DNA from: Loxodes magnus
Lineage: Eukaryota > Ciliophora > Karyorelictea > Loxodida > Loxodidae
NCBI GenBank assembly: GCA_946699065.1
Contig: CAMPDV010000216.1
Coordinates: 186,001 to 250,000, forward strand
Reading direction: 5' to 3'
DNA: 64,000 bases
Below the pieces are notes generated by a model. That model had not been told where the DNA came from and did not search any database. It was given only the letters and a program-made list of their open reading frames with translations. Of the stretch, positions 1 to 64,000 are shown one piece after another. A program made the position numbers and the translations under genes. Each line of letters begins with the position of its first letter. Within the stretch, counting starts at the first letter, position 1.

Positions 1-835
1 TCGAATCATTCATCTCCTTTTTTTGCAGTAATATGCTTTCAGTTAACTCTGCGAAATGATTAAATTTTGTTTCTAATTATTTCTTTAAGATTGTTTTTTG
101 ATATTTAATTGGAGAGATGAAGTTAAGATGCTTCAGTTAAGAAAGTCTTAATAAGGAGAAAGAACTACTCTTATAGAGCTAGTCAAATTGTAAGAAAGCT
201 TCGAAGAAATCTAAGGGAAAAAGCCGTAATTGATAGTTAAGGTAACTTAGTAGAAATATTTTCGTCATTTTTTTATTAAAAACATGCTAAAATTTGAAAA
301 TCGTAAGATTAATAACATAAGGACACAAAACGAGAAATATAGATGTAAAACTGAAGAGGAAAGAGTAAAGGTAAAGGAAGGATTTTGCTGGTCATTAAAA
401 GGCTAGGTATAAATTTCAATCGAGCTAAAGTGTATAGGTAATTTAACTACAAGAGCAATAATAGAAACATTGAAGTTAACTGAGTAAGCTAAAATAATAA
501 AAAATATAAAAGATAAGAAAATTTCAAGAATTAGATCTTTAAGAAAAACAGCAACTGATTAGGACTAAGAAATAAGTTAGCCTAGCATAATAACTCTTAA
601 CGTGGAATTAAAAAAATCAAGTTAAGATAAGGAAATTAAGAAATTCCTTTTTAAAGCAACGATAGAAATCGACAAGTTAAATTGAGAGACAACAAGTTAA
701 GAAAAATTTAGAATAGAAGGATTTAGTCATAAGATAATCATATAAGAGAAATATAAATCTACTACATATCTATAATACGCTATTTATACATTAAATCTTC
801 GTTAGTTTATTAAATAAATATTATTTCTTAAGTGA
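1..835 (+). CDS. 3' part of a D-like gene, cut by window edge
   Basis: The frame enters from the left edge and ends at TGA 833-835, only 17 bp before the start of gene A. Read with TAA/TAG as Gln and TGA as Trp, it begins with a hydrophobic stretch rich in Leu and Phe (about the first 35 codons) and continues as a Lys/Glu/Ile-rich soluble tail of about 235 codons from the Met at 128. It holds the same place relative to gene A as the tail of D1 does before A2, so I infer the C-terminal part of a D-like membrane protein. I see no direct sequence match to the tail of D1, so it may be a different family member. Function unknown. Confidence 0.45.
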
Positions 836-852
836 CTTACATTTCACTATAA

Positions 853-3358
853 ATGGATCAATGCTAAGACTCTACAACCGTTGAAAAAATTATCCTCAGA
901 TAATTCATCCAGTAAATCACTAAGACATTGATAACTCTTTAATCTAATTTCAATAACAACCAAGCATTTTCTTCTTACCTGCTTAAAAATTATTTTGGCT
1001 GGTCTTTCAACAGTAATGAAATGATTTTCATATATATCTAATCACTTAAAAAAACTAAATACATATAAGTTTTATTCAAATTTCATTTTATAACCTTTAT
1101 TAAAACAACAGATAGTAACTCTTATTGTGAAAACTCTCTTAATATCTTCTTTTTATAACTCTTAAATTAAGAGAAATAAAATCTGCTTATCATTTTTAAT
1201 TAAATATAAATCTAAAATTAGATTTGCTATTTGTGCCTAACCTAATTTTTATGTTCTTAAACGTTTAATTATATTAATTATGTTTATATCATATCATTTC
1301 AAAATGTAGGAAGAAGCTTTAATAGTTTCTAACTAGCAAACCTCTAAATCTTTAATCTCTTAGTTCGAAAGCACTTATTTAAGCTATTTATATCACTTGG
1401 ATATTTATTGCTTATCATATCTCATATCTAACCCTTATCTATCTAATATAGTAGTAATGAGATGTTTTACTCCCTTTTATTCTTTCAACTCTAAATTTAA
1501 AGGGTAATGGTAAATATTGGCTTCTATAATTCTATTTCTAACTCTTCATTTTATCTTCTTACCAGTTTATCTTCAACACCTTTACTACCGCTTAATCAAA
1601 GTCTATTCATATAATTAATTTGCATCTAGGTGCTAACATTAGAACAAGCCTGATCATAGCAGCCATCTCTAATCATACGCCTTCCACTATTTCTTTCTTG
1701 CAATCCGCGCTCTGATCCTTCTTCTGTTTACTACCTAACATATAATTGCGTAACTTGACTGTCTATAATTAAGAATTATTGTCTAATAAATTAAACCTAA
1801 TTTATTCAAATTTCATAAGGCTATTTAGGAAATAGCTTGGTTGTAATTAGAGTAAAAAAGAAGCTGAGAGAGTAAGTAGTTCTAGCATTAGATAGCACCT
1901 ATTTCGTAATGGTATCATAGTAGAGTAATACCTAGAAATATAAATTTGTTTGTAGTTTACATTATAAAAGAATATAAATTTCAGTTAAAAGAATGTTTAC
2001 ATATACCCTAAAAAAGCCGAATATGCATTAATATAATAAAGCTTCTAGAATAAAACTAACAGCTTATTTGAGTGGTTATAAAGCTAGCCCATCGAATATA
2101 CTTAGCCATATTACAGTAATAGGATAGACAAGGTTAAACAGATTTATCCATTTTTTGATATATAATCCTAATAAAATGCTAAATATTTCTTACATCTTCA
2201 CCATAGTTAGCTTAAGTTTAAAAGGTATTGTGATATGTTTAGTATTAATTCATATGAGGAATAAACGTTTTTATATAATGAGTTAATTAAAGAAAAAAGT
2301 TATAAAAATCTGTTTAAATACAGTATAAAATGCAGGAATAAAGGGTATATCCTAAAATAGTCATAAAGCCGTTATAGAAATCTAGATCAATGCTTAGTCA
2401 AGTAAAGTCAAGGAAATTGTTGATTGAAGAATGTGAAGACTAAGGTTAAGAAATTAACTAGAGCTTAATGGAATTGGAGGAGAAGAGGGAGTTTGTAAGC
2501 AGAGTAATAAAATAGTAGAAAGGAAGGAATAGAGTTCAGAATATGAAGCATTTAAAAGTAAAACGTATTCTAGATAAGTGGCATCACATGCTCCAGATGG
2601 ACTTTGCTGTAAATTAAAGAGACAATGAATAGCCTTAAGTAGGAGATCTGAAAATATTGAGATAATACAAGATTAGTGAAATGATGAAAAAGTAAACAAA
2701 TAGTGAGAAGTAACTCACTCCATGTTACTAGTAGAGGAATTCTTTACTTGCTCCAGATTATAAGTATTAAGTAAGACTTTAAGATAAAAAAGTAAAATAA
2801 AAAGAAAATTTATAGGGAATTTAAAATGGATAATCAGATGCTATACAATAAGAGATGAAGTGTTAAGAAAGAAGCTAATTGGATTCTTAAGGAGACGTCC
2901 CAGAATAAAAAGAACATTCTGCCTTTGTAATTAAGAACTTTTGAAATCTTTAGAAATAAATTAAAAGCTCGTAAAATTCAAAATAAATAGGTTAAAATCT
3001 TTTGGTTGCAAATGAGAATAAAAAAATTTAAGACTCACTGGATAATCTATCTTCCATTGAATTAGCGTGAAATAAAAAATCAAACAGATAATTTTCGTAA
3101 CCTTAAGAAAAAAAGGATTCTTTTTCCAGCCCTGACACTGCTAATACGAAAACTTCCTCAACGTCTTGGATCAGTAAAACTTTCAATTTCAATTCTTATA
3201 AAATAAGCTCTTCATGATAAAGCTACGAAAATTTAGTAAACTTAAGCCAAGCTAGTAACAAAGTAAAGGACAAATGGTCAGCTGAATAGATAAATTTTTT
3301 TTGTTTCTGCATAGTGATTTTAATATTTTCTTATATTTATTTGATAATAAAAGGATGA
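853..3358 (+). CDS. Gene A: two-exon multi-pass membrane protein, 826 aa
   Basis: Exons are 853-2298 (482 codons) and 2324-3358 (345 codons including TGA), joined in phase 0 across a 25-nt intron. Exon 1 encodes a hydrophobic protein with several likely membrane segments, ending in one near residues 450-470. Exon 2 is a Gln/Lys/Ser-rich, probably cytoplasmic region (a Met-Gln-Glu-Gln start, then charged helices) that closes with one more membrane segment of about 20 residues and the ending Lys-Gly-TGA. R4 keeps exon 2 fully open at nearly the same length and with the same TGA, and R2 shows homologous residues in both exons. Two tryptophans in exon 2 are TGA codons. By eye the N-terminal part resembles large ciliate multi-pass proteins of the TmcB-like kind; this is weak. 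More introns in exon 1 cannot be excluded. Confidence 0.6.
2299..2323 (+). other. 25-nt intron of gene A
   Basis: Starts GTTATAAAA and ends AATACAG. The equivalent intron is 26 nt in R2 (15798-15823), and R4 has the same sequence just before 46139. Removing it puts exon 1 and the strongly conserved exon 2 in one frame, with both exon lengths divisible by three in R1. Confidence 0.6.
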
Positions 3359-3735
3359 AGCAACAACATTTAATTATATATATTTTATATTTCTCTAATT
3401 CTTCCAACTTATTAATTAAAATTACTAGCTTAGGCATGCTTATCATTATTTTTATTAAACTATATTTAAATAAAGTGTTCAGCTCGTATATTCCTAGAAT
3501 AATCTGGCTAAGATAGAAATAAAGAAATAAACAATGGAAGTAGAATTTTAAGGGTAATTGATTAAGTCAAGAATATTTGCATTTAGTTCAATATCTTTAA
3601 TTATTTAAGTTAGTTAATATAACTTAAGATCCTAAAATAAAGCTTAGTATATCAACCTACTTTAAATTGATAAAACAATAAGTTTTATAAACTTTGGCTA
3701 GCGTTGAATATACTTATTTAAACCCTTTTCTGGCT
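3359..3735. other. 3' spacer of gene A
   Basis: AT-rich sequence shared by R1, R2 and R4 downstream of the A stop. I see no gene in it. It leads up to the insertion at 3753. Confidence 0.5.
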
Positions 3736-3752
3736 ATTAAATTTTTTTATAA
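3736..3752. repeat. Left copy of 17-bp direct repeat flanking insertion
   Basis: ATTAAATTTTTTTATAA occurs here and again at 4582-4598, exactly at the two edges of sequence absent from R2 and R4. It looks like a target-site duplication. Confidence 0.75.
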
Positions 3753-3806
3753 TAATAATAATATACTAAATTAAAGTGTTCGTATCTCCAGGGATTTTAA
3801 ACCCCT

Positions 3807-4571
3807 TCAATACATACCTCCAGAGTTCGTTCCTTGAGGTTTAAAATAAAAGTTTGGGACTCCCAGTTTTTTTGGAGTTCTGGCACTCCCTTGAAAAAGC
3901 CTCCTTCTAAATATTCTTCCATCCTTGTCTACATAAATTCTTGAAAGTTCTCTCCAAATCTCTTCACTGTTTCTTCTCTATTTATCCAAATATATCTTGC
4001 ATCTCTTGTATGTGTGGAATCTTGATTTGCACAGGTAGCACAGCTTGACAATTCTTCTGGGAGGAGTTATCTCTAAGGGTTTTGTGTATTCTAGTTCCAT
4101 TTTATTTTCAGCTAAGATTTAAGGTTAAATTCTTTTTTCTCCCAAAAGTTTCACTTCGATTTCCTGTTTCATTAATCTTTCTTCATTGTTTTAACTTTTC
4201 TATAGTAATTTTTAGTTTTCTTTCTTTAATATTTAAACTTCTTCTTATAGGTTACGGATAGATTTCATAAGTTATTCTATTATTAGCTATTCATCATTTT
4301 TCTATTTCTACATTATTTTTTAATTACCACTTTTCATGTAGTTGCTTGATCGTGGCTATGGGAGTAAAAAGTCTCGCTTGATTTAGTCAGCTTCTGTTGA
4401 TTTAATTTCTTATTCAATTTAAGATTATTTTTCTAAATTTGGGGGTTAAAGAGCCTAAGAAAATTATTATGTTATTAAAGAAGACGTGGTAAGAGAAGAA
4501 TTAGAAGTCTCTGATTTTTTTTCCTTTTTCTATGGAGCTGGAAAAAAACCCTTCTTGAGACCTTCTGCCAT
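3807..4571 (-). CDS. Zinc-knuckle (CCHC) protein of the insertion, 254 aa
   Basis: Starts at ATG 4571 and ends at TGA 3807-3809, 255 codons with many TAA/TAG glutamines. The N-terminal half is Gln/Glu/Lys-rich and probably coiled-coil. Near residue 160 lies a CCHC knuckle, CYLCKSRFHTYKRC (CX2CX4HX4C), followed by a basic tail with Arg-rich patches and a Gly/Pro-containing end. This layout matches nucleic-acid-binding ORF1 or gag-like proteins. The protein in the insertion at 37574-39298 has the same order: coiled coil, CCHC, then a similar Arg/Phe/Ile-rich block. It probably binds its own RNA or DNA; no enzyme domain is visible. Confidence 0.75.
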
Positions 4572-4581
4572 TTTTTATATG

Positions 4582-4598
4582 ATTAAATTTTTTTATAA
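4582..4598. repeat. Right copy of 17-bp direct repeat
   Basis: Perfect repeat of 3736-3752. After it, the sequence resumes homology with R2 and R4. Confidence 0.75.
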
Positions 4599-5005
4599 CT
4601 AATTACTTATAATTATGTTAAAAGAATAACCCTTTAAGGAACTCAATTAGCGATTAGTCTTTTAAAGATCCACTAATGAGAAAAAAATTTAAGTAAGTTA
4701 TATAAACAAAGAATTGAAGGCTTTACACAAAAACTTTCATTTTAAAAAACTGTTTAATTCTATTCCTTGCTCGTATGGTTACATTCAGTTTAGCAATCTC
4801 AGTTCTATTAAGCCTTAGCATTCACATCTATATTTAAGATCTTTTTTTCTTGTTTCTTTAGTTTTAATTAAAAGAGCCTACATTTCTGGAAGAACAAAGT
4901 GTCAGAAAATATTTCTAAAAATAAAACTTTTATACAATATTTAGTAGGCAATAGTTTAATAATAAAATACAAGTTAAATTTATTATTATTATCAACTTAA
5001 GTATT
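4599..5005. other. Spacer between A and G, 3' to 3'
   Basis: AT-rich, shared with R4 (about 47545-47960). It lies between the ends of two convergent genes. I see no gene. Confidence 0.45.
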
Positions 5006-5685
5006 TCATTGCTATTAGCTTTACTCGTTTAATGGAATAAATTAACTAGAAGCTTTCTTTTTTTCTTCTTTCTTTTCCTTTCTAATTAGTAACTTTCTAA
5101 CTCTATCTCTATTCATCCTTTTAAAGCTCACTATTTACGTTCCGTTTCTTTCTGTTCAGCAAAATTAGATTCTAGAGTAATTTACTTTGAGTGCTTTTAT
5201 CTTATATCTTATCTTTTTAATAAATTACTAAAGAGCTTTGATATTAAAATCTCAGGTTCATAGCATTTCAATCTTTCTCTATCCAAAAATAATTTTATCC
5301 TTCAACTTTTCTTTCTCTTCTATAAACTTACATCATAACCATTTTACTTTCTGATTTTTTCTGGTAAAAAGCTATTTTCTTGATTTATTAAAATTTTAAT
5401 GTGATCAAGTTGGAAAGGTATTTTAGCCCTTTTCTAACTTAATTTAGGTTTGCTCTTCCGAATATCTTTTAAGTCAAACTAGAGACTAAAATATATTTTA
5501 AATCCTATAATAGAATAATTATATCATATTGCTTACCATCATATTTAAGATTATGCATTTTTACTCACGTTCATCTAGCCTCTCACTCCAAAACGTCCTC
5601 CATTTTCCTTTCTTTCTTCGCCAGGAAGTGCTATGATCTCTTTTTCCCTTGCATCTACAAATTTCCTACTAAGTTCATTCAGCAT
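5006..5685 (-). CDS. Gene G: two-exon basic protein, 215 aa
   Basis: Exon 1 is 5685-5537 and exon 2 is 5504-5006, together 648 nt (216 codons with TGA), joined across a 32-nt intron. The N-terminus is charged and clearly protein-like (Met-Leu-Asn-Glu-Leu-Ser-Arg-Lys-Phe-Val), with an Arg/Gly patch near residue 30. The middle has many Lys/Glu and several tryptophans, mostly TGA-coded. The C-terminus is strongly basic with a Lys/Glu run. The R3 copy (about 45391-45990) shares long stretches and the same intron, but its frame is not kept. No known domain recognised. It starts 97 bp from the divergent gene C. Confidence 0.55.
5505..5536 (-). other. 32-nt intron of gene G
   Basis: On the minus strand it starts GTAAGCAATATGATATAAT and ends TTATAG. 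R3 has an intron of the same length with GTAAGCAGTATGATATAAT at its start and CTAG at its end. Removing it gives two exons whose sum is divisible by three. Confidence 0.55.
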
Positions 5686-5782
5686 TTCATAGCAAATATC
5701 CTATTTAACAGTTAACTTTCTCTTATAGAGTTATACCATTAACTGAATACTAAAATATTCCAAAAGGAGAAGATGAAATATA
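5686..5782. promoter_or_regulatory. 97-bp divergent spacer between G and C
   Basis: The starts of G (minus, 5685) and C (plus, 5783) face away from each other across 97 bp. The R3 equivalent is 98 bp (45293-45390). It must hold both promoters, but I cannot point to defined elements. Confidence 0.45.
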
Positions 5783-8098
5783 ATGAAATTGATGCTTAAT
5801 AAGTTTCAGATGCATTGATTAAGAGCTTTCAGATTTTTAATTTATATCTTAGCAAAAAATTCACATCAAGCAACTAAATTAGCTTCAGATTTTAGTATTA
5901 AGAAAGAACCCAAACGGAAAGCTATTGATATAAGAAGAGTTAAAAAAAAGATGTTAGAAGCATAAATAGGAGGATTAAGACATCAAATAAGACTGAGAAA
6001 TGTGGTAATTGAAGTAGTATGAATTAACTAAAGGTACGATCATATAGATATACAATGGTTTTTGTAATGAAAAGAAAAGTAGAACTATTTATTTACTCTG
6101 AAGTTATAGCTTTAGAAAAAGAATCATTAAGATAAGAATATAGAACTTAAAAAGAATAATTAATGCAGGATAGATAAAAGCAAGCAGAAAGGAATTTTAT
6201 TCTGAAATTAAAAATATAAAGAAGGTAATTTTTCGGAAGTAGAAGGTATTTTATATCTAGCTCTGAACTGAGAATCCAACTATTTATTAGTAACTGATAA
6301 TTCTATTTATAAGACAGACTTGCAAGCTAATATAAGCGTTTAATGAGTATAGGAGAAATGTTCCTTAAAGTGATCTATTAATGAGGTACTTATATGAAGT
6401 TTTATTAAGTGGGAGAAAGAAATAAGTAATAAAAAGGATAATGATCAACAATTAAATTCACAATATAGCAAAAAAAATAATGAAGGATAATAAAATCAAT
6501 CAGTAAGACCCAGATTCAAAGCCTTTACTTACGATCATAAGTGAGACAATCTACAAAAAGCGAAACAATAGTATGAATAACATAGGCAAGGGTAAAACTT
6601 TTCAAAAGAAGGGATCTAAAGCCTAGACACAACTATTATATATGTTTATTTAAGCTCTAGCAAATAAAGATCGTACTTTACATAAATCAATAAAAAGAAC
6701 TATCAATCATAAAGTTTAATAATGCTTGACTTATAGAAATTTAGTTATTTAATTAAGTTTAATTTAATTTTCATACCAAAATCGAATTTAATAAAGGGAC
6801 TTATATTTAGAAATAAGGTATTTCAATTATCTACTAAAGTATATAGTTATTAATTATCTGCTTATGGCTATATAAGTTATTAGTCTACATCTCTTTGAAA
6901 TATCAATGTATTTTTTACTAGAAAGTTCTAATTTCTTTATTTAAAGTAATCGATCTTAGAGGATTATATTCATATAAAGGATAATTTAAATTATCTAAAT
7001 ACATTAGAACACCTAGAGATCAAGTTCCTATTGGTTGGATAGGGAAGTAGGAAGCTCTTAAATAGACGATTATTCTTTAACACTTTAATTTAATTTAATC
7101 TAAATACATCGAAGTCTAAATGAATATTCTGCTAGCATTCTAACTAAAATCAGTTCTAAACTTAGACAGATTTTTGCTTCTTTAGTATTCAAATAATCAA
7201 CTTCCAGATAAATAAACAGAAAAATTGTAACTATTAAATAACTTAATTTAAATTATCTCTATTAGTAATCTGATTAGTGATGAGCTATAAATTAGCTGAT
7301 ATATACAACTTATTAATAGTAGCTATGATGATAGTTCCTCAGCAATACTTGCACATATTATCTATATAGTAGTTAGAAATAAAGCTTTAAGTCTAAGTTT
7401 TGATGAAAGTATAAGCTAATATTAGTGTTTTAATCTTCACGTTTGTATTAATTTGAAGATGATTACCTAAGATACTTAAACTGAATAAGTGGAATATTAA
7501 CTTTGCTTGTTATGTTTTAATATATTAAAAGGGAAATTTTAGGTTAAATAATAGACATGAAGTCACAAAGTTAAGTTTACTATCTAATAATTAAAATCTA
7601 AACTCATAAAGTTCTAAATATTGCTTAAATAGAGGCTAGTTATTAAGACTCTATACCTATTTATCCAATAATTTATAAAAAAATGCAACATTTAAAGATG
7701 TTCTAGCTATTAGAAATAAAGCCATTATATAAAATTAAGCTTCTAGTTGCTAAAATTGATAATTGACTGTAATTATTTAAGGTGAAGCTATTAAATATAA
7801 ATCTTAAATCAAATTAACCTTAAGAGATATTAAGCTTAAATGAACCATATCAATCATTTAACATGCTTAATCATTTTATATCACTCTAATGTATTTATCT
7901 GGCACTTTTAATATCTTCTTTCTCTTTGATTACTCATCTAGTGAAACCTATTGAAGCATATGTTAGTTATTTCGACATTTTATGTTCTAGTATTTTCTGA
8001 TTTTGGGTATAAAATAAAAAGCACCATTTTATTAATACTAAGAAAATAAGGAAATAGGAGTTTAAAATTGGAAAATGAAACAAAAGAGAGGAGTTTGA
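5783..8098 (+). CDS. Gene C: 771-aa protein, partly membrane
   Basis: One frame of 772 codons from ATG 5783 to TGA 8096-8098, without introns. The first 60 residues hold a hydrophobic stretch, then a Lys/Arg-rich block (Glu-Pro-Lys-Arg-Lys-Ala-Ile followed by Arg-Arg-Val-Lys-Lys-Lys), Gln/Asn/Lys-rich parts, and a C-terminal half with two or three membrane-like stretches (around residues 490-515, 555-570 and 710-725). R2 and R3 share residues along its length: for example the block around 6470-6660, the Met-Leu-Asp-Leu stretch near 6723, and the end. The last TGA-coded Trp is about 49 codons before the stop. Its stop lies 46 bp from the convergent stop of B. Function unknown. Confidence 0.62.
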
Positions 8099-8144
8099 TG
8101 ACTAATAAGTTAAAAATATTTAAAGAGTTTCGAAAGCGAATCAC

Positions 8145-9140
8145 TCATGTACACGCTACTAGGTAAAAATAGAATAGAAATAAAACTACCATGAAAGAAA
8201 AAAGGAGAGCCATATAGTCAAATTCTTTTTTGCTTCCTTCTTCTGAAGCTTTTTACTCTTTTTCTTCTTTTTTAAGTTGAAGTAATAAATTAGTGAATGT
8301 TATATCACTAGAAAATCATTCTTGACTTTATTGAGATCTTTAAGTGCTTTCTTCACTGATAATGCTTAGACTGGAAAATGAGCTTTAATTTTATAAAGGT
8401 TAAGTGCTATTTGCTTTTCTAATTCTTTCATTCACTTATTCTAGGGGTACTTAGCTACCTTTTACCAAGACTTATATCTTAGGTATGTTTCTCAAACCGT
8501 TTAAGTTTATTTTTTCCTTAGGATTTTTTGTTTAAGTGTAAGGAGTAGTCCATTATGAAGTCATAAACTTTTATCAATCTTATGCTTCTTATTATTCCTT
8601 TGTTATCAAGCTTGTATTGCCAATTTTTGTTTCTAGTTCGCTCTATTTTTATTATAAGAATACTTAAACTTTATTAGATGCCTTTTTTTAATTAACACCT
8701 TGTGAGCTATTCAGACTAGACTAGCCTAAATTACTTCTTTTTCTAGGGGCTAAATCAAAATCATTTGAGATAGATCTCATAATTTAGCTTTGCTTGTTCA
8801 TGCTTTGATTTATATTCTTTAAATTACCTTTAAAAAGTTGATCTGAAATTTTAACCCTTTCATTTTGGGCCTTATTGTCAGCATCTTACCAATCATCACT
8901 AATTTACCGCATCTTTAAATGCCATAAATTCTAAGTTTCAATACTCTCAAAGTTTTTCTATTCCACCTTACTCTTAAGCTTTTGCAAGGATTCCTTCTTC
9001 TCCTAACTCGTCCGTAACCAGCACATCTAGTCTTAGTTATCCAATAAAAGTTTATTTTTCTTACCCTCTAATTCCAAACTTTTCTAATATTTTTCTACAT
9101 TTATGCATTTTAGTCCTTCACCTGAATCTTGCTTCCACAT
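8145..9140 (-). CDS. Gene B (R1 copy): tail-anchored protein, 331 aa
   Basis: ATG at 9140, TGA at 8145-8147, 332 codons, the same length as the R3 copy despite many differences. It has no N-terminal signal. The body is hydrophilic and rich in Gln, Lys and Ser, with a Cys-Trp pair near residue 42, a conserved Gln-Asp-Trp-x-Lys-Phe-Met-Thr-Ser-Gln block near residue 188, and Ser-rich and Glu-rich stretches. The last 24 residues form one membrane segment rich in Phe, Leu and Tyr, ending Val-Ala-Cys-Thr. This fits a tail-anchored membrane protein with its body in the cytosol (inference). In the conserved block R1 has TGA where R3 has TGG, direct evidence for TGA as Trp. Nine complete copies occur in the window. 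No known family recognised. Confidence 0.8.
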
Positions 9141-9239
9141 TTGTTATAAAGAAAAAATGCTTACAGCAATTTAAATCTCACTGAAGGTTTAATTAAATAC
9201 ATAAATAATAAAAAACCCTTGACTAACTAAATGCTCAAT
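9141..9239. promoter_or_regulatory. Shared divergent B/D promoter spacer, R1
   Basis: The starts of B (minus) and D (plus) lie 99 bp apart. The same head-to-head spacing recurs as 96 bp in R2 (20105-20200), 98 bp in R3 (42165-42262) and 93 bp in every array unit (49205-49297 and repeats), so the pair has moved and multiplied as one regulated unit. Confidence 0.5.
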
Positions 9240-12200
9240 ATGGAGTGTAAATTAAAGGTAACTTAATTATTAAACATTCATATTGAATCAAAGTATGCTA
9301 GTAGCTATCATCATAGAGAGTGATATCATGTTGTCAATAAATGGCTAAGAGAATATTACAAGCATTTTGAGTAGACTGTAAAAGGAATATTTAAGGTAAG
9401 TAGTATTTTGAGTCGATTCATTCGCTAGGATGATAAACAACAGATGTAAAATATGATTTCTTGTCACGCAATGAGTATTAATAGAATGACTAAGAGAGAT
9501 AAAGAGATATCATAACTAGTTAAATTAACGACCCAAAGCTTTAGGAAATAAAAAAGTTGATACTTGTAACTGGTGAGGGTTATAAAATATAGGGTCAAAA
9601 TTTCGAGCAAGGAAAGGAACATTTAACTACACCAACTGAACATTATATGAATAATATTAGAGAGGCATATTAGTAAGAAAGAGATCCTGATGATGCTTAA
9701 GGATAAAACTGTTCTATTAAGAGATTTCATTAAAATTTTATTTATTCTGTATTGGTTTTATGTCAGTTATATAATTAAGTGATATCAACGTTTTAGAAAT
9801 TAATTTATAAGAGTATTGAAACAGAATACTCTAGTAAATGATGAAAGAATCTTCACTGTGAATTTAAGAGTAATTTTATTATTGATAATGATAACTTATA
9901 GTGCTTATGAAAAATATGCGATTTGCTTAATAGCAAGAAACTTTTGTCTTGCTATTATTGCAAATCAAATTTTGACAAATTATCTTGTCAAATATGAAAA
10001 TCAACAAATTTTAAAATGAGCTATATTCTACTCATTACAAACGTGTAGTCTAAAATCATTCTTATATTTCTTTTTGTTAATTTCCTAAATAGAAATACAA
10101 GCTTAACTAATTTCATCTTATGATATTTAACTCCTCTTTTATATCTTATAAGCATTAAATGCATTTCATATGGCTTTTATTCTTTAAAGCTATTTTTTCT
10201 CTCAGTTTGCTTATAATTTGTCTCAATTGTATCGAATATTCACCATATAATATATTAATTAGATCTCTATTTACTACTTTGAGAGCATTTTACGAAGCTT
10301 AGTAAAAAAATAGATTTTCTTGTTCTTTAAATTTTTAGATGAAATATTAGTTCTAGTACTTGCATTTTCTTGTTAATAAGGTTTAGATTATGATTTAATA
10401 CAGACATATAAGGTTAACTTAGGTTTTGTAAATAAAGGTATTTGATTTAAATTTATTTGATGGTTAATATGACTATGAATAACTGACTCTCTAGCAGAAT
10501 TATTTAGAAAATCTCTTTAACTACATGTGAAGGCTAATTTCTATTTTAATTTTACTTTAATGAAGAAGATTCTTCAAACATAATGCTTCGACATATCAAC
10601 CCAGTAATGCAGGTAGCAAGACCCTATATGAAATGTGAGATGACTTGGCGAGTTATGAAAAATACCACTATCAAACCGAGCCTTTAAAAATAAACCCTTT
10701 ACTATTTTTCCAGAAACTTAGAAAAGATTATAAATTTCTTTGTTGGTGATAAATCAAAAAGTATGAATTACTTATCCATTTAATTAATAATTTAAATATT
10801 ATAAGATAAGCATTATCAAGATATAATAAAATGTAAGCTTAACTTATCCATAAGTATTGGCTAATTATTAAAAGATTAATTATTATTTATGCTAGTTACT
10901 ATTAATTTACTCTAGTCAATAGCTATACTTTTGGAACCATAATATCAACTTGAAGTTTTCCTTGCCGTTTCTTTCTATTTTCTTTTAAGCTTCTTATAAT
11001 AGTTGTTTCTGAAATAGTCTATTAATTAGCTATTAGTCTATATATTTCTAATTAATATACTTATTTAATTTATCTAATAATAGTAGCTTTATTACTAGAT
11101 ACTTAATTAAATACAATTGTCTAAAGAATCCTATTAATTATTAGCTATATATCATTATTTCTTTTCCCTATGAAAGCAGATAATTTATCTGCTTTTTCTA
11201 TACCTTCAATATAGGAATTACTTGTCCTAATACTCTGCTATTAATCAGGTTTATTATAAATGCTTTTAATAGTAAACCAGAGTTATTTAATCTACTCCTG
11301 ATAAATAAAATCTTAAAATGGTGAAGATGTTGTTCTTAAAGACTCAAGCTACTTAGAGTCAAATCTCAGATATTCTAAATATAAATTTTTTTACTTTAAG
11401 GCTAGACCTTTTAATGGATCTAGAGTCTAGGAATTCAAGAAGCTTAGTTTAAAAATCCTGATTATGATACTGAACCTTTTGAACCCTGAAGGATGAAATT
11501 TTAGCTAAGAAGAGGAACTGCTTTGACTAGGAATGTAGACCTTAGCTCCTAACTGAAAAATAAAGATAAAGAAATAGAAACCAAATTATTAAGAGCATGA
11601 TCTCTTATAGCAAAAAATCATGAGTAATAAAAGGTGCATATGGAAATATATAAGGACTATGGAAAAGGCTTATTAGATTAATTTAAGTAGAATTAATAAG
11701 GCTAAAATAAAGAATCTGAAGGTAAACAAATTTAAGTTATATAAAGTCTAAAATTAACTTTAAAAATAGCTTCTAAAATATTTCAGCTAAAGAAACAAAT
11801 TTTACTTCAATTGGTATTAAATAAAATAATTTAAAACTTTAATAACCTTAAGCAATCATAAAATGTGGCTGTAATAAGGAACTAGAATAAATATAAAAAA
11901 TAAAATATTAAAAATAAGAAATAAAAGCTTGATATGTATAATAAAAGGTACTAATTTGAGACTACCTAGTTAATCTGAAAAAGGGATAATACATTATAAA
12001 ATAGTCCTTTGATATTTCTTTTTAACTTTATATGTAAAACTAAATTAATTTAAGGTTCAAGAGTTAATTTACAAAGTAAAGGATAAATCTAGTTTAAATA
12101 TAATAAAGGGTGTATATGCGTATTATCTAGATTCTTCTAATTAAATTAGAATAAAGTAAGCAACAAAAGGCTAAGCTACTGGTTTTATAAATATCTATAA

Positions 12201-14090
12201 TCTAATTTGTATATTTGGTTAAGAATGACTTACTATAAAGGATATAAAAAGGTTTAAGTTACCATTTGTTTATTTCATTATAAAAAGGGTAATAAATATA
12301 GCTACTAAGCTTTGTTTTATATAAAAGGATAAGTTCATAAGATCATAAAGTTGCAGTATTTTAATTATAAAAACTAAATTTAAAATATTTGGGTAGAAGA
12401 GTTATTTTTTAGTTTTGAATAGATATATAATAATAAAAAGCGAAAGTGAGCTTTAGCTATTATTTTTAGAATCAGTAATCTAGTTAAGTTATTAGTATGT
12501 AAGATCTACTAAGGAAAATCTTTTATTTAAGTCAAGGAAGAAAAACTTTAGAAAACTTAATCATACATTCAACGCGATTCTGAGTGAAGATTTAAGTAGG
12601 AAAAATCCCAAATTTATTAATCTTATAGAGTTTTATAATAATCAAGGAGAATCTAACTAATTCTAAAATAAATATGAATCACATAAATTTATTTGACTGA
12701 AAGTGTAAAATTATTGTAAGTAATCTATTTACATAATGCAGGTATGTCTGTATTCAGCTATTTCGTATTAATAGTTCTTAGATAGTGCTATTAGAGATTC
12801 TAATTTAAGTTGGAAAAAAGAAAAAATAATTGTCTTTAAGTTCAATATGAAATAATGTAATATACTTAAGATTATATGGCAAAAATCCTGGTAAGTTGAG
12901 TATCAGAATGTTATAATTAAAGGAGTAATCATATGAAAAAGACTATAAATGCAGATGAATCTAATTTATGATTCAGATTCATTTAATGTATGCAAAAGAC
13001 AAAATTTAGGATGGTAATTAGACTCTCACAGTTTCTTTATTTAAGTAATTTTTATCATAAAGGTTGAAAAAATTAGCTTTAAGTTTCCTTAAAGCACTTC
13101 TTTTTGGAAAAAGGAAGAATTGCATTTATATTTTCAAAGAATATAGTTATAAGTTAAATGGTAGCAATCAAGATATTTTATCAATTCAAAAAGTTCATGT
13201 AAAGTCCTACATTGCAGTTGGCATCTAATCCATCAAGATAAGACCGAAAACAGTTGATTATAAAGCAAGATTTTTCAGTTAAGTTCAATCAATACTCTTG
13301 AAAATAAATTCAATTGAAACTTATTTGCCCTCTAATCTCCATTAGACCAGCTATTAATTCAGTCCTTATAATTATCCAAGCAATTTTAATTCCCCTAATA
13401 ATTTTAGCTTAAATCTCTTCAAAGTATATTTAAATAGAAAAATAAAGCTAAACAAGGCATAAATTAATAAAATAGCAACCACAAAAAATTTGTTATATGC
13501 AAGCTCAAGTAAAAATAATTTGAGCTTAATTAGCTTTTATTTAAATAACATTTTACCCTCTAGAAATTAATTTAGGCAAGTAGATATTTATGAAGCATGC
13601 TACACATTTAATATCACGACATTTCATTAGTAATTTCTTTGATAAGGTTATGAAAGCAAATGAGAGATAACTAAAAAAAAGTTAAATGAATTAGATTTTT
13701 TATGTGTATGAAAAGCAAGAAATATGAGGAGATCTATGAAATGGATTCTTGGCAAGTTTAAAAGGTGTAGACTAATTAAGATGATTTTAGACTTTCAATA
13801 GCCAGTTTAATTACCTAGTTTTTATTAAACCAATGAAGAATTTCTAATAAACACATATTTAAAAGCATAGATATCAGTTAATAGATATTATACTATAAAT
13901 AATACCAAACATTTTCAAAAGGAAAATTAGATCTTCTAGTTATAAGCTAAAATATTAACTATTTCTCATTATTTCAATAAAACGAGATATAAAGTATATT
14001 GATGCTACTTTCAAAAGAAAATATACAAAGTTAGCATTTTTTATATTATAATCATTTTGCTATTCAAGGAAGTTAGATTAGTTTTGAGGA
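9240..14090 (+). CDS. Gene D (R1 copy): very large multi-pass membrane protein, PAS-like stretch
   Basis: The start at 9240 is shared with R2, R3 and the array. Coding similarity among copies runs to about 12820 and the protein-like sequence continues to about 14090. Recognisable parts: an N-terminal charged region; membrane segments around 10030-10500; the conserved Thr-Thr-Cys-Glu-Gly-Gln block near 10530; more membrane segments at 10900-11300; a coiled-coil region around 11500-11750; a PAS-like stretch near 12181 (Gly-Phe-Ile-Asn-Ile-Tyr-Asn then Phe-Gly-Gln-Glu-Trp); and a late membrane segment near 13340-13420. The order resembles ciliate TmcB-like PAS membrane proteins, thought to be sensors. 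The frame changes several times (near 9400-9600, near 10600, before 12880), so there are unrecognised introns, or this copy is damaged. The 3' end is uncertain. Confidence 0.45.
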
Positions 14091-14181
14091 TACATATCTA
14101 TAATGCCTTAATTATATAATAAAATCTGCATTAAATAATTGAATAAATTTTTATTTTTAAGTATGTTTTATATCCCTTTAA

Positions 14182-16854
14182 ATGTATATATAATAAGACT
14201 CTATCATCTTTGAAAAATTTATCTTCTAATAATTTTTCAATTGAGTCACTAAGAAATTGATGGCTCTTTAATCTAATCTAATTTAAATTATAAATAAACA
14301 TTTGTCTTTGATTCTATTTTATTAGACTATATAGATGTAATTTTCATATATATAATAGCAAATTAAAATTACTAAATAAATATGATTTTATTTCAATTTC
14401 ATTTTTTTATTTATTTTTAAACAGAGAATTTGCAACGCTTGATATTAAAAATCTCTTAGATTTTCGCTTTAATTACTCAAAATATCTCTATTTAAGAGGT
14501 ATTACACCATTGATCATTTGTAATTCATTGCATATGAAAAATTAGCTTTTGTTATTTATACCTAACTAACTTTTAATGCTCTATTATATTTAATTAATTA
14601 ATTTATTATTATACCATATCACTTCAAAACAGAGTAAGCAGCTAGTTTAATTTCTAAGTAGCAGATTTCTGAAAATCTCTAATTTCTTGTTCTTAACCTC
14701 TTAATTAAATTACTTACCTCATTAAGATTTTTTATTACTAGCCTTTAATCTAAAATTCTTACCCTTACCTATCTCATGTAGCAGTAAAGAGATATTTTGC
14801 TCCTGTTTATCTTTTTAAACTCTATATTTAAGAGTATTGCTGAGCACTTATCATCTATCACTCTATTTCTAACTCTTCATTTTATCTTCAATGTCTTTAC
14901 TACCAATAAATAAAAGTATGATTTGCTACTTAAAGTTGATATTTCTGTCTCCGTTCCTAGGACTTATTTTTCCTATTAATCTAATTAATGCTATCTAATT
15001 AAATGTAGAAGCTAATTTATTAGATAATTTACATTTAGGTAAAAACACTAGAACTGCTCTGATCATAAAAGTCATATCCTAATAATTAGCCTTATACCTT
15101 TTCTTACTTACATATAATCCCTAAGATATTTATTTATATTTAACTATCTAACATATAAATACCTAGCTTGACTATCCATAATTACACCATTATTGGGTAA
15201 TTAATTATACCTAAATTATTTGAATATCAAAAGGCTGTTTAGCAGATAATTAGTTGTAACCAGAGTCAAATTAAACTAGCATAATAAGTACTAAAATGCC
15301 AGGTAAAAAATGCACTAACTTGGTAAGATCTAATAAGGGGTTTATGAATGATTAGAGTAAATAAAAAGCAGAAAAGTAAGAACTTAATTTCATATTTTAC
15401 ATCCTCTGGTATAATAATAGAGTAGCATCTAGAAACATAAATTTGCTTGTAATTTGCATGATAAAAAAATGAATTAAAGTTAAAAGAGTGTATATATTAG
15501 CCCTAAAAAAGCTAAATATGCATTAATTTAAATAAAGCTTCTAGAATAAAACTAACAGCATATATGTTTGGCATATAAATCTAATTCATCGAATGCAAAT
15601 AACCATATTACAGTACTAGGATAGTTAAAGTTAAGCAGATTTTTCCATTTCTTGATGTATAATCCTTTTAAGATATCAAGTAGTTCTTACATTGTAAACC
15701 ATATTTAGCTTAAGTTTAAAAGTTATACTTAAATTTGTAGTGTTTAATTGATATTAGGAATTAACGTTTTTATATAAACAGTTAATTAAAGAAAAAGGTT
15801 TATAAAAACCTATTTAAATACAGCATAAAATGCAGGAATAAAGTGTATACCCTAAAATAGCCGTGAAGCCATAATAGAAAAAATATCAATGCTTAGTCAA
15901 GTAAAGTCAAGGAAATCGCTGATTGAAGAATGTGAAGACTAAGGTTAAGAAATTAACTAGAACTTAATGGAACTGGAGGAAAAATTGGAGTTTGCAAGCA
16001 AAGTAATTAAGTAGTAGCATGGGAGGAATAGATTTCAGAATTTGAAGCATTTAAAAGTAAAACGTATTCTAGATAAGTGATATCAAACACTATACATGGA
16101 CTTTGCTATAAACTAAAGAGACAATGAATAGCCTTAAGTTGGAGATTTGAAAATATTGTGATATTATAAGCTAAGTAAAAATATGAAAAATCAATCTTCT
16201 AGTGAGAAATAGCTCATTCCATGTTATTAGCAAAACAATTCTTTACTTACTCCAAATTATAAGTATTAAATAATACTTTAAGATAAAAAAGTAAATTAAA
16301 AGGAGATCTTACAGGGAATTTAAAATGAATAATTAAATGCAATACAATAGAGAAAGTATTAAGAAATAAGTTATTTAGATTCTTAGGAAGAAATCTTAGA
16401 GTAAAAATAATATTCTGACTTTCTAATTAAGAATTTTTAAACTCTCTAGAAATAAATTAAAAGCTTGCGAAATTCAAAATAAAAAGGTAAAAATCTTTTG
16501 GTATAAAATGAGAACAATTAAATGGAAGACTCACTGGATAATCTATCTTCCATTGAATTAGCGTGAAATGAAAATTCAAGCACATCATTTTCATAATTTT
16601 ATATAAAAAAGGATTTGTTTTCAATTTTTGACACTGTTAGTGCTAAAAGTTCCTCAAAATATTGGATCAATTAAACTTTCAATTTTAATTCTTATGTAAT
16701 AAGCTCTTCATGATAAAGTTACGGAGATTAAGCAAGTTTTAATCAAGCTAGTTGCAAAGTAAAAGACAAATGGTCAACTAAATAGATGGAGTGTTTTTTT
16801 CTCTGCATAATGGTTTTAATATCTTCTTACTTTTATTTGACAGTGAAAGGATGA
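14182..16854 (+). pseudogene. Gene A, R2 copy, frame not kept
   Basis: Homologous to A of R1 along both exons, with the same kind of start context (Asp-Ser-Ile after the first codons), the equivalent intron at 15798-15823 (26 nt) and the same final Gly-TGA at 16852-16854. Neither exon length is divisible by three (1616 and 1031 nt), so the copy has small insertions or deletions, unless further introns exist. Probably no longer functional. Confidence 0.5.
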
Positions 16855-17509
16855 AACAGCAAAAAAACTTAATTATATATAATTTATATTTCTCAAAATC
16901 TTCCTAACTTATTAATAAAAATTACTAGGTATACATGATTATTATTAGCTTTTATTAAACATTATTAAAATAAAAAGTTAAGCTTGTATATTCCTAGAAT
17001 AATCTCGCTAAGATAAAGATAAAAGAAATTATAAATGGAAGTATAATTTTAAGGATCATTAATTGAGTCAAGAATCGTTGCATATAGCTCACTATCTTTA
17101 TTTATTTAAGTTGTTATGATAACTTGAAATCCTAAGATATAACTTAATATATCTAAGCTTTGGTTAGTTTTGAAATTACTTATTTAAACCTTTTCTGGCT
17201 ATTAGTGTTTTTAATATTTATTATTTTTAAATACATTAAGAAAATAACCTTTTAAGAAAATCTATTATCAATTATTATTTTAAATATCTTCATTTAAAGA
17301 GAAAATTATTTAAAAAATTTGAATAAAATAGAATTAAGGGTTTACAAAATAACTTTATTCATTAAAGACTTTTTTATTTTATTCCTTCATCATATGGTTT
17401 CTTTTAAGCTTAGTAATTTCATATCTATAAAGCATTAACCTTCATAAAATCAATATTAAGTTTTCTTTCCTTCTTATGTTTTATTAAAAGTACTTGGTTG
17501 TCTTAAAGA
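16855..17509. other. A 3' spacer of R2 with empty insertion site and deletion point
   Basis: Matches R1 3359-4900 without the 846-bp insertion. Near 17510 it jumps to sequence matching R1 6440. About 1.5 kb, holding gene G and the first part of C, is missing here. No gene seen. Confidence 0.55.
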
Positions 17510-19074
17510 TCTTAAAGGGATCAACAAATAAATTCTCAATATCAGCAAAGAAAATAACGAAGGATAACAAAATAATTCAGTAAGACTCAGATTCAAAACC
17601 TTTTTCTAACAATCATAAGTGAGACCATCTATAGAACAGCTAAAAAATATTTGTATAGGCAGGGGTACATTTTAAAAAGAAGGGAAACAAAGCCTAGACA
17701 GAACTATTGTATAAACTTATTTAAATCTCATGCAAATAAAGATTACATTATACATAAATCAATAAAAAGAATTAACAATCATTTAGTTTAATAATGCTTG
17801 ACTTAAAGAAATTTAGTTATTTAATTAAGCTTAATTTAATTTTCAAACCAAAATTGAATAAAAAAAGGGAAATATATTTAGAAGTATGTATTTAAATTAT
17901 CTACTAAAGTATATAGTAATTAGTTACTGTTTATTGTTATATTAGTTATTAGTTTACATCCTTTTGAAATTTTAAGTTATGTTTTAATAGAAAGTTCTAA
18001 TGTCTCTATTTAAAGTAATTGATCATAGAGGATTATATGCAATTAAAGGATAATTTAAATTATCTAAATACATTTAAGTCTAAACGACTTCTCTGCAAGC
18101 ATAATAACTAAAATCAGCTTTTAAGCTAAGACAAGTTTTGCTTTTTTAGTATTAAAAACATCAATTTCCAGATAAATAAACAGAAAAATTGCAAGTGTTG
18201 AATAACTTAAATTAGATATCTCTTCTAGTAATCTGATTAAAGATGAGTTATAAAATTAGAGGATATATACAACTATTAATATTAGCTATTATGCTGATTC
18301 CTCAGCAATACTTTGCTCAAATTATCTATATAGTAGTTAGAAATCAAGCTTTTAGTCTAAGTTTCGATGAAAATATAAGCTCATATTAATATCTTAGTCT
18401 TCACGTTTGTATTAATTTGAAGATGATTATCTAAGTATAAGGAGCTCAAGCTGAATGAGTGGAATATTAACTTTGCTTGCTATATTTTTATATATTAAAA
18501 GGGAAATTTTAGGTTAAATAATAGAAATGAAAAAGTAATAAAGTTAAGTTTACTATCTAATAATTAAAATCTAAACTCATAAAGTTGCAAATAATGCTTA
18601 AATAGAGGTTAGTTATTAAGACTCTTTACCTATTTATTTTATAATTATTAAACAATTATATCACCTTTAAATATGCTCCAGCTAGTAGAAATAAAGCCTT
18701 TATTATATAAAGTTTAGTTCCTTGTTCGCAAAGTTTATAATTGACTGTATATTTAAGATTAAGCTATTAAATACAAATCCTTTAATAAATTTTACCTATG
18801 CTAGTCATTTTGCTTAACTATATTATCAGATATTTAATATGTTTAATCATTTTGCATCATTTTTATGTATTTATCTGACACTTCTAATATCTTCTTCCTC
18901 TTTGATTACTCATCTAGTGAATCCTATTGAAGCATATGTTAGTTATTTCGAAATTTATGTTCTAGTATTTTCTGATTTTAGGTATAAAATAAATAGAAAC
19001 ATTTATAAACTCTAAGAAAATTAGGAAATAGGAGTTTAAAATTGGAATATAAACAAAAGTTAGGAGTATGATGA
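17510..19074 (+). pseudogene. Gene C, R2 copy, 5' truncated
   Basis: Matches R1 C from about 6440 to its stop and lacks the first 220 codons. R1 also has about 80 bp near 7005-7085 that is missing here. The conserved end with the doubled TGA (19069-19074) lies 43 bp from the stop of B2. A remnant without its own start. Confidence 0.5.
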
Positions 19075-19117
19075 CTAATAAGTTAAAAATAAGTATAAGT
19101 GTACGTAAGCGAATTGG

Positions 19118-20104
19118 TCATGTACAGGCTACTAGGTAAAAATAAAATAGAAATAAAATTGCCAAGCAAAAAAGCAAGAAAGCTACATAGTCAGATTCAT
19201 TTTTGTTTCCTTCTACAGGAGCTTCTTTCTCGTTTTCTTCTTCATTATTTTGAAGCTATAAATTAGAGAATATTCTATCACTAGAAAATCATTCTTAACT
19301 CGACTGAGATATTGAAGTGCTTTCTTTGCTGATAATGCTAAGATGGGTAAATGAGCTTTAATTTTTAAAAATCTAAGTGCTATCTGCTTTTCTAATTCTT
19401 TCATTCTCTTATTTTAGGGGCACAAAGCCATTTTTTACCAAGACTTATTGCTTAGATGTGTTTATAAAATCTGTTAAGTTTTTTTCCTTTAGCTTTTTTG
19501 TTTAACTACAAGGAATAAACCATTATGAAGTCATAAATTTTTTCCAATCTTATGCTTCTTACTATTCCATTGCTATCGAGCTTATATTACCAACTTTAGC
19601 TTTTAGTTTGCTTTATTTTTATTATTAGAGTGATTAAACTTTGCTAGCTGGTATTTTTTAATTAACATATTGAGAGCTATTCCAAATAGACTAGCTTTAA
19701 TTACTTCTTATTTTAGGGATGGATTCTGAATCCTTTGAGATAAATCTCTTATTTTAGCTTTTCTTATTCATGTTTTGATTTAAACTCTTTAAATTTCCTT
19801 TAAAAGGCTGTTCCAAGACTTTAAGCCTTTCAGTATAGACCGTTCCATCAGCAGCATAGTAATCATCGCAAATTTATCGTATCTTTTAATGCTATAAGTT
19901 CTAAGTTTCAGCACCTTTGAAGCCTTTCTATTCCACCTTGCTTTTAAGTATTTACTCGGAGCCTTTCTCCTCATAACTCGTCCATAACCAGCATGCCTTA
20001 CCTTATTTACCCAAAGAAAGACCCCTTTTCTTTAGTTCCAAAGTCTCCTAGTTTTTTCTTGTAGATATGCGTTTTAGGTATTCATCCGAATTCTGTTTCT
20101 GCAT
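19118..20104 (-). CDS. Gene B (R2 copy): tail-anchored protein, 328 aa
   Basis: ATG at 20104, TGA at 19118-19120, 329 codons, fully open. It keeps the Cys-Trp-Leu-Trp motif near residue 42, the Gln-Asp-Trp-Lys-Lys-Phe-Met-Thr-Ser-Gln block and the C-terminal membrane anchor ending Val-Ala-Cys-Thr. It stays intact although its neighbours A, C and D in R2 are damaged or cut, which suggests selection on B alone or recent gene conversion. Confidence 0.78.
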
Positions 20105-20200
20105 TTTTTATAAAAAAATACTTAGAGCAATTTAAATTTCACTGAAGGTTTAATTATATTCATAACAAATTGAAAAGTCCTTGCTAGCTATATGCTCAAT

Positions 20201-23200
20201 ATGGAGTATAAATTAAAGGTAATTTAATTATTAAACATTCACATTTAATCAAAGTATGCTGGTAACTATCGCCATAGAGTGAAACCATGATGTAAATAAA
20301 TAGCTAAGAGAATATTACTAGTATTTTGAGAAGGACTGTAAAAGGGATATTGAAGGTAAGTAGTATTTTGAGTTGATCCATAACTAGGATGATAAACAAC
20401 AGATGTAAATATGATTTCTTGTCACATAATGTTTATTAATAGAATGGCTAAGAGAGAGATAAAGCGATATCATAATTAGTCAAATTTTAACGGCCAACAG
20501 CTTTAAGAAATAGAAAAATTGATACTTAAAACTGGTAAGGCTTATAAAAAATTATTGGCTAAATTTCTAGTAAGGGAAAGAATATTTAACTAAATAAGCT
20601 GAGCATTATATGAATAGAATAAGAGAGGCATGCTAGTAAAAAAGAGATATTGGTAATGCTTAGTGCTAGGAATTTTTTATTAAGATATTTTAATTAAATT
20701 TTTTACTTTGAGTATGTAATTTCGAGTTAGTTATTTTTTTAAGGGATATAAACATTTTAGATATCACTTTAAAAGAGTACCTTTAGTAAATGATTCCAGA
20801 AGCTTCATTGTAAATCCAAAAGTTATAAAGACATTTATAAAGATTAACATATAGTACTTATGAAAAGCACGACAATTTGAATACTCTCCACTAGCAAGAA
20901 ACTTTAACTTGCTATTATTGCAAATAAAAAATTGACAAATTATCTTATCAAATATATGAAAATCAACAAAACCTTAATATGAATCATATTCTACTAAATA
21001 CAAATGTATTGTCTAAAGTCTTTGTTATATTTCTTTCTGTTAATTTCCTAAGTAGAAACTCAAACTTTAATTAGTTTCAATAAATTATAATTAAGTCTCC
21101 TTAACATCTCTTCTAAGCATCAAATGCATTTCACCTGACTTTTATACTTTAAAGCTAATTTATCTACCAAATTTACTTATAATTTCTCCTAAATTGCATT
21201 GAATATTCACCATATAATATATTAAGTAGATTTCTATTTATTACAAGAGAATATTTTATTAAGCTTAATATAAAAAATAGAATATATTTGCACTTGGATC
21301 TTTAGATGAAATATTAATTCTAGATACTATCATTTTCTTGTTAATCGGGTTTAGATTATGATTTAATACAGACATATAAGGTTAACTTAGGTTTAGTATA
21401 TCAAGGTATTTGATTTAAATTTATTGATTACTAATATGACTATTATTAACTGACTCTCTAGCAGAATTATTTAGAAAATCTCTTTAACTACATGTGAAGG
21501 TTAATTTCTATTATTAATTTTACTTTAATGAAAAAGGATCTTCAAATGTAATGCTTCGAAATATCAACCCTTTTAGCAATGCAGGTATCAAGACCCCATA
21601 TGAAATGTTAGATGATTTGGCGAGATATGAAAATACCTCTATCAACCCGAATCTAAAATAGAAACCATTAACTATTTTCCAGGAACTTAAAAAAGATTAT
21701 GAATTTAATTGTTGGTGATAAGTCTAGCAAGATAAATTATTTATCTATTTAATTAATAATTAAATCATTATAAGATAAGACATTATCAAGCTATATTAAA
21801 ATGATAAGTGTAACTTATCCTTAAGTTTATATCATTTATTAAAAGATTAATTATTATTATGCTAGTTACTATTATTTTACCCTTACCAATACCTATATCT
21901 TTAGAATCATAATATCATCTTAAAGTTTTCCTGGTTGCTTCTTTCTATTCTTCTTAATCTTTCTTCTTGTGCTCAATTGAAGTAGCTATATTAATTAACT
22001 ATTAGTCTATATATTTCTAGCTCAATATATTAATTTAATTATATCTGATAATAGTAGCTTATATTACTAGATACTTAAATAAATACCATTGTCTAAAGAA
22101 TCCTATTAACTATTAGCTATATATCATTATTTTCTTTTCCCTATGCAAGCAGATAACGTATCTACTTTTTCGATACTTTCAATACAGGAATTACTAAATC
22201 TAATATTCCGCTATTTGTCAGGTTTATTGAAGTTGCTTTTAATAGTAAACCAGAGTAATTTAATCTACTCCTGATAAATAAAATCTTAAAATGATAATGA
22301 TGTTGGTCTTAAAGACTCAAGCTACTTAGAGTAAAATCTCGGATATTCTAAATATAAATTTTCTTACCTTAAATATTAGACTCTTTAGTGGTTCTAGAGT
22401 CTAAAGATTCAAAAACTTAGTTTAAAAATTCTGACTCTTATATTAAATCTTTTGATTAATAGAAGTATTAAAGTTTAGCTATGCAAAGATATCCTTTGGC
22501 TAGAAATGTAGATATTAGTTTCCAAACTGAAAAGTAAAGATAAAGAAATAGAAATCAAATTATTATGATAATGGTCTCTATATTAAAAAGTTGTGAGTAA
22601 CAAAATAATCAAATGGAAATATATAAGGACTAGGAAAAAAGCTTATTAGATTAATTTAGGCAAAATTAATAGGCTAAAATTAAGAGTTTGAAGATAGGAC
22701 AATTTAAATTATAAAAAGACTAAAACTAACTTTAAAATAACTTCTGTTATTAGTAGATCTAATTTTTGCTTCTATAAGTATTAAATAAAATAATTTAATC
22801 CTTTAATAATCTTTACCAAACATAAAATATGACTATAATAAGAGAACTAGAATTAAAAAAAACTAATTATTAATAATTGAGAAATAGGAGCTTTATATGT
22901 ATATCAATAGGTTCTAATTTGAGACCACCTAGTTAATCTGAAAAAGGGAATAAATAAATTAAAAAATAGTTCTTTGAAATTTCCTTTTAACTTGTCATTT
23001 AAAACTATATTAATTGAAGATTCTAGAGTTAATTTACAAAGTAAAGGATAAATCTAGTTTAAATATATTAAAGGGTGTATATGCGTATTATCTAATTTCT
23101 TCTAATTAAATTAGTATAAAGTAAACAACAAAGGATAAGCTACTAGTCTTATAAAATATCTATAATCTAATTTTTTTATTATGGTTAAAAATAACTACTA

Positions 23201-23785
23201 TAAAGGATATAAAAAGGTTAAGTTACTATTTACTTATTTCATCATAAAAGGGTAATAAATATAGCTATTAAGCTTTGCTTTATATAAAAAGACTAAGCTT
23301 ATATGAACATCAAGTTGCAATATTTTAATTTTAAAAATCATATTTAAAATATTTGAGTAGGATTTTAGTCTAATAAATATATAATGATAAAAAAGAAATA
23401 AAGCTTTAGGTATTACCTTTAGAATGAGTAGTTTAATTAAGTTATTAGTATGTAAGACCTATTAAGAAAAATTATTTTAGTTAAATCAGAGAAAAAAACA
23501 GCAAAAAACTTAATCATGGCATTTCTATATTCAACGCGAATTTGAGTAAAAGAATCCCAAATTTATTAAAATTATAGAGTTTTATGATGATCAGTGAGAA
23601 TCCAACTATTACTAACTAAACATGAATCAAATAAATTTATTTAACTAAAAGAGTAAAAATATTGCTATTAATCTGTCTACATAATACAGGTATAACTATA
23701 TACAGCTATTTAGTATTTATATTTCTTAGATAGTGTTATTAGAGATTCTAATTTAAGTTGGAAAATTAGAAATAAAAAAATATAA
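20201..23785 (+). pseudogene. Gene D, R2 copy, 3' truncated
   Basis: Starts with the same Met-Glu-Tyr-Lys codons as D of R3 and follows R1 D to about 12820 (here about 23785), where homology stops abruptly in an A-rich stretch. It therefore lacks the late membrane segment and C-terminal tail. The membrane block with Phe-Asn-Ser-Lys-Pro-Glu and Leu-Leu-Leu-Ile-Asn-Lys near 22250 is well conserved with R3. Frame continuity could not be established. Confidence 0.5.
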
Positions 23786-23789
23786 AACT

Positions 23790-24785
23790 TAGAAAAAACA
23801 TAAATGTTGAAGATTAAAAAACAGAATATTATTTAAAAAACTAAGAGAATAACTCCCAAAATTAACTTTTAGAAAAGCAAGGAAGGAAGTAAATATGAAG
23901 GATATAAAAGGGTAAAAGTAAAGAAAATTATAAAAATGGATAAGAGAACGAAGGTTAACTTAAAAATGATTAAAAGTAGAAATATCAAATTTAAAATTTG
24001 AAGATAATGAAAAATAGGGAAAAAGACGATGAATTAATTTTAAAATAAAAAAAATTATAAAGTAAAAGAAGATTCGAAAAATAATATTAGATAGAAATAA
24101 TAATGATTTTTTAAACATTTATATCTCTTCAATACCTTATAAATTATTGGTCAAAAATCTCGTTTGATTAGTTTAAATTTTTATTTCCAACTTAATGTTA
24201 AGTATACAATCTTAATTATGTTTAAGTGTTCTTGATTTTTTTTATAATTTATATATCCTCTCTATCTCTTATGCTTAATTTAAATTAATGAAGATATGAT
24301 TGGATATTCTGTAATTTTAATTAGAAAAAGATTCAAATTACAAAGCTTAAAAGATATTAATTATACTCCAATTTATAATTATTCAAATATACCTGGAGAT
24401 ATATAATATTTTTATTGAGATTTATCTAAATTTATTCAAGATTTAACTATTTTTATAAATTCCTCTTACTGCTTTGTTGGTTTATTTTATATTGCTTACT
24501 TTTCAAATTTTTTAAATAGTTAATTTATTAGAAATGTGCTTACAATTATCTTTATATTAATAAAAAGATTTTATGCTTTTTATGAACTTAATTTATTTTA
24601 GCTACTTATTAATTTATATAGTTATAATCAAGATTATAATTTGAAACCTTTTAAGTGAAAATCTTTTTATTGAAAATTAATCCAAAGCAAACTTTCAATT
24701 TTTTGTTATTTCATCTTAATAAATTAATTTAAACGGAAGCTATCAAATTTAATTTAAAGATTATATTTATTAACTTTTATATTTT
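23790..24785. other. AT-rich spacer after R2
   Basis: Begins with about 300 bp of A-rich sequence, then T-rich sequence. One frame from about 24297 gives a membrane-like peptide of about 120 residues, but composition alone could explain it. No supported gene. Confidence 0.4.
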
Positions 24786-25040
24786 GAGGATAGCTGAGCT
24801 ACGCCATGCTGCGCTATCTGATTACCTCTTAACTAATATTACGGGGATATTCTGCTTCTGATTTTCTGCGTACAAAGATCGCTATGTGTATTCAATGAAC
24901 ATTCTATGATCATAGACTTCAAGCCCCTATCGAATTCGGACAATCTCAAGAAACCTTTCCTTCAAGATCTTAAATCCAGCCAGGGGTTTTCCTATGAATT
25001 GAAGATATAATCAGAAGTTCAAAATCTTGCTCCCACCATT
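24786..25040. ncRNA. Candidate structured RNA gene, unidentified
   Basis: An island of clearly higher GC in very AT-rich DNA, with no convincing protein reading. It opens with nested pairing: GAGG (24786-24789) with CCTC (24825-24828), and GATAGC with GCTATC (24813-24818) inside. Further GC-rich blocks follow to about 25040. I compared it by eye with tRNA, 5S, U1-U6, SRP, RNase P and telomerase RNA and found no firm match. The strand is not decided. Confidence 0.4.
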
Positions 25041-25360
25041 ATTTTAAATATTTTGAATATGACATAATAATAAAGAATTTATTTAAATGAAATAGATTAT
25101 TTTTGAGAAATCAGTCTCTTTATTTATATGTTTAAGATATTTTTTCTTAGCAAATTTTTAGACAAATAGATGTTATAAAAATTGATTATGCTAAACTTTT
25201 GATCTCATTTCAATTTCTTACCTTATACTTTTTATTGTTTCCACTCTTATTATAAAAGGGAACTTTTATAAAATTTCAGTTTTAATATTATTTAAATCAT
25301 TTTTCTCTTTATACCTTTTTTAAGTGAAAAATCACTTTTATTAGGATATTTTTTAAAACC

Positions 25361-25650
25361 GCCAAAGTTGTTCGAAGGTGAACAACAAGGTCATCTTCAT
25401 CAGAGGATGGGGAAGTTAAGTACCCATTTTCGACTTTATGTCTTCCTCTGCTTTGGTTTGGCCTCGAGACATAAGATTCTTAGACCTTCGACACTGGCTT
25501 GGCTTAGTTTATTTTTAATTCTGGAACTAAAAAGAAATAATATTGAGAGCTTCATCAGAGGTGGGGAATTTAAGTACCCATAATTGACACATGTCGTCCT
25601 CTGCTTTGGTGATGCAATGAGACACAATCCTACCATGTCCTTGGACCTAC
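25361..25650. ncRNA. Candidate structured RNA with two similar three-way junctions
   Basis: GC-richer island. It starts with a perfect hairpin (GTTGTTC 25367-25373 with GAACAAC 25380-25386). Then two related units, 155 bp apart, each fold as a three-way junction: an outer stem CAGAGG(A)/(T)CCTCTG (25401-25407 with 25444-25450; 25556-25561 with 25598-25603), an inner TGGG/CCCA stem, and a small GAC/GTC hairpin. Loop sequences differ while stems stay paired, as expected of an RNA under selection. Each unit is followed by CTTTGGT and a GAGAC box. It could be one RNA with a duplicated domain or two small RNAs. Short frames here are not convincing genes. Confidence 0.5.
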
Positions 25651-25685
25651 AGCAAGTATTAAAGATTACGAGTATTCTAAAATTA

Positions 25686-25751
25686 TATCAGTATTGAACA
25701 AGGTTTATCAGTATCTGATAATTTTATCAGTAACAAACATTCTTGTCAGTA
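25686..25751. repeat. Four phased TATCAGTA boxes
   Basis: TATCAGTA or TGTCAGTA at 25686, 25706, 25725 and 25744, spaced 19-20 bp, just beside the RNA-like island. Possible protein-binding sites or a decayed short repeat. Confidence 0.4.
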
Positions 25752-25770
25752 TGAAACATTTTTTTTTAAA

Positions 25771-25802
25771 GAGCTGCGCACTAACGAGAGTGCTACGCGC
25801 TC
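25771..25802. repeat. Hairpin motif related to the insertion at 39 kb
   Basis: GCACT (25778-25782) pairs with AGTGC (25789-25793), followed by TACGCGC. The same layout (five-base stem, loop starting AA, then CTACRC) occurs twice at the 3' end of the 37574-39298 insertion. It may mark the end of an old related element. Confidence 0.45.
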
Positions 25803-25809
25803 TATAATC

Positions 25810-28700
25810 AAATTTATTTATTATTATTTAAATTAATTTTTTCTTTACATAAGTTATTTTATCCATATCTAGCAAGACATTTATTTTATATAAATAAAAA
25901 TTCTTGCATACATAACTTTATCTTTCCTTCTTCTACTCCCCATTTTAAAAATTCATAAAATAGCTTTAAAGTATTTATTGACTTTTATAAATTAAATTTC
26001 TAAATTTTTCCCCAATTGATGTCTAATCCTTTTAGATAGCTTTTAGTAATAATGTTCCTTGAATCATAATAATTTTGTACATATGGAAATAAAAAATAGT
26101 AATATTATACATAAATTTAAAGGTATTGGTTAATACTTGCAATGATATTATAATTTAATAATTTAATTTCTGATTCTAATATTCTGATATTTTAGTGGGT
26201 TTAATTAACTTAGAGTTGCCTATTTTAGTCTAAGTTGTACTATCTCTACTCTAAGTTTGATTAGTAAAATGAAGATTTGAATTTGCTTATCTAAATTAGC
26301 TTTCTCTTTTAAAATTTAATTAAATTATTTGATTTAAGCTACTTATATTAAAATTTTAAGGTTTTAATACTTTTATTATTTATCTAATAATATAAAAATT
26401 AAGAAGCAACATTAGGAGTTTTATATATAACTAAGTCTTAAGAAATATATTGAAGTTATAACTATAAATCATAAAATAAGTAAAGGTTAGAGAGTACAAA
26501 ACCTAAAAATATAAATAATGTAACTGATTGTAACAATATACCTTTAGATCTATAAACTCTAAGGAATCTCTTTAAAATAATAAGTTATATATAAATGTAG
26601 ATAACTGCCTTTTTAATAAATAATGCCACCGTTTGTCTTTCCTAGTTTTTAAATCAGAAAGGTTAAAATTACCTTTAGGATTTTAAAAGCGAAAAGTTAA
26701 TCTCAACTTATAAATAGAAAGCTGACGTTAATAACTTTAATTTTATTCTTAGCTTGTAAAAATAAGCTTAAATGATAATGATTGATTATTACTATAAATA
26801 AGTTCTAAGATCCAAATATTTTAAATAATAGCCATTATTTTTCTGAATAATAGTACTTATATTTAAAATTATTATTCCTTTTATATTATAAAGGCTTTAG
26901 TAAGAACTAGGTTGTAGAAAATAAGAAAAGAGAAAGTATTTTACCCACTAGAATAATATAATACTTAATAATCTAAAATATAATAAAACACCTTTAATTT
27001 GGTTAAAAATAATAATTAATAAGAATAAGCTTAAGTTCATAAGCAGCATTATCAATATAAATAGCAGGAAACTATTAACTATTATTTGATAATTTAAGTG
27101 AATAGTTTTGAGATTAACTTTAAATTAATTAGATATAAATTAAGAGAATAATTCAAATTTAATTTAATCATGCTTATTCTTAAGAGTATATTCATATAAA
27201 AATTACCTAAAAATAGCTTAAAACATATATAATTTGATCTTAGTTTAAATTCATTAATTTAAATAATAAGAACATAATTTAATAAAAATTATCAAGAACA
27301 AATAGATAAATCATTCTTAAAAAAATCTAAATCATTAAATATATCAAAAATTACTTATTTAAGGTAAAGGAAACTAAATTTAAATTAAGTGCATAAAACA
27401 GATCCTAAAAAATTGCAAAAGCTTAAAGTATTTTTTCTAGTTTTTATCTAAAATTTTTATAAAAAAATATTAATTTCGAAAAAGATTTTAGCATATATCA
27501 TTTCAAATTTAAAAAATTTGTATTCATTATATTTTTATTTTATCTTACAACTTCGAAACGTAATAAAAGAAAAATGTATTTATGAATTATGTTAAAGAAA
27601 CTTAAATATTAAAAAAATATAGAGGACACTGGCCGAAGGTTTTTTATTTCAAATCTGATAATAAAAAAAGTTTTAAATGTTTCTTTAAGTGAAATATTTT
27701 GCTTTTAATGGTGCCTTTTCTGAGGTTAAGACTTTGGCTAAACTTAAGTCAATTGAATGCTTAAATTTAGAGTTTGATGAAATCATATTTTTAATAGGTA
27801 TCTATTGAAATTTCTTAAAATAGAGCTATATAAATTTTATAAGGTTCTTACAATGACTTTTATATTAATTGATGATAAAACTTCCAAACTAATAAATTTC
27901 TTTTTAAGTTAATTATATCCTTAAAATAATTTATAAAGCAATAATCATTCTTATTTTAAACATCTTTTAGATTTAACTCCAGAGTAATTTAAATAATAGT
28001 TCTATTTACAATTTTATGATTTTAATAACTAAATACCGTAATTATTCTTTTAAGTTATTCCTTAGAATTTATTACATTCAGAATAATTTTTATAGCAAAG
28101 CTAACTTTATTTTCCTTTTTAGCTATGAAATATTAATTTATTTTATGTCTTAACTTAAACAATTGTATCATCTTTCCTTTTAAATATAAATTTAAAAAAG
28201 AGACAGCTCCTTCCAAATTTGTTCAATTTATTTCTTTTTATTTCACTTTTAATTACTTTATTGCAGTTCTACTTTGCTTTATAAAAATAAAATTAAAAGC
28301 TTATTTTAATAATACTCTAATCTATTTTATTATCTTTATACTCTCTAATTATTAATCTAAATATAGTGATATTACCTTATAAAGCTTTCATTTTTATAAG
28401 AAATAAATTAACTATGAATATGTGAAAATTGGTTCTTTATTATATTTATACTAGTATATCTAGTTTTTATCTCTATTTGATATGCTTCAATTTCATATTT
28501 TTAGCTTTATATTTTAGTCTTATAACTTAATAAGAAGAGACTAAAGCTCTTTAATGCTTTATTAATCCTTTTAATTGTTTTATCTTCTTTTTCCTTATTT
28601 TTATAAATGTAAATTTTGTATAGCTTCTTTATAATTTGCTAGTATATAGAAAAATTATCCTTAAACCAATAAAATATAAAAAGCTCAAATATAGAGTAAA
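25810..28700. other. Long AT-rich spacer
   Basis: Nearly pure A/T runs, with no GC island, no tRNA-like fold and no protein-like frame that I can defend. The last part is the 3' flank of the receptor gene. Confidence 0.5.
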
Positions 28701-28707
28701 TAAGTAT

Positions 28708-31700
28708 TCATATCTAGGAGATCTTACTAACATCCAGTGAAAGCTATTTATGACATTCAGGCTTAAAATTCCGATAGTCTGGTTCTTCAAATCTCTCGAT
28801 TATAGTGAATGATCTAAATTAGGAAATATTTACTGCTTTAATTTTCTGTGGATTGTTATACTCTAACTTAAATTAGCTTCATCCATCTTTGTAAGTACTT
28901 AACTGTTGCTATTATGATTTACTTTGCTTAGCTTTAGTAAGCTCGACTAATTTTCTGAATTAGTGTCCATCTTCTAAGATATTATTTCTTATTCTTGAGA
29001 GCTTAAATCTTGGATACTGCCTCGAGTATTGATAGCTATTTTATAGTAAGTCTACATTTTTATCAAATCACTTAGCATATTAACATTCGCTGATAACCTG
29101 AATGCGAATCTAAACCAGAGAGTGTTGTCTTTTACCTTTCTATATAGATATTTAGGGAAATATTTATATAGAACTATCAGAGTAATCACTATAATACAAA
29201 ATCATCCAGAAAATAGCAATAAAATTCAGGTTAGTTAATCTTAACCCTCAATAAAAAAGTGCAAAGTTGTGAGGAAACTAGACCAAATCACGAGAGCGAA
29301 GCAACCAAACTAAAGACAGTTTAGTCTTCCATAGTTATAAGGCTTTAGTTTATACGACATGATACCAAACAAAATAAAAGTTATAGTATATACTAATGAA
29401 TGAACTTTCCTATTAAAATCACCTAAACACTAGTTGAGCAATGTTGCAACTACTTGGAAAAAACTTTAAAGAGACATAAAGTTAATAGATTATCTAATTA
29501 CAGTTTCCAGTCATAACTGTTGTATTAAAGGTTTAAAAAAGGTGATAGAAATTATAAAGAAGAAAGAGCAAATGGTTCCCGAAATTAAGTAGTCTAGGTG
29601 ATCATCCCTCCAGCATAGAATGTAACAATCTCGTTGTAAAAAACTTTCATTGAAATTTAAACTTCCGCTCTTATCAAAATCTACCGCTTCTACACATTTA
29701 AAAACATCACTTATAGAATAGATAACCGGTACTAAGCTGACCTAACTTAGAATAGGTAGAACATAAAATGAAATTTAAGTTATATATCTTATGACTAATA
29801 TGTTCCATCGTACTTCTAACTTAAGAAATATTCATATAAGCATAGTCATTCATGTGACTGAAATAAAGATAACAATGTAAAACACCTGACTGAATTATAT
29901 AGCTCTTATATATTTAAGCCAGTAGAAATCAAACTTTAGAATTGAAATTATGTTTCACAAGTCTTCATTAACATATGACAAGCTTGGACCAACAGAAAGA
30001 AACTAGCATTGCTAAATAATAAATAGAAAGTATTGCAGTCCATCAGTAAAAGTCATATATTTTTTATCTTTAATCTCTTCTATTTCTAAGTTTCTCCAAC
30101 TTCTATAGCTTACTATTAGTAAAAGGCCTGAAATAAAGACTCAGATTGAGTATGTTATATAAACTAAATCTTCTCCTTTGTGAAACGCTTGAATATCTCT
30201 TTTTCTAAAAGGACAATCTATATCTTCTATAAAGTCTTTAGGAATTGCAGTAGTTCCATCTCCTCATATTATTTACTTTTCAAGCTATAGTATAACAGGA
30301 CATGCTGCACAGAATGTTCCTATCTTCTAGTCTTTTCAAGTCTTATTTTAGTTGTCATTTCTTATGTTTATTATATCATAAACTTTAAGATTTGGATCAT
30401 TTGAATTCTTTTCTATTTATATTTTTCCTTAGCATCCCAATATTTTTATAGCTCTTAAGGCATTGTTTGTACTAGAATAGTCAAGGTAATTTTATCCTGC
30501 TTGTATTTAATAATTTATAGCATTTCCTAGTAGTAGAGCAGCATCATAATTAAAGCAAGTTAGTCAGTAAGGATCATTTCCAAACACTTTTTAGTGCTTC
30601 TTTCTTACGAGATCTCCTAATTCCCCTCTATAAGAAGAAGGAGTGTATGAAAAAGCTCCTTTTATTACTTCTAAACTTTTTTTCCAATTTTAGTTTGTAT
30701 CTGCTTGCTGTATTCATTCCGAGACAAACCATTCATTCGCTAGCCATACAAAATCTCCAGCTCTAGCTCCTAAATCATATAAATAGGGGAAAATAAATTC
30801 ATAAGCATCATATTAAAAGCAGACACATATTCCAATTCTTGCTTTACTCTCGTAAAATGCTTTTACTTATGGTTTCCAATTTTCATCTCGAATTTCCTGT
30901 TCATTTAGATGATATTACCTTAAGTTCTCGGGATTAGCTACTTCTATTCCTCATTTCTAAGCTTCTCTTATTATGCTCATTCCAAGGTCTTAACCTCATT
31001 TATTAGATTAATACAAAATGGCTATTTTCTTTCATTTGTAGATTTGGATTAATCTAATTTAAAGCTAAGACATGTAAGCATCTGAATAGATTGTTCTAAC
31101 AAAGGTAGGAAATCTTGTTTTGTTAGATAAAATCTTGTTAGTTGTAACAGCTCCAACCACTGGAATATAGTTATCATGCTAGTATAAAAACTGAAGTCAA
31201 TTTGAAGTCATTCAAGATGTGTAAGGAGCTAGCATTCCTACTCCATATTTATCCTTTTGACTCTAATACTATTATTCTACGTAATCTGCTTCTCAAATAG
31301 TAGCTCCAATTCCATATCCATTTCCTTTCAGTATGAAGTTCTATAAAATTTCCTTTTTCTGATTTATTTCTAGAATCGCAAGCTCTGCTCCATGAATCAC
31401 GTCTACCTAAGTAACTGCGATGGTACCATCAGAGTTAGAAATGTTAGATGAATATGAAATTTCAATTGTGACTTTATCACATGGAGGTGTTAACTCTGAT
31501 CCTAGAAATATAAGTTCTTAAGTTCATTATATAGTTTTATTGCTTAAGTAAATTTAGCCTACTTCTTTTATCTCATTCCTCTAATAATTATAAATTTTAA
31601 ACTGACTTTCCTTCTTCAGCCCATTTTATAGAAATTTCTTAATATCTGCATTTCCATTAAAATGCTTTAGGAATATATTGATGCTGTCTACAGTATGTTC

Positions 31701-32495
31701 AAATTATTCTAGTTGAGCCTACTCTTATGAAGAGAACAAGCCTAAAGAAATGAAAATTATTCCTTAGCGTTGATCTTTCTATTAGAGAACCTTTTTATAA
31801 ATTTCGATAAACGCATTTTATGGTAAAATTCATTGATAGCCTCTAGTATTCAAACTCAACATATCAGCAATTTCCTTTAGCTACTGTAGATTATCTCCTT
31901 CAGCTAGGAATATAAAAATGCTTAATCCCTAGGATTTTAAAAGCTCTCCATAGAACAAAACTTTTTCCTATGCGTTAGTATCTCGAGGAATTAAATATCT
32001 AACTACTAGATCTATTTATTCATCTTAATAAAATTAGACTAAAGAAGAATGTAAATTAGTACCTTGGAAGATTCCTATTCTTCTTCAGTTAAAGTAATGA
32101 AGTAAGATTATAGTTGCTTCTATTTCTTCCTTTTCATCTAGATCAGTAAAAACAGAACAATTTCATAATTTCCCATACTTTTACTGTCCAACTATGAGAT
32201 GAATTATTTAGCTCTCATTACAAAATTTGGAGATCCAAAAAGTGAATATTTAGTTTTGGGTGATATCAACTATCATACTTATCGGAAGCTTTTTATTAAT
32301 GTCTTATAAAGTAGAAGCAGTTTCATACTAGCTATTTATAATTAGCTGTATTACTTGCATCTAATACCTCTACTAAAGAGATTAAATCACCAACTCTTTT
32401 AATTCTCTATTACTTCTTTCGCTATACAAAACATCAACGTATTATGTCTATGCATATTGACTAAAAAAGTTGAATATTAAGAGAAATATAACCAT
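28708..32495 (-). CDS. Receptor-type membrane protein with periplasmic-binding-like ectodomain, 1253 aa
   Basis: Exon 1 is 32495-29136 (1120 codons) and exon 2 is 29109-28708 (134 codons with TGA), with a 26-nt intron between. Residues 1-17 form a signal peptide. Residues about 340-720 match a type 1 periplasmic-binding (ANF receptor) ligand domain, with typical Trp-Lys-Lys-Ile-Ala-Ile-Leu-Tyr and Trp-Gly-Gln-Asp blocks near 488-500. A Cys-x-x-Cys pair lies near 728. From about 775 there are roughly eight membrane segments, with an EF-hand-like loop DFDKSGSLNFNE between two of them; its true role is unclear. A cytoplasmic tail of about 150 residues follows. About 23 TGA codons read as Trp and about 10 TGG are also used; no TGA occurs in the last 56 codons before the stop. 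It probably senses an outside ligand at the cell surface or in a vesicle membrane. Confidence 0.9.
29110..29135 (-). other. 26-nt intron of the receptor gene
   Basis: On the minus strand it runs from GTAAAAGAC to GGTTTAG. Without it the clearly protein-like C-terminal tail is in a different frame from the membrane domain. With it removed, both exons are whole codons (phase 0). Confidence 0.8.
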
Positions 32496-35148
32496 TTTAT
32501 ATTATATATACAGCTTAAGAAGCCAATACTAATTTAGAAAATACAAATACAAGATCAATCCAAAACATTCTCTATACACCTGATCTAATATGCTTATATA
32601 CCCTTTAGCATATAATTTAAGCCTATTTCACTTTAAGTAATCAGATGATTACTAACTACTATGATTTCTTAATTTTTGTATTATTTAGCTATAAATATTG
32701 CTTTATTATCTATTTAAGGATTCATATCTTTAATTTTTATTAGTTATCTCTAGAGATAAAAGGATCCAAATGTTTAATTATCACTCGAATTTATCAGAGT
32801 TAATTATTTAAATATATGGTGAGAAGGTAATTTTGCTTTGCTGAATAAAAGGAAGAAATAGGCATAAAATAAGTATAAATAAGAGTAAGATAGGGTTAGT
32901 TAAATTTATCTCAACATTAAGTAGATAGCAACTAGTTTGAGAATAAGGTAAGAACTATGCATTTTATTATATTAATCTCAGCATGGGATTACAATCAGTT
33001 TTTATTAAGGTTTATAATGAAAATCAATTTAATACAATTCTTTAAATTTTAAATCCAAGTAAACCAAGAAACGAATAAGAGTATAAAGAACAAATCCTAT
33101 TTATACACTTATAAGCAGCTAATTCCCATTATTTCAAACTAGAGTTTGAAAAGATTACTGAAATTACTCCGAAATAAAAGCAAACATTTCACTAGAAATT
33201 AAACTCCAATTTAAATAAAGATTATAAGAATTTTAATTTAAATACTAGTAAATTAAATTTAAGCTTTTCTTTTAAATTTTAGAAATCTTAATTTTAATAT
33301 TTCTAGGAAAACAAAAATTAAATAATAAGTTATAAATTCTAAGGCTTCATATAAATAAATTTTTTGGATAAAACTAAAAGGAAATTGCATTAAACTTCAT
33401 TTAGAGAACAAAATAATTAGCAATTAAATTTATAAGATTAAATGTCTTCTATAAAATTTATAAAAAGTAAAGAATATAGAAATGATTTAAAGTTTTATTT
33501 ATTTTATTTTAGTAAATAATATTAATTTATTTTTTATTTAGTCCTATTAAATATTCCAGTTCTCTCATTTTTTAAGTGAAATTATTCGAAGATTACATTT
33601 CGAAACTTAGTCACTTAAACATTTATTAGAAATTTCTTTACTTTTTAAATATCCTATTTTTCTATATTTTTAGAGTTGAAAATTAGAAATATTTAAATTT
33701 CTCAATTTAGCTTTTTTGAATTTAGTTGGCTTTATATTTTAAAGATTTCTACCCATTTGATTTAATATTTTTTAGTTGATTTAAGAAAATATTAACTTAA
33801 CTTTAGATTTTATCCTATAGAATTTGATATATTTATCTTACTTAAAATCTAGAAAATTTGTTTATGTCTTCTAGAACTTAATCTACCTTTAGGGTTTTAG
33901 CTATATCTAATTTCTTACCAAATGTATAATTTCTTTAAAGCTAATTTTCTTGTTTGCTATTATTTATTTGTATAAAATAAGGATTAAATTAGGCTTCAAT
34001 TCGTAAAATCTTAATTATCATAACTAAAATTACATCAATTGATTTAAATTAGAATTAAGTTTATTTTTTAATTTTTTTCTGATCTCCATAAATCTATTCA
34101 GATCTATTTTTATCTTCTATCTTTCTTCCTGAGTCATTGATATTCTAGCTTATTTTTGCCTCTAACGGACCAAAAAATAATAATTTTGATATAGCCTAAA
34201 TCAGTTACCATTCTAATTTAATTCTATACCCTTCTTTTTTACTTCAAACTATATAAAAAGGATCTATAACTAGTTTCCTTTCAATACCTTGAATGGAATT
34301 ACTTTATTATCCCAACTTCTTCTCTTAGTTATATTATTTTTACTTTGGACAAATAAGCCAAAGATTCAACATTATCTATCACAATATTAAAATATCATTG
34401 ATTGTCTCAAAATTCTCCATCAAAAGCTAAAAAAACCAAGTGATTCTAAAATAAAAATTAATTATTTCTTAACTTAAAAAAACCATCAGATTGAGAAATG
34501 GGAAGCCAAAGATACGAAATAACTAGAGCATTAAATATTTAAAATTGAGTGATTTATAGCTTTATTTGTAGATCAAAGGAAGATATTATCCACCTTCAGT
34601 TTAACTAAGATAGTTCATAAAAATAATTAAGTTTCATAGTAAAGCCTTTTCATGGTTTGTAAAACAATTAAATGATTAAATAAATACTTAGTTAGATTTC
34701 ATCAAAAATAAATGGATATTTTTAATTATAATTGAAGCATTAAAAACTATAAAAATATTTAGAAAATAGAAAGGATTATTTTAAGAACTTTTATATTAAA
34801 GGAAATCAAAAATACTAAAGAGAAAAATCTAAAATATTTATAAATATGAAGCTTATTCTTGTTTAGAATTATAATAATTCTTTACAGTTTTAAATGATAG
34901 ATAAAAATCAAAAATCACAAAATATAGAAATCTCCTTTTAAATTAAAGGGACTAGATACATTTAAAAAAAGAAGAATAATATTTGGAAAGCATTTGAATA
35001 ATCACACACTTAAAAGTATTTATATAATTAAGCTTAAAAGCAATTAAAGATAAAAGATTGTTTATATTTAGCTTTATTTCAATCATTATTTCATTTATTT
35101 ATTTTTAAATTTTATTAAATGTTTTACTATAAATTAAAACTATAAAAA
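32496..35148. other. Spacer upstream of receptor gene
   Basis: Very AT-rich. The first part must hold the receptor promoter (a TATATATA stretch lies just upstream of the start, near 32505). No gene or RNA fold seen in the remaining 2.5 kb. Confidence 0.45.
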
Positions 35149-35220
35149 TAGCGAGGAGTAGTTTCGATCTACCGACCTCTGGGTTATGGGCCCAGCGCGC
35201 TTCCACTGCGCTACCCCGCT
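35149..35220 (-). tRNA. Initiator tRNA-Met (CAT)
   Basis: A 72-nt cloverleaf with acceptor stem AGCGGGG/CCTCGCT plus discriminator A, anticodon stem-loop CTGGG-CCCATAA-CCCAG with the CC before the anticodon, and a T arm reading TCGAAA in place of TTCGA. These are hallmarks of the eukaryotic initiator. The A1-T72 pair and the D arm (TAGCGCAGTGGAAGCGC) also fit. No intron and no encoded CCA. A run of five T follows on the transcribed strand, fitting Pol III termination. Confidence 0.97.
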
Positions 35221-36699
35221 ATATTATTTATACTTTAACTCATCCTTTATAAATAGTTTAGTAACTTATAAAATCCCAGTATTATTTAATTGAATCTTAA
35301 GTTAATTGATTTCTCTTTTCCTCTTCACTAACAATTTATTTATTATTTCATTTTTTATTTAGAACTTTAAACTATTGGATTTTTATTTTTAGACTAGCTA
35401 TGCCTAAAATATATTCATAACTCTGAATATAATTTTGGATTTAGAAGGAAAATAAAATGATTATATTGTAACTGGAAAGATATTGATAAGTTTATATAGG
35501 TAATTTAGCCAATGTCAGCAAGTAGAAAACACTAAATGTATTTAAAAGGCTAAACATATAAAATATGCACTGAAAGATAAGCATTTGTTATAATCACTCC
35601 AAAGAATTTAATAATTTAAGTAATCTAGGAATACTTATATCTTTAGAATTAAGTAGATATTTCTATAAATGCATTATTAAAATACTAAACTCAAATATGT
35701 AAATTATCTTAAAGTTTATGCCAAAGCTATTATACTAAAACTAAAACCAAAAAAATTTTAAATAGTTAAAAAGATTAGAGACATATAATATAAATATAGA
35801 CTTATGAACATTTGAATATTATAATATTTTATATCATTAAAATAATAAAAACAACTTTTATCACTAAAGCTAGTTTTTTAAATTATAAAGGATAATTTAA
35901 TTTAAAATCTACTTTAAAACAAGAGAAAATGACTAATGAGCTCAAAACATTTTCATAATAATCTTAAAATAATGATAGCCACTAAAATAATTGATTATAC
36001 TTTAATTTTAATCATATATTGAATAGGATATTTAATTAAAAATAAAATTGAATTAGTAAATTCGTAAAAAAGGAACTTAGATTAAGTCATTTTTGTTGTT
36101 TTATTTTTTATAAATTATTTTCTAACTTTAGTATTAATTTTTTTTATTTATTAGCAAACTATTCTATAGAAGGTCAAAGCAAGATTCTTGGAAAATAATC
36201 TAAGACCGGTAATATAAATTTTATTAATAGAGTTTTATCTTTTATTTTAAGTGGATATACATTTAATAGTCTTTAAAACTTGTAATTTATTTCAGAAATA
36301 TTGTTATATTGTTATATTTTAATTTATCTAAAGATTCTTAGTTTAGCCCTTTCGCTCAATATATTATATTTATTCATTTTTATTTTTCCTTTTCTTCTGC
36401 TTAATGAATCAGTTTTAATTTTATCTTTATACACTACCTAGTTTTCGTAAATTTTTAGTATTAAATTAAAATAAGTTGAAACATTCTCAAATTATTACTA
36501 ATGAAAGAGATAAATTTAAGAATCTTTTCATCGATTTCTATCTTAAAATCTAAATTTTATGCAATTATTGATAAAATAAAGCTTACTATTAATGAAGCAG
36601 TTGAGATTAATTTTTAATAGCTAGACGTACAATATGCTTTTTTTAAAACATTAATCCTTTTTATTTCACATCCTTAAAATATTTTTTTAGATTGATTAT
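35221..36699. other. AT-rich spacer between tRNA and U3
   Basis: No protein-like frame and no structured RNA seen. The A/T composition resembles the other spacers. Confidence 0.45.
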
Positions 36700-36849
36700 C
36701 TAGTCAGAACCACTTCTTCTCTTAGCGTCATCGATAACTCCTGCTGAGAAAAGTGCGTTAATCATCTTCCTAGATTGGGTTGGAGTCTCGTTTGTTGGAG
36801 CAAACGAATAGAATCTCCTATAGAAGTGATCCTGTACGAGTACAGTCTT
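36700..36849 (-). ncRNA. U3 small nucleolar RNA
   Basis: The 5' end AAGACTGTACTC and the box A region CAGGATCACTTCTATAGG match U3, the snoRNA that guides early cleavage and folding of 18S pre-rRNA in the nucleolus. Downstream are GATGATTAACG (box C'), the hinge-side CTCAGCAGGAG (box B like), TATCGATGACGC (box C) and TTCTGAC (box D) near the 3' end. At about 150 nt it is shorter than typical ciliate or animal U3. A TATATATT element lies about 30 bp upstream of the 5' end. Confidence 0.87.
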
Positions 36850-37249
36850 ACTCTTATTTTTGTTAATTAAATATATAATATTTTCTTTTTATTCTATTAA
36901 GGTTTTAATCTTATAAACTAACCATTTCATCTTTTTATGATTGTATTTACTCACAGTTGTATAACTAAATAAACCTGCTTACTTGTTAATAAGTTTTAAA
37001 TAATTCTTAATTTAATTAAAAGTTAACTAATTGTATCCTTTAAGCATTTTACTATTTAATTTTTAAGTAGACATGAAGCTTATAAAAATATATTTAATAG
37101 ATAATTTTAGCTAAAAAGCTTTCTAATTTAACCATTAAAAGAAAGGTATAAAGCTTTTATTATTTTTATTTCTGTCATTTAGTTAGTTAAATCATCTAAT
37201 ACTTTCACATTTAATACTTTGTAAAACAGTAGCTCATTTGATAGCAATA
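36850..37249. other. Spacer upstream of U3, up to R3
   Basis: AT-rich. It holds the presumed U3 promoter (TATA-like element next to the gene). The R3 repeat begins at about 37250. Confidence 0.4.
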
Positions 37250-37563
37250 AAAGACTAAAAGCCAATCCTCCTACTAAAATATTTTAAATATGATTTTTAT
37301 AATTAAAATACTTGATGTTCTTATAAACTTAGCCTTTTTATATAAAGCAAAGCTTAGTAGCTATATTTATTACCTTTTTATAATTAAATAAGCAAATGGT
37401 AACTTAACCTTCTTTATTCCCTTTATAGTAAATTATTTTTAACCAAATATGTAAATTAGATTGCAGTTATTTTATCAGACTAGTAGCTTAGCCTTTTGTT
37501 TTTTACTTTATACTAATTTATCTAGAAGAATCTAGATAATACACATATACACCCTTTATTATA

Positions 37564-37573
37564 TATATAAAAA
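37564..37573. repeat. Left copy of 10-bp direct repeat
   Basis: TATATAAAAA, repeated at 39299-39308 at the other edge of the inserted sequence. Probably a target-site duplication, though short and of low complexity. Confidence 0.45.
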
Positions 37574-38295
37574 GTGGCTTCTAAGAAATAACAGAACTTT
37601 GAACAAAACATTTAAACAGGAAAATTCTCTAAAAATAAAAAAAAGAAATAATTACAATGAGTGAAAGTGAGAAATATGATTGATATGACGAACATTAACC
37701 ACTTGGAAATCCAGAACTAAAAAAACTTCCGACACAAACTCAAATAGAAATATTATCTAAGTCATTAAAAGAGTTTATGTTTAAAAATAGATACCTCACT
37801 GATAAAGTAGAAAAATTAGAAAAACTAATAACGTCTTTACTTGAGAAACAATATTAATAATCATAAGAAATAGAAAACAAACTGGAACAAAGAATTCTTT
37901 AAATTTAATAATAAATTCAAGTTACACCATTTTCGTTTTAACAGAATTAATCAGATCCTATGGAAATAGAAAATGAAGCCTCAAATTAAAATAAACAGTA
38001 AACGTTTATTTAAAATAACTAGTAAATTTAAATTAAATAAGTGTTACAGGAATAATAGGTTAAAAGAAGAATAAAATGCTACGTGTACAATAAATAACAC
38101 CAATGAAAATACTGTTACTAACTAAGCGAAATTTAAAGAAAGAATAAATAAGATATTTTTAGAAAACTATTTAGGATATATCAACATAAAGCGGAAAAAT
38201 TTATAGAAAAAAATTCTTTAATTCAAATCTTAATCCTTGGATAAATAATTAGGAACACTACATGCAAGATGAAAACTATTCAGAATATTAAAAAA

Positions 38296-39177
38296 ATGGC
38301 ACCTAAGAAATAATAGACCTCTATTAACGAATACTTGAAAAAATAAGAATAACCTAATTTAATTGAAGAATAGCCTTAATAAGATAAAGATTAATAATCT
38401 AAGGAATCCTTTGCATAATCAGTTCAGCAAAAGATATCAAATATCCAATATGACTTGAAAAAGCAAAGATAAAAAATAGAAAATTTAGAAAACATACTAG
38501 AAAAATTAATGGAATAATTAAACCTATAATTCCCATCCATAGATGAATCATTAAATAAAATCTAATCGTAAATAGTAATTAAATTAGAATAAATTGATAA
38601 ATAATTTAACGAAGTCCCTCAAATGTTCCAATTTCATTTATCTTAAATTGAATATCAAATAAAGCAACTTTAAGAAAAACAAGAATAATAACAAGTAATA
38701 ATTTAAAAATTATAAGATTAATAAGATTAATAATCAAATATCCCAATGGAAAGCGAATCGGAATTCTAATAATAAGAAATAAATAAGATCAATTATTATC
38801 GCAAAAAGATTCGGTGCTATTTATGCTAGAAAAATCATTGTTGGAAAAAATGCTGGAAGAAACAAGAAATTGAAAAAATTAACAAGTAATAAATATTAGA
38901 CTAACTTTTCAGAATATAACCAACAAGAACAGGATAAGTATACAGAAAGAAATTCTACAACTCAAGAAACAACGAGTTTTCTAAAAATGGAAGAAGAAAC
39001 TATAACGATAATTAGTGGATGAGGGAGAGACAAGGATGGCGGACTAATGTAGTCCTACGCAGTCCTTTAGTTCAGGAAAGAGCAGGAACAAAAACAAGTG
39101 AATCCTGGAGCTCTTTTCTAAAACTATAAACTTAATTTTATCCTTTTATCCTTTTTTAAAGGATGGTGCGCTAATGA
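38296..39177 (+). CDS. Zinc-knuckle (CCHC) protein of the second insertion, 293 aa
   Basis: ATG 38296 to TGA 39175-39177, 294 codons. Residues 1-150 are rich in Gln, Lys, Glu and Ile and should form a coiled coil. A CCHC knuckle CYLCQKNHCWKKC (CX2CX3HX4C) follows near residue 176, then a basic, Asn/Arg-rich tail. The order coiled coil, knuckle, Arg/Phe-rich block is the same as in the protein at 3807-4571. It is probably a nucleic-acid-binding protein of the element. The stop codon lies in the loop of the second 3' hairpin. If that TGA is read as Trp the frame would run on, so the end is not certain. Confidence 0.7.
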
Positions 39178-39191
39178 AGTGCTACACCGCC
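39034..39191 (+). repeat. Two copies of a hairpin motif at the insertion's 3' end
   Basis: Both start GGATGG, then a five-base stem (GGACT/AGTCC at 39041-39055; GCGCT/AGTGC at 39168-39182) around AATGT or AATGA, then CTACRC. Stem bases differ but stay paired. Could be a 3' recognition structure. A third copy lies at 25771-25802. Confidence 0.5.
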
Positions 39192-42164
39192 TAACTAAGC
39201 CTAGTAGAAATTCAAGACAAACTAATGGAGACAAGCTGATAGAATAGGCCAGATGGCTGACTACTAAGGCTTTAACAAAGCTTTTTAACTTTTAACTTTA
39301 TATAAAAAATAGATTTGTTCTTTACTTTGTAAATTAACTATTGAACCTTCAATTAATATAGTTTTAAATGACAAGTTAAAAAGAAATATCAAAGGACTAT
39401 TTTATAATGCATTTATTCCCTTTTTCAGATATCTAGGAAGTCTCATATTTGAACTTATCGAGCTACATTTCAAGCTTCTATTTCTCATTTTTAATATTTT
39501 GCTTTTTTAATTTTTAGTTCTCTTATTACAGCCACATTTTATGCTTGGTTAAGGTTATTAAAGAATTGAATTGATTGATTTAATACCTTTTGAAGCAAAA
39601 ACTTATATCTACTGTTGATATATATGATAGAAGCTATTTTTAAAGTTAATTTTAGCCTTTTTATAACTTAAATTTGCTTACCTTCAGATTCTCAATTTTA
39701 GTCTAATTATTTCTGCCTAAATTAATCCAATAAGCCTTTTCCATAGTCCTTATATATTTCCATATGCTCCTTTTATAAATAACGACTTTTTATTATAAAA
39801 GATCATTATCATATCATTTTGATTTCTATTTCTTTATCTTTATTTTTCAGTTTGGAGACTAATATCCATACTTCTAGCCAAAGTAGTTCCTTTAGCTAAA
39901 ATTTCATCCTTCTAGGGTTCAAAAGGTTCAGTATCAGAGTCTGAGTTTTTAAAATATGTTCTTAGACTTTCTAGACCCTAGAGTCACTAAAGAGTCTAAT
40001 CTTTAAGGTAAGAAAATTCATATTTAGATATCTGAGATTTCACTCTGAGCAGTTTGAGTCTTTAAGACCAACATCATCATCATTTTAATATTTGATTTAT
40101 CAGGAGTAGACTAAATGACTCTGGTTTACTATTAAAAGCAACTATAATAAATCTAATAAATAGCAGAGTTTTAGATCTAGTAATTCCTATATTGAAGGTA
40201 TCGAAAAAGCAGATAAATTATCTGCTTGCATGGGGAAAATAAAATAATGATATATAGCTAATAGTTTAAAGGATTCTTTAAGCAATTATATTTATATAGG
40301 CATCTAGTAATATAAGCTACTGCAATTAGATATTATTAAATAAGTATATTGAGTAAGAAATATTTAGACTAATACCTAACTAATATAGCTATTTTTTAAA
40401 CAAACAATATTAAAAGGAACCTTAAGAGCAAATAGTTAGAACCAGCTAAGCAAACTTCAAGATTATGAAATGGTTCTAAAGGTATATTTATTGACAAGGG
40501 CAAAATAATAGTAACTAGTATAATAATAATTTATCTTTTAATAAATAGCTAATACTTATCATTTTAATATAGCTTGATAATGTCTTATCTTATAATGACT
40601 AAATTATTAGTTAAATGAATAAGTTATTAGTCCTGTTAGACTTATCACCAACAAAGAAATATAATAATCTTTTTTAAGTTCCTGGAAACATAGTAAAGAG
40701 CTTCTTTTTAAGTTTAGTTTGATAGTGGTATTTTTCATAACTCGTCAAGCATCTCTCATTTTGTGTGAGGTCTTGATACCTGCATTACTAAAAGGGTTGA
40801 CATATCTAAGCATTATATTTGAAGAATCTTCTTCATTAAAATAAAATTACAATAGAAATTAACCTTCACATGTAGTTAATGAGATTTTCTGTAGAAATCT
40901 GCTAGCTAGTCAGTTAATAATAGTCATGTTAGCCATCAAATTAATTTAAATCAAATATCATAATATGCTAAACCTAAGCTAACCATACATGTCTGTATTA
41001 AATCATAATCTAAACCTGATTAACAAGAAAATAATAGTAACTAGAACTAATATTTCATCTAAAGATCCAAGTTCAAAGATACTCTATTTTTATATTAAGG
41101 TAATAAAATAATCTCTAGTAATAAATAGATGTCTACTTAATATATTATATTATTAATATTCAATACAATTAAGAAAATTATAAGCAAATTGGTAGAAAAA
41201 TAGCTTTAAAGTATAAAAGTCAGGTGAAATGCATTTAATGCTTATAAGATATAAAAGAGGAGTTTAATATCATAAGATGAAATTAGTTTAAGCTTGTATT
41301 TCTATTTAGGAAATTAACAAAAAGAAATATAAGAATTACTTAGACTACACGTTTGTAATGAGTAGAATATGACTCATATTAAAATTCCGTTGATTTTCAT
41401 ATTGACAATATAATTTGTCTATATTTGATTTGCTATAATAGCAAGACAAAGTTCTTGCTAATGGAGAGTATTATAATCGTCATGCTTTTCTTAAGGATTA
41501 TATATTATCTTTATCAATGTTTTTATAACTTGTGTATTTACAATAAAGTTTCTGGTATCATTTATTAAATGTACTCTGTTTCAATACTCTTATAATTAAT
41601 TTCTAAAATGTTTATATCCCTTAAATATATAACTAACTCAAAATTACATACTTAAAGATAAAAAATTAATAAAATCTCTTAATAGAGCATTCTAAACCTT
41701 AAGCATTATCAATATCTCTTTCTTACTAATATGTCTCTCTTATTCTTTTCATATAATGCTCAGCTTATTTAGTTAAATATTCTCTCTCTTACTCAAAATT
41801 TCACCAATATAATTTAATGAGTTCACTAGCTATAAGTATAAATTTTTCTATTTCTTAGAGCTGTTTGTCGTTAAAACTTGATTAATTATGATATCTCTAT
41901 ATCTCTCTCTTAGCCATTCTTTTAATACTCATTGTGTGACAAGAAATCATATTTTACATCTGTTGTTTATCATCCTGGCTAATGAATAAATTCAAAATAC
42001 TACTTACCTTCTATATCCCCTTTTATAGTCGCACCTAGATACTTTTAATATTCTCTTCGCTAATTATTGGCAACATGATATGACTCTCTATGATGATAGC
42101 TACCAGCATACTTTTATTAAATGTAAATACTTAATAATTAAATTATCCTTAGTTTATACTCCAT

Positions 42165-42262
42165 ATTGAGCATTTAGTTAGTCAAGGGTTTTTAAATATG
42201 TTAAGTAATTAATTTACCTGCCGGTGAGATTTAAATTGCCGTATACATTTTTTATAATAAAA
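42165..42262. promoter_or_regulatory. Shared divergent D/B promoter spacer, R3
   Basis: 98 bp between the start of D (minus) and the start of B (plus). Equivalent to 9141-9239 and to the array spacers. Confidence 0.45.
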
Positions 42263-43258
42263 ATGTGGAAGCAGGATTCAGATGAATGTCTAAAACCCAT
42301 ATCTATAGGAAAAAATTAGGTGAGTTTGGGATTAGATGGAAAGAAAGAATAGCTATCCTTGGGTAAATAAGGATAGATGTGTTGATTATGGACGAGGTAT
42401 GAAAAGAAAGGCTCCGAGCAAAAGATTAAAAGCAAGGTAGAATAGAAAAGCTTCAAAGGAACTGAAACTTAGAACTTAAAGTATTTAAAGATGCGGCAAA
42501 TTTGCGATGGTTGGTAAGGTACTGACAACAAAGCCCAAAATCAAAGGGTTAACATTTCAGATAAGTCCTTTAAAGGAAAATTATAGAGTTTAAATCAAAG
42601 CATGAACAAGCAAAGCTTAATTTAGAGATCTATCTCAAAGGATTTAGATTTAACCCTTAGCAAAAGAAGTAATTAAGGCTAGTCTAGTCGGAGTAACTCA
42701 CAAGATGTTAATTAAAAAAAGGCAGCTAACAAAGTTTAAGCATTCTAATAATAAAAATAAAGCAAACCAGAAGCAAAAGTTGGCAATATAAGTTCGATAG
42801 CAATGGAATAATAAGAAGCATAAGATTGGAAAAAGTTTATGACTTCATAATGTTCTATTCCTTGCAGCTAAACAAAAAAGCCAAAGGAAAAAATAAACTT
42901 AGCAGACTTAAGGAACATACCTAACAAATAAGTCTTGGTAAAAGATAGCTTTGTTCCCCTAGAATAAGTGAATGAAAGAATTAGATAAGTAAATAGCACT
43001 TAACCTTTATAAAATTGAAGCTCATTTTCCAGTCTAAGCATTATCAGCGAAGAAAGTACTGCAATATCTCAGTCGAGCTAAGAATGGCTTTCTAGTGATA
43101 TAACATTCTCTAATTTATTGCTTCAAAATAACTAAGAATAACACGAAAATGAAGCTTCAGAAGAAGAAAGCAAAAAAGAATCTGACTATATGGTTTTCTT
43201 GCTTTCTTTCTTGGCGATTTTATTTCTATTTTATTTTTACCTAGTAGCCTGTACATGA
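42263..43258 (+). CDS. Gene B (R3 copy): tail-anchored protein, 331 aa
   Basis: ATG 42263, TGA 43256-43258, 332 codons, identical in length to the R1 copy. It carries the Cys-Trp-Leu-Trp motif near residue 41, Gln-Asp-Trp-Lys-Lys-Phe-Met-Thr-Ser-Gln near 188, a Ser-rich stretch, a Glu-rich stretch just before the anchor, and a C-terminal membrane segment (about residues 308-331) ending Val-Ala-Cys-Thr. Many codon differences from R1 leave the residues alike, which suggests purifying selection. Confidence 0.8.
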
Positions 43259-43301
43259 GTGATTGGCATACGAGCACTTATACATATTTTTAACTTATTA
43301 G

Positions 43302-45292
43302 TCATCATACTCCTAACTTATGTTTTATATTCCAATTTCAAACTTGTATTTCCTTATTTTTAGAATTCATAAATGTCCCTTTTTATTTTATACCTAAAAT
43401 CAGAAATTATTAAAACCTAAAATATCGATATAACTAACATACGCTTCTATAGGTTTCATTAGATGAGTAATAAAAGACAAAAAAGTATGTTAAAAGTGAC
43501 GGATAATCATATCAGAATGATATAGAATGATTAAACATATTAAATGATTAAAATGTTTCACTTAAGCTTAATGTCTATTAAATCTAATTTGATTAAAGGA
43601 TTTATAATTAATAGCTTCATCTTAAATAAATACAGTCAATTATCAATTTAGATGGCTTTATTTCTAATAGCTAGAGTATATTTAAAGAAGATATTTTGTT
43701 TAATAATTATAAAATAAATAGGTATAGAGTCTTAATAGCTAGCCTCTATTTAAGTATAATTTACAACTTTATGAGTTTATATTTTAATTATTAGATAGTA
43801 AACTTAACTTTATGACTTCATGTCTATTATTTAACCTAAAATTTCCCTTTTAATATATTAAATATAGCAAGCTAAGTTAATATTCCACTCATTCTGTTTT
43901 AGTACCTTATACTTAGATAATCATTTTGAGATTAATGCAAACGTGAAGATTAAAATACTAATTTGAGCTTATCTTTTCATCGAAACCTAGACTTAAAGCT
44001 TGATTTAGAACTACTATATGATAGAATGTGCAAAGTATTGCTGAGGGATCATCATCATAGCTACTATTAATAAGTTGTATATATCAGCTACTTTTATATC
44101 TTACAACTAATCAGATTATTAGAAGAGATAATCTAATTTAGGCTATTGAACATTTGCAATTTTTCTGTTGATTGATCTTGAAGTTGATAACTTAAATAAC
44201 ACAGAAGCAAAAATTAGTGTAAGATTAAAAACTGATTTTAGTTATTATGCTAGCAGAATATTCATTTAGACTTCAATGTATTTAGATAATTTAAAATATC
44301 CTTTAATTACATATAATCTTAAATGATCAAATACTTTAAGCAAAGACATTAGAACTATCTATAAAAGCCTACCTTAATATTACATAGAGATGCATATTAA
44401 TAATTAATAAATATATACTTCAGTAGATAATTAGAATAAATAGATCTAATATTTTTGTTTGTTTGCTTCCCTTCTTTTGAAAATTGTTAAACCTGCCAAT
44501 ATTATTTTTAATATTTTTGTTGCGTTATAGATGGTCTCGTTTAGATCGTTTAAAAGGGATTAGAATCTGAGTCTTACTGATTGAATTTATTTTCCTTCAT
44601 TATTTTCTTTGCTGATATTGAGGATTAATCTTTGAGTCATTATCCCTTGTATTACTTACTTTTTTCAGTCCCCTACTTGATAAAGCTTCATATAAGTAAT
44701 ATACTAATAAATCACTATAAGGATCATTTTTTATACTCATTAAATGCTTATATTAGTTTGCAAGTCTATCTTAGAAATTGACTTATCAGTTACTATTATA
44801 TAGTTGATTCTCAGTTTAAAGCTAGTTAAATAAAACCTTCTACTTCTGAAAAATTCCTTTTTTACGCTTTTTTTAAGATTAGAATTCCTTACTAATTGCT
44901 TTTATCTATCCTACATTAATTATTTTTTGAAGTTCTATATTCTTATCTTAATGATTCATTTTCTAAAGCTATAACGTCAGGGTAAATAAATAGCTCTACT
45001 TTTCTATTTCATAGCACTATTGTATGTCTATATGATCGTACCTTGAGTTAACTCATACTACTTCGATCACCACATTTCTCAGTCTTATTTGATGTCTTAA
45101 TTCTCCTATTTATGGTTCTAACATCTTTTTTTTAACTCTTCTTATATAAATAGCTTTCCGTTTGGGTTCTTGATTAATACTAAAATCTGAAGCTAATTTA
45201 GTTGCTTGATGTGAATTTTTTGCTAAGATATAAATAAAAAATCAGAAAGCTCTTAATCAATGCATCTGAAACTTATTAAGCATTAGCTTCAT
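43302..45292 (-). pseudogene. Gene C, R3 copy
   Basis: Starts at ATG 45292 with Met-Lys-Leu-Met-Leu-Asn-Lys as in R1 and ends at the conserved doubled TGA (43302-43307) next to the B stop. The first 60 codons (including Glu-Pro-Lys-Arg-Lys-Ala-Ile) match R1 well. The total length (about 1990 nt) is some 320 nt shorter than in R1 and not divisible by three, so this copy is probably damaged. Confidence 0.5.
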
Positions 45293-45390
45293 TATATTTC
45301 ATCTTATCTTTTTGGAATATTTAAGGGGTAAGTTAATGGCATAACTCTATAAGAGGAAAGCAAACGGTTATATAGGATATTTGCTATGAA

Positions 45391-45990
45391 ATGCTGAATG
45401 AACTTAGATATTAAAATTTGTAGATGTAAGGGAAAAAGAGATTATGCTATTATCTTGCGAAGAAAGAAAGGAAAATGGAAGATGTTTTGGAGTGAGAGGC
45501 TAGATGAAATGAGAGAAGAGGCATAATCTTAAATATGATGGTAAGCAGTATGATATAATCAGTCTAATCTAGGAATTGAAAATAGATTTAAGAATCTAGG
45601 TTCGACTTAAAACCTTTTCAGAAGAGCAAACTGAAGTTCAGTTAGAAAAGGATTAAAATACTAATTTTCTAACTTTATCACAATTTTAATAAATAAATAA
45701 AATAATTTTATACCAGAAAAAATCAGAAACAAAATGGTTTATATGTAAGTTTATAGAAGAGAAAGAAAAGTGAAAGGATAAAACGACTTGTAGATAGAGA
45801 AAAATTAAATGCTATGAACTTGAGATTTTAGTAAAAAAGCTGTACTATAGCTCATTAGTAATTTATTAATGGAATGAGGGTATAATGCATAAATCCTCAA
45901 AGCAAATTACTTTAGAATTTAATTTTACTGAATAGAAAGAAACTGAGTCAAACAGACTTGTTCAATTTTTTAGATATAAAGCAATAAGAT
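45391..45990 (+). pseudogene. Gene G, R3 copy, partial
   Basis: Begins Met-Leu-Asn-Glu-Leu like G of R1 and keeps the 32-nt intron sequence (about 45541-45572) and the Trp/Lys/Glu-rich middle. Small length changes upset the frame, and homology stops near 45940-45990 at the junction with the R4 fragment. Confidence 0.45.
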
Positions 45991-46144
45991 AGTCCATAGT
46001 TCTTATGGTGTTCACCATATTTAGTTTAAGATTATAAGGTTTTTAGAAATTTTAGTATTAAAGTTATATCTGAAATAAACGCATTTATATAAGTAGCTAA
46101 TTAAAGAAAAAAGGTTATAAAACCCTATTTAAATACAGTATAAA

Positions 46145-47158
46145 ATGCAGGAATAAAGAGTATATCCTTAGATAGTCGTAAATCCAATATAGAAATCTAG
46201 ATCAATGCTTAGTCAAGTAAAGTCAAGGAAATTGCTGAATGAAGAATTTGGAGATTAAGATTAAGAATCTAACTAGAGCTTAAATGAACTGGAGGAGAAA
46301 AGGGAATTTTTAAGCAAGGTAATTAAGTAGTAACATGTGAGGAATAGAGTACAGAATCTGAATCACTTGAAAGTAAATCGTATTCTAAATAATTGGCGTA
46401 AAATGCTACAAATGAATTTTGTTATAAACTAAAGAGACAATGAGTAGCCTTAAGTAGGAGACCTGAAAATATTGAGATAATACAAGCTTAGTAAAAATAT
46501 GAAAAAGTAATCATCTAGTGAGAAGTAACTCCCTCCATGTAATCAAAACAATTCTTTACTTACTCCAAATTATGAATATTAAGAAAGATTTTAAGATAAA
46601 AAAGTAAATTAAAAGGAAATTTTATAGGGAATTTAAAAAGGATAATCAGATGCTTTACAATAAGAGATGAAGTACCAAGAGAGAAGTAATTTAGATTCTT
46701 AGGGTGAAGTTTTAGAGTAAAAAGAGCATTCTGCCTTTGTAATTAAGAACTTTTGAAATCTCTAGAAATAAATTCAAAGATTGCGAAATTCAAAGTAAGA
46801 AGGTTAAAATATTTTGGTACCAAATGAAAATAAAAAAATAAAAGATTCATTTGATAGAATATCTTCCATTGAATTAGCGTGAAATGAAAAATCAAACAGA
46901 TCATTTTCGTAATCTTATATAAAAAAGGATTCTTTTTCCAGCTCTGACACTGCTAATGAAAAAAGTTCCCCAATATCTCAGATCAATTAGACTTTCAATA
47001 TAAGTTCTTGTAAAATTAGTTATTACAGAGAGTAAGCAAGCTTCAATCAAACTAGTTACAAAGTAAAGGACAAATGGTCAACTGAATAGATACATTTTTT
47101 TTGTCTGTGCATAGTAGTTTTAATATCTTCTTACTTTTATTTGTTAGTGAAAGGATGA
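46145..47158 (+). CDS. Gene A exon 2, R4 copy, open for 337 aa
   Basis: Homologous to exon 2 of A in R1. From the Met at 46145 to TGA 47156-47158 it is open for 338 codons, with the same ending (membrane segment of about 20 residues, then Lys-Gly-TGA). The upstream membrane exon is missing except for about 130 bp with the intron end (AATACAG at 46132-46138), so this is either a stranded 3' exon or a shorter protein starting at this Met. Its good preservation in a fragment is surprising. Confidence 0.55.
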
Positions 47159-48329
47159 AGCCACAAAACTTAATTATATATATTTTATATTTCCCAAAGT
47201 CTTCCTAACTTATTAGTTAAAATTACTAGAAACAAAAGTTTGTCATTAGCTTTTATTCAACTATATTAAAATAAAAATTCAAGCTTGTATATTCCTAGAA
47301 TAATCTCACTAAGATAGAGATAAAATATATCAACAATGGAAATGCAATTTTAAGGGTTATAAATTGAGTCAAGAATATTTGCATATAGCTTAATATCTTT
47401 AACTACTTAAGTTAGTTAATATAACTTAAGATCTTAAGATATAGCTTAGTATATCAACCTACATTAAATTGATAAGTTTTCTAAATTTTGGTTAGTTTTG
47501 AATTTATTTGATTAAACCCTTTTCTGACTATTTTGATTTTTAGTAACTGACTATTAATAAATGATTAAGAGAATAACTCCCTAAGAAACACTATTATCAA
47601 TTTTCTTTTAAAGATATGCATATAAAGAGAAAATAATTTTTAAGTTAGTTATATAAAATAGAATTGAGGGTTTTCATAAGAACTTTCATCTTTTAAGACT
47701 GTTTAATTTTATTTCTTGATTATAAGGTTTCTTTCAAACTTAACAATCTCATGTCTATAAAGCTTTAGCTTTCACGCCTTTTTCATAGATATTTTTTCTG
47801 TTTCTTAAGTTTTAATTAAAAAAGCTTAAATACCTGAAAATCTTAAAATTAAAAACTTTTATATAACTCTTTAATAAGCAATACTTTAATAATAAAATAC
47901 AAACTAAATATATTTCTATGATTAAAACCTTTCTCGGTTTAATGGGATAAATTAATTAAAAGCTTCCAATTTTTTCTTCCTTTCATTCTCTTTATATTCA
48001 GTAACTTTCTATCTCTATCGATCTTTTTGAAATCATTATTAAATAATTGAGTATCTATGTACTGTAATAAGATGATTTGTTCTTGATGGATTGGCATTAT
48101 ATCCTATATACACTCTTTAAAGTGTTATTGATATAACTTTTATCATGCAAAAAATAATAAATTTATACTTCTAATGTTAATCTATTATGATATAAATTGG
48201 ATTAATAACACTGATCTAAATTCCTACTAATTCTGCTCTTTATTAACAATAATTATTCATGAATCCCTAATTGGATCACACCTAGTTAGTGTTTTTTTCT
48301 GAACAGTTTTATAATTAATATGTTAGTTC
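47159..48329. other. A 3' spacer of R4 and unique AT-rich DNA
   Basis: Up to about 48010 it matches R1 3359-5110 without the 846-bp insertion (empty site near 47540). The remainder is AT-rich with no gene seen. Confidence 0.5.
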
Positions 48330-48600
48330 AATTGACTTTGGTCGCAAATAGTTATCTCCTAAATAGACTATAATGATAAAATAAGATAAGTTGTAACTAT
48401 ATACCAATAATGATATAATTAAAGAAGATCAAGCTAGGAGTCTATGTGTTTGATAGTTAAATAAAAGAATAGATCTAAGTTACTATATATATGAAAAAAA
48501 TTCTTGGAAGTCTAATTATTAGGTTATATCAGCTATGATAAGAGTACGTTCTAGTGTTTTTAACTGAAGGAAAATTAGTTATTTGAATAAGCATCGACTT
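48330..48600 (-). pseudogene. Inverted fragment of gene A exon 1
   Basis: The reverse complement matches R2 about 15030-15265 inside exon 1 of A, including the stretch around the conserved CTAGTGTTTT and TAGATAGTTAAAT. It ends exactly where the tandem array starts, so it is the left flank of the array. Confidence 0.55.
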
Positions 48601-49204
48601 GTCAAAAATTACCAAGCTTCTTTCAGTAGTGATGCTTTTCACTTTAAGACATATACTTTTGCTGCATTATCTTAGAAGAATCATCAAAGTAAAATAGAAG
48701 TTAACCCTCACATGTAGTTTATTGGTCTTCTCATCATAGTTAATAATCATAATATACCTAAGCTAACCATAAATGTGTGCTCTAAATCATAAGCTTAAGA
48801 AGGTTTATTTAAAGACTAAAGATATTCTATATTAAGCTTAGTAAAATAAGGTAGTAAAGAGAGATCTACTTTATATATTATACAATTAGAAAATATAATA
48901 AGCAAATTAGTCTAGCTTCAAGTATATGAAACTAATGCTTATAGGATAGAGGGCTTTATATTATATCTCTCCCTTAGATACCTATTAATGCAAAAATATA
49001 ATTTTTATACCTGTCGTTTGTTATCCTAAGCAACTTAAAATATTACTAAGCTCAATATCCTTTTATAGCCATACTCATATACTAATTTTATTTTCTTAAC
49101 TATTTATAGACAAAATTATATCACTCTTAATAATGATAGCTACAAGCATTCTTTTATACAATTTTACCATTTTATGATTAACTAGTCTTCAATTTAAACT
49201 CCAT
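48601..49204 (-). pseudogene. D' start fragment at the array's left edge
   Basis: Identical to the first 604 bp of the D' genes in the array (Met-Glu-Phe-Lys start at 49204), but the array ends here, so the rest of D' is missing. It is followed on the minus strand by the inverted A fragment. Confidence 0.7.
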
Positions 49205-49297
49205 ATTCAATATGGCTATTCAGTGGCTTTTCAATTATTAAGTATTAATTTAGCATTTCTGACATTTAAATTGCTAATACCATTTTATAACAAAAAA
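49205..49297. promoter_or_regulatory. 93-bp divergent D'/B' promoter spacer (repeats in each unit)
   Basis: Lies between the divergent starts of D' (minus) and B' (plus). Identical copies at 51710-51802, 54215-54307, 56720-56812, 59225-59317 and 61730-61822. Contains the palindrome CCATATTCAATATGG overlapping the D' start. Confidence 0.45.
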
Positions 49298-50227
49298 ATG
49301 AGCAACCATTCAGGTGAATGTGGCATATCTGTAGAAACTAAATAGGTGGGATCAGAGGGTAAGAAAAAGAAGCTTTCCTTGGGTAAATAAGGGTAGTCCT
49401 GCTGGTTATGGATGAGTTATGAGCAGAAATGCTCCGAGCAAAAGCTTAAAAGCAAGGTGGAATAGAAAAGTTTCAAAGATGCTGAAACTTAGAACTTCTA
49501 GCTTTTAAAGATGCGATAAATTTGCGATGATAAGTATAACGTAGAAAGAACGGTCTAAAATGAAAGGTATAAAGTTTCAGATAAAATTTTTAAAGGTAAT
49601 TTAAAGAATCTAAATCAAAGCATGAATAAGCAAAGCTAAAGATCTATCTCAAAGGATTCAGACTTCACCCCTAAAAAAAGAACTAATTAAGGCTAGACTT
49701 GTAGTTCTGTAGAATAAAAAAAGGCAGCTAACAAATCACTCTAATAAAAAAGCAAAATAGAAGCAAAAGTTGGCAATATAAGCTTGATAGCAATGGAATA
49801 ATAAGAAGCATAAGATTGAAAAAAGTTTATGACTTCATAATGGTCTATTCCTTACAGTTAAACAAAAAAGCCAAAGAAAAACTTAACAGAATTGAGAAAC
49901 ATACCTTAAGTTTTAGCAAAAGATAGTTTTATTCCCCTATAAGAGAATGAAAGAATTAGGCAATTAAATAACGTTACACCCTTATAAAATTAAAGCTCTT
50001 TTTCCAGTCTAAGTTCGTTGAGTGAAGAAAGCATTTCTCAGTTAGGCTAAGATTGGCGTTCTAGTGATAGAACATTCTCTGAATTATCGCTTCAGCTTAA
50101 CGAAGAAGAAAAAGAGTAAGAAGGTTGAGAAGAAGGAAGTTAAAAAGAATCTGACTATGTGGTTGTTTTGTTTTCTTGCATGACAATTTTACTCCTATTA
50201 TATTGTTACCTAGCTATATGTGGATGA
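49298..50227 (+). CDS. Gene B' (array copy 1): tail-anchored protein, 309 aa
   Basis: ATG 49298, TGA 50225-50227, 310 codons, open throughout. Relative to the 331-residue B it has a different first 15 residues and several small in-frame deletions, but keeps Cys-Trp-Leu-Trp, Gln-Asp-Trp-Lys-Lys-Phe-Met-Thr-Ser-Gln (the Trp is TGA), the Ser-rich stretch, the Glu-rich stretch and a single C-terminal membrane segment of about 23 residues ending Ile-Cys-Gly. All indels relative to B are multiples of three, a sign that the protein is maintained. Its stop lies 45 bp from the stop of the convergent D'. Confidence 0.8.
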
Positions 50228-50272
50228 TTTGCTTATGTACACTTATATTTAACTTATTTTTAATTAAGCATA

Positions 50273-51709
50273 TCAGTATATCTCCTCATAAACTATATAA
50301 TAATAGCTAAGAATATATTAATGGATATAGCAAAGATATGGTTGAAAGTATTTGAGTTAGAGAAATAAATAAGGAGATATTAAATTAGATGATTAAAGAT
50401 GTTTGATATGATTCAGCTAAATGTCTAGGTAATTAAAGGTTTAATGCCTTCACTTTTTTATATTTACTCTAATATAACCACATTTTATAAAAGAACTAAA
50501 TAATTTTATTTAATAGCCATTTAATAATGATCTACTGTTTAATTATTTCAGAAGCTATTTTTTAAAGTTAATTTATCCTTTTTATTAACTTTAAAATGTT
50601 TACCTTCAGATTCTTTTAAATATATATAATAAGCCTAGATAGTCTTTTATTACTCACCCTTAGTATAAGAGACCATTTCAGTATTTTTCAGTTAGGAGAC
50701 TAATTCTTCTAGTCAAAGGAGTTCTTAGCTAAGTTCTCATTAGGACTGAAAAGAGTCAAACTAAGTTTCTAGAGTGTAATGAAAATTAGACTTGAGTCTT
50801 TATGATCTTAAGATCTAATTTATGGTAAGTAGTTTGGGAGTACAATAAGCCTGATTACATCAGGTTGGAATAAAGCAGATAATTATCTACTAGCATAGGA
50901 AAAATAATGATATATAGCTTTAAAAGTAATGATAAAGCATCTAGTAATATAAGTTACTACTACTATGCTTTAGTTATAATCTCTTTTGTAAAGACTAGGG
51001 AAAGCTATATGTAGATGAGGCTTTAATAATTAATAGGACATAAACCATCATTTTGCTATATCTTGATATTAGCTTAATGGCTTACAAAAAGAAGTATAAA
51101 TATTAGTCAAAAATTACCAAGCTTCTTTCAGTAGTGATGCTTTTCACTTTAAGACATATACTTTTGCTGCATTATCTTAGAAGAATCATCAAAGTAAAAT
51201 AGAAGTTAACCCTCACATGTAGTTTATTGGTCTTCTCATCATAGTTAATAATCATAATATACCTAAGCTAACCATAAATGTGTGCTCTAAATCATAAGCT
51301 TAAGAAGGTTTATTTAAAGACTAAAGATATTCTATATTAAGCTTAGTAAAATAAGGTAGTAAAGAGAGATCTACTTTATATATTATACAATTAGAAAATA
51401 TAATAAGCAAATTAGTCTAGCTTCAAGTATATGAAACTAATGCTTATAGGATAGAGGGCTTTATATTATATCTCTCCCTTAGATACCTATTAATGCAAAA
51501 ATATAATTTTTATACCTGTCGTTTGTTATCCTAAGCAACTTAAAATATTACTAAGCTCAATATCCTTTTATAGCCATACTCATATACTAATTTTATTTTC
51601 TTAACTATTTATAGACAAAATTATATCACTCTTAATAATGATAGCTACAAGCATTCTTTTATACAATTTTACCATTTTATGATTAACTAGTCTTCAATTT
51701 AAACTCCAT
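50273..51709 (-). CDS. Gene D' (array copy 1): 478-aa membrane protein, D/C chimera
   Basis: ATG 51709, TGA 50273-50275, 479 codons in one frame across the unit junction at 51105/51106. The first part follows D (Met-Glu-Phe-Lys start, Ser-Tyr-His-Tyr, membrane segment near residue 100, Thr-Thr-Cys-Glu-Gly-Gln near 168, another membrane segment near 205-220), but long middle parts of D are gone, including the PAS-like stretch. The last 60-70 codons look like the C-terminal end of C (Asp-Ile-x-Leu block and a Leu/Tyr/Phe-rich hydrophobic end). It takes the place that C has beside B in R1. Possible introns, for example near 51480-51510, were not needed for an open frame. Function unknown. Confidence 0.62.
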
Positions 51710-51802
51710 ATTCAATATGGCTATTCAGTGGCTTTTCAATTATTAAGTATTAATTTAGCATTTCTGACATTTAAATTGCTAATACCATTTTATAACAAAA
51801 AA

Positions 51803-52732
51803 ATGAGCAACCATTCAGGTGAATGTGGCATATCTGTAGAAACTAAATAGGTGGGATCAGAGGGTAAGAAAAAGAAGCTTTCCTTGGGTAAATAAGGGTA
51901 GTCCTGCTGGTTATGGATGAGTTATGAGCAGAAATGCTCCGAGCAAAAGCTTAAAAGCAAGGTGGAATAGAAAAGTTTCAAAGATGCTGAAACTTAGAAC
52001 TTCTAGCTTTTAAAGATGCGATAAATTTGCGATGATAAGTATAACGTAGAAAGAACGGTCTAAAATGAAAGGTATAAAGTTTCAGATAAAATTTTTAAAG
52101 GTAATTTAAAGAATCTAAATCAAAGCATGAATAAGCAAAGCTAAAGATCTATCTCAAAGGATTCAGACTTCACCCCTAAAAAAAGAACTAATTAAGGCTA
52201 GACTTGTAGTTCTGTAGAATAAAAAAAGGCAGCTAACAAATCACTCTAATAAAAAAGCAAAATAGAAGCAAAAGTTGGCAATATAAGCTTGATAGCAATG
52301 GAATAATAAGAAGCATAAGATTGAAAAAAGTTTATGACTTCATAATGGTCTATTCCTTACAGTTAAACAAAAAAGCCAAAGAAAAACTTAACAGAATTGA
52401 GAAACATACCTTAAGTTTTAGCAAAAGATAGTTTTATTCCCCTATAAGAGAATGAAAGAATTAGGCAATTAAATAACGTTACACCCTTATAAAATTAAAG
52501 CTCTTTTTCCAGTCTAAGTTCGTTGAGTGAAGAAAGCATTTCTCAGTTAGGCTAAGATTGGCGTTCTAGTGATAGAACATTCTCTGAATTATCGCTTCAG
52601 CTTAACGAAGAAGAAAAAGAGTAAGAAGGTTGAGAAGAAGGAAGTTAAAAAGAATCTGACTATGTGGTTGTTTTGTTTTCTTGCATGACAATTTTACTCC
52701 TATTATATTGTTACCTAGCTATATGTGGATGA
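51803..52732 (+). CDS. Gene B' (array copy 2)
   Basis: Identical repeat of the B' gene at 49298-50227, shifted by 2505 bp. 309 residues, tail-anchored. Confidence 0.78.
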
Positions 52733-52777
52733 TTTGCTTATGTACACTTATATTTAACTTATTTTTAATTAAGCATA

Positions 52778-54214
52778 TCAGTATATCTCCTCATAAACTA
52801 TATAATAATAGCTAAGAATATATTAATGGATATAGCAAAGATATGGTTGAAAGTATTTGAGTTAGAGAAATAAATAAGGAGATATTAAATTAGATGATTA
52901 AAGATGTTTGATATGATTCAGCTAAATGTCTAGGTAATTAAAGGTTTAATGCCTTCACTTTTTTATATTTACTCTAATATAACCACATTTTATAAAAGAA
53001 CTAAATAATTTTATTTAATAGCCATTTAATAATGATCTACTGTTTAATTATTTCAGAAGCTATTTTTTAAAGTTAATTTATCCTTTTTATTAACTTTAAA
53101 ATGTTTACCTTCAGATTCTTTTAAATATATATAATAAGCCTAGATAGTCTTTTATTACTCACCCTTAGTATAAGAGACCATTTCAGTATTTTTCAGTTAG
53201 GAGACTAATTCTTCTAGTCAAAGGAGTTCTTAGCTAAGTTCTCATTAGGACTGAAAAGAGTCAAACTAAGTTTCTAGAGTGTAATGAAAATTAGACTTGA
53301 GTCTTTATGATCTTAAGATCTAATTTATGGTAAGTAGTTTGGGAGTACAATAAGCCTGATTACATCAGGTTGGAATAAAGCAGATAATTATCTACTAGCA
53401 TAGGAAAAATAATGATATATAGCTTTAAAAGTAATGATAAAGCATCTAGTAATATAAGTTACTACTACTATGCTTTAGTTATAATCTCTTTTGTAAAGAC
53501 TAGGGAAAGCTATATGTAGATGAGGCTTTAATAATTAATAGGACATAAACCATCATTTTGCTATATCTTGATATTAGCTTAATGGCTTACAAAAAGAAGT
53601 ATAAATATTAGTCAAAAATTACCAAGCTTCTTTCAGTAGTGATGCTTTTCACTTTAAGACATATACTTTTGCTGCATTATCTTAGAAGAATCATCAAAGT
53701 AAAATAGAAGTTAACCCTCACATGTAGTTTATTGGTCTTCTCATCATAGTTAATAATCATAATATACCTAAGCTAACCATAAATGTGTGCTCTAAATCAT
53801 AAGCTTAAGAAGGTTTATTTAAAGACTAAAGATATTCTATATTAAGCTTAGTAAAATAAGGTAGTAAAGAGAGATCTACTTTATATATTATACAATTAGA
53901 AAATATAATAAGCAAATTAGTCTAGCTTCAAGTATATGAAACTAATGCTTATAGGATAGAGGGCTTTATATTATATCTCTCCCTTAGATACCTATTAATG
54001 CAAAAATATAATTTTTATACCTGTCGTTTGTTATCCTAAGCAACTTAAAATATTACTAAGCTCAATATCCTTTTATAGCCATACTCATATACTAATTTTA
54101 TTTTCTTAACTATTTATAGACAAAATTATATCACTCTTAATAATGATAGCTACAAGCATTCTTTTATACAATTTTACCATTTTATGATTAACTAGTCTTC
54201 AATTTAAACTCCAT
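52778..54214 (-). CDS. Gene D' (array copy 2)
   Basis: Identical repeat of D' at 50273-51709, shifted by 2505 bp. 478 residues. Confidence 0.6.
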
Positions 54215-54307
54215 ATTCAATATGGCTATTCAGTGGCTTTTCAATTATTAAGTATTAATTTAGCATTTCTGACATTTAAATTGCTAATACCATTTTATAA
54301 CAAAAAA

Positions 54308-55237
54308 ATGAGCAACCATTCAGGTGAATGTGGCATATCTGTAGAAACTAAATAGGTGGGATCAGAGGGTAAGAAAAAGAAGCTTTCCTTGGGTAAATAA
54401 GGGTAGTCCTGCTGGTTATGGATGAGTTATGAGCAGAAATGCTCCGAGCAAAAGCTTAAAAGCAAGGTGGAATAGAAAAGTTTCAAAGATGCTGAAACTT
54501 AGAACTTCTAGCTTTTAAAGATGCGATAAATTTGCGATGATAAGTATAACGTAGAAAGAACGGTCTAAAATGAAAGGTATAAAGTTTCAGATAAAATTTT
54601 TAAAGGTAATTTAAAGAATCTAAATCAAAGCATGAATAAGCAAAGCTAAAGATCTATCTCAAAGGATTCAGACTTCACCCCTAAAAAAAGAACTAATTAA
54701 GGCTAGACTTGTAGTTCTGTAGAATAAAAAAAGGCAGCTAACAAATCACTCTAATAAAAAAGCAAAATAGAAGCAAAAGTTGGCAATATAAGCTTGATAG
54801 CAATGGAATAATAAGAAGCATAAGATTGAAAAAAGTTTATGACTTCATAATGGTCTATTCCTTACAGTTAAACAAAAAAGCCAAAGAAAAACTTAACAGA
54901 ATTGAGAAACATACCTTAAGTTTTAGCAAAAGATAGTTTTATTCCCCTATAAGAGAATGAAAGAATTAGGCAATTAAATAACGTTACACCCTTATAAAAT
55001 TAAAGCTCTTTTTCCAGTCTAAGTTCGTTGAGTGAAGAAAGCATTTCTCAGTTAGGCTAAGATTGGCGTTCTAGTGATAGAACATTCTCTGAATTATCGC
55101 TTCAGCTTAACGAAGAAGAAAAAGAGTAAGAAGGTTGAGAAGAAGGAAGTTAAAAAGAATCTGACTATGTGGTTGTTTTGTTTTCTTGCATGACAATTTT
55201 ACTCCTATTATATTGTTACCTAGCTATATGTGGATGA
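54308..55237 (+). CDS. Gene B' (array copy 3)
   Basis: Third repeat of B'. Same start, stop and sequence at the expected offset. Confidence 0.78.
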
Positions 55238-55282
55238 TTTGCTTATGTACACTTATATTTAACTTATTTTTAATTAAGCATA

Positions 55283-56719
55283 TCAGTATATCTCCTCATA
55301 AACTATATAATAATAGCTAAGAATATATTAATGGATATAGCAAAGATATGGTTGAAAGTATTTGAGTTAGAGAAATAAATAAGGAGATATTAAATTAGAT
55401 GATTAAAGATGTTTGATATGATTCAGCTAAATGTCTAGGTAATTAAAGGTTTAATGCCTTCACTTTTTTATATTTACTCTAATATAACCACATTTTATAA
55501 AAGAACTAAATAATTTTATTTAATAGCCATTTAATAATGATCTACTGTTTAATTATTTCAGAAGCTATTTTTTAAAGTTAATTTATCCTTTTTATTAACT
55601 TTAAAATGTTTACCTTCAGATTCTTTTAAATATATATAATAAGCCTAGATAGTCTTTTATTACTCACCCTTAGTATAAGAGACCATTTCAGTATTTTTCA
55701 GTTAGGAGACTAATTCTTCTAGTCAAAGGAGTTCTTAGCTAAGTTCTCATTAGGACTGAAAAGAGTCAAACTAAGTTTCTAGAGTGTAATGAAAATTAGA
55801 CTTGAGTCTTTATGATCTTAAGATCTAATTTATGGTAAGTAGTTTGGGAGTACAATAAGCCTGATTACATCAGGTTGGAATAAAGCAGATAATTATCTAC
55901 TAGCATAGGAAAAATAATGATATATAGCTTTAAAAGTAATGATAAAGCATCTAGTAATATAAGTTACTACTACTATGCTTTAGTTATAATCTCTTTTGTA
56001 AAGACTAGGGAAAGCTATATGTAGATGAGGCTTTAATAATTAATAGGACATAAACCATCATTTTGCTATATCTTGATATTAGCTTAATGGCTTACAAAAA
56101 GAAGTATAAATATTAGTCAAAAATTACCAAGCTTCTTTCAGTAGTGATGCTTTTCACTTTAAGACATATACTTTTGCTGCATTATCTTAGAAGAATCATC
56201 AAAGTAAAATAGAAGTTAACCCTCACATGTAGTTTATTGGTCTTCTCATCATAGTTAATAATCATAATATACCTAAGCTAACCATAAATGTGTGCTCTAA
56301 ATCATAAGCTTAAGAAGGTTTATTTAAAGACTAAAGATATTCTATATTAAGCTTAGTAAAATAAGGTAGTAAAGAGAGATCTACTTTATATATTATACAA
56401 TTAGAAAATATAATAAGCAAATTAGTCTAGCTTCAAGTATATGAAACTAATGCTTATAGGATAGAGGGCTTTATATTATATCTCTCCCTTAGATACCTAT
56501 TAATGCAAAAATATAATTTTTATACCTGTCGTTTGTTATCCTAAGCAACTTAAAATATTACTAAGCTCAATATCCTTTTATAGCCATACTCATATACTAA
56601 TTTTATTTTCTTAACTATTTATAGACAAAATTATATCACTCTTAATAATGATAGCTACAAGCATTCTTTTATACAATTTTACCATTTTATGATTAACTAG
56701 TCTTCAATTTAAACTCCAT
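55283..56719 (-). CDS. Gene D' (array copy 3)
   Basis: Third repeat of D', convergent with B' copy 3 (45 bp between stops). Confidence 0.6.
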
Positions 56720-56812
56720 ATTCAATATGGCTATTCAGTGGCTTTTCAATTATTAAGTATTAATTTAGCATTTCTGACATTTAAATTGCTAATACCATTT
56801 TATAACAAAAAA

Positions 56813-57742
56813 ATGAGCAACCATTCAGGTGAATGTGGCATATCTGTAGAAACTAAATAGGTGGGATCAGAGGGTAAGAAAAAGAAGCTTTCCTTGGGTA
56901 AATAAGGGTAGTCCTGCTGGTTATGGATGAGTTATGAGCAGAAATGCTCCGAGCAAAAGCTTAAAAGCAAGGTGGAATAGAAAAGTTTCAAAGATGCTGA
57001 AACTTAGAACTTCTAGCTTTTAAAGATGCGATAAATTTGCGATGATAAGTATAACGTAGAAAGAACGGTCTAAAATGAAAGGTATAAAGTTTCAGATAAA
57101 ATTTTTAAAGGTAATTTAAAGAATCTAAATCAAAGCATGAATAAGCAAAGCTAAAGATCTATCTCAAAGGATTCAGACTTCACCCCTAAAAAAAGAACTA
57201 ATTAAGGCTAGACTTGTAGTTCTGTAGAATAAAAAAAGGCAGCTAACAAATCACTCTAATAAAAAAGCAAAATAGAAGCAAAAGTTGGCAATATAAGCTT
57301 GATAGCAATGGAATAATAAGAAGCATAAGATTGAAAAAAGTTTATGACTTCATAATGGTCTATTCCTTACAGTTAAACAAAAAAGCCAAAGAAAAACTTA
57401 ACAGAATTGAGAAACATACCTTAAGTTTTAGCAAAAGATAGTTTTATTCCCCTATAAGAGAATGAAAGAATTAGGCAATTAAATAACGTTACACCCTTAT
57501 AAAATTAAAGCTCTTTTTCCAGTCTAAGTTCGTTGAGTGAAGAAAGCATTTCTCAGTTAGGCTAAGATTGGCGTTCTAGTGATAGAACATTCTCTGAATT
57601 ATCGCTTCAGCTTAACGAAGAAGAAAAAGAGTAAGAAGGTTGAGAAGAAGGAAGTTAAAAAGAATCTGACTATGTGGTTGTTTTGTTTTCTTGCATGACA
57701 ATTTTACTCCTATTATATTGTTACCTAGCTATATGTGGATGA
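56813..57742 (+). CDS. Gene B' (array copy 4)
   Basis: Fourth repeat of B', unchanged at the positions I compared. Confidence 0.78.
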
Positions 57743-57787
57743 TTTGCTTATGTACACTTATATTTAACTTATTTTTAATTAAGCATA

Positions 57788-59224
57788 TCAGTATATCTCC
57801 TCATAAACTATATAATAATAGCTAAGAATATATTAATGGATATAGCAAAGATATGGTTGAAAGTATTTGAGTTAGAGAAATAAATAAGGAGATATTAAAT
57901 TAGATGATTAAAGATGTTTGATATGATTCAGCTAAATGTCTAGGTAATTAAAGGTTTAATGCCTTCACTTTTTTATATTTACTCTAATATAACCACATTT
58001 TATAAAAGAACTAAATAATTTTATTTAATAGCCATTTAATAATGATCTACTGTTTAATTATTTCAGAAGCTATTTTTTAAAGTTAATTTATCCTTTTTAT
58101 TAACTTTAAAATGTTTACCTTCAGATTCTTTTAAATATATATAATAAGCCTAGATAGTCTTTTATTACTCACCCTTAGTATAAGAGACCATTTCAGTATT
58201 TTTCAGTTAGGAGACTAATTCTTCTAGTCAAAGGAGTTCTTAGCTAAGTTCTCATTAGGACTGAAAAGAGTCAAACTAAGTTTCTAGAGTGTAATGAAAA
58301 TTAGACTTGAGTCTTTATGATCTTAAGATCTAATTTATGGTAAGTAGTTTGGGAGTACAATAAGCCTGATTACATCAGGTTGGAATAAAGCAGATAATTA
58401 TCTACTAGCATAGGAAAAATAATGATATATAGCTTTAAAAGTAATGATAAAGCATCTAGTAATATAAGTTACTACTACTATGCTTTAGTTATAATCTCTT
58501 TTGTAAAGACTAGGGAAAGCTATATGTAGATGAGGCTTTAATAATTAATAGGACATAAACCATCATTTTGCTATATCTTGATATTAGCTTAATGGCTTAC
58601 AAAAAGAAGTATAAATATTAGTCAAAAATTACCAAGCTTCTTTCAGTAGTGATGCTTTTCACTTTAAGACATATACTTTTGCTGCATTATCTTAGAAGAA
58701 TCATCAAAGTAAAATAGAAGTTAACCCTCACATGTAGTTTATTGGTCTTCTCATCATAGTTAATAATCATAATATACCTAAGCTAACCATAAATGTGTGC
58801 TCTAAATCATAAGCTTAAGAAGGTTTATTTAAAGACTAAAGATATTCTATATTAAGCTTAGTAAAATAAGGTAGTAAAGAGAGATCTACTTTATATATTA
58901 TACAATTAGAAAATATAATAAGCAAATTAGTCTAGCTTCAAGTATATGAAACTAATGCTTATAGGATAGAGGGCTTTATATTATATCTCTCCCTTAGATA
59001 CCTATTAATGCAAAAATATAATTTTTATACCTGTCGTTTGTTATCCTAAGCAACTTAAAATATTACTAAGCTCAATATCCTTTTATAGCCATACTCATAT
59101 ACTAATTTTATTTTCTTAACTATTTATAGACAAAATTATATCACTCTTAATAATGATAGCTACAAGCATTCTTTTATACAATTTTACCATTTTATGATTA
59201 ACTAGTCTTCAATTTAAACTCCAT
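57788..59224 (-). CDS. Gene D' (array copy 4)
   Basis: Fourth repeat of D', unchanged at the positions I compared. Confidence 0.6.
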
Positions 59225-59317
59225 ATTCAATATGGCTATTCAGTGGCTTTTCAATTATTAAGTATTAATTTAGCATTTCTGACATTTAAATTGCTAATAC
59301 CATTTTATAACAAAAAA

Positions 59318-60247
59318 ATGAGCAACCATTCAGGTGAATGTGGCATATCTGTAGAAACTAAATAGGTGGGATCAGAGGGTAAGAAAAAGAAGCTTTCCTT
59401 GGGTAAATAAGGGTAGTCCTGCTGGTTATGGATGAGTTATGAGCAGAAATGCTCCGAGCAAAAGCTTAAAAGCAAGGTGGAATAGAAAAGTTTCAAAGAT
59501 GCTGAAACTTAGAACTTCTAGCTTTTAAAGATGCGATAAATTTGCGATGATAAGTATAACGTAGAAAGAACGGTCTAAAATGAAAGGTATAAAGTTTCAG
59601 ATAAAATTTTTAAAGGTAATTTAAAGAATCTAAATCAAAGCATGAATAAGCAAAGCTAAAGATCTATCTCAAAGGATTCAGACTTCACCCCTAAAAAAAG
59701 AACTAATTAAGGCTAGACTTGTAGTTCTGTAGAATAAAAAAAGGCAGCTAACAAATCACTCTAATAAAAAAGCAAAATAGAAGCAAAAGTTGGCAATATA
59801 AGCTTGATAGCAATGGAATAATAAGAAGCATAAGATTGAAAAAAGTTTATGACTTCATAATGGTCTATTCCTTACAGTTAAACAAAAAAGCCAAAGAAAA
59901 ACTTAACAGAATTGAGAAACATACCTTAAGTTTTAGCAAAAGATAGTTTTATTCCCCTATAAGAGAATGAAAGAATTAGGCAATTAAATAACGTTACACC
60001 CTTATAAAATTAAAGCTCTTTTTCCAGTCTAAGTTCGTTGAGTGAAGAAAGCATTTCTCAGTTAGGCTAAGATTGGCGTTCTAGTGATAGAACATTCTCT
60101 GAATTATCGCTTCAGCTTAACGAAGAAGAAAAAGAGTAAGAAGGTTGAGAAGAAGGAAGTTAAAAAGAATCTGACTATGTGGTTGTTTTGTTTTCTTGCA
60201 TGACAATTTTACTCCTATTATATTGTTACCTAGCTATATGTGGATGA
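59318..60247 (+). CDS. Gene B' (array copy 5)
   Basis: Fifth repeat of B'. Confidence 0.78.
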
Positions 60248-60292
60248 TTTGCTTATGTACACTTATATTTAACTTATTTTTAATTAAGCATA

Positions 60293-61729
60293 TCAGTATA
60301 TCTCCTCATAAACTATATAATAATAGCTAAGAATATATTAATGGATATAGCAAAGATATGGTTGAAAGTATTTGAGTTAGAGAAATAAATAAGGAGATAT
60401 TAAATTAGATGATTAAAGATGTTTGATATGATTCAGCTAAATGTCTAGGTAATTAAAGGTTTAATGCCTTCACTTTTTTATATTTACTCTAATATAACCA
60501 CATTTTATAAAAGAACTAAATAATTTTATTTAATAGCCATTTAATAATGATCTACTGTTTAATTATTTCAGAAGCTATTTTTTAAAGTTAATTTATCCTT
60601 TTTATTAACTTTAAAATGTTTACCTTCAGATTCTTTTAAATATATATAATAAGCCTAGATAGTCTTTTATTACTCACCCTTAGTATAAGAGACCATTTCA
60701 GTATTTTTCAGTTAGGAGACTAATTCTTCTAGTCAAAGGAGTTCTTAGCTAAGTTCTCATTAGGACTGAAAAGAGTCAAACTAAGTTTCTAGAGTGTAAT
60801 GAAAATTAGACTTGAGTCTTTATGATCTTAAGATCTAATTTATGGTAAGTAGTTTGGGAGTACAATAAGCCTGATTACATCAGGTTGGAATAAAGCAGAT
60901 AATTATCTACTAGCATAGGAAAAATAATGATATATAGCTTTAAAAGTAATGATAAAGCATCTAGTAATATAAGTTACTACTACTATGCTTTAGTTATAAT
61001 CTCTTTTGTAAAGACTAGGGAAAGCTATATGTAGATGAGGCTTTAATAATTAATAGGACATAAACCATCATTTTGCTATATCTTGATATTAGCTTAATGG
61101 CTTACAAAAAGAAGTATAAATATTAGTCAAAAATTACCAAGCTTCTTTCAGTAGTGATGCTTTTCACTTTAAGACATATACTTTTGCTGCATTATCTTAG
61201 AAGAATCATCAAAGTAAAATAGAAGTTAACCCTCACATGTAGTTTATTGGTCTTCTCATCATAGTTAATAATCATAATATACCTAAGCTAACCATAAATG
61301 TGTGCTCTAAATCATAAGCTTAAGAAGGTTTATTTAAAGACTAAAGATATTCTATATTAAGCTTAGTAAAATAAGGTAGTAAAGAGAGATCTACTTTATA
61401 TATTATACAATTAGAAAATATAATAAGCAAATTAGTCTAGCTTCAAGTATATGAAACTAATGCTTATAGGATAGAGGGCTTTATATTATATCTCTCCCTT
61501 AGATACCTATTAATGCAAAAATATAATTTTTATACCTGTCGTTTGTTATCCTAAGCAACTTAAAATATTACTAAGCTCAATATCCTTTTATAGCCATACT
61601 CATATACTAATTTTATTTTCTTAACTATTTATAGACAAAATTATATCACTCTTAATAATGATAGCTACAAGCATTCTTTTATACAATTTTACCATTTTAT
61701 GATTAACTAGTCTTCAATTTAAACTCCAT
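60293..61729 (-). CDS. Gene D' (array copy 5)
   Basis: Fifth repeat of D'. Confidence 0.6.
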
Positions 61730-61822
61730 ATTCAATATGGCTATTCAGTGGCTTTTCAATTATTAAGTATTAATTTAGCATTTCTGACATTTAAATTGCT
61801 AATACCATTTTATAACAAAAAA

Positions 61823-62752
61823 ATGAGCAACCATTCAGGTGAATGTGGCATATCTGTAGAAACTAAATAGGTGGGATCAGAGGGTAAGAAAAAGAAGCTT
61901 TCCTTGGGTAAATAAGGGTAGTCCTGCTGGTTATGGATGAGTTATGAGCAGAAATGCTCCGAGCAAAAGCTTAAAAGCAAGGTGGAATAGAAAAGTTTCA
62001 AAGATGCTGAAACTTAGAACTTCTAGCTTTTAAAGATGCGATAAATTTGCGATGATAAGTATAACGTAGAAAGAACGGTCTAAAATGAAAGGTATAAAGT
62101 TTCAGATAAAATTTTTAAAGGTAATTTAAAGAATCTAAATCAAAGCATGAATAAGCAAAGCTAAAGATCTATCTCAAAGGATTCAGACTTCACCCCTAAA
62201 AAAAGAACTAATTAAGGCTAGACTTGTAGTTCTGTAGAATAAAAAAAGGCAGCTAACAAATCACTCTAATAAAAAAGCAAAATAGAAGCAAAAGTTGGCA
62301 ATATAAGCTTGATAGCAATGGAATAATAAGAAGCATAAGATTGAAAAAAGTTTATGACTTCATAATGGTCTATTCCTTACAGTTAAACAAAAAAGCCAAA
62401 GAAAAACTTAACAGAATTGAGAAACATACCTTAAGTTTTAGCAAAAGATAGTTTTATTCCCCTATAAGAGAATGAAAGAATTAGGCAATTAAATAACGTT
62501 ACACCCTTATAAAATTAAAGCTCTTTTTCCAGTCTAAGTTCGTTGAGTGAAGAAAGCATTTCTCAGTTAGGCTAAGATTGGCGTTCTAGTGATAGAACAT
62601 TCTCTGAATTATCGCTTCAGCTTAACGAAGAAGAAAAAGAGTAAGAAGGTTGAGAAGAAGGAAGTTAAAAAGAATCTGACTATGTGGTTGTTTTGTTTTC
62701 TTGCATGACAATTTTACTCCTATTATATTGTTACCTAGCTATATGTGGATGA
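61823..62752 (+). CDS. Gene B' (array copy 6)
   Basis: Sixth and last complete B' in the window. Confidence 0.78.
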
Positions 62753-62797
62753 TTTGCTTATGTACACTTATATTTAACTTATTTTTAATTAAGCATA

Positions 62798-64000
62798 TCA
62801 GTATATCTCCTCATAAACTATATAATAATAGCTAAGAATATATTAATGGATATAGCAAAGATATGGTTGAAAGTATTTGAGTTAGAGAAATAAATAAGGA
62901 GATATTAAATTAGATGATTAAAGATGTTTGATATGATTCAGCTAAATGTCTAGGTAATTAAAGGTTTAATGCCTTCACTTTTTTATATTTACTCTAATAT
63001 AACCACATTTTATAAAAGAACTAAATAATTTTATTTAATAGCCATTTAATAATGATCTACTGTTTAATTATTTCAGAAGCTATTTTTTAAAGTTAATTTA
63101 TCCTTTTTATTAACTTTAAAATGTTTACCTTCAGATTCTTTTAAATATATATAATAAGCCTAGATAGTCTTTTATTACTCACCCTTAGTATAAGAGACCA
63201 TTTCAGTATTTTTCAGTTAGGAGACTAATTCTTCTAGTCAAAGGAGTTCTTAGCTAAGTTCTCATTAGGACTGAAAAGAGTCAAACTAAGTTTCTAGAGT
63301 GTAATGAAAATTAGACTTGAGTCTTTATGATCTTAAGATCTAATTTATGGTAAGTAGTTTGGGAGTACAATAAGCCTGATTACATCAGGTTGGAATAAAG
63401 CAGATAATTATCTACTAGCATAGGAAAAATAATGATATATAGCTTTAAAAGTAATGATAAAGCATCTAGTAATATAAGTTACTACTACTATGCTTTAGTT
63501 ATAATCTCTTTTGTAAAGACTAGGGAAAGCTATATGTAGATGAGGCTTTAATAATTAATAGGACATAAACCATCATTTTGCTATATCTTGATATTAGCTT
63601 AATGGCTTACAAAAAGAAGTATAAATATTAGTCAAAAATTACCAAGCTTCTTTCAGTAGTGATGCTTTTCACTTTAAGACATATACTTTTGCTGCATTAT
63701 CTTAGAAGAATCATCAAAGTAAAATAGAAGTTAACCCTCACATGTAGTTTATTGGTCTTCTCATCATAGTTAATAATCATAATATACCTAAGCTAACCAT
63801 AAATGTGTGCTCTAAATCATAAGCTTAAGAAGGTTTATTTAAAGACTAAAGATATTCTATATTAAGCTTAGTAAAATAAGGTAGTAAAGAGAGATCTACT
63901 TTATATATTATACAATTAGAAAATATAATAAGCAAATTAGTCTAGCTTCAAGTATATGAAACTAATGCTTATAGGATAGAGGGCTTTATATTATATCTCT
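62798..64000 (-). CDS. Gene D' (array copy 6), N-terminus beyond window
   Basis: Sixth repeat of D'. The stop and C-terminal part are here; by the 2505-bp period its start would lie at 64234, outside the window. Confidence 0.6.

What the first reader, a model, noticed from the sequence alone, without database searches (positions are those of the whole stretch)
48601..64000. Perfect tandem array of a two-gene cassette, period 2505 bp
At least six identical units, each with a complete B' and a complete D' gene, arranged tail to tail (45 bp) and head to head (93 bp), so almost no DNA is spare. I know of no described ciliate gene array of this kind. It could serve gene dosage, act as a source of antigenic or sensor variants, or be a selfish cassette.
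Basis: partly seen in the sequence, partly recalled or inferred. Interest (0 to 1): 0.85.

Follow-up and report, generated by a model that had tools for sequence, protein, structure and literature searches.

The report
Tandem gene array in ciliate Loxodes
An assembled ciliate chromosome shows about fifteen nearly identical head-to-tail copies of one gene with its flanking DNA; similar evenly spaced series of beta-tubulin and elongation-factor-type genes occur in the same genome, which may be how a cell with a barely amplified working nucleus raises gene dosage.

Summary
The array is in the assembly and longer than reported: C216:234601-273901 (from window 48601, 39.3 kb), 15 full 2505-bp units plus 1704 bp. 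Twelve units are identical; all 27 differences are single-base changes within one central 6.1-kb stretch, as an unpolished interior would give (method). Each unit holds one supported gene, B' (49298-50227, 309 aa, one C-terminal hydrophobic segment), not two: "D'" lacks coding support. The genome fits the Loxodes magnus MAC assembly (705.7 versus 706 Mbp) and its code. B' is a diverged member of a large family, often paired convergently with gene A, amplified in place. Evenly spaced series also occur for beta-tubulin (9 x 3342 bp) and EF-Tu-type GTPases (15 x 1641-1669; 6 x 2813 bp); none was seen among 96 actin matches (clustered), 31 histone-fold matches or 136 kinase matches (of 5592 candidates). 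Best reading: recent local amplification, plausibly for dosage in a paradiploid macronucleus. True copy number and expression are untested.

The parts
48601..64000 (+). Tandem array, period 2505 bp, 6 full units plus 370 bp inside the window; continues outside it to C216:273901 (15 full units plus 1704 bp in all)
49298..50227 (+). Gene B', copy 1: 309 aa under code table 27, TGA stop at 50225-50227; two in-frame TGA read as Trp; hydrophobic C-terminal segment at residues 289-307
51803..52732 (+). Gene B', copy 2, identical
54308..55237 (+). Gene B', copy 3, identical
56813..57742 (+). Gene B', copy 4, identical
59318..60247 (+). Gene B', copy 5, identical
61823..62752 (+). Gene B', copy 6, identical
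50228..51802 (.).
50304..50305 (.). Inferred head-to-tail joint of the duplicated segment (unit positions 1704/1705): the last copy runs from here into flank with the usual B-to-A spacing, so the copied segment would reach from about 1.5 kb upstream of B' to 77 bp after its stop
   Evidence: inference
46145..47158 (+). Gene A, left neighbour of the array: about 337 aa, TGA stop read from the translation, hydrophobic C-terminal segment
42317..43252 (+). B family relative (match range)
19124..20041 (-). B family relative (match range)
8151..9086 (-). B family relative (match range)
15877..16827 (+). A family relative (match range), convergent with the B at 19124
2330..3328 (+). A family relative (match range), convergent with the B at 8151

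Best explanation
A recent tandem amplification, in its own chromosomal place, of a 2505-bp segment that carries one gene (B') with about 1.5 kb of its upstream DNA and its 3' end, in the genome of the karyorelict ciliate Loxodes magnus. B' is a diverged member of a large family of proteins rich in polar and charged residues with one C-terminal hydrophobic segment, whose genes often face a partner gene A. Shown: the repeat in the assembly, the gene, the family, the frequent convergent pairing, near-native spacing at the right end, and evenly spaced series for two conserved gene families. Inferred: an initial duplication, growth and homogenisation by unequal exchange or replication, each unit acting as its own transcription unit, and retention because several copies raise dosage in a nucleus that is hardly amplified. 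I put the array and gene part at about 0.9 and the dosage role at about 0.4.
For: Period and identity. The 27 differences lie only between 18.0 kb from the left edge and 15.2 kb from the right edge, which fits published Racon polishing with reads of mapping quality 20 or more. B': TGA and TGG alternate at two Trp codons among relatives; in six 150-bp bins of each of three other B copies, 28 of 44 gaps are multiples of three, against 28 of 432 in the upstream region; dN/dS against 9 relatives 0.51-0.74. Near-native right end: 1249 bp from the B' stop to the next shared block, 1260 bp in another copy. Other series: 9 tubulin matches exactly 3342 bp apart, 100 of 100 bases equal where one period was compared, and identified as beta-tubulin by the 60 solved-structure matches shown of 171; EF-Tu-type GTPases, 15 matches 1641-1669 bp apart and 6 matches 2813 bp apart. 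Paradiploid macronucleus: PMC11441545, passage.
Against: No expression or read data here. Histone-fold matches, which one might also expect in demand, show no series (0 of 31), and actin shows clusters but no short-period series (0 of 96). Constraint on B is weak (dN/dS up to 0.77 among relatives). The function of B is unknown, so high demand for it is a guess. Only five conserved families were probed, and their lists are capped: 150 of 258 tubulin candidates, 71 of 195 GTPase candidates and 136 of 5592 kinase candidates were scored. 'Recent' rests on unit identity alone, which continued homogenisation would also give.
Confidence: 0.58

Rival explanations
1. Neutral macrosatellite: the segment was duplicated by chance and has drifted in copy number by unequal exchange; the gene inside is a passenger.
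For: The published analysis puts 231 Mbp of the assembly in tandem repeats, so tandem growth is common; constraint on B is weak; B' is diverged from its relatives, 62-70% protein identity to the ten aligned.
Against: The B' frame runs through to the hydrophobic end in the 12 identical units; evenly spaced series hit beta-tubulin and EF-Tu-type GTPase genes but none of 136 scored kinase matches.
Confidence: 0.32
2. Assembly artefact: the assembler inflated a short duplication into a long array.
For: The central 6.1 kb has the error pattern of unpolished sequence, so probably no uniquely placed read spans the middle and the copy number is not proven.
Against: Difference-free stretches of 18.0 kb from the left edge and 15.2 kb from the right suggest anchored reads inside array sequence; by inference about seven units or more. 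Series of other periods in the same assembly hold conserved genes.
Confidence: 0.08
3. Reservoir of antigenic or sensor variants.
For: The B family is diverse (128 scored matches, 18 of them in the array) and its members have a membrane-like C-terminal segment.
Against: Units are identical, so the array stores no variety. The anchor is C-terminal, and no hydrophobic N-terminus is seen in the translations from the start codon or in the hydropathy scan (where 6 of 11 ranges lack the first residues); a usual surface antigen would have one (recalled).
Confidence: 0.04
4. Selfish or mobile cassette, or a two-gene drive element made of A and B.
For: A and B are paired and dispersed over many contigs with sharp homology breaks on C216.
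Against: No mobility domain in the stretches scanned; full-identity units at one place only among the scored matches.
Confidence: 0.06

Closest known systems
Trypanosome tandem gene arrays (PMC1855330, start of abstract in the listings; PMC3708823 on Leishmania alpha-tubulin genes, title and start of abstract)
   Same: Tandem copies of single genes; dosage proposed as the purpose.
   Different: There arrays are transcribed polycistronically without individual promoters; here each unit has about 1.5 kb of noncoding DNA upstream and transcription is unknown.
Human gene-bearing macrosatellites: D4Z4/DUX4, RS447/USP17, CT47 (PMC3599962, passages)
   Same: Unit of several kb with one protein gene per unit, in tandem.
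   Different: Copy number polymorphism is documented there, not tested here; unrelated genes as far as the domain searches tell.
Ichthyophthirius immobilization antigen gene arrays (PMC3341644, passages)
   Same: Ciliate multigene family with tandem arrays; a group of members of 303-340 aa.
   Different: Mostly diverged copies of membrane-translocated, GPI-anchored antigens; here identical copies of a protein with a C-terminal hydrophobic segment and no signal-like N-terminus.
Loxodes magnus rDNA arrays (PMC11441545, passages)
   Same: Same species by inference, chromosomal head-to-tail arrays instead of extrachromosomal amplification.
   Different: rRNA rather than protein genes.

Membership tests
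Gene-bearing macrosatellite / tandem gene array | Kilobase-scale unit repeated head to tail at high identity | tested here: met
   2505 bp, 15 full units plus 1704 bp, 12 of 15 identical
Gene-bearing macrosatellite / tandem gene array | A protein-coding gene in each unit | tested here: met
   B' is the same in the 12 identical units, with comparative coding evidence from relatives. The three central units carry single-base insertions and deletions, some inside B', that look like sequencing errors
Gene-bearing macrosatellite / tandem gene array | Copy number varies between chromosomes or strains | not testable with these tools
   One assembly, no reads
Dosage array of trypanosome type | Copies are transcribed and output rises with copy number | not testable with these tools
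   No RNA data
Dosage array of trypanosome type | Arrays favour genes in high demand | tested here: inconclusive
   Evenly spaced series by eye: tubulin 9 of 150 matches (258 candidates), EF-Tu-type GTPases 21 of 71 (195 candidates), actin 0 of 96 but clustered, histone fold 0 of 31, kinases 0 of 136 (5592 candidates)
Mobile element | Mobility protein encoded | tested here: not met
   No Pfam match over its cut-off in three + frames of window 40401-50300, three - frames of 41301-51200, or 11 B proteins; other stretches and unknown types are not excluded
Mobile element | Common ends and target duplications in dispersed copies | not tested
Surface antigen array (Ichthyophthirius type) | N-terminal signal sequence and C-terminal GPI signal | tested here: not met
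   By hydropathy only, no signal-peptide program: one C-terminal segment in 11 of 11 B proteins, next best 19-residue window at most 0.31 (6 of 11 ranges lack the first residues, but translations from the start codon show polar N-termini). The C-terminal segment by itself could resemble an anchor signal

The most novel reading that the evidence does not exclude
Loxodes replaces somatic gene amplification by hard-wired germline arrays. Ordinary ciliates reach high gene dosage by copying the macronuclear genome many times; karyorelict macronuclei hardly do so, and Loxodes would instead keep homogenised head-to-tail arrays and clusters of the genes it needs most (rDNA, tubulin, EF-Tu-type GTPase, actin, and the unknown A/B membrane proteins) in the chromosome itself. 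B' would then mark a protein in high demand.
Probability: 0.3. Interest if true: 0.72.

Novelty: new member of a known kind. Interest (0 to 1): 0.46.

Why it matters
The single array is one more gene-bearing tandem repeat. What gives it weight is the company: in the same genome, conserved protein genes also sit in evenly spaced series. Loxodes is described as a ciliate without differential macronuclear amplification (PMC11441545, passages), so it is a natural test of how a ciliate supplies dosage without it. The published tandem-repeat annotation ran TRF with the settings 2 5 7 80 10 50 2000; the last number is the maximum period (recalled), so arrays of 2505, 2813 and 3342 bp would not be reported as such, and a 1641-bp array would be filed with 'low-complexity' repeats. 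Protein-gene arrays may therefore have gone unlisted; I saw passages and some sections of the main text, not the supplement.

Tried and rejected
Ciliate code 6 was replaced by table 27; under code 6 the longest frames in the window do not clearly exceed those of one shuffled control, 480 against 415 aa. One search used a B' frame shifted by one base; one search repeats it correctly. Searches used alignments with linear gap costs and were superseded. One search was meant to leave out the array but did not, so its top hits are self-matches; it is not used. (six-frame protein comparison) did not separate frames and was dropped, a sliding dN/dS scan, gave no steady frame by itself. In one search one relative of ten (B228) was translated from a wrong start and is left out of the dN/dS ranges. 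In one search the range of one A copy (L026) loses its C-terminus, seen as a missing hydrophobic segment.

Rfam and tRNA scans found nothing in the array part of the window. Profiles of A and B gave no solved-structure match below E 0.1, and A and B are not convincingly homologous (hhalign probability 42%). Structure prediction was not run, because the proteins look mostly disordered by composition. Two attempts to find the 18S rRNA gene failed with machine errors; the species is inferred from assembly size and code, not from a marker gene.
Full report
What is there. The window is C216:186001-250000 of a 705,730,643-base genome in 7843 contigs. Self-comparison at a lag of 2505 is 100% from window 48601 on and about 27-37% per 500 bases elsewhere in the window. 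I fetched C216:140001-350000 and 360001-410000 apart from the window itself. The array spans C216:234601-273901, 39,301 bp: 15 full units and a last copy of 1704 bp. Units 1-7 and 11-15 are identical, and so is the partial copy. Units 8-10 differ from them by 6, 10 and 11 single-base changes: 24 insertions, 2 deletions, 1 substitution, all in C216:252626-258729.

Which organism. The assembly size fits the Loxodes magnus MAC assembly of 706 Mbp (PMC11441545, passages). That species uses table 27, with UGA for Trp or stop (section read; the reading of UAA/UAG as Gln in that table is recalled). A tubulin gene in this genome, translated that way, matches beta-tubulin chains over two stretches of the permuted unit (60 of 171 matches shown, each with a beta-tubulin name) and has TAA/TAG at glutamines and TGA at a tryptophan of the usual beta-tubulin sequence (that motif recalled). 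The identification is an inference from size and code.

Is it an artefact? The assembly was made by Falcon from HiFi reads and polished by Racon only with reads of mapping quality 20 or more (section read). Reads wholly inside identical repeats should not reach that, so an unpolished centre is what the method should give. The difference-free stretches reach 18.0 kb from the left edge and 15.2 kb from the right edge. From this I infer that anchored reads run about seven units into the array on one side, and that the total of 15.7 units is the assembler's estimate.

One gene per unit. Under table 27 frame length says little: the longest TGA-free frame between two B' genes is 249 codons and 332 of 1000 shuffles reach it; for B' itself 570 of 1000 shuffles do. 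So I used relatives. Aligned with ten relatives on C216, B' keeps one frame from the start codon to a hydrophobic end and a TGA just after it, with indels mostly in threes, and TGA and TGG replace each other at two Trp codons; one relative (C216 local 231238) is shifted by a gap in its last codons. In six 150-bp bins inside each of three other B copies in the window, 28 of 44 alignment gaps are multiples of three (10 of 13, 8 of 17, 10 of 14); in the 20 bins of window 39201-42200, upstream of a relative and containing the stretch to which the D' patches align, 28 of 432 are. The same gap may be counted in several alignments. A codon score trained on 22 A and B match ranges gives 0.15-0.27 in one frame over most of B', while the rest of the unit stays near background; two windows (50596 and 50701, at 0.117 and 0.100) lie just above the background's 95% point of 0.09 and below its maximum of 0.18. 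That score leans towards proteins like A and B. A genome search with one D' frame gave 36 matches: 20 in the array, and 16 elsewhere that cover only residues 1-111 at most, the part next to the B gene. So some conserved DNA, perhaps a promoter, lies upstream of B genes; a D' protein is not supported, though only one of its frames was searched genome-wide.

What B' is. 309 residues, 63% K, E, Q, S, N, D, R, P or T, with a single hydrophobic segment at residues 289-307; 11 of 11 B proteins scanned have this form, and 11 of 12 A ranges have a weaker C-terminal segment (the A ranges stop short of its end). No Pfam or solved-structure family explains it. dN/dS is 0.51-0.74 for B' against nine relatives and 0.28-0.77 between those relatives, so constraint is weak.

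The family. The B' search scored 128 matches, 18 of them in the array; the best-scoring one outside is 64% identical. The A search gave 106 matches, some of them pieces of one gene. Counts are lower bounds. Read by eye from both lists, at least 25 contigs carry B and A facing each other, mostly 2.3-5 kb apart; on C216 three pairs have A and B in the same direction. The array's last B' faces an A at C216:276928-277926.

How the array formed. The unit is colinear with the upstream-plus-B region of five other copies, with parts missing. At the right end the distance from the B' stop to the next shared block, 1249 bp, is close to the 1260 bp of another copy, so I take that side as native. At the left end the flank joins the unit about 700 bp upstream of B', and the flank itself does not match the unit. 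The simplest account is duplication of a segment from about 1.5 kb upstream of B' to 77 bp beyond its stop, later growth, and loss of the left part of the first copy. 3' untranslated regions in this species are short, median 41 bp, so each unit should contain a complete transcription unit; that is inference.

The wider pattern. I probed five conserved families in the genome. Tubulin: 9 of 150 matches form a series with exact 3342-bp spacing on C441, eight of them with the same score; 100 of 100 bases agree where one period was compared. EF-Tu-type GTPases: 15 matches on C256 spaced 1641 or 1669 bp, with three slightly different scores, and 6 on C61 spaced 2813 bp with one score, 21 of 71 in all; their subtype was not checked. 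Actin: 43 of 96 matches score 450 bits or more and many lie in clusters, without short-period series. Histone fold: 31 matches, no series. Kinases: 136 matches scored of 5592 candidates, no series. Series were found by eye, and identity between units was checked only for the one stretch of C441. This leans towards arrays of genes in high demand, with histones against it.

Comparison. It may work like the tandem gene arrays of trypanosomes, for which dosage is the proposed purpose (PMC1855330, start of abstract), and it is built like human gene-bearing macrosatellites (PMC3599962, passages). Tandem arrays of ciliate antigen genes are known (PMC3341644, passages). What differs is the host: a ciliate whose macronucleus holds at most twice the micronuclear DNA (PMC11441545, passage).

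Verdict. The repeat is there, the second gene is not supported, and the kind is known. The general pattern it points to is worth a genome-wide scan.

Noticed in passing
G000 C441:147748-175110 (L043 is one unit): Nine tubulin matches exactly 3342 bp apart on one strand, eight with the same score; the unit read is beta-tubulin.
   Followed up: partly
G000 C256:306019-329642 and C61:513093-527727: EF-Tu-type GTPase matches in evenly spaced series: 15 at 1641 or 1669 bp and 6 at 2813 bp.
   Followed up: no
G000 C266, C707, C711, C437, C524, C1162 and other contigs; C64:618992-934095: 43 near-equal actin matches, many in clusters and some about 17 kb apart, and 21 tubulin matches on C64 in both orientations.
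   Followed up: no
C216 around 232145, 382998, 401037 (window 46145 for the first): In three A copies a segment of about 2 kb with gene A is inverted relative to its surroundings, with about the same breakpoints; elsewhere A mostly faces B.
   Followed up: partly
L009-L010 (C216:149249-158243): Homology between the large repeated modules breaks sharply at the same points in many copies, like a mosaic of blocks; cause unknown.
   Followed up: partly
window 35148-35221 and 36698-36849: A tRNA-Met gene and a U3 snoRNA match in a stretch (about 25.9-36.8 kb) without module repeats in the part of C216 fetched.
   Followed up: no
window 46145-47158: The A profile has weak matches to Vti1b chains (E 0.13 and 0.15); probably chance.
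   Followed up: no
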